NCBI GenBank assembly: GCA_902826945.1
Contig: CADEGS010000026.1
Location: forward strand, 1 to 30,957
Direction of reading: 5' to 3'
From: an uncultured bacterium
GTDB lineage: Bacteria > Planctomycetota > UBA1135 > GCA-002686595
DNA: 30,957 nt
Below, one piece after another: positions 1 to 30,957 of this stretch; position 1 is the first letter of the stretch, and every line of letters begins with the position of its first letter. Position numbers and translations under genes: made by a program. The notes under the pieces were generated by a model that ran no database searches, had not been told where the DNA came from, and saw only the letters and a program-made list of their open reading frames with translations.

Positions 1-1164
1 AGGGACCAGGCCAGGCTCACCAGGCAGAAGACGCCGAGCCCCTGCGCCGAGCGCGCGAGCGCGCGCCCCCAGGAGGGCGGCCCGGCGGCCAGCGCGGGGC
101 GCGGCCGGCGCGCCTCGACCAGCATCGTGACCAGCGCCAGCGCGCCGGCCGCGCCCCAGAAGAGGCCGTCGCTCGCCAGCGGCAGCGCGCCGTGCAGCCA
201 GAACCACTGGTAGCCGTGCAGGAGCCACGTGACGAGGAACGTCAGCGCCGTGGCCGAGGCCATCGCGAGGAGCGTCCCGCGCCCGCGCAGGCGCACGAAG
301 GCCGGGTAGTACACGACCTTCTTCATGAACTCGATCCAGTACACGTTGATCCGGCGCCAGCAGTCCGCGAAGCTCGTCGCGCAGAGCCAGCGGTGGTTCG
401 TCTCCGGCAGGCCGAACCCGAACAGGTGCAGGAGGCCGACGATCAGGTGGAACTGGCCCGAGATGCGCAGGTAGAGCAGGAAGCTCGACGCCGCGAAGCG
501 CGCGACACCGGCCAGGTCCTGCACCTCGGCGAAGGTCGGCGTCAGGTACAGGTAGACCAGCCGGTAGAGGAGCAGGTGCACGACGCCGCGCAGGATCCAC
601 GCCAGGCCGCGCTCGTGCAGCTCGTGCGCCGGGCGCTCGTAGTAGGTGCGCTGGAAGGTGCGCCAGTCCAGGACAGGGAAGAGCAGGAAGCAGGCGCTCG
701 GCAGCGGGAAGAAGTACGCGAGCCGCAGCCAGCCCGAGGCCGCGCCCGGCCGCGTCGCCTCGTCGTAGAGGTAGACGACCGTGCGGAACATCAAGAGCGC
801 CGCCACGACGGGCACGACGGCGCGCACCTCGTTGGAGGGGATCCGGCCGACGAGGCAGAGCGCGAGCGCGGCCGCGCACAGGACGAGCAGCGCCGCGCGC
901 CAGCGCAAGGCCAGCGGCAGGTGGCACACGCCGACCAGCGGGAGCGCGACAAGCGCGGGCGGGCAGCCAGGCGTGCACGCAGAACCCGCCCAGGGCGAGC
1001 CACGCCAGCGCTCCCAGCCCGAGCGAGCGCTCGAGCGCGAAGCCGTGGATCGCGAGCACGGCCAAGGCCAGCGTCGCGGCCGAGCGCGCGAAGCGCGCCG
1101 GGCGCAGGGCGGAGGGCCGCGCGTGGCGTTCGCTCGCGTCGGGGCTCTTCGTCGCCGCAGGCAT
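1..1164 (-). CDS. MBOAT-family membrane O-acyltransferase, 3' end off window, apparent frameshift
   Basis: Membrane-bound O-acyltransferases of the AlgI/DltB/PatA kind move an acyl group onto an extracytoplasmic sugar or polymer. Reading down the minus strand from the ATG at 1162-1164 gives a basic N-terminus and a hydrophobic helix (LALAVLAIHGF) ending in FCVHAWLPA. The family signature continues in another frame: HRWLCATSFADCWRRINVYW, then EFMKKVVYYPAF, then TWLLHGYQWFWLHG with the expected conserved His. The two parts join only if one base is removed near 957-966, in a G/C-rich run, so this is either a real frameshift or a sequencing error. The protein continues beyond the left edge, with about 385 codons visible. 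It is divergent from the methyltransferase, with 41 bp between starts. The family call is secure. The substrate is unknown, but an acyl carrier protein and an acyl-AMP ligase lie nearby, so an acyl-transfer role is plausible. Confidence 0.8.
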   Translation of the reverse strand, partial: MPAATKSPDASERHARPSALRPARFARSAATLALAVLAIHGFALERSLGLGALAWLALGGFCVHAWLPARACRAPAGRRVPPAAGLALARGAARPVRGRARALPRRPDPLQRGARRRARRGGALDVPHGRLPLRRGDAAGRGLGLAAARVLLPAAERLLPALPCPGLAHLPAHLLRAPGARAARARPGVDPARRRAPAPLPAGLPVPDADLRRGAGPGRCRALRGVELPALPAHLGPVPPDRRPPAPVRVRPAGDEPPLALRDELRGLLAPDQRVLDRVHEEGRVLPGLRAPARARDAPRDGLGHGADVPRHVAPARLPVVLAARRAAAGERRPLLGRGRRAGAGHDAGRGAPAAPRAGRRAALLGARARALGAGARRLLPGEPGLVP

Positions 1165-1205
1165 GCGCGTCGCGGACGAGCATACCGGGCAGGGCCGCGG
1201 ATGCC

Positions 1206-1991
1206 ATGAGGCCGCGCCACGGCGACTACACGGCGCTGGCGCGCGACTTCGCGCGCCACCGGCCGGGCTACGCGCCCGAGGTCGCGCGCCGCCTGCTCGA
1301 CGCGGTCGCGCGCGCGGACGGCGCGCCGCTCGCCCTGGCCGACGTCGGCGCGGGCACGGGCATCTGGACGCGCCAGCTCGCCGCCGCGGGCGGCGCGGTC
1401 GTCGCGGTCGAGCCGAACGACGCGATGCGCGCGGAGGGCGTGGCCGCCTGCGGCGGCCTCCCGATCGAGTGGCGCGCCGGCAGCGCCGAGGCGAGCGGCC
1501 TCGAGGCGGGCGCCTACGATCTGGTGACGGTGGCATCGGCGCTGCACTGGACGGACCTCGAGCGCGCGACCGCCGAGCTCGCGCGCGCGCTGCGCCCGGG
1601 CGGCCTGCTGGCCGCGCTGTGGAACACGCGCGCGCTCGAGGAGAGCCCGCTCGCGGCCGAGCTCGAGGCCGAGCTCGCGCGGCGCACGGGGCCGATCGAG
1701 CGCGTCTCCTCGGGGCGCTCGCGCTTCTGCGCGACGCTCTCCGAGCGCCTGGCCGCGAGCGGGCGCTTCGCCGCGGTGGAGCGCTTCGAGGCGCGGCACG
1801 TCGAGCGCATGACGCCCGAGCGCGCGATCGGCGTCTGGCGCTCGGCGAACGACGTGCGCGCCCAGGCGGACGAGCGCGCCTTCGAGGGCTTCCTGCGCTG
1901 GCTCGCGCAGCGCCTGGCCGGCCTGGCCTCGTTCGAGGTCGTCTACCGCACCCTGGTGTGGACGGCGCGCACGCCGGGGGGCGCGCGGTGA
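1206..1991 (+). CDS. class I SAM-dependent methyltransferase
   Basis: Small-molecule methyltransferase of 261 aa, probably cytoplasmic. Motif I is clear (DVGAGTGIWTRQL, residues about 46-58), followed by the acidic end of motif II (VAVEP, Glu69) and a post-II/III segment ASALHWTDLE leading to LARALRPGG, typical of Methyltransf_11/25 proteins. The ATG at 1206 is used because the nearby ATG at 1201 meets a stop after two codons, and translation farther upstream is low-complexity shadow of the MBOAT gene. It is the first gene of a plus-strand run and lies 91 bp before the glutamine-kinase-like fusion. In C. jejuni the phosphoramidate genes are accompanied by two methyltransferases (Cj1419/Cj1420) linked to O-methylation, so a similar job is an inference here. 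The acceptor cannot be read from sequence. Confidence 0.85.
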   Translation: MRPRHGDYTALARDFARHRPGYAPEVARRLLDAVARADGAPLALADVGAGTGIWTRQLAAAGGAVVAVEPNDAMRAEGVAACGGLPIEWRAGSAEASGLEAGAYDLVTVASALHWTDLERATAELARALRPGGLLAALWNTRALEESPLAAELEAELARRTGPIERVSSGRSRFCATLSERLAASGRFAAVERFEARHVERMTPERAIGVWRSANDVRAQADERAFEGFLRWLAQRLAGLASFEVVYRTLVWTARTPGGAR

Positions 1992-2082
1992 GCGGCGCGC
2001 GGCCGGCGGGTGGTGACCCGTGGCGCGCGCGGCGTCGCGAGCGCAGGCTGGAGCGGCGCGCTGGCGCGGAGCGGGCGCGACC

Positions 2083-5013
2083 ATGACCGACACGAAGGCA
2101 GACGAGGGCCCGCGCGCGCGCGCGCCGGACCACGCGGCGGACGAGGTCGCGCCGGGCACGCTCTACTGGATCACCGGCCTGGCGGGCGCGGGCAAGACGA
2201 CGCTCGCGCGCGGGCTCGCGGCGCGCCTGCGCGCGCGCGGCCGCGCGGTCGTGCGCCTCGACGGCGACGCGCTGCGCGCGGCGCTCTTCCCGGAGGCGGG
2301 CTACGCGGCCGAGGAGCGCCTGGCGCTCGCGTGCCGCTACGCCGCGCTGTGCGCGCTGCTCGTCGCGCAGGGGCAGGACGTCGTGTGCGCGACGGTGTCG
2401 CTCGTCCCGGAGGCCTGGAGCGAGCATCTCCGCGCCGTCGCGCGCACCCGCGAGGTGCTCGTGCGCGCGCCGCGCGCGCTGCTCGAGCGCCGGCGGCCGG
2501 ACCTCTACGGCGAGGGGGCCGGCGCGCGCGGACCGGTGGTCGGCCGCGAGCTCGCCGCGCGCGAGCCCGAGCGCCCCGACGTCGTGCTCGAGGACGACGG
2601 ACGCCGCGCGCCCGCCGCGCTCGCGGACGAGTGCCTCGCGCGCCTGGACGCGCTCGAGCGGGGCGCGCCCGCGCGCCGCCCGGTCGTCGCGCCGGGCACG
2701 AAGGCGGAGACGCTCGAGCGCCTGGCGCCGCTCGTGCGCGGCGCGCGCGTGCTGCCGCAGGAGCGCTTCACGCTGGCGCAGTGGCGCGACGACCCCGAGG
2801 CGATCCTGGCGCGCTTGGCGGCGCGCGGCTGGCTCGCGCTGCCGCTGATCGTGCGCAGCAGCGCGCTGGTCGAGGACGACCCGCGCGCCAGCCTGGCGGG
2901 GCGCTTCCGCTCCGCCCTCGACCGCCTGGGCGCGGCCGCGGTGCGGGAGGGGATCGACGAGGTCGCGCGCTCGCTGGGCGGCGAGCGGCCCGACGACCAG
3001 GTCTTCGTGCAGCCCTGCCTGCGCGGCGTGCGCGCGAGCGGCGTGCTCCTCACGCGCGACCCCGCGAACGGCAGCCGCTACGCGATCGTCGGGCTCGAGC
3101 GCTCGGGCGCGACCGACGGCGTGACCGGCGGCGTGACGGGGCAGGAGACCTGGTACCGCCACGCGAGCGCGGTCGAGCCGGCGCCCGCGGAGCTGGCGGG
3201 CGTGCTGGCGCTCGGCCGCGAGCTCGAGGCGCTGCTCGCGCCGGACGAGGACGCCGCGCTCGACGTCGAGTTCGCCGTCGCGGCGGACGGCGCGCTGCAC
3301 CTCCTGCAGGCGCGCGCCCTGGCCGTCGCGGCGCCGGCGCTCGGACCCGCGGCCGAGGCGCGCGCGCTCGAGCGCGTGCGCGCGCGCGTCGAGGCGCTGG
3401 CGCGCCCGCACCCCTACCTGCTCGGCGCGCGCGCCGTCTTCGGCGCCATGCCCGACTGGAACCCGGCCGAGGTGATCGGCGTGCGGCCCGCGCCGCTCGC
3501 CTTCTCGCTCTACCGCGAGCTCGTCACCGACGGCATCTGGGCCTACCAGCGCAGCAACTACGGCTACCGCAACCTGCGCAGCTTCCCGCTGGTCGTGTCG
3601 CTCGGCGGCCTGCCGTACGTGGACGTGCGCGTCAGCTTCAACTCGTTCGTGCCGGCCGACCTGGAGCCCGCGCTCGGCGCGCGGCTGGTCGAGCACTACC
3701 TCGAGCGCTTGCTGGCCTCGCCGCGCGACCACGACCGGGTCGAGTTCGCGATCGTGCACTCGTGCACGGCGCTCGACACCGACCGGCGCCTGGAAGCGCT
3801 GGGCGCGCACGGCTTCGGGCCGCAAGAGCGCGAGCGCCTGGCCGCCAGCCTGCGCGCGCTGACGAACGCCATCACGCGCCCCGGGGACGGCCTCTTCCTG
3901 CGCGACGTGGCGAAGATCCGCGAGCTGGAGCGCCGCCAGGAGGCCTTCGCGCGCGCGGCGCGCGGCCTCGAGCCGCTGGCGCGCGTCTACTGGCAGCTCG
4001 AGGACTGCAAGCGCTACGGGACGCTGCCCTTCGCCGGCATCGCGCGCGCGGCCTTCGTCGCGGTGCAGATGCTCGACTCGCTGGTCGCGACGGGCGTGCT
4101 CTCGCGCGAGGAGCGCGAGGCCTTCCTGCGCTCGCTCGCGAGCGTGCGCGCGGCGATGCAGACGGACCTCGCGCGGCTCCCGCGCGCGGCCTTCCTGCGC
4201 CGCTACGGGCACCTGCGGCCGGGCACCTACGACGTGACCTCGCCGCGCTACGACCGCGCGCCGGAGGCGTACTTCGACTTCGAGGCGCCGCCCGCGGACG
4301 CGCCGCCCGGAGCCGCGCCGGCGCTCTCGCGCGCGCAGGCCGCCGCCCTCGACCGGCTGCTCGAGCGCCAGGGGCTCGCGCTCGACCACGCGGCGCTCCT
4401 GGCCTTCGTGCGCGCCGCGATCGAGGCGCGCGAGGAGGCCAAGTTCGTCTTCACGCGCAGCCTGAGCGACGCGCTCGAGGAGCTCGCGGCCTGGGCCGAG
4501 TCGCTGGGGGTCGCGCGCGAGGACCTGGCCTTCGCCGACGCCGGCCTCGTGCGCCGGCTGGTCGGCGGCAGCGAGGACGCGCGCGAGCGCCTGCTCGCCT
4601 CGGTCGCCGAGGGCCGCGCGGCCTTCGCCGAGACGCGCCAGATCACGCTGCCGCCGCTCGTGCGCTCGCCCGAGGACGTGCGCGCCTTCTGCCTGCCGCC
4701 GTGCGAGCCGAGCTTCGTCACGCTGAAGAGCGCGGCGGGGCCGGTCGTGGCCGGCGACGCGCGCGCGAGCGCGCTGCGCGGCGCGATCGTGCTCCTCGCC
4801 AGCGCCGATCCGGGGCACGACTGGATCTTCACGCACGGCGTGGCCGGCCTGGTCACGGCCTACGGCGGCTACAACTCGCACATGGCGATCCGCGCGGGCG
4901 AGCTCGGCGTGCCGGCCGTGATCGGCGCGGGCGAGGCGCTGTTCCGTCGCTGGGGCGCCGCGCGCCGGTTGCGCATCGATTGCCTGGGCCGGCGCGTCGA
5001 GGTGCTGGCGTGA
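2083..5013 (+). CDS. fusion: CDP-amidate (APS-kinase-like) kinase + L-glutamine kinase (PEP-synthase-like)
   Basis: A 976-aa two-enzyme protein. Residues 1-190 are an APS-kinase fold: P-loop GLAGAGKTT (32-40), LDGDALR (59-65), and VCATVSLVPEAW where true APS kinases carry an ITAFISP-like strand. This resembles Cj1415, which phosphorylates the 3'-OH of cytidine diphosphoramidate. After a short linker (about 190-205) comes a PEP-synthase/PPDK-type ATP-grasp domain (LIVRSSALVEDDP, 255-267) and a C-terminal swivelling domain with GGYNSHMAIRAGELGVPAVIG. Its His933 is the expected phosphorylated His. The roughly 775-residue second part matches Cj1418, the L-glutamine kinase that makes amide-phosphorylated glutamine from ATP. 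The ATG at 2083 has GGAG 11 bases upstream and begins the conserved fold about 25 residues later. The stop overlaps the GTG of the next gene (GTGA). Domain calls are strong; the substrates are inferred from gene content. Alternatives are a PEP synthase or rifampin phosphotransferase relative, but no PEP-synthase C-terminal TIM barrel is present. Confidence 0.82.
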   Translation: MTDTKADEGPRARAPDHAADEVAPGTLYWITGLAGAGKTTLARGLAARLRARGRAVVRLDGDALRAALFPEAGYAAEERLALACRYAALCALLVAQGQDVVCATVSLVPEAWSEHLRAVARTREVLVRAPRALLERRRPDLYGEGAGARGPVVGRELAAREPERPDVVLEDDGRRAPAALADECLARLDALERGAPARRPVVAPGTKAETLERLAPLVRGARVLPQERFTLAQWRDDPEAILARLAARGWLALPLIVRSSALVEDDPRASLAGRFRSALDRLGAAAVREGIDEVARSLGGERPDDQVFVQPCLRGVRASGVLLTRDPANGSRYAIVGLERSGATDGVTGGVTGQETWYRHASAVEPAPAELAGVLALGRELEALLAPDEDAALDVEFAVAADGALHLLQARALAVAAPALGPAAEARALERVRARVEALARPHPYLLGARAVFGAMPDWNPAEVIGVRPAPLAFSLYRELVTDGIWAYQRSNYGYRNLRSFPLVVSLGGLPYVDVRVSFNSFVPADLEPALGARLVEHYLERLLASPRDHDRVEFAIVHSCTALDTDRRLEALGAHGFGPQERERLAASLRALTNAITRPGDGLFLRDVAKIRELERRQEAFARAARGLEPLARVYWQLEDCKRYGTLPFAGIARAAFVAVQMLDSLVATGVLSREEREAFLRSLASVRAAMQTDLARLPRAAFLRRYGHLRPGTYDVTSPRYDRAPEAYFDFEAPPADAPPGAAPALSRAQAAALDRLLERQGLALDHAALLAFVRAAIEAREEAKFVFTRSLSDALEELAAWAESLGVAREDLAFADAGLVRRLVGGSEDARERLLASVAEGRAAFAETRQITLPPLVRSPEDVRAFCLPPCEPSFVTLKSAAGPVVAGDARASALRGAIVLLASADPGHDWIFTHGVAGLVTAYGGYNSHMAIRAGELGVPAVIGAGEALFRRWGAARRLRIDCLGRRVEVLA

Positions 5014-5633
5014 AGCCGGTGCTCGTCACGCAGCGCGTCGTCTGCGAGGCGGGCGAGCGGCGCGACGCGCTCGAGCAGTCCTGGCACGCGCTGCTGGCGC
5101 GCGCCGGGCTGCGCGCGCTGCTCGTGCCGAACTGCCTGGCGGCGGCCGAGGAGCTGTGGGAGGGAGCGCCGGCCGCCGGCCTGCTGCTGACGGGCGGCAA
5201 CGACCTGGCCGCGCTCGGCGGCGACGCGCCCGAGCGCGACCGCGTCGAGGCGGCGGCGCTCGAGCGCGCGCTCGCGCGCGGCCTGCCGGTGCTCGGCGTG
5301 TGCCGCGGCATGCAGCTCCTGCTCGAGCGCCACGGCGCCGCGCACGAGCGCGTCGAGGGCCACGTGGCCGCGCGCCAGGAGATCCTGGTCGCGGGCGCGC
5401 CCGCGCTCGTGAACAGCTTCCACCGCTGGGGCGCGCGCGACGTCGGGCCGGAGCTCGAGGTCTGGGCGCGCGCGCGCGACGGCGTGGTCAAGGCCGTGCG
5501 CCACCGCGCGCGGCCCCTGGTCGGGATCATGTGGCACCCCGAGCGGCTGGAGCCGTTCCGCGCGGACGACGTGGCGCTCCTGCGCGCGCTCTTCGGCGGC
5601 GCGCCCGCGGAGGAGCGCGCGTGCGCGGGCTGA
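5010..5633 (+). CDS. class I glutamine amidotransferase-type hydrolase (peptidase C26), likely gamma-glutamyl-CDP-amidate hydrolase
   Basis: A 207-aa protein with a complete catalytic triad: nucleophile Cys98 in LGVCRGMQ, then His176 and Glu178 in MWHPE, plus VNSFHRWG (134-141) as in gamma-glutamyl hydrolases. The TGGND loop (61-65) is the usual oxyanion/GG element. The start is GTG at 5010, overlapping the preceding stop by 4 bp. This gives MKPVLVTQRV, the normal first beta-strand of the family, so there is no room for an upstream extension. In C. jejuni the equivalent protein (Cj1417, similar length) cleaves glutamate from CDP-L-glutamine to leave cytidine diphosphoramidate. That assignment rests on the neighbours. 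Taken alone it could hydrolyse another gamma-glutamyl amide such as gamma-glutamyl-GABA or gamma-glutamyl-putrescine. It is translationally coupled on both sides. Confidence 0.85.
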   Translation: MKPVLVTQRVVCEAGERRDALEQSWHALLARAGLRALLVPNCLAAAEELWEGAPAAGLLLTGGNDLAALGGDAPERDRVEAAALERALARGLPVLGVCRGMQLLLERHGAAHERVEGHVAARQEILVAGAPALVNSFHRWGARDVGPELEVWARARDGVVKAVRHRARPLVGIMWHPERLEPFRADDVALLRALFGGAPAEERACAG

Positions 5634-6355
5634 TCCTCGCGGCCGGCCGCGGGCGGCGCATGGGCGCCGCGACGGACCGGCGGCCGAAGGCGTTGCTCTC
5701 GGTCGGCGGGCGCACGCTGCTCGCCTGGCAGCGCGCCGCCTTCGCGCAGGCGGGCGTGCGCGAGGTCGCGCTCGTGCGCGGCTACCGCGGCGCGCAGATC
5801 GCCTTCGACGGGCCGTCGTTCGAGAACGAGCGCTGGGCCGAGAGCGGCATCGCCGCCTCGCTGGCGGCGGCCGAGGCCTGGCTCGCCGCCGGCCCGACGG
5901 TCGTCTCGTACGCGGACCTGGTCTACCCCGCGCAGGCGGTGCGCGCGATCGCGGCGGCGCCGGGCGAGATCGCCGTGCTCCACGACCCGGCCTGGCTCGC
6001 GCTCTGGCGGCGGCGCTTCGACGACCCGCTCGAGGACGCCGAGCGCTTCCGCGCCGACGCGCAGGGCCGCGTGCTCGCGATCGGCGGGCGGCCCGACGCG
6101 CTGGCCGAGGTCGAGGGGCAGTACATGGGCCTCTTCCGGCTGACGCCGCGCGGCGCCGAGCGGTTGCTCGCGCGCTGGCGCGCGCTCGACGCGGCGGCGC
6201 GCGAGCGCGCGGACGTGACCGGGCTCCTGGCGCTGCTCGTCGCCGAGGGCGAGGAGGTGCGCGCGGTCGCGCACGCGGGCTGGTGGTGCGAGATCGACCG
6301 CGCGCGCGACCTCCGCGTGGCGGAGGAGATCGTGCGCGAGGCGGGCGCGCCGTGA
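5621..6355 (+). CDS. nucleotidyltransferase, likely CTP:phosphoglutamine cytidylyltransferase
   Basis: A 244-aa GT-A-fold NTP transferase. The N-terminal signature GLILAAGRGRRMG with a Lys in RRPKALLSVGG (Lys23) is diagnostic. Metal ligands are expected at Asp99 (VSYADL) and Asp226 (WWCEIDRARDL). The motif NERWAESGIAASL (69-81) sits where LicC-type cytidylyltransferases hold the acceptor. The start is GTG at 5621, inside the last 13 bases of the hydrolase gene; it places the conserved first strand (RGLILAAG) at the very N-terminus. Cj1416 of C. jejuni, in the same gene set, couples CTP to glutamine phosphate giving CDP-L-glutamine. The same reaction is inferred here. A phosphocholine or sugar-phosphate nucleotidyltransferase would look similar without the context. 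Its stop overlaps the next GTG by 4 bp. Confidence 0.85.
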   Translation: MRGLILAAGRGRRMGAATDRRPKALLSVGGRTLLAWQRAAFAQAGVREVALVRGYRGAQIAFDGPSFENERWAESGIAASLAAAEAWLAAGPTVVSYADLVYPAQAVRAIAAAPGEIAVLHDPAWLALWRRRFDDPLEDAERFRADAQGRVLAIGGRPDALAEVEGQYMGLFRLTPRGAERLLARWRALDAAARERADVTGLLALLVAEGEEVRAVAHAGWWCEIDRARDLRVAEEIVREAGAP

Positions 6356-7218
6356 ACCCGGCGAACCGCGCGCGGCTCGTGGCGGGGGACGTGCTGCTCG
6401 CCGCGCACCCGGGCTCGGGCGGGACCTGGATCGCCGCCCTGCTCGTGCACCTGGGCGTCTTCTACGCCGCGGGCGACGAGGAGCTCCTGGCCGAGGGCGG
6501 CGCGCAGCGCACGGAGGGCCGGCTGGACGCCGCGCCGCGCCTGCCCGGACCCGCGCGCGGCGCGGCGGCGCCCCCGGAGCACGCCGGCCTCGCCGCGCAG
6601 CGCGAGCAGGTGCCCGTGCTGCGCGACCGCGCGCGGGCGACGGCGGCCTTCCGCGAGCCGCTGCGGGTCGTGCAGACCGGCGCGGCGGCGCTCGGCTGGA
6701 GCCCGCCGCAGCGCGTCGTGCTGCTCGTGCGCGACGGCCGCGACGCGCTGCTCTCGCTCTACCACGCGCTGCGCGGCTTCGGCGGCCTCGACGTGCCGCT
6801 GGCCGAGTTCCTCGGCGGCCGCGCGGGCGCCTGGCTGCCGCCGGCCCGGAGCTGGGCGGTGGCGGTCTCGAGCTGGACGGCGGCCATCCCCGCCGAGCGG
6901 CTGCACGTGCTGCGCTTCGAGTCCTGCCGCGAGCGGCCGCAGGCGGAGCTGCGCGCGCTGCTCGGCTTCCTGGGCGTGGCGCGCGAGGACGCGGCGCTCG
7001 AGCGCGCGATCGAGGCCGCCTCCTACCGCAGCATGCGCGCCGAGGAGGAGCGCGAGCTCGCGGCCCGCGGCGCCGCGCAGGGACCGCGCGTGATGCGCCG
7101 CGGGCAGGTCGGCGAGTGGCGCGCGCTCTACACCGAGGCGATGCTCGCGACCTTCCGCGGCCTGCCGCGGCGCGTGCTCGAGCGCTTCGGCTACGAGGTC
7201 GGGACGGTGCCCCCCTGA
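6352..7218 (+). CDS. sulfotransferase-fold protein, candidate phosphoramidate transferase
   Basis: A 288-aa P-loop sulfotransferase-family protein. The 5'-phosphosulfate-binding loop is HPGSGGTW (19-26). The 3'-phosphate-binding segment is VVLLVRDGRDALLSLYH (122-138). The C-terminal loop RRGQVGEWR (249-257) corresponds to the RKGxxGDWK element. The GTG at 6352 overlaps the upstream stop (GTGA) and starts ten residues before the conserved beta-strand. In the classical family these elements hold PAPS. The pathway before this gene is predicted to make 3'-phospho-cytidine diphosphoramidate, which has the same 3'-phosphonucleotide handle, so this protein may transfer the phosphoramidyl group rather than sulfate. 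That is inference: no PAPS-making enzymes (CysD/CysN) are in view. The 3' end overlaps the convergent radical SAM gene by 28 bp. Confidence 0.82.
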   Translation: MNPANRARLVAGDVLLAAHPGSGGTWIAALLVHLGVFYAAGDEELLAEGGAQRTEGRLDAAPRLPGPARGAAAPPEHAGLAAQREQVPVLRDRARATAAFREPLRVVQTGAAALGWSPPQRVVLLVRDGRDALLSLYHALRGFGGLDVPLAEFLGGRAGAWLPPARSWAVAVSSWTAAIPAERLHVLRFESCRERPQAELRALLGFLGVAREDAALERAIEAASYRSMRAEEERELAARGAAQGPRVMRRGQVGEWRALYTEAMLATFRGLPRRVLERFGYEVGTVPP

Positions 7219-9155
7219 GCGATGGCCGCGACCGGCGCGCTGGTCGCGAGCGGCTCGATGCGCGCGAGCTCCTGCACGGCCAGCGCGCACATCCAGCGAC
7301 GCTCGTCCTCGGTGCGCGAGGGCAGCAGGAGGAGCTGACCGCGGCGGTGGTCGAGCGTCACCTCCACGGGACGCGGCGCGAGGTGCGCGGGGTCGAGCGC
7401 GCCCTCCGCGCGCAGGTGCTCGAGCGCGCGCGGCAGGTCGTAGGGCGCGCGCGCGCGCCAGGTGCGCGGCCGGCCGGGCAGGAGCTCCGCCTGCGCGAGG
7501 TCGGCGCCGAGCGCGAAGGGCGTCTGCAGGAACACGTAGGGCCGCGCCAGGAGGTCGTGCTCGAGCGCCGCGCGCACGAGCGGCCCGTGCGGCCCCGCGC
7601 TCCAGGCCGGCCGCGAGGCGACGAAGCGGACCAGCAGCCGGTCGAGCTCGCCGCGCAGCGTGTGCAACGCGGCCTCGGCCATCACGCCGTTGGCGTTCAT
7701 CTTGCCCATGTCCTCCAAGTGGTCGAGCTGCGCGTGCCAGAGCTCGGCCAGCGGGCCGTCGGCCGAGCGCTCCATCCAGCCCGCGAAGGCGGCCAGCGCG
7801 TCCCGGGTGCGTGCCACGCCCAGCGCGTCGAGCACGGCCAGCGTCGCGAACAGCCCGCGGCAGTTGTGCAGGAGCTGCGTCGCCAGCGAGAAGCGCAGGC
7901 CCTCGAGGTAGTCCTCGAAGGAGACCTGCGCGGTGCGCACGACGATGCGGCCGCCGCTCGCCGGGTCGGCCTCGGGCAGGGTCACGACGCCCAGCTCGGC
8001 CGTGCGCTCCTCGTAGCCGGTGTTGCCGAGCCACAGGAGCGGGTAGACGAGGAAGCTCTGCGCGCCGGCGCGGCAGAGCGCCTCGATCCCGTCCTGGAAC
8101 GACGCGAGCGTCTCGCCGGGCATCGGCCACAGGAGCTCGACGATCGAGGGGCGCCGCGCGGCGTTCAGCCGGCGCTGGATGGCGTGCGTGGCCGCGCGCG
8201 AGAGGCCCGTGCGCCGGGCGAGCGCGAGCGCGCGCTCGCTCGTGGACTGCACCGAGAACACGTGGCGCGTCATCAGGCCGGCGTCGCCGAGCACGCGCGA
8301 GACCAGCTCGACGCGCTCGGGGCGCACCTTCGAGCTGTTGAACACGATGCGGTCGGGCCGGCCGTGCGCGCGCCGCAGCGCCGCGATGTGCTCGGCCAGC
8401 TCGACGTCGCGCGGCAGCAGGCCGAAGTTCGCATCGCACAGGGAGAGCGTGCGCAACCCGCGCCGGGCGATCCAGGCCAGCTCCTCGCGCAGGCGCTCCA
8501 GGTCCTGCAGGTAGACCTTCTGGCCGACCGCGCCGCCCCAGGTGCAGAACTCGCAGGCGAAGGGGCAGCCGCGGTTCGTCTCGAACAGCGCCACCGAGGG
8601 CGGCGGCAGGTCGTCGAAGGCGCCGCTCAGCCAGGGCGAGACGAGCTCGGTCAGGTCCTGGACGCGCGGCGGCGCCTCGGTCGTGTGCCAGGCGCCGTCG
8701 CGCGCGAAGGTCAAGCCGCCGACGCGCCCCCAGTCGGGCCGCTCGTCCGCGAGCTCGAGCAAGAGCGCCCGGAAGGGACGCTCGCCCTCGCCGTTGCAGA
8801 CGGCGACGTCCTCCTGGTCGAGCGCGACGTGGCGCGGCGCCAGGTTCATCACCTCGACGCCGCCGAGCAGGTAGCGCGTGGTCGGCGGCAAGAGACCGCG
8901 CAGCGCCGGCAGCAGGCGGCGCACCAGCCCGGCGTTCCAGGTGTAGACGCTGAAGGCGACCAGGTCCGGCGCGCGCCGCACGAGCGCGCGCAGGACGCGC
9001 GAGGCCGGCGCGCGCACGGTGTCGCTCAGGAGGTCGATGCGCCACGCGCGGCGCACCTCGGGGTCGGCCAGCGCGTAGGCCTTCAGGTAGCCGCCGACGA
9101 GCGGCGTGGCGCCGTCGAGGCCGTCGAGGTGGACGATCGCGGCGGTCTTCTGCAT
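7191..9155 (-). CDS. B12-binding-domain radical SAM protein
   Basis: A 654-aa protein with an N-terminal cobalamin-binding-like region (about 1-150, with DLVAFSVYTWNAGLVRRLLP and LLGGVEVMNL as beta-alpha units). A radical SAM core follows, starting near residue 188 with FETNRGCPFACEFCTWGG. Its Cys197, Cys201 and Cys204 form the CxxxCxxC site for the [4Fe-4S] cluster. The remaining third of the protein matches nothing I recognise. Class B radical SAM enzymes of this layout methylate unreactive carbon or phosphinate centres or perform ring chemistry. The substrate cannot be deduced here. The ATG at 9153-9155 is chosen because MQKTAAIVHL begins the fold; translation farther upstream is low-complexity. 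It converges on the sulfotransferase-like gene with overlapping 3' ends and faces the ACP gene divergently, suggesting it belongs to the same biosynthetic block. Confidence 0.85.
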   Translation of the reverse strand: MQKTAAIVHLDGLDGATPLVGGYLKAYALADPEVRRAWRIDLLSDTVRAPASRVLRALVRRAPDLVAFSVYTWNAGLVRRLLPALRGLLPPTTRYLLGGVEVMNLAPRHVALDQEDVAVCNGEGERPFRALLLELADERPDWGRVGGLTFARDGAWHTTEAPPRVQDLTELVSPWLSGAFDDLPPPSVALFETNRGCPFACEFCTWGGAVGQKVYLQDLERLREELAWIARRGLRTLSLCDANFGLLPRDVELAEHIAALRRAHGRPDRIVFNSSKVRPERVELVSRVLGDAGLMTRHVFSVQSTSERALALARRTGLSRAATHAIQRRLNAARRPSIVELLWPMPGETLASFQDGIEALCRAGAQSFLVYPLLWLGNTGYEERTAELGVVTLPEADPASGGRIVVRTAQVSFEDYLEGLRFSLATQLLHNCRGLFATLAVLDALGVARTRDALAAFAGWMERSADGPLAELWHAQLDHLEDMGKMNANGVMAEAALHTLRGELDRLLVRFVASRPAWSAGPHGPLVRAALEHDLLARPYVFLQTPFALGADLAQAELLPGRPRTWRARAPYDLPRALEHLRAEGALDPAHLAPRPVEVTLDHRRGQLLLLPSRTEDERRWMCALAVQELARIEPLATSAPVAAIAQGGTVPTS

Positions 9156-9301
9156 GCGGCGCGCGGACGAGCGCGGGAGACGCGCGCCGGCGCGCTCCCA
9201 GCCTAGCGCACGCGGCGCTCGCGCGGGGCGCGGCGGCGCGCGAGCGAGCGCAAAATCCTCTTTCCGCGAACCGCTCCGCAGGGCACGCTCGACGGAACGG
9301 C

Positions 9302-9385
9302 ATGAGCCCCTCGCCCGACCCTGGCGCCGGCCGCGGCTCGCGGCCCGCGCCTCGCCGCCGCGCCCGCGCGCGGAGGGCTCGTTGA
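9302..9385 (+). other. possible leader micro-ORF before the acyl carrier protein
   Basis: An ATG at 9302 opens a 27-codon Arg/Pro-rich frame (begins MSPSPDPGAG) whose TGA (9383-9385) overlaps the probable TTG start of the acyl carrier protein as TTGA. This could couple translation of the weak TTG start. No conserved peptide is recognisable, and a frame this short is expected by chance in such GC-rich DNA. It lies inside the 226-bp region between the divergent radical SAM and ACP genes, which otherwise must hold their promoters. I see no clear -10/-35 pair there. Confidence 0.2.
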
Positions 9386-9693
9386 GCGCTCCCTCCCCGG
9401 CGGGGGCGCACGGGCCGTCCGCGAGCCGCGCGCCCGCGGAGGACGGCGTGGCGGCGGCGGTGCGCGAGGTGCTCCTGGCCGGCGCGCTGGCGGGCTCGGA
9501 CCCCGCCGCGCTGGCGGACGAGACGCCGCTCGTCAGCGCGGGCGTGCTCGACTCGGTGCGCACGGTGCAGCTCGTCGGCGACCTCGAGGACCGCTTCGGC
9601 GTCGCCTTCGAGGCGTACGAGATGAGCGTCGAGCACCTCGACACCGTGGCGGCGATCGCGGCCACGATCCGCGGCAAGCTGCATGGCCGGTAG
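9382..9693 (+). CDS. acyl carrier protein
   Basis: A 103-aa carrier protein. The last 80 residues are a four-helix ACP: GVLDSVRTVQLVGDLEDRFG, with Ser58 as the phosphopantetheine attachment site, then FEAYEMSVEHLDTVAAIAATI. The first 20 residues are Ala/Pro/Ser-rich and may be a linker. The start is uncertain. TTG at 9382 has GGAGGG four to five bases upstream and overlaps the stop of a 27-codon leader frame; no ATG occurs between it and the ACP fold. The 3' end overlaps the acyl-AMP ligase by 11 bp, so the ligase very probably loads this carrier. It would hold an activated acyl or aminoacyl group as a thioester for transfer, perhaps to the MBOAT protein at the left edge. Confidence 0.8.
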   Translation: MSAPSPAGAHGPSASRAPAEDGVAAAVREVLLAGALAGSDPAALADETPLVSAGVLDSVRTVQLVGDLEDRFGVAFEAYEMSVEHLDTVAAIAATIRGKLHGR

Positions 9694-11410
9694 GACCCCG
9701 CTGCTCGGAGCGCGCACGCTCCAGGAGGCGATCCTGGAGCAGCTCCAGGCCGACCCCGCGCATCCGGCGCTCGCCTTCGTGGACGAGCGCGGCGCCTTTC
9801 GCTGGCAGAGCCGCGCGGCGCTGCACGAGCACGCGCGCGCCGTCGCGGGCGCGCTGGCGCGCCTGGGGCTCGAGCGCGAGCGCGTGCTCGTCGCGGTCGT
9901 GGCCGAGCACCGCGAGGCCGCCGGCGCGGTGCTGGGCGCGCTCGCGCTCGGGGCGCGGCCGCTGCTCGTCGCCCCGCCGACGATCCAGGGCGTGCACTCG
10001 AGCCTGGGCGCGATCGTGCGCGACGTCGTGCGCCGCAGCGAGGCGGCGCTGGTGCTCCTGCCCGAGGAGATGGGGCGGACGGCCGACGAGCTCGAGGCGG
10101 CCTTCCCGCACCTGCGCGTCGCGCTCGGCCACGAGGGCTGGCTCGCGGGCGGCCCGCCGGCGGCGGCGATGCGCCGCGCGCCGGGGGACGTGGCGGCGCT
10201 GCAGCTCACCTCGGGCACGACGGGCTTCCCGCGCATCGCCGTGTGGCGCGAGGAGCGCGTGCTGGCCGCGCTCGAGGGCATGGCGCTCGCGATGGAGACG
10301 CGGCCGGGCGACGTCGCGCTCGACTGGACGCCGCTCTACCACGACATGGGGCTGGTGAACAACCTGCTGCACGCGCTCGTGCACGGCGTGCCGCTCGCGC
10401 TGCTGTCCCCGCGCGCCTTCGTGCGCCGGCCGGCGCTCTGGCTGCGGGCGCTCTCTGAGACCGGGGCGACGACGACCTGGTCGCCGAACTTCGGCTACGC
10501 GCTGGCCGCCGAGCGCGTGCGCGACGGCGAGCTCGAGGGCGTGCGCCTGGACGGGATGCGCGCCTTCTGGAACGCGGCCGAGCGCATCCACCGCGAGACC
10601 TGCGAGCGCTTCGTGCGCCGCTTCGCGCCGCTCGGCGTGCGGCCCGAGGCGTTGCGCGCGAACTTCGGCTGCGTCGAGACGATCGGCGGGGCGACCTTCG
10701 GCGCCGCGGGCCGCCCGATCGCGTTCGAGCGCCTCCTTCGCGGGGCGCTGCGCGAGGAGGGCGTCGCGCGAGCGGTCGCGGAGGACGCGCCCGAGGGGCT
10801 CGCGGTCGAGACGGTCGCGGGCTGCGGCCGCGCGCATCCGGGGCTCGAGCTCGTCGTGCGCGACGCCGCGGGTCGCGCGTGCCCCGACGGCGTCGTGGGC
10901 GACGTGTGCGTGCGCACGCGCGCGCGCTTCGAGGGCTACCTGGGCCAGCCGGACGAGACCGAGCGCGCGCTGCGCGGCGACCTGGTGCAGACCGGCGATC
11001 GCGGCTACCTGCGCGGCGGCGAGCTCTTCTGGACCGGGCGCGGCGGCGAGGAGATCAACCTGGCCGGCCGCAAGCTCGACCCGAGCGAGCTCGAGCCCGT
11101 GCTCTTCGCCGCGGCGGGCCTGCGCAAGGGCTCCTTCGCCGCCTTCGGACGCGAGGACCCCGCGCGCGGCACGGAGGAGCTGGTGCTCGTGGCGGAGGCC
11201 GAGCCGCAGGCCGACCTGGCCGCGACGGCGGCCGCGCTGCGGCGCGCGCTCGCGACCGGCCTCGGGCTGAGCGTGGACGAGCTCGCGCTCGTCGCGCGCG
11301 GCACGCTGACCAAGACCTCCAGCGGCAAGCGCCGCCACCGCCACTTCGCCGACCTCTACCTCGCGGGCCAACTGGCCGTGCTGCACGCGAGCCGCGCCGG
11401 ACGCCTCTGA
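9683..11410 (+). CDS. FAAL-like acyl-AMP ligase (AMP-binding enzyme)
   Basis: A 575-aa adenylate-forming enzyme. The core A3 motif is LTSGTTGFPR (175-184), PLYHDMGLV (217-225) is the A4-like motif characteristic of fatty acyl-AMP ligases, GDLVQTGDRGYL holds the ribose-binding Asp, and TKTSSGKRRH near 543-552 carries the catalytic Lys (Lys549). FAAL proteins activate an acid with ATP and pass it to an ACP instead of CoA, and here the ACP gene overlaps the start of this one by 11 bp. Length is typical for FAALs. The ATG at 9683 gives the normal short N-terminus. The substrate (fatty acid, amino acid or other) is not readable. It ends 13 bp from the stop of the convergent histidine kinase. Confidence 0.88.
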   Translation: MAGRTPLLGARTLQEAILEQLQADPAHPALAFVDERGAFRWQSRAALHEHARAVAGALARLGLERERVLVAVVAEHREAAGAVLGALALGARPLLVAPPTIQGVHSSLGAIVRDVVRRSEAALVLLPEEMGRTADELEAAFPHLRVALGHEGWLAGGPPAAAMRRAPGDVAALQLTSGTTGFPRIAVWREERVLAALEGMALAMETRPGDVALDWTPLYHDMGLVNNLLHALVHGVPLALLSPRAFVRRPALWLRALSETGATTTWSPNFGYALAAERVRDGELEGVRLDGMRAFWNAAERIHRETCERFVRRFAPLGVRPEALRANFGCVETIGGATFGAAGRPIAFERLLRGALREEGVARAVAEDAPEGLAVETVAGCGRAHPGLELVVRDAAGRACPDGVVGDVCVRTRARFEGYLGQPDETERALRGDLVQTGDRGYLRGGELFWTGRGGEEINLAGRKLDPSELEPVLFAAAGLRKGSFAAFGREDPARGTEELVLVAEAEPQADLAATAAALRRALATGLGLSVDELALVARGTLTKTSSGKRRHRHFADLYLAGQLAVLHASRAGRL

Positions 11411-11423
11411 GCGCGGCCGCGGC

Positions 11424-11427
<4 letters not shown>
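11407..11427. terminator. short dyad between convergent stop codons
   Basis: CTGAGC and GCTCAG flank a GCGGCCGC core, and the two arms contain the TGA of the acyl-AMP ligase and the reverse TGA of the kinase. The stem is about 10 bp with one bulged base and has no T-tract. It could act as a weak bidirectional terminator, or it may simply reflect GC-rich symmetry. Confidence 0.3.
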
Positions 11428-12989
<1,562 letters not shown>

Positions 12990-13168
12990 CGAAGGAAGGG
13001 CTGGCGGGCGTCGGCGCCCGAAGAACGGCGGATTGTAGCAGCGTGGCCCCGGCCACCGGCCAGGCCTGCGGCGATGTGCCCCGGGTCGCTACGCATCCTG
13101 CCGGAGGGATCGGGCGCGGCCTCGATGCCAGGCTGCTCTTCGTCCGCGGCGCGCCGGCCGCGGCGAGC

Positions 13169-13849
13169 ATGATCTCGCAGCACGAAGCCGAGCCGAGCGA
13201 CGCCGAGCGGCCGCTCTACGCGTCGCGTCGCGAGGCCGGCCGGCTGCTCGGGGCGCGGGTCGCCGGGCGCGGCTTCGCGAGCCCCGTGGTCGTCGCGCTG
13301 CCGGGCAGCGGCGCGCTGCTCGCGTCGGAGGTCGCGCTCGCGCTGCGCGCGCCGCTGGAGGTCTTCGTGCCCTGCCGGAGCGAGCACGCGCCCGGCCTCG
13401 CGGGCTGCCTGTGCTCGCGGCTGCGTGCCACCCCTGCGCAGCGCGAGCTGGTCGAGGCGCTCGCGCTGGCGAGCGCCGAGCGCGGCGGCGCGGACCTGCG
13501 GCTCGAGCTCGCCGAGCTGCGGCGCCGCGAGCAGGCCTGCCGCGGCGGGCGCCCGCCGCTCGCGCTCTCCGGGCGCAGCGCGATCCTGGTCGACGAAGGG
13601 GCGGACGGAGCGGGCGCCCTGCGCGCCTGCACCGCGCGCCTGCGCGGGGAGGCGGCGCGGCGCGTCGTCCTGGCCCTGCCCGCGGCGGATGTCGCCGCCG
13701 TGGGGGAGCTGTCGGGAATGGCGGACGAGGTCGTGCCGCTCTTCGTGCTGCGCGCCTTGCCCGGCCGTCTGTGGGGCGACGAGCGCGCGGCCGCGAGCGA
13801 CGACGAGGTCGCCGCGCAGGTCGAGCGCTGCGCCAGGGCCGCCACGTAG
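13169..13849 (+). CDS. phosphoribosyltransferase-like protein with degenerate PRPP motif
   Basis: A 226-aa protein with the layout of the type I PRTase domain proteins often annotated 'phosphoribosyltransferase' (ComF/Rv0571c-like). The N-terminal part reads PLYASRREAGRLLGARV, then VVALPGSGALLASEVALAL, then a long alpha-helical insertion. ILVDEGADGAGALRA (139-153) stands where the 13-residue PRPP-binding motif (VDDGIATGAT type) should be. The second acidic residue is Glu and the GxxTGxT loop has become GADGAGAL, which is unusual and may weaken PRPP binding. The segment ADEVVPLFV near 186-193 is also family-like. The ATG at 13169 is preferred; in-frame sequence upstream is not conserved-looking. 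The true reaction is unknown. Confidence 0.65.
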   Translation: MISQHEAEPSDAERPLYASRREAGRLLGARVAGRGFASPVVVALPGSGALLASEVALALRAPLEVFVPCRSEHAPGLAGCLCSRLRATPAQRELVEALALASAERGGADLRLELAELRRREQACRGGRPPLALSGRSAILVDEGADGAGALRACTARLRGEAARRVVLALPAADVAAVGELSGMADEVVPLFVLRALPGRLWGDERAAASDDEVAAQVERCARAAT

Positions 13850-13903
13850 GAAGAGCCGCTCCCGCGCGGGGGCCGCCATCGGCGCGGGGCGCACGGCCGC
13901 GGC

Positions 13904-14512
13904 TCAGGGCTCCCAGCGCGGCCGCCGGCGCACGCGCCAGCGCCACAGCACCAGCCCCGCGCCGAGCATGCCGCCCAGGTGGGCGAAGTGCGCGACGCCC
14001 GAGCGCGTGCCCAGGACGCCGTGCGCGAGCTCGAGCAGCCCGAACAGGAGCACGAACGTGCGCGCGGGCAGCGGGATCGGCGGGAAGAGCAGCATCACGG
14101 AGCGCTCGGGGAAGAGCACCGCGAACGCGAGCAGGATCCCGAACACGCCGCCCGAGGCGCCGACGGTCGGCGTCACGCTCCCCGCGGCGCTGACGACGAG
14201 CACCTGCGCGAGCCCGGCCGTGACGATCGCCGCCGCGTAGAGCGCGAGGGTGCGCGCGCTCCCGAGCAGGCGCTCGACGTCGCGCCCGAACATGTGCAGC
14301 GCGAGCATGTTCAGCCCGAGGTGCGCCGCGCCCCCGTGCAGGAACGCGGAGGTCACGATCTGCCAGGCGTGGAACCCGACCACGCCGACGCCCGGCACGA
14401 GGTAGCGCCCGAGCGGCCACAGCGCGAACGTCCCGAGCAGCGAGTCCGCGGCCGCCGCCTGCGCGAGGAAGACGAGGACGTTGGCGGCGATCAGGAGCTG
14501 GGTGACGGGCAC
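13904..14512 (-). CDS. rhomboid-family intramembrane serine protease
   Basis: A 202-aa, six-helix membrane protease. The first cytoplasmic-side helix is ITQLLIAANVLVFL-like, then the conserved HGGAAHLGLNML (His59, His64, Asn68), the catalytic GASGGVFG with Ser120, and the second catalytic residue His178 in HFAHLGG. All residues needed for activity are present. The start is GTG at 14510-14512. It lies 79 bp downstream of the secretion operon on the same strand, so co-transcription is possible. Rhomboid relatives (rhombosortases) process proteins sent out by type II secretion in some bacteria, but nothing in this sequence marks it as that subgroup, and a generic rhomboid is the safer call. Confidence 0.88.
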   Translation of the reverse strand: MPVTQLLIAANVLVFLAQAAAADSLLGTFALWPLGRYLVPGVGVVGFHAWQIVTSAFLHGGAAHLGLNMLALHMFGRDVERLLGSARTLALYAAAIVTAGLAQVLVVSAAGSVTPTVGASGGVFGILLAFAVLFPERSVMLLFPPIPLPARTFVLLFGLLELAHGVLGTRSGVAHFAHLGGMLGAGLVLWRWRVRRRPRWEP

Positions 14513-14528
14513 GGGCGCGGAGGGACGA

Positions 14529-14540
14529 CGACCATGGTCG
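14529..14540. promoter_or_regulatory. perfect 12-bp palindrome upstream of the rhomboid gene
   Basis: CGACCATGGTCG is a perfect inverted repeat lying 17 bp before the rhomboid GTG start, in the 79-bp gap after the lipoprotein gene. Its position would suit an operator, but a single 12-bp palindrome may be chance. Confidence 0.2.
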
Positions 14541-14591
14541 CCGGGCGCGCCCCGCCGGTCCAGCGCGCGCGGCCCGCGCCGGGGTCGTCCG

Positions 14592-15785
14592 CTACGGTCC
14601 GTCCAGCAGCCCGCGCTCGCGCGCGAGCGCTTCCGCCTCCCGCGTCCAGGTCCGCGCGGCGTCCTCGCGCCGGTGCGCCGCGAGCCACGCCGCCCGGTTG
14701 CGCCAGACGCACGCGAGCGCGGACCAGTCCTCTTCCTGCGCGCACAGCGCCTCGGCGCGCTCGAGCGCCGCGGAGGCGCCCTCGTCGTCGAGCAGGACCA
14801 GCACGACCGAGAGGTCCGAGGCGGCGCGGGCGCGCCCGCGCCAGCCCTCCTGCGCGAGCGCGGTCTCGAGCAGCGCGCGCCCGCCGGCGAGGTCGTCCTG
14901 CTCGGCGACCAGCACGCCCTCGAGGGCGATCGCCGCGGGCGTCGGGGCGGCGTCCGCGCCGCGCAGCGCGAGCAGGGCGTCGCCCGAGCGGCCCTCCGCG
15001 TAGGCGACGCGCGCCAGCGCCAGCGCGGCGCGCGCGCGCGCCGGGGCGGCCCGCGCCGTCGCGCGCGCGCGACACGCGGCGAGGAGCGCCTCGCGCGCCT
15101 CGCCGCGCGCGAGGCGCAGCTCGGCCACGCGGCTCCAGGCCAGGGACTCCTCCGCGAGCTCCGCGTCCGCCGGCCACGGCGCCGCCGCCAGCGGACGCAG
15201 CGCGAGCAGGCGCTCCCACAGCGCCGGATCCGCCACGGCGCGCGCGCGGGCGAACGCCGCCGTCCACGCGGCGTCGAGCGGTGCGCCGGCCGCGGGCTCC
15301 TGCGCGCCGGCGCGCTGCTCGAGCAGGAGCGTGGCGCCTTCGAGAGCGAGCCAGGAGCGCGCGCCCGCGCCGGCGGCCCACGCGCCGAGCGCGCGTGCGG
15401 GCTCGGGCGCGCGCGGGTCGGCCAGGAACGCCGCGCGCAACGGCTCGTAGGCGGCGCGCGCTTCCGGCGCGTCGCCGCAGGCGCGCGCGAGCGCCGCGGC
15501 CAGCGCCGGGCCCTCCGGAGCGCCCGGCCGCTCGCGCAGCGCGCGCAGCGCCAGGTCCGGCCAGCGCGCGACGAGGCTCTCGAGCGTGCGCGCCGCGCCC
15601 TCCGCCGCGGCCGCGCGCGCGCGCGCCAGGAAGGGCTCCAGCGCGTCGGCGGACGCGGGCGGCGCGAGCGCCTGCGGCGCCTCGACGATCGCCGCCGGGC
15701 GCGCGCCCGGCTCGGGAGCGGAGCGCGCGACGCAGGCGCCGAGCGCCGCCGCGGCGAGCGCGGCCGGCAGCGCGCGCGCGCTCAC
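14592..15785 (-). CDS. TPR-like lipoprotein, last gene of the secretion operon
   Basis: A 397-aa protein with a short signal peptide and a lipobox (LAAAALGAC, Cys18), so likely a lipoprotein. The rest is alanine/arginine/leucine-rich and almost wholly alpha-helical, with a spacing suggestive of degenerate TPR units (for example SRVAELRLARGEAREALLAA, ALALARVAYAEGRSGDALLA, AASDLSVVLVLLDDEGASAA). No enzymatic motif is visible. The GTG at 15783-15785 overlaps the secretin stop (GTGA), giving strong evidence for both the start and operon membership. By position it could help the secretin assemble or reach the outer membrane, as pilotins or TPR lipoproteins (PilF type) do. That function is inference. 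Confidence 0.7.
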   Translation of the reverse strand: MSARALPAALAAAALGACVARSAPEPGARPAAIVEAPQALAPPASADALEPFLARARAAAAEGAARTLESLVARWPDLALRALRERPGAPEGPALAAALARACGDAPEARAAYEPLRAAFLADPRAPEPARALGAWAAGAGARSWLALEGATLLLEQRAGAQEPAAGAPLDAAWTAAFARARAVADPALWERLLALRPLAAAPWPADAELAEESLAWSRVAELRLARGEAREALLAACRARATARAAPARARAALALARVAYAEGRSGDALLALRGADAAPTPAAIALEGVLVAEQDDLAGGRALLETALAQEGWRGRARAASDLSVVLVLLDDEGASAALERAEALCAQEEDWSALACVWRNRAAWLAAHRREDAARTWTREAEALARERGLLDGP

Positions 15786-17608
15786 CGGCCGCCTCCGTCG
15801 GGCAGGCCGCTCTGGAAGCGCAGCGACTCGAGCAGCGGGTGGCGCCCGAGCGGCGGCCGCGGCGCCTCCTCGCGCTCGAAGGTGCCCAGCGCGGAGCGCT
15901 CCGCGTCGGCGCTCTCGGCGCCGGGGTGGATCACGAGCCGCCGCGCCAGGTCGCGGCTGATCGCGTCGCCCTCGGCGCTCGTGAAGAGCACGTAGGGCCG
16001 CACCAGGACGAGCAGCTCGCGCCGCGAGCGCTGCTTCCGCTCGCGCCGGAAGAGCGGGCCGAGGAGCGGCAGGTCCATCAGGAGCGGCACGCCCTCGCGC
16101 ACGTCGGCCAGGCGCTCCTCGACCAGGCCGCCGAGCGCCAGCGTCAGGCCGTCCTTGGCCACGACCGTGCCGGTCAGGCTGCGCGAGGTGATCGTGTCGA
16201 CGGGCTGCTCGACGATCCCGCCGTCGGAGAGGATGACCGGGATCGAGGCGGCGCCGATCTGGACCTCCGAGGTCTCCTGCACGACGCGCAGCGTCACGGT
16301 GCGGTCGGCGTTCACGTTCGGGGTCAGGAGCAAGGTCGTGCCGACCGTGCGCAGCTCGACCGTGCTGCTGGGCGTGGTCGTGGTGACGTTCTCGCTGACG
16401 ATCGTCTGGCTCGAGATCGAGCGCACGAGCGGCCGCTCCTCGCCGATGAAGAGCCGCGCCACCTCGTTGTTCGCGACCAGCAGCACGGGCGTGGCGAGCG
16501 CCGTCACGCGGCCGTCGCTCTCCAGGAGCTGGATGCGCGCGCGGAAGCGCTCGTCCACGAAGCGGTAGGCCAGCGCGCCGGGGTCGAACAGGCCGGCGTT
16601 CGAGACCAGGTCGCCGGTCGTGAAGCCGCCCGAGCTCTTGCCGTCGGCGAACTGGAAGTCGAACACCGAGGCGAAGTCGTTCGCCAGGTCGAGCTCGAGC
16701 ACGCGCACCTCGAGCAGCACCTGCGGCGTGGGCACGTCGAGCTCGCGCACGACGCGCTCGATCTCGCGCATGGCGGCGCTGTCGGCGCTGCGCACGGCGA
16801 CGCGGTTCGTGCGCCGCAGCACGGTGACGAAGATCGTCGGCGGCTGGCCGGGCGCCTGCGCCGCCAGCTCCTCGAGCGAGGTGCCGCCCTCCTGGGCGCG
16901 GCGCAGGTCCTCGGCCGTCAGGTCGTAGCCCTCGCCGTCGGCCGCGGAGGAGCGGCGCGCGGGCTGGCGGCCGTAGTCGTCGAGGCGCTGGTCGCTCTGG
17001 CGCTGGAACGAGCTCGTCAGGGCGTTGCCGTAGACGCTCGAGACGTTGTTGCCGCCGAAGGCGCGCTGGCCCTGCGCGCGGCGGTCGAGCAGGTCGAAGC
17101 GGCGCAGGCGCTCGCTCAGCTCGTCGTACTCGTCGAAGCGCAGCTCGCGGTCGAACGACAGGCTGACGCGGTCGCCGAACAGGTTGCGCACCGCCACGGC
17201 GACGTCGAGCGCGTTCGGGAACAAGAGCGTGAAGACCGCCGTGCGCTCGTCGCGGAACAGGCGCAGGTCGCGCTCGAACTCGTCGGCGGTCAGGAGCCGC
17301 ACGATGCGCGAGGCCTCGTCCTCGCGGTACCACAGGCCGTAGGTCAGCGCGAGCGCCTCGATCGCCTGGCGCACGCTGACGTCCTGCAGGAAGAGCGACA
17401 CGCTCCTCTGCCCGGCCTCCTGCGAGGGCACGAGGTTGACGCCCGCTTCCTCCGAGAGCAGGCGCAGCGCGTCCTCGAGGCGCGCCTCGCGGAAGTCCAC
17501 CGTCTCGACGCGCGCGTCGAGCGGGTCGGGGGCGGCGGCCTCCTGCGCCGCCGCCGGAGCGGTCGGCGCCAGCAGGCCGAGCAGCGGCAGCAGCGCGCGC
17601 GACCTCAT
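15782..17608 (-). CDS. gspD: type II/type IV secretin (GspD/PilQ family)
   Basis: A 608-aa outer-membrane channel protein. A signal peptide (about 1-22) is followed by an STN/N0-like domain (35-105, VDFREARLEDALRLLSEEAG), a linker rich in Gln/Arg/Asp (175-255), one N1/KH-like domain (258-292, TNRVAVRSADSAAMREIERV) and the secretin core (295-541). The secretin signature VPLLMDLPLLGPLFR (507-521) is intact, and ELLVLVRPYVL closes the domain. It is shorter in the periplasmic part than Klebsiella-type GspD (one N1-like repeat instead of several), making it closer to PilQ/minimal secretins. The start ATG overlaps the stop of the PilP/GspC-like gene (ATGA). It works with the GspE ATPase, GspF platform and pseudopilins of the same operon. 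Confidence 0.93.
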   Translation of the reverse strand: MRSRALLPLLGLLAPTAPAAAQEAAAPDPLDARVETVDFREARLEDALRLLSEEAGVNLVPSQEAGQRSVSLFLQDVSVRQAIEALALTYGLWYREDEASRIVRLLTADEFERDLRLFRDERTAVFTLLFPNALDVAVAVRNLFGDRVSLSFDRELRFDEYDELSERLRRFDLLDRRAQGQRAFGGNNVSSVYGNALTSSFQRQSDQRLDDYGRQPARRSSAADGEGYDLTAEDLRRAQEGGTSLEELAAQAPGQPPTIFVTVLRRTNRVAVRSADSAAMREIERVVRELDVPTPQVLLEVRVLELDLANDFASVFDFQFADGKSSGGFTTGDLVSNAGLFDPGALAYRFVDERFRARIQLLESDGRVTALATPVLLVANNEVARLFIGEERPLVRSISSQTIVSENVTTTTPSSTVELRTVGTTLLLTPNVNADRTVTLRVVQETSEVQIGAASIPVILSDGGIVEQPVDTITSRSLTGTVVAKDGLTLALGGLVEERLADVREGVPLLMDLPLLGPLFRRERKQRSRRELLVLVRPYVLFTSAEGDAISRDLARRLVIHPGAESADAERSALGTFEREEAPRPPLGRHPLLESLRFQSGLPDGGGR

Positions 17609-18138
17609 CGGATGACGAGGTACTGGCCGAGCGAGCCGACCTCGACCACGACGCCGTCGCGGCCGACGTGCTCGACGCGCAGCACGATCGGCAGGTCGGA
17701 GCGCAGCACGCCGCCCGACGCGGAGACCGAGCGCGCGCGCGCGCCGTCCTCGCTCGGCGGCGCCGCCGCGGCCGGCGCGCGCCGCGCGCCGCGCAGCGTG
17801 AACGAGAGCCGCTCGCCCTCGCGCGTCGTGTACGTGCCGACGCCCTCGATCTCGACCAGCGCGGCGGGGCGCTCGGCGCCGCGCATCTGCACCAGGCCGC
17901 GCAGCCGCATCGGCGGCAGGCCGGGCCGCTCCTCGAGCGGCTGGAAGTCGTCGGGCTGCGCCGGCGCGCGCCCGAGCAGCTCGAGCAGCGCCGGGTCGGC
18001 GGCGAACGGGTCGCGCGCGGCGGGCTCCGCGGGGGCGGCGGGCTCGGGCTGCGGCGCGGGGGGGGCGTCTTGTCCGGGCGCGGCGGCCCGCAGCAGACCC
18101 AGCAGGAGGACCAGGGGCGTGGGATGGATCTGGAGCAT
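17605..18138 (-). CDS. PilP/GspC-like inner-membrane or periplasmic linker protein
   Basis: A 177-aa protein starting with a hydrophobic segment (PLVLLLGLLRAAAPG), followed by a Pro/Ala/Glu-rich linker (22-45). A small C-terminal beta-domain follows: PPMRLRGLVQMRGAERPAAL, then VEIEGVGTYTTREGERL and VVVEVGSLGQYLVIR. This 'RLRG...ALVEI.G..Y.VREGE' layout is what PilP and the HR domain of GspC show when docking on the secretin. The ATG at 18136-18138 lies 2 bp after the GspF stop, and the stop overlaps the gspD start. The assignment is by pattern and position, not by a strong motif. Confidence 0.65.
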   Translation of the reverse strand: MLQIHPTPLVLLLGLLRAAAPGQDAPPAPQPEPAAPAEPAARDPFAADPALLELLGRAPAQPDDFQPLEERPGLPPMRLRGLVQMRGAERPAALVEIEGVGTYTTREGERLSFTLRGARRAPAAAAPPSEDGARARSVSASGGVLRSDLPIVLRVEHVGRDGVVVEVGSLGQYLVIR

Positions 18139-18140
18139 CG

Positions 18141-19352
18141 CTAGCGGCCTCCCGCGACGGCGAACATGGCCAGGAAGAACGCGATGTAGACGAAGCCGAC
18201 GATGCCGCCGACGACGAGCGTGATGGCCGGCTCGACGAGCATGCCGGCGCGGCGCACCCAGGCCTGCAGCTCCGCCTCGTGGAAGGCGGCCGCGTCCGCG
18301 AGGGTCTGGTCGAGCGTGCCGCTGCGCTCGCCGAGCGCGACCATGCGCACGAGCAGCGGGCGGAAGGCCGGCCGGCGCGCGAGGCCCTCGGCGAGCGCGC
18401 TGCCGCCCAGGACGGCCAGGCGCGTCTCCTCCAGGCAGTCGCGGAAGAGCGGCCGGCGCAGCACGCCCTGGCACAGCGCGAGCGACTGCACCAGGTCCAC
18501 CCCGCTGGCGAGCAGGGTCGCGAGCGTGCGGGCCAGCACGGCGCTGGCCGCGGTCGCGCGCACGCGCGCCACGACGGGCGTGCGCGCGAGCAGGCCGTCC
18601 AGCGCGGCCTTCCCCGGCGGCCACGAATCGAGCGCCGCGAGCGCCAGCGCCAGGGCGGCGAGCCCGACCGCGATCTGCGGCAGGAAGCGGCGCGCCAGCT
18701 CGGAGAGCGTGATCAGGAGCGCGGTCACGGCCGGCAGCTCGCGGTGGAAGCCCTGCAGGAAGCCCTGCAGCACCGGCACGACGGCCAGGACCATGTAGGC
18801 GGTGACCGCCAGCGCGAGCGCCACGACCAGCGTCGGGTAGAAGAGCGCGCGCAGCACGGTGGCGCGCAGCGCGCGGCGGCGCTCGAGGTGCGCGGCCGCG
18901 CGCTCGAGCGCCACGTCGAGCGTGCCCGAGTGCTCGCCGCTGCGCGCCAGCTCGCGCACCAAGGGCGAGAACAGGCGCGGGCGCTCCTCCAGCCCCTCGA
19001 CGAAGGTCGCGCCGCCGCGGATGCGCCGCGCCACGCCGCGCCACACGCGCGCCATCGAGGCGCGCCGCGCGTTCTCGGCCACCGCCTCGAGCCCGGCGAC
19101 GAGCGTCAGGCCGCTGCGGTGCAGCATGCCGAGCTGCGCCAGGCCGCGCTCGACGTCGAGCGAGCCGGGCGGCAGCCCGAGCGTCCAGCTGCGCCGCGCG
19201 CGCGCGGCGCGCTCCGCCACCGGCGCCAGGTCGAGGATCAGGAGCCCGCGGCGGCGCAGCTCGGCCGCCAGGGCGCCCGCGTCGCTCGCCTGCGCCACGC
19301 CCTCGTGCGGCGCGCCGGCGCGGTCGCGCGTGCGGTAGGCGAAGGCGGGCAT
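18141..19352 (-). CDS. gspF: type II secretion/type IV pilus inner-membrane platform protein
   Basis: A 403-aa protein beginning with the family start MPAFAYRTRDRAG. Two tandem T2SSF domains are visible. The first (about 65-190) holds LAQLGMLHRSGLTLVAGLEA and the second (about 265-395) LARTLATLLASGVDLVQSLA. Each domain carries a G-E-xSG-x-L element (SGEHSGTLD and LGERSGTLD), and three hydrophobic helices lie near 165-190, 215-245 and 370-397. It is a full-length GspF/PilC. The ATG overlaps the gspE stop by one base (TGATG). It anchors the extension ATPase and pseudopilus. Confidence 0.94.
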   Translation of the reverse strand: MPAFAYRTRDRAGAPHEGVAQASDAGALAAELRRRGLLILDLAPVAERAARARRSWTLGLPPGSLDVERGLAQLGMLHRSGLTLVAGLEAVAENARRASMARVWRGVARRIRGGATFVEGLEERPRLFSPLVRELARSGEHSGTLDVALERAAAHLERRRALRATVLRALFYPTLVVALALAVTAYMVLAVVPVLQGFLQGFHRELPAVTALLITLSELARRFLPQIAVGLAALALALAALDSWPPGKAALDGLLARTPVVARVRATAASAVLARTLATLLASGVDLVQSLALCQGVLRRPLFRDCLEETRLAVLGGSALAEGLARRPAFRPLLVRMVALGERSGTLDQTLADAAAFHEAELQAWVRRAGMLVEPAITLVVGGIVGFVYIAFFLAMFAVAGGR

Positions 19353-20782
19353 CAGGAGGCCTCCACCGCGAGCAGCGCCTCGGCCGGCGAGGTCACGCCG
19401 GCGCGCACCTTGTCCGCCAGGTCCTCGCGCAGCGCGCGCCCGCGCGCGAACGCCTGCTCGAGGAGCGCCTGCTCGCCGGCGCCCTCGGCGACCAGGCGGC
19501 GCGCCGCCGGCGCGAACGCGCGCACCTCGAAGCCGCCCACGCGCCCGGCGTGGCCGCTGCGCTTGCAGGCCGCGCAGCCCGGCGCGTCCCAGACCGTCGC
19601 GCCCGGCGCGAGGCCCAGCGCGCGCGCCTCGGCCTCGTCGGCGGGGCGCGGGCGCCGGCAGCGCAGGCACAGCCGCCGCACCAGCCGCTGCGCGACGACC
19701 AGGCGCAGCGTGGCCGCGACCAGGTAGGGCGCGACGCCGACGTCCACCAGGCGCGTGACGGCGCCGACGGCGGTGCTCGTGTGCAGGGTGCTGAGCACGA
19801 GGTGCCCGGTCAGGGCCGCGCGCACGGCGACCTCGGCCGTCTCCGCGTCGCGGATCTCGCCGATCATCAGCACGTCGGGGTCGTGGCGCAGCAGGCTGCG
19901 CAGCGCGCGCGCGAACGAGATGCGGTCGGCGGAGTCCACCTCGATCTGCGAGATGCCCGGCAGGTCGTACTCCACGGGGTCCTCGACCGTGAGCACGTTG
20001 CGCCGCACGAGGTCGATCGTGCGCAGCGCGGCGTAGAGCGTCGTGGTCTTGCCGCTGCCGGTCGGCCCGGTCAGGAGCACCAGCCCGTGCGGCGCGCGCA
20101 GCACGCCGGCGAGCGTCGCGAGCGCGGCGTCGTCGAGGCCCAGGGTCGCGAGCGTCAGGCGCTCGCCCTGCGCCGCCAGGAGCCGCAGCGTGACGCGCTC
20201 GCCGAAGCGCGTCGGCAGCACGGCCGCGCGCACGTCCACCGCGCGCGCGCCCTCGCCGCGGCCGAGCTGGTGCGTGAAGCGTCCGTCCTGCGGCACGCGC
20301 CGCTCGGCGATGTCCATGCCGCCCAGCACCTTGAGGCGGTTGACGAGGCCGGAGCTCTGCTCGGCGGAGAGGCGCCGGTGCGGCTCGAGCGCGCCGTCCA
20401 CGCGCAGGCGGATCGCGACGCCCTCGGCGTCGGGCTCGACGTGCACGTCGGAGGCCTGCTCGAGCAGGGCGGCGTGCAGGATCTCGTCCACCAGGCCGGT
20501 GGCGTCGTCGCCGCGGCCCGGCGCGCGTGCGGCGAACACGCGCGCCAGCGCGCGCTCGAGGGAGGCCGGCTCGGCGCGCAGCGCCGTGACGCTGCGCCCG
20601 AGCACGCGCTCGACGGCCTCGATCGCGCCCCAGTCGGCCGGGTCCTCGCAGGCGAGCTGCACGCCCGCCTCGTCCTCGCCGAAGGCGATCAGGCGCCGCC
20701 GCAGCGCGAGCGCCGGCGGGACGCGCAGCGCCAGGCCCGCGTCGATGCGCACGCGGTCGAGGTCGAGGAGCTCGCTCGCCAT
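19352..20782 (-). CDS. gspE: type II secretion/type IV pilus assembly ATPase
   Basis: A 476-aa hexameric ATPase. It has a short N-terminal MshEN-like region (1-90), then the catalytic core: Walker A GPTGSGKT (239-246), Asp box near 263-268 (VLTVEDPVEY), Walker B DVLMIGEIRDAETA (303-316) and His box TGHLVLSTLHTSTA (326-338). A four-Cys zinc site (Cys372/375 and Cys403/406), typical of assembly ATPases and absent from most PilT retraction ATPases, is present. It is somewhat short for GspE/PilB because the N-terminal domain is reduced. The ATG at 20780-20782 overlaps the stop of the GspM-like gene (TGATG). Confidence 0.95.
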   Translation of the reverse strand: MASELLDLDRVRIDAGLALRVPPALALRRRLIAFGEDEAGVQLACEDPADWGAIEAVERVLGRSVTALRAEPASLERALARVFAARAPGRGDDATGLVDEILHAALLEQASDVHVEPDAEGVAIRLRVDGALEPHRRLSAEQSSGLVNRLKVLGGMDIAERRVPQDGRFTHQLGRGEGARAVDVRAAVLPTRFGERVTLRLLAAQGERLTLATLGLDDAALATLAGVLRAPHGLVLLTGPTGSGKTTTLYAALRTIDLVRRNVLTVEDPVEYDLPGISQIEVDSADRISFARALRSLLRHDPDVLMIGEIRDAETAEVAVRAALTGHLVLSTLHTSTAVGAVTRLVDVGVAPYLVAATLRLVVAQRLVRRLCLRCRRPRPADEAEARALGLAPGATVWDAPGCAACKRSGHAGRVGGFEVRAFAPAARRLVAEGAGEQALLEQAFARGRALREDLADKVRAGVTSPAEALLAVEAS

Positions 20783-21393
20783 CAGATCCACAGCCACAGG
20801 GTCAGGGCGAGCGAGGCGTCGTGGGGGCCGGCCGCGCGCGGCCGCGCCGCGAGCGTCACCGGCAGCCCGAAGTGCTCGAGCCCGCCGCAGGCCTCCAGCG
20901 CGGTCGAGAGCGCGTCGTAGCCGCCCTCGAGCTCGAAGCACCAGAGCTGCGGCGACTCCGCACCCAGGCCCTTCATGCGCCCGGCGAGCTCCTGCAGGGG
21001 CGGCGACAGGCGCTGCCCGGCCTCCTCGCGCGGCAGCGACGCCGAGCGCGCCACCGCGACGCCCGCCGCCTCGAAGAGGTCGAGCAGCGCGCGCACCGAG
21101 GCCGCGCGCTGCGCCGGCCGCGCCCAGCGCGCGCGCAGCGCGGCGCGGCGCTCGTCCTGCGCCTGCGCGCGCGCGCGCGCGGCGGCGAGGTCCTGGCCCA
21201 GGCGCGCGCAGGCGTCGCGCGTCCAGGCCAGGCGCGCCTGCACGTCGTCGGCCGCGGGCCCGCGCTCGAGGCGCGCGCGCGCCTGCACCTGGCGCGGCTG
21301 GAAGCGGCCGCCGACGAGGTGCGCCCACAGCCCGAGCAGCAGCACGGGTGGCAGCAGCGCGACCAGCCAGCGCTCGCGCGCGGAGAGGCTCAT
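20782..21393 (-). CDS. GspM/PilO-like inner-membrane assembly protein
   Basis: A 203-aa protein with one N-terminal membrane helix (RWLVALLPPVLLLGLWAHLV), a long Arg/Ala-rich coiled coil (about 40-105) and a compact C-terminal alpha/beta domain (LLDLFEAAGVAV ... CFELEGGYDALSTALEAC ... LALTLWLWI). This is the layout of GspM/PilO. No motif is decisive; the call relies on topology and on its place between the GspL-like and gspE genes. The ATG overlaps the upstream stop (ATGA). Confidence 0.72.
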   Translation of the reverse strand: MSLSARERWLVALLPPVLLLGLWAHLVGGRFQPRQVQARARLERGPAADDVQARLAWTRDACARLGQDLAAARARAQAQDERRAALRARWARPAQRAASVRALLDLFEAAGVAVARSASLPREEAGQRLSPPLQELAGRMKGLGAESPQLWCFELEGGYDALSTALEACGGLEHFGLPVTLAARPRAAGPHDASLALTLWLWI

Positions 21394-22772
21394 CGCGCGG
21401 CTCCGGCCGCGAGCGTGGCGGCGCCCGGCGCGCCCGTCGCCGGCGCGTCGACGGCCACCAGCGGGATCGAGAAGTCGCAGTACGGCGCGCCGGCGGGCGC
21501 GCGGCGCAGGAGCGAGCTCGTCGGACGCACGTCCCAGCCCGCCGGGCGCAGCGCGCGCGCGAGCTCGGCGCCGAAGGCGTTCACCGCGCCGGGGTCCACG
21601 CCCAGGCCCTGGAGCTCGAGGCCGCCCTGCGGGGCCTCGGCGATCGCGCGCAGGACGACGCCCGCCGGGCGCAGCGTCACGAGCGCGTGCAGGAGCTCGG
21701 GCAGCCGGTGGCGCTGCGCGTCCCAGCCGCTCTCCAGGCGCGCGAGCTCCGCCGCGGCGGCGTCGAGCGCGCGCGCGCGCGAGGCGAGCTCGCGTTCGAG
21801 GTCCTTGCGGCGGCTCTCCTCGGTCGCCAGCCGCGCGCGCTCGTCGTCCACGGCGCGCGCGCGCTCCTCGAGCAGGCGCGTCGTGGCGCGCTCGTCGAGC
21901 ACGTCGCGCGCGCCGAGGGCGGCGATCGCGGCGCAGGCGCAGAGGCTCGCCGCGCGCGGGCGCAGGCGCGCGCGCCGCGCGGCGGGCGCCTCCAGCACGG
22001 GCACGCCGGCCTCGCCCGCGAGCGCCGCGCGCGCGCGCCGCGCGAGCCAGGCGGGCGGGTCGTCGCCGCGCGGGTCGGCGCCGCGGTCGTCGAGCGCGGG
22101 CAGCGCGTGCCCCTCCTCCAGCCGCTCCGGGCGCGCGCGGCCGCGCCAGGCGAGGCGCGCCTCGCCCGAGCCCTCGAGCCAGCCGGCGACCGAGCGCGCC
22201 CACGAGCGCTGGCCGGCGCGCGCGGCGACGAGCACGCTCGCGCCGCGCGCGGCGCACAGCGTGGCCTCCTCCCAGACCTCGACCAGCGCCGTGCCGTCGG
22301 CGGGCGCCTGCGCGGGGTGCGCGATCCCGACCAGCTTCGCGCGCGCGGCGCGCACCTCGTGGGCGAGCTCGTCGCGCGCCGCACGCGCCAGGAGACAGAC
22401 CGTGAAGCGCGCCGCGTCGGGCGGACCGGCGGCCAGGCGCAGCGCGGCCAGCGCCGCGTCCGCGGCGGGGACCCCGGAGCTCGGCTCGAGCTCGTAGGCG
22501 AGCAGGCGCTCCAGCTCGGCCGGCGCGAGGCCCGCGACCGTCGCGGCGGGCAGGTCGACCGTCTGCGTCCAGAGCGACTCGAGCACGAGCAGCACGCGCG
22601 GCGCCGGGCGCGGCGCGCGCAGGAGCTCGCGCGCGCGCAGCGCCGCGGGGCGCGCGCCCGCGACCGTCTCGGTGGCGAAGAGCGGCGCCTCGCGCCCGGG
22701 GGCGAGGTCGACGCGCAGCGACGCGTCGCTGCCGAGCCAGAGGGCGGTCAGGGAGGCGCGCTTGCGGCTCAT
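21390..22772 (-). CDS. GspL / PilM-PilN-like assembly protein
   Basis: A 460-aa protein. Residues 1-260 are a degenerate actin-like/PilM cytoplasmic domain (SDASLRVDLAPGREAPLF at the start, LVLESLWTQTVDLPAATVAG in the middle). One membrane helix follows (about 284-305, ASLCACAAIAALGARDVL), then a charged coiled coil (305-370) and a PilN-like ferredoxin-fold domain (GVVLRAIAEAPQGGLELQGL). This is the GspL arrangement, in which PilM and PilN functions sit in one chain. It couples the cytoplasmic ATPase to the periplasmic secretin parts. The ATG at 22770-22772 overlaps the preceding prepilin stop by 4 bp. Confidence 0.75.
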   Translation of the reverse strand: MSRKRASLTALWLGSDASLRVDLAPGREAPLFATETVAGARPAALRARELLRAPRPAPRVLLVLESLWTQTVDLPAATVAGLAPAELERLLAYELEPSSGVPAADAALAALRLAAGPPDAARFTVCLLARAARDELAHEVRAARAKLVGIAHPAQAPADGTALVEVWEEATLCAARGASVLVAARAGQRSWARSVAGWLEGSGEARLAWRGRARPERLEEGHALPALDDRGADPRGDDPPAWLARRARAALAGEAGVPVLEAPAARRARLRPRAASLCACAAIAALGARDVLDERATTRLLEERARAVDDERARLATEESRRKDLERELASRARALDAAAAELARLESGWDAQRHRLPELLHALVTLRPAGVVLRAIAEAPQGGLELQGLGVDPGAVNAFGAELARALRPAGWDVRPTSSLLRRAPAGAPYCDFSIPLVAVDAPATGAPGAATLAAGAAR

Positions 22773-23698
22773 TGCGGCTGGGCCGAGGGCTGGACGGGGA
22801 AGGCGATCGCGAGCGCCTGCGCGCCGGGCAGCAGCGTGCGGCGGACGAGCGCGCTGCGGGCTTCGGGCTCGGGGTCCCCGTCGACGTCCAGGGTGGCCTG
22901 GAACGCGCGCGGGCCGATCGTCAGGCCCGCGCCCGTGTCGAAGGAGAACGAGAGGACCGCGCCGAAGCCGGTGAGCGGTTGCGGCGGGGACTCCACGATG
23001 CGCAGCCCGCCCGTCGCGGGATCGGGCGCGTAGGCGACGACGCGCACCTGCCCGCCGGCGGGCGTCGCGCCCGGGCCGCCGCTCTCCTGCGGCTCGATCG
23101 TCACCTCGACGAGCACGGCGCTCCGCACGCGCTCGATCGGCGGCGCCTCGTCCCGCAGCACGATCCAGGTGTCGGCGTCGTAGGGATCGATGGGCGGCGC
23201 GAGGTCGAGCTGGCCGTCGGCGCCGAGCGAGCCGAAGGCCCAGCGCGTCGGCGTCGCGTCCACCGCCAGCGGGTTGCCCCAGCCGTCGCGCAGCGCCGCG
23301 TCGCCCGGCGGCAGCGCGACGTAGGGCCCGCGCCAGCCCACGGCGAGCTGGCGGCCGGCCTCGCCCTCGAGGTGGCTCGACGCGAGCGTCGGAGGCGCGC
23401 TCCACAGCGCCGCGAGCGGGTCGCCCGCGCCGGGAGCTGCCGGCAGATCGCCCAGGTCGGCGACGTAGCCCGCGCGGCGCGCCGCGTCGGGGTCGTACGG
23501 CTCGCCGAGCAGCGCGCGCTCGACGTCGGCCAGCACGCGCTGCGTGGCCTCGAAGCGCGAGCGCCGCTGGAGCGGGTCGAGCGAGCGCACCGCGACCAGC
23601 GTGAGCGCGCCCAGGATCGCGAGCACGACCAGGAGCTCGATCAGCGTGAAGCCGTCGGCGCGGGAGCGGGTCCCGGTGAGCGCGTGGGGGGGGCGCAT
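22769..23698 (-). CDS. prepilin-type protein with long C-terminal domain
   Basis: A 309-aa type II pseudopilin-like protein. The class III signal is plain: leader to Gly16, cleavage before Phe17 in G/FTLIELLVVLAILGALTLVA, with Glu21 at position +5. The body after the helix is Pro/Gly/Asp-rich with YDPD and DPYDADTW stretches and the WRGPYVALPPGDAALRDGWG motif seen in large prepilin-like proteins (compare GWNGPYLL in the next gene). It is much longer than GspG (about 140 aa) and could play a GspJ/GspK-like or substrate role. The ATG at 23696-23698 lies 3 bp after the neighbouring stop. A prepilin peptidase must be encoded elsewhere. Confidence 0.88.
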   Translation of the reverse strand: MRPPHALTGTRSRADGFTLIELLVVLAILGALTLVAVRSLDPLQRRSRFEATQRVLADVERALLGEPYDPDAARRAGYVADLGDLPAAPGAGDPLAALWSAPPTLASSHLEGEAGRQLAVGWRGPYVALPPGDAALRDGWGNPLAVDATPTRWAFGSLGADGQLDLAPPIDPYDADTWIVLRDEAPPIERVRSAVLVEVTIEPQESGGPGATPAGGQVRVVAYAPDPATGGLRIVESPPQPLTGFGAVLSFSFDTGAGLTIGPRAFQATLDVDGDPEPEARSALVRRTLLPGAQALAIAFPVQPSAQPQ

Positions 23699-23701
23699 GG
23701 G

Positions 23702-24367
23702 TCAGTCCGAATCCGGCGGCGGGCTGGCCCGGAACAGGAACACGACCAGGTCGTCGCCGCGCTCGCCCGGGTCGAGCGCCTCGAGCGGGGTGTCGATGCG
23801 GCCGTTCGGCCCGGCGGACACGAGGCGCGCGTACGCCTGGCGCTCGGCGTCGCTCGCGCCCGGATCGGTCGGACGCTGCAGCACGACGGCGCGGCGCCAG
23901 CCGTCGAAGAGGCACGGGTCGCCGGGCGCGCCGTAGGCGCTGCCGAAGCCGTTCGCCTCGTCGCGCGCGTAGGCGCCGGTCGGCCGCAGCAGGTAGGGAC
24001 CGTTCCAGCCCCTGCCGCTCTGCGGGTCGTAGAACGGGACCGGCGCGCCGGAGGGGAGCTCGGCCAGCGACTGCCGGAACAGGCCGGCCAGCGTCAGCGG
24101 CAGCTCGCCCAGGTCGGTCAGGAAGCCCGGGCCGGCCCGGTCGCCGACCAGCGCGTCGCGCGCGACGGTCATCGAGGCCAGGGTGGTCTCTTGCTGTCCG
24201 TGCGAGGCGAGGGTGTCGCCGCGCGGCAAGAGCAGCGCCGCCAGCACCGCCAGGATCCCGATCACGACGATCAGCTCCAAGAGCGTGAGCCCGGACCGCG
24301 TCGCCGCGGTCCGGGCCACGCCCGGCCCCTCGTGGGTCGCGCGCTCGGTTCGACCCGCGCGAGGCAC
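23702..24367 (-). CDS. prepilin-type protein
   Basis: A 221-aa pseudopilin-like protein. Cleavage is expected after the Gly of TRSG/LTLLELIVVIGILAVLAALL, with Glu at +5. Leu instead of Phe at +1 is less common but tolerated. The GTG at 24365-24367 follows GAGGAG with 9-base spacing. A second GTG at 24317-24319, with GAGGGG six bases before it, would give a more usual ten-residue leader, so the start is open between these two. The later part carries GRGWNGPYLLRPTGAYARDE and GDPCLFDGWRRAVVLQ, shared in outline with the following prepilin gene. It belongs to the same operon (6 bp from the upstream stop). Confidence 0.86.
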   Translation of the reverse strand: MPRAGRTERATHEGPGVARTAATRSGLTLLELIVVIGILAVLAALLLPRGDTLASHGQQETTLASMTVARDALVGDRAGPGFLTDLGELPLTLAGLFRQSLAELPSGAPVPFYDPQSGRGWNGPYLLRPTGAYARDEANGFGSAYGAPGDPCLFDGWRRAVVLQRPTDPGASDAERQAYARLVSAGPNGRIDTPLEALDPGERGDDLVVFLFRASPPPDSD

Positions 24368-24373
24368 GGGATC

Positions 24374-25135
24374 CTACTCCTCGTAGAAGTCGATGATCTC
24401 GGCGTCGATCGTGTCGCCGTCGGCGCCGAGGGTGCCGAGCAGCTTCGCGCGGCCGCCGCCGTTGTCGACGTCGAAGGCGACGAGGAAGCGGTTGTAGTAC
24501 GAGACCTGGTCCGTGTTGGCGTAGAAGGGCGCGGCGTGCAGCACGTCGCCGTTCATCTGGTTGCGCGGGCCGAGGCCGAAGACCACGACCTTGTGGCCGG
24601 CGTCCGGGACGCCCGTGGTCGGGTAGAAGTGCTGGAGGATCGCGACGCCGTCGCCGTCGGCGGCGTTGATCGTCGCCAGCGTGTCGCCGTCCTGGAGCAG
24701 ACGCGGGCCGGCCGAGGCGCTGTCGCCCGGGAAGCCGCCGGTGGCGTGGTCGAACACGGTCGTGATCCCGACGCGGTTCAGCGAGCGCAGCTCGCCCTCG
24801 CCGTCGATCGTGGTCGTCGTCAGCTTGGTCGGGTTGCCCGGCAGGCTGCCCAGGCACTGCGGGTCGAGCTCGGAGAAGAGCCCGGTCGCGGTGTCGTCGA
24901 GCAGCGAGTCCCAGCGGTCGGGGAACAGGTCGTGCTGGACCTTGTAGGCGGCGACGAAGCGATTCACGCCGTGGATGTTGGAGGCCGCCGAGGCCTTGTT
25001 CGCCTTCAGCTTGAAGACGTCGAGCTTGGGCAGCACGAGCCCGGCGAGGACGGTCAGGACCGCCATCACGACGATCAGCTCGATCAGGGTGAAGCCGGCG
25101 GACCGGCGGCGGCGGAGGAGAGCGTGTTTGCGCAT
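24374..25135 (-). CDS. GspG-like prepilin, first gene of the operon
   Basis: A 253-aa prepilin-type protein. The leader MRKHALLRRRRSAG is cut before Phe15 in FTLIELIVVMAVLTVLAGLV, with Glu19 at +5. After the helix, VFKLKANKASAASNIHGVNR matches the region where GspG has its conserved A-K-x-D-helix. The tail is long and Asp/Gly-rich (AINAADGDGVAILQHFYPTT, VAFDVDNGGGRAKLLG), with acidic stretches that could bind calcium as GspG does. The extended tail is of a kind seen in planctomycete-type pseudopilins. The ATG at 25133-25135 is the only sensible start for the leader. As first gene it is probably the most expressed and the major pseudopilin. Confidence 0.87.
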   Translation of the reverse strand: MRKHALLRRRRSAGFTLIELIVVMAVLTVLAGLVLPKLDVFKLKANKASAASNIHGVNRFVAAYKVQHDLFPDRWDSLLDDTATGLFSELDPQCLGSLPGNPTKLTTTTIDGEGELRSLNRVGITTVFDHATGGFPGDSASAGPRLLQDGDTLATINAADGDGVAILQHFYPTTGVPDAGHKVVVFGLGPRNQMNGDVLHAAPFYANTDQVSYYNRFLVAFDVDNGGGRAKLLGTLGADGDTIDAEIIDFYEE

Positions 25136-25229
25136 GGTTGGCTCTGGCTCGGTCTCTCAGGGGGTCGATGCGGACGGGGCGCTGGAACGCACGCCTCCCC
25201 GGACGGTTCAAACCCTTTCCGGAAACCTG
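25136..25229 (-). promoter_or_regulatory. probable promoter/operator region of the secretion operon
   Basis: This 94-bp gap before the first prepilin gene contains a locally AT-richer stretch, unusual in this window, with a perfect palindrome TTTCCGGAAA (25216-25225) beside GGTTCAAACC (25205-25214). It sits 80-90 bp upstream of the start. I see no certain -10/-35 pair, and the start has no strong Shine-Dalgarno sequence. Confidence 0.4.
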
Positions 25230-26702
25230 CTAGCGATCCGCCTCGGCCGTCGGGGGCGAACCGTGGCCGGTCTCCTCGAGCCAGCGCGTCAAGCGGCGCT
25301 CGAGCGCCGGCAGCGGCATCCCGAGCGTCTCCTCGAACGCGGGGATCGGGCCATCCTCGAGCGCGAGGCGCGCCAGCAGCTCCGGCAGCTCGCGCGGCCG
25401 CCCCTCGACGAGGTAGGCCGCCAGCGCGAACGCCACGGGCAGGTCCTCCGTGCCGAGCTCGGCCGTCTCGCGCGGCAGCAGGAACGGCAGCCGCAGCCCG
25501 CCGCGGCCGCGCAGGCGCATGTGCGCCAGGCGCAGCCAGTCGCCGCCTCCGCGGAAGGTCGGCCGCAGCGCGCCCTCCTGCTGCTCGCCGCGGTAGTCGC
25601 GCTCCTCGAGGAACCAGGAGAGGTGCGTGCCGAGCAGCGCGTGCGTCGCGTACAGCCCGAGCCCTTCCCAGGCCCAGCCCGTGCGCAGGTCGATCCCGAG
25701 CGCGTCGGTCAGCAGCATGCCGAAGGCCTGGCGCGCGGCCATGTCGAGCCGCGCGCGCGCGTCGGTGTCCCACACCGCGACGCGCGGCTCGCGGTCGATC
25801 CACGCGCTCAGGAGCGCGGGGTGCAGCCAGCGGTGCCCCTGCGCCTCGCCCGGCCAGGCCTGGACGAAGGCGTGCCCTTCGCGCGGGCTCGCGAGCACGT
25901 AGATCGTGAAGTCGGGCGCGTAGCGCGGCGGGAAGCCGAGCATGGCCTCGAAGAGCGGGCCGAGGGCCTGCGCGGTGCGCGCGGTGCGCTCGAGCGCCTC
26001 GACCGGGACGGTCCCGAGCACGCGCACCTCGTCCGTGCAGCGGCCGGCGAGCGCCGGCGCGCCGGCGCGCTCGGTCGGCGACGGAGCGCACGCTGCCGGC
26101 GCCGCCGCGTCCAGGGCGCGCGCGCAGACCGCGGCCAGCGCCGCGCGCCGCTCGAGCGCGCGGCGCGTCTCCTCCAGCACCCAGCGTCCCTCCAGCGGCA
26201 CCTCGCCCAGGCGCGCGCGCACGTGCGGGTCGTCGGGCTGCAGCTCCGTCAGGCGGCGCAGCGCCGCCTCGACGTCATCGGGCGAGAGGCCCGCGGCGAG
26301 CGCGTCGAGCCGCTCCAGGAGCGCGGCGCGGTGCGCGGCGAGGAGCGCCGCGCTCTGCGCGCGCGCCGCCTCGAGGTCCTCGTCCGCGCCGCGGTCGCGC
26401 GCCGGCCGCGCGCCGGGCGCCCGCACCCAGCGACCCTCCTGGAGCTTGTAGCGCAGGGCCTTGCGGACCTCCGCGCGCTCGGGATCGACGGTCAGCGCGA
26501 GCGCCAGCACGCGCTCGCGCTCGGCGTAGAGCTCGTCCTTGCGGCAGCGCTCGGCGAGCGCCTCGAGCTCGACGACGAGCGTCTGCTCGAGGCGCCGGCG
26601 CGCGACGTCGAGCGCGTCGGGAGCGGAGACCGACTGCAGCGCGGCGAGGAGGAGGAGGAGGATCAACGGTCGCGGAGGGGGAGCGGTCAGCGCCGCGTGC
26701 AT
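25230..26702 (-). CDS. secreted protein of unknown function (peptidase MA-like outline, no metal motif)
   Basis: A 490-aa protein with a signal peptide (PRPLILLLLLAALQSVSA). Residues 30-210 are helical with repeated ALRRLTELQPDDPHVRARLG-type units. Residues 220-470 resemble in outline the extracytoplasmic MA-like proteins common in planctomycetes: FTIYVLASPREGHAFVQAWP, AWEGLGLYATHALLG, and a closing 'lpelLARLALEDGPIPAFEETLGMPLPALERRLTRWL' segment. In those proteins an HExxH zinc site precedes the WxxEGLA motif. Here the corresponding stretch reads MAARQAFGMLLTDALG, with no HExxH, so it is probably not a metallopeptidase. It starts 421 bp from the neighbouring kinase stop and ends 94 bp before the secretion operon. 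It may be exported through that system, but this is a guess from position. Confidence 0.6.
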   Translation of the reverse strand: MHAALTAPPPRPLILLLLLAALQSVSAPDALDVARRRLEQTLVVELEALAERCRKDELYAERERVLALALTVDPERAEVRKALRYKLQEGRWVRAPGARPARDRGADEDLEAARAQSAALLAAHRAALLERLDALAAGLSPDDVEAALRRLTELQPDDPHVRARLGEVPLEGRWVLEETRRALERRAALAAVCARALDAAAPAACAPSPTERAGAPALAGRCTDEVRVLGTVPVEALERTARTAQALGPLFEAMLGFPPRYAPDFTIYVLASPREGHAFVQAWPGEAQGHRWLHPALLSAWIDREPRVAVWDTDARARLDMAARQAFGMLLTDALGIDLRTGWAWEGLGLYATHALLGTHLSWFLEERDYRGEQQEGALRPTFRGGGDWLRLAHMRLRGRGGLRLPFLLPRETAELGTEDLPVAFALAAYLVEGRPRELPELLARLALEDGPIPAFEETLGMPLPALERRLTRWLEETGHGSPPTAEADR

Positions 26703-27123
26703 CGATCGCGCGCGACGGACGCAGGACGATACCGGATCATCGCCGCGAGGCCGCGCGGTCCGTGGGCCGCGCGGTGCGCGAGGTCTCGCGCCGCCGCTCC
26801 GCCTGCGCGCTGCCTACTCGCGCGCGGGATGTCGAGGGCGCGCGGCGCGGACGTCGCACGGCGCTCTCGTGCGGGGCAAGTCCCGTTACGCGCGCGCAAC
26901 GCGAGCGGCGGTGCGCGTGCCGCGCGCGCGCGCGGCGCGCGGCCGGCATGGCGCTTGCTCTCCGCGAGAGCGCCGGCCGACCGCTGCGCGCTCGCGCGGG
27001 AGGATGCGGCGCGAGCGGCGCGCGACGGGCTGGCAGGCCGAGCGCTCCGCACGTACGGGGTTCCATCCGAGCCCGCGCGGGCCCGGACCGCTCCGGAGGT
27101 CCGGGCCCGCACCTCGCGCGCCG
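26703..27123. other. 421-bp intergenic region without a supported gene
   Basis: Open frames here are Arg/Ala-rich, lack hydrophobic or conserved patterns, and look like shadows of GC-rich DNA. The region must contain the promoter of the secreted-protein gene and, near its right end, the stem-loop described separately. Nothing else stands out. Confidence 0.6.
27077..27110 (-). terminator. strong stem-loop after the ethylene-receptor-like kinase
   Basis: GCGGGCCCGGACC (27077-27089) and GGTCCGGGCCCGC (27098-27110) form a perfect 13-bp stem with an 8-base loop, 13 bp past the kinase stop codon. There is no T-tract on the minus strand, so it may pause or protect the mRNA end rather than act as a classical intrinsic terminator. 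Confidence 0.6.
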
Positions 27124-28887
<1,764 letters not shown>

Positions 28888-29311
28888 GGTGCTCGGGGGG
28901 CCGTGACGGAGGAGCGTCCAAAGCTAGCGCCGGCGCGCCCGCGCGACGAACGGCGCCGCCGTCGTCCCCCGGTGCGGAGGGCAGGAGCGGCCGCAAGCGC
29001 GCCAGGAGCGGTGCGCGGCGCCGGCCATTCGCCGGCAGGCGTGCAGCGCTCCGGGACCGGCGCGCACCGACCGCCTGCGGCGGCGGATGGGGGACGAAGC
29101 GAGCGCACGGCAGGCGTCGGCGGCGGAGCGCGCGGCGCGCCGCCGGCGGCTCGTATCGCTCTCGCCGGCGGCGCTCGTCGTCGTCTACGGCGACCGCGGC
29201 CCGAGCCCGTGGTCGCGACGAGGTGCTGCGGCTTCCTGCTCGGCGCCGTCTTCCTGGTCTTGAGCCAGGAAGAAGGTCAGGTCGATCGCCGGGAACGGGG
29301 CAGAGGCGCCA
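28888..29311. other. 424-bp intergenic region without a supported gene
   Basis: The region separates the kinase start from the catalase stop, so it should hold the kinase promoter on the right-hand side of 28887. A 58-codon plus-strand frame (29087-29263) exists but has no ribosome-binding site or family resemblance. Besides the stem-loop at 29249-29273 I see only GC-rich simple sequence. Confidence 0.55.
29249..29273 (-). terminator. stem-loop downstream of the catalase gene
   Basis: TCTTCCTGG and CCAGGAAGA form a perfect 9-bp stem with a 7-base loop, about 38 bp past the catalase stop. It is less GC-rich than its surroundings, which makes chance pairing less likely. No T-tract follows on the minus strand. 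Confidence 0.45.
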
Positions 29312-30957
29312 TCAGCCCTCCTCCTCGCGCTCCCAGAAGCGCAGCGCCCGGCAGGCCTCGACCAGCGCGGAGCAGTCCTCCGGCGAGCCGAGCGCCACGA
29401 ACCCCGCGTCCAGCTCCGCCCCCGCGGCCTCCAGGAGCGGCCGCGCCGACTCCGCGTGCCCGACGAACTTGCAGTGCGCCTGCGCGTCCGCGACGAAGTC
29501 GCGCGCGGCCGGGCGTCCGGCGAGCGCCCGCGCTCCCTCGTCCGAGGGCAGCAGCGCCACCGCGTCGAAGAGCACGGACGGGCCGCCCGCGAGCGCCTCG
29601 TCGGCGTCGTGGTGCGCGCCCTGCGAGTCCTCGATCCCGCCGCGCGTCGGCGCGACGAGCTTCAGCAGCGCGCCCTCCTCCTCGAGCGCGTCGCGCAGCG
29701 CCTCCAGCAGAGCGGCGTCGGTGCCGTCGGTCACCAGCGCCCCCAGCACGCGCCCGGCGAAGCTGTCCGGCCCGTTCTCCAGGATGCTCAGCGCCGGAGA
29801 CGGAGCGAGGTCCGTGCGCGCGGGCACGGCGGCCCGGATGGGGTCGGGCAGCCGCGGCAGCCCGAGCCCGCGCCCCACGCGCGCCGCGAGCTCGTCGTCC
29901 ACGTGGCGCAGGTGCGCCACCATGCGCTCGCGGATCGCGGGCGTATCGACCTTGCCGAGCTCGAAGGCGAAGGCCGAGGCGATGTGCGCGCGCTCGACCG
30001 GCGTCTGGCTCGCGTAGAACTGGCGCGCCTGGCTGTAGTGGTCCGCGAACGTCGGCGAGCGCTCTCGCCGGCGCACGCCCTCGGCCGCGAGCGGGACGGA
30101 GCGGTACCCGGCCCGCGTCTCGCGCGGGCCGCCCGCCTCGCCCCACGAGTTCGGCTCGTAGTTGGCGCGCCCGGCGGGGTTGGCGAGCGCCATGTGCCCG
30201 TCCTGCTGGAAGTGGGCGACCGGAGAGCGCGGCGCGTTGACCGGCAGGCGCGTGAAGTTCGGGCTGCCCAGGCGCTTGAGCTGCGTGTCGAGGTAGGAGA
30301 AGTTGCGGCCCTGCAGCAGCGGGTCCTCGGTGAAGTCGATCCCCGGCACGACGTTCTGCGTGCAGAAGGCGACCTGCTCCGTCTCGGCGAAGAAGTTGTC
30401 GACGCAGCGGTCGAGCACCAGCCGGCCGACGCGGCGGACGGGGACGTCCTCCTCGGGCACGAGCTTCGTCGCGTCGAGCACGTCGAAGGGGAAGCGCTCC
30501 GCGAAGGCCTCGTCGAAGACCTGCAGGCCGAGCTCCCAGGACGGCAGGTCGCCGCGCCGGATCGCGCTCCACAGGTCGCGGCGGTGGAAGTCGGGATCGG
30601 CGCCGTTGATCTTGACCGCCTCGTTCCAGACGACCGACTGCAGCCCCTGCGCCGGCTTCCAGTGGAACTTGACGAAGCGCGCGACCCCCTCGGCGTCGAC
30701 CAGGCGGAAGGTGTGGACGCCGAAGCCCTCCATGAAGCGGAAGGAGCGCGGGAGCGCGCGGTCGGACATGATCCACAGCAACATGTGCACCGACTCGGGC
30801 GTGAGCGACACGAAGTCCCAGAAGTTGTCGTGCGCCGTCTGCGCCTGGGGGAAGCCGCGGTCGGGCTCGGGCTTGGCGGCGTGGATCAGGTCGGGGAACT
30901 TGATCGCGTCCTGGATGAAGAAGACCGGGATGTTGTTCCCGACCAGGTCCCAGTTGC
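29312..30957 (-). CDS. katE: clade-2 large-subunit catalase (KatE/HPII type), 5' end off window
   Basis: Haem catalase converting hydrogen peroxide to water and oxygen. About 548 residues are visible; the N-terminus with the catalytic His lies beyond the right edge. The visible part opens with the catalytic Asn region [20 protein letters not shown], then [20 protein letters not shown] and [12 protein letters not shown]. The haem-ligand Tyr is in [19 protein letters not shown], and [17 protein letters not shown] follows. The roughly 150-residue C-terminal domain ([20 protein letters not shown] through [11 protein letters not shown]) is the flavodoxin/class I amidotransferase-like extension that separates large clade-2 catalases from small ones. 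The frame is uninterrupted to the edge; a GTG inside it at 30809-30811 is not the real start. It is a housekeeping stress gene with no visible link to its neighbours. Confidence 0.96.

What the first reader, a model, noticed from the sequence alone, without database searches (positions are those of the whole stretch)
2083..7218. Probable phosphoramidate (P-N bond) nucleotide pathway outside Campylobacter
Four overlapping genes encode an APS-kinase-like domain, a PEP-synthase-like kinase with swivelling His, a C26-type glutamine hydrolase and a cytidylyltransferase-like protein. This is the same set as C. jejuni Cj1415-Cj1418, known to make 3'-phospho-cytidine diphosphoramidate from glutamine, ATP and CTP. 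All catalytic residues expected from the families are present (P-loop, His933, Cys98/His176/Glu178, Asp99/Asp226). The product would be an activated phosphoramidate for modifying a glycan or a small molecule in a very different, GC-rich bacterium.
Basis: partly seen in the sequence, partly recalled or inferred. Interest (0 to 1): 0.92.

Follow-up and report, generated by a model that had tools for sequence, protein, structure and literature searches.

The report
Widespread phosphoramidate cassette with sulfotransferase-like transferase
A planctomycete-like bacterium carries a gene set for making an activated phosphorus-nitrogen group, chemistry so far tied to the capsule of Campylobacter; close versions sit in many unrelated bacteria, often next to a sulfotransferase-like gene that may be the missing enzyme that attaches the group.

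Summary
The genes are real and the reading holds at family level. Gene A fuses an APS-kinase-like domain to a glutamine-kinase-family protein (NF004508: 815 bits, cut-off 501); a C26 hydrolase and a cytidylyltransferase-like protein follow. Of 81 loci (best 80 plus the window), 59 hold all five cassette genes. New here: sulfotransferase-like genes accompany the cassette in 34 of 81 loci, in 32 within two genes; some loci add a CysQ-like 3'-phosphatase; 8 of 31 such genomes show no APS kinase over the family cut-off, so ordinary PAPS seems unavailable there. I propose that the cassette makes a cytidine analogue of PAPS, 3'-phospho-CDP-(methyl)amidate, and that sulfotransferase-fold enzymes transfer the phosphoramidate. 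Here the cassette sits between genes of an MBOAT/ACP/acyl-AMP-ligase module. No activity was tested and no Campylobacter sequence was compared. New variant of a known kind; interest 0.75.

The parts
3..929 (-). MBOAT-type membrane acyltransferase, N-terminal part; the gene runs off the window start (full relatives of 819-855 aa carry a C-terminal region that looks like an SGNH hydrolase by eye)
   Evidence: 51% identity to the L002 relative in alignment A5; best tblastn segments 64% (L015) and 58% (L002); weak DltB match, E 0.0035; no Pfam match; next to ACP and acyl-AMP ligase, without the cassette, in L093
1206..1991 (+). MT: class I SAM-dependent methyltransferase; proposed O-methylation of the phosphoramidate
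   Evidence: Methyltransf_11 6.3e-17; MT found within six genes of the kinase in 65 of 81 loci
2083..5013 (+). A: APS-kinase-like domain (about residues 25-190) fused to a glutamine-kinase-family protein (about 205-975); His933 is the swivelling phospho-His
   Evidence: PF01583 1.1e-16, PPDK_N, PEP-utilizers; NF004508 815 bits vs cut-off 501; His933 in 15 of 15 rows
5010..5633 (+). B: C26-type amidohydrolase, proposed gamma-glutamyl-CDP-amidate hydrolase
   Evidence: PF07722 4.4e-22; best NCBIfam model NF045546, 99 bits vs cut-off 250; Cys98/His176/Glu178 in 77 of 77
5621..6355 (+). C: nucleotidyltransferase, proposed CTP:phosphoglutamine cytidylyltransferase
   Evidence: PF12804 1.5e-17; Asp99 and Asp226 in 75 of 75; present in 79 of 81 loci
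6352..7218 (+). D: sulfotransferase-fold protein, proposed phosphoramidate transferase
7191..9155 (-). B12-binding radical SAM protein, converging on D; possible further tailoring step
   Evidence: PF04055 7.2e-12, PF02310 2.1e-8; of 154 genomes, 465-855 bits in the three cassette genomes, 144-150 bits in two others
9448..9693 (+). acyl carrier protein
   Evidence: PP-binding 1.5e-6; ornithine-lipid ACP model 78 bits vs cut-off 130; gene
9683..11410 (+). fatty acyl-AMP ligase-like enzyme
   Evidence: AMP-binding 8.9e-38; best NCBIfam model fatty acyl-AMP ligase, 252 bits vs cut-off 600; relatives in L002 and L015

Best explanation
The operon 1206-7218 makes and uses an activated phosphoramidate by a logic parallel to sulfation with PAPS. 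[quoted passage not shown] (2) C couples the product to CTP, giving CDP-L-glutamine. (3) B removes glutamate, leaving cytidine diphosphoramidate. (4) The APS-kinase-like half of A adds a 3'-phosphate. (5) MT O-methylates the phosphoramidate; at which stage is unknown. (6) D binds this 3'-phospho nucleotide as sulfotransferases bind PAPS and passes the (methyl)phosphoramidate to a hydroxyl acceptor, releasing 3'-phospho-CMP; in some relatives an operonic CysQ-like phosphatase would recycle that by-product. In this lineage the acceptor is probably made or acylated by the MBOAT/ACP/acyl-AMP-ligase module around the cassette. Steps 1-4 are inferred from homology to the Campylobacter pathway, 5 from frequent co-occurrence, 6 from fold, conserved nucleotide motifs, neighbourhood and genomes without APS kinase; the acceptor is a guess. 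My confidence by step: 1-4 together 0.85; 5, 0.65; 6, 0.6.
For: Kinase family over cut-off; hydrolase's best model named for this reaction. Catalytic residues conserved. All five genes in 59 of 81 loci; hydrolase follows the kinase on the same strand within two genes in 78 of 81. Sulfotransferase families lead the Pfam tally of operon neighbours: PF13469 in 16 and PF00685 in 12 of 118 scanned (overlapping). For 118 distal genes neither is among the 25 families shown of 200, whose lowest count is 2, so at most 2 each. By an iterated profile, 36 of 320 genes within two genes of the core against 2 of 674 farther off. D family: 26 proteins at E<=1e-8 among 7994 candidates scored from a 5.8-billion set; 24 of them (the window's own and two fragments included) at E<=4e-41, then a gap to 5.5e-12. 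D is in 3 of 154 genomes of the order at E<=1e-25, the same three as the kinase. D keeps residues aligned with the 3'-phosphate site of SULTs (R127, S135, R249, G251 in 25 of 25). Operonic CysQ over cut-off in 2 of 4 tested. In 8 of 31 genomes with cassette plus sulfotransferase-like neighbour no APS kinase passes the cut-off. In two of these, Paenibacillus kobensis (G523) and Dechloromonas SSD3 (G525), the cassette-linked protein is the genome's only PF13469 match.
Against: No activity, product or acceptor was shown, and no Campylobacter sequence was compared. Hydrolase score is below its model's cut-off. 47 of 81 loci show no sulfotransferase-like gene, 49 none within two genes (some contigs are short), so other transferases must act there; Glyphos_transf was in 8 of 118 neighbours. 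G002 and G003, of the window's own cluster type, have a true APS kinase elsewhere, so PAPS cannot be excluded for D itself. Several of the 8 genomes are MAGs that may be incomplete; G524 has no APS kinase over cut-off yet 12 PF13469 match rows, and G530, G533 and G514 have no PF13469 match at E<=1e-4, so the linked proteins there are divergent (L071 is below Pfam's cut-off and L080 unmatched) or of the other family (G514/L026: PF00685). In G525 the cassette's APS-kinase gene shows an in-frame stop. I saw no CysQ gene in the window's cluster. The near/far profile was seeded with near genes.
Confidence: 0.6

Rival explanations
1. D and its analogues are ordinary PAPS sulfotransferases: the same product is both sulfated and phosphoramidated, and the genes cluster because they act on one molecule.
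For: Clear sulfotransferase fold and PAPS-binding motifs. True APS kinase elsewhere in 23 of 31 genomes, G002 and G003 among them.
Against: 8 of 31 genomes have no APS kinase over cut-off, only one sub-threshold match each, which by position is the cassette's copy. The D family has Gly in place of the Lys of the SULT nucleotide loop (HPGSG in all 25 rows) and Asn/Gly/Thr in place of the catalytic His in 24 of 25 (the roles of these residues are recalled). In the order, the 151 of 154 genomes without D at E<=1e-25 are also those without the kinase.
Confidence: 0.25
2. The cassette makes a different P-N nucleotide: the kinase acts on another amide or amine, or the nucleotidyltransferase uses another NTP, and the product enters a small-molecule natural product.
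For: Substrates were not tested; hydrolase below cut-off; in this lineage ACP, acyl-AMP ligase and B12 radical SAM genes surround the cassette, as in natural-product clusters.
Against: The 119 listed relatives other than the window are 49-63% identical to the kinase, with long invariant stretches, and the hydrolase and nucleotidyltransferase are present in 79 of 81 loci each, which argues for one conserved substrate.
Confidence: 0.12
3. Ordinary PEP synthase, APS kinase, gamma-glutamyl hydrolase and sugar-nucleotide enzymes that happen to be neighbours.
For: Pfam superfamily names alone.
Against: No PEP/pyruvate C-terminal domain; PEP-synthase and apsK models below cut-off while NF004508 is far above; set conserved in 59 of 81 loci.
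Confidence: 0.02

Closest known systems
Campylobacter jejuni O-methyl phosphoramidate (MeOPN) pathway, Cj1415-Cj1418, with methyltransferases Cj1419/Cj1420 (recalled) and the transferases Cj1421/Cj1422
   Same: Same four enzyme families by model and by recollection, plus a methyltransferase. The glutamine kinase function of Cj1418 (PMC10971088) and 3'-phospho-cytidine diphosphoramidate as an intermediate (PMC6429109) are in the passages read.
   Different: APS-kinase-like and glutamine kinase domains fused; sulfotransferase-fold protein in the operon; set between genes of an acyl-transfer module, not in a capsule locus; a GC-rich planctomycete-like source. Whether Cj1421/Cj1422 are related to D was not tested.
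PAPS-dependent sulfation (APS kinase, sulfotransferase, CysQ)
   Same: Same three protein families and, as proposed, the same logic: 3'-phosphorylated nucleotide donor, transferase that reads the 3'-phosphate, 3'-phosphatase for the by-product.
   Different: Donor proposed to be a cytidine diphosphoramidate; D lacks the SULT Lys (25 of 25) and His (24 of 25); no ATP sulfurylase seen in the window's cassette.
D-alanylation-type acyl transfer (DltA ligase, DltC carrier, DltB MBOAT; recalled)
   Same: An AMP ligase, a carrier protein and an MBOAT stand around the cassette, and stand together without it in L093.
   Different: Ligase resembles fatty acyl-AMP ligases; the MBOAT matches DltB only weakly and its full-length relatives carry an extra C-terminal region.

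Membership tests
MeOPN nucleotide pathway (Cj1415-Cj1418 type) | Glutamine-kinase-family protein with swivelling His | tested here: met
   NF004508 815 vs cut-off 501 bits; His933 15 of 15 rows. That Cj1418 lies in this model is recalled.
MeOPN nucleotide pathway (Cj1415-Cj1418 type) | gamma-glutamyl-CDP-amidate hydrolase | tested here: inconclusive
   Best NCBIfam model is NF045546, but 99 bits vs cut-off 250; triad 77 of 77.
MeOPN nucleotide pathway (Cj1415-Cj1418 type) | CTP:phosphoglutamine cytidylyltransferase | tested here: inconclusive
   NTP_transf_3 family; no specific model matched over cut-off; nucleotide not testable here.
MeOPN nucleotide pathway (Cj1415-Cj1418 type) | APS-kinase-like CDP-amidate kinase | tested here: inconclusive
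   PF01583 1.1e-16; below the apsK cut-off, 64 vs 138.7 bits, and below NF004041, 102 vs 127; substrate unknown.
MeOPN nucleotide pathway (Cj1415-Cj1418 type) | Direct sequence relation to the Campylobacter proteins | not tested
   No Campylobacter sequence was reached (none named in the lists).
MeOPN nucleotide pathway (Cj1415-Cj1418 type) | Glutamine-, ATP- and CTP-dependent formation of CDP-amidate | not testable with these tools
   Needs enzyme assay.
PAPS sulfotransferase (Sulfotransfer_1) | Fold and 3'-phosphate-binding motifs | tested here: met
PAPS sulfotransferase (Sulfotransfer_1) | Catalytic Lys of the 5' loop and catalytic His (roles recalled) | tested here: not met
   Gly at the Lys place in all 25 rows; His in 1 of 25, Asn 20, Gly 2, Thr 2. 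Tested by alignment only.
PEP synthase / pyruvate phosphate dikinase | C-terminal PEP/pyruvate-binding domain and over-cut-off score | tested here: not met
   Only PPDK_N and the mobile His domain matched; PEP-synthase models 22-47 bits vs cut-offs 598-1063 among the 25 of 27 families shown.
gamma-Glu-GABA hydrolase PuuD | Over-cut-off score of its model | tested here: not met
   PRK11366 56.5 vs cut-off 266 bits.

The most novel reading that the evidence does not exclude
A second 'PAPS': many bacterial phyla make 3'-phospho-cytidine diphospho-(methyl)amidate as a general group-transfer donor, and a branch of the sulfotransferase fold has been retuned from sulfate to phosphoramidate transfer, with CysQ-like enzymes clearing the by-product. 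That would make phosphoramidylation a widespread biological decoration parallel to sulfation and would suggest what does the transfer step that is still open in Campylobacter.
Probability: 0.55. Interest if true: 0.88.

Novelty: new variant of a known kind. Interest (0 to 1): 0.75.

Why it matters
P-N bonds are rare in described biology. One review says the O-methyl phosphoramidate modification was so far identified only in Campylobacter (PMC6429109, passage) and another calls the glutamine kinase C. jejuni-specific (PMC9561416, passage). The sequence evidence says the gene set is spread over Acidobacteria, Planctomycetes, Proteobacteria, Firmicutes, Verrucomicrobia and others (record titles). 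A sulfotransferase-fold transferase would explain why the pathway bothers to add a 3'-phosphate, and would make the transfer step testable with purified proteins from harmless bacteria.

Tried and rejected
Phage or viral spread of the pathway: 0 relatives in viral contigs (15 pattern hits, none confirmed); one 30%-identity match in 50,697 phage records. Plasmids: 13 of 72,556 records, all under 60% identity. Finding Campylobacter transferases by a search with a 602-aa sulfotransferase-like protein of L045: 4 proteins, none named from Campylobacter. PDB relatives of the MBOAT by a three-sequence profile: none at E<=1. Promoter and terminator scan of 900-9600: none found, uninformative at 77% G+C. 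Window's own genome: not held. A fold search lists only what Foldseek ranked, so unlisted folds are not excluded.

Considered and rejected: ordinary PEP synthase/APS kinase/GABA hydrolase neighbours; ACP, ligase and MBOAT as strict parts of the phosphoramidate cassette, because they stand together without it in L093.

Rows dropped: 118 of 137 operon neighbours were passed to Pfam (19 left out: near-duplicate loci such as L036 and L040, very short or very long proteins, some second-copy Eubacterium genes; one left-out protein, L056:2808-5567, does carry a sulfotransferase domain). Distal control: 118 drawn at random from 325 genes of 150-600 aa at least four genes from the core; that list excluded the two distal genes that match the sulfotransferase profile. 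The gene calls in loci come from a simple script, not an annotation pipeline. Of 34 loci with a sulfotransferase-like gene, the 31 used leave out the window, L053 (18 bits only) and L054 (five genes away).
Full report
What is there. The window is 77% G+C. On the + strand, 1206-7218 holds a methyltransferase (MT) and four genes A-D; A to D overlap by 4-13 bases. A is an APS-kinase-like domain fused to a PEP-synthase-like kinase, B a C26 hydrolase, C a MobA-like nucleotidyltransferase, D a sulfotransferase homologue. On the - strand lie an MBOAT-like gene cut by the window start and a B12 radical SAM gene; downstream on the + strand an acyl carrier protein and an acyl-AMP ligase. The rest of the window looks like sensor kinases and a type II secretion system, by my reading of the translations.

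Family tests. A scores 815 bits against the curated cut-off of 501 for NF004508, while the PEP-synthase models shown reach at most 47 bits against cut-offs of 598 or more. Its APS-kinase part scores 64 bits against 138.7 for apsK and 102 against 127 for NF004041. B's best model is gamma-glutamyl-CDP-amidate hydrolase, but under cut-off, 99 vs 250 (all). The link of NF004508 to Cj1418 is recalled; the function of Cj1418 as glutamine kinase is in a passage of PMC10971088. No Campylobacter sequence was available to align.

Distribution. A search of 5.8 billion proteins gave 1734 relatives at E<=1e-20 among the 7993 candidates scored; the best 120 listed include fused kinases named from Planctomycetota, Terriglobales and Bryobacteraceae, some called 'glutamine kinase' by JGI. 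Of these 80 plus the window: kinase 81, hydrolase 79, cytidylyltransferase 79, APS-kinase-like 75, methyltransferase 65, all five 59; fusion in 19. The commonest order is APSK-MT-GK-hydrolase-cytidylyltransferase, 30 loci; the hydrolase follows the kinase on the same strand within two genes in 78 of 81. Within Planctomycetes the kinase is patchy: 8 of 392 genomes drawn from the phylum, 3 of 154 of the order of G003.

By-product and donor. Some operons carry an inositol-monophosphatase-family gene, 6 of 118 neighbours. Of four tested, two pass the CysQ (3'(2'),5'-bisphosphate nucleotidase) cut-off, 233.7 and 231.1 vs 228.8; two do not, 217 and 147. CysQ clears the 3'-phospho-nucleotide left by sulfation (recalled); the same need would arise here. 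Of 31 genomes with cassette and sulfotransferase-like neighbour, 23 have an APS kinase over cut-off and 8 do not: G001, G514, G519, G523, G524, G525, G530, G533. Of these 8, G523 and G525 have CysD, the other six do not, and none matches the other ATP sulfurylase family. In G523 (Paenibacillus kobensis) and G525 (Dechloromonas SSD3, a MAG titled complete genome) the single PF13469 match lies at the cassette by its coordinates. Against: G525's cassette APS-kinase gene shows an in-frame stop; G524 has 12 PF13469 match rows without APS kinase, which suggests missing sequence or PAPS-independent members, and G530, G533 and G514 have no PF13469 match at E<=1e-4, their linked proteins being divergent or, for G514, of PF00685 type; G002 and G003 have APS kinases.

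Surroundings. MBOAT, MT, A-D, radical SAM, ACP and ligase keep the same order in L002 and L015 (in L015 the kinase domains are called as two genes), and L001 agrees as far as its contig reaches; best protein segments are 50-67% identical. In the order, high-scoring radical SAM relatives occur only in the three cassette genomes, with two others at 144-150 bits; the ligase occurs in 4 genomes at E<=1e-60 and the MBOAT of L015 in 9 at E<=1e-40. In G420 (L093) MBOAT, ACP and ligase lie side by side without the cassette; in G478 (L094) MBOAT and ligase do, no ACP match seen. So the cassette with D and the radical SAM gene sits between the divergent halves of a separable acyl-transfer module, gained here or lost there. 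This suggests, without proving, that the phosphoramidate decorates the product of that module.

What is in print. From the library only. 'Glutamine kinase' gives 18 papers, by their titles Campylobacter papers, reviews or unrelated. 'Glutamine kinase' with 'phosphoramidate' gives 10; with 'gene cluster' and 'adenylylsulfate kinase' none. 'MeOPN' with 'sulfotransferase' gives none; 'phosphoramidate', 'lipopolysaccharide' and 'sulfotransferase' none; 'phosphoramidate' with 'sulfotransferase' gives 9, of which I opened one, where both words stand only in the references. 'Diphosphoramidate' gives 15, none with a title on this point. A broader MeOPN search found 50, of which 25 were listed. Passages read: PMC6429109 (the modification so far only in Campylobacter), PMC9561416 (kinase called C. 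jejuni-specific), PMC12409886 (2025: pathways for decoration with methyl phosphoramidate still to be elucidated), PMC3907429 (transferases Cj1421/Cj1422; non-methylated phosphoramidate cited for Xanthomonas campestris and Shewanella lipopolysaccharide). Two of the primary papers of 2017-2018 were looked up and not held, and most subscription papers and all preprints are missing, so earlier notice of the spread or of the fold cannot be excluded.

Verdict. The boldest new point is that the transferase is a sulfotransferase-fold enzyme using a cytidine analogue of PAPS.

Noticed in passing
L035:8242-9921 and the neighbouring gene of like size in L031, L036, L040: In several Pseudomonas-type loci the cassette directly follows a flagellin-like gene (Flagellin_N in L035; clustered with the others), which hints at phosphoramidate on a flagellin glycan.
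   Followed up: no
L056:2808-5567: In Paenibacillus kobensis the sulfotransferase-like domain is fused to an AMP-ligase, recalling the separate acyl-AMP ligase of the window cluster.
   Followed up: partly
L093:4860-9717: MBOAT, ACP and acyl-AMP ligase side by side without the cassette: a natural 'without' arrangement of the window's locus.
   Followed up: partly
plasmid hits H4-H13: Relatives of the kinase at 33-39% identity on plasmids of Cupriavidus taiwanensis, Agrobacterium vitis, Microvirga, Vibrio alfacsensis and others; possibly a sister pathway.
   Followed up: no
MT837632.1 (phage collection), 1405-2988: One short unannotated 'Bacteriophage sp.' record encodes a 30%-identity relative of the kinase; could be mis-binned bacterial DNA.
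   Followed up: no
L045:5604-9196: Two tandem 594- and 602-aa proteins with C-terminal sulfotransferase domains upstream of the kinase; their size and pairing recall Cj1421/Cj1422 (lengths recalled).
   Followed up: partly
window 11424-28887: PAS/histidine-kinase genes, a rhomboid-like gene and a type II secretion operon (GspD, GspF, GspE, pseudopilins) on the - strand, by my reading.
   Followed up: no
G525:C1:2883812-2884336: The cassette's APS-kinase-like gene in Dechloromonas SSD3 shows one in-frame TAG.
   Followed up: no
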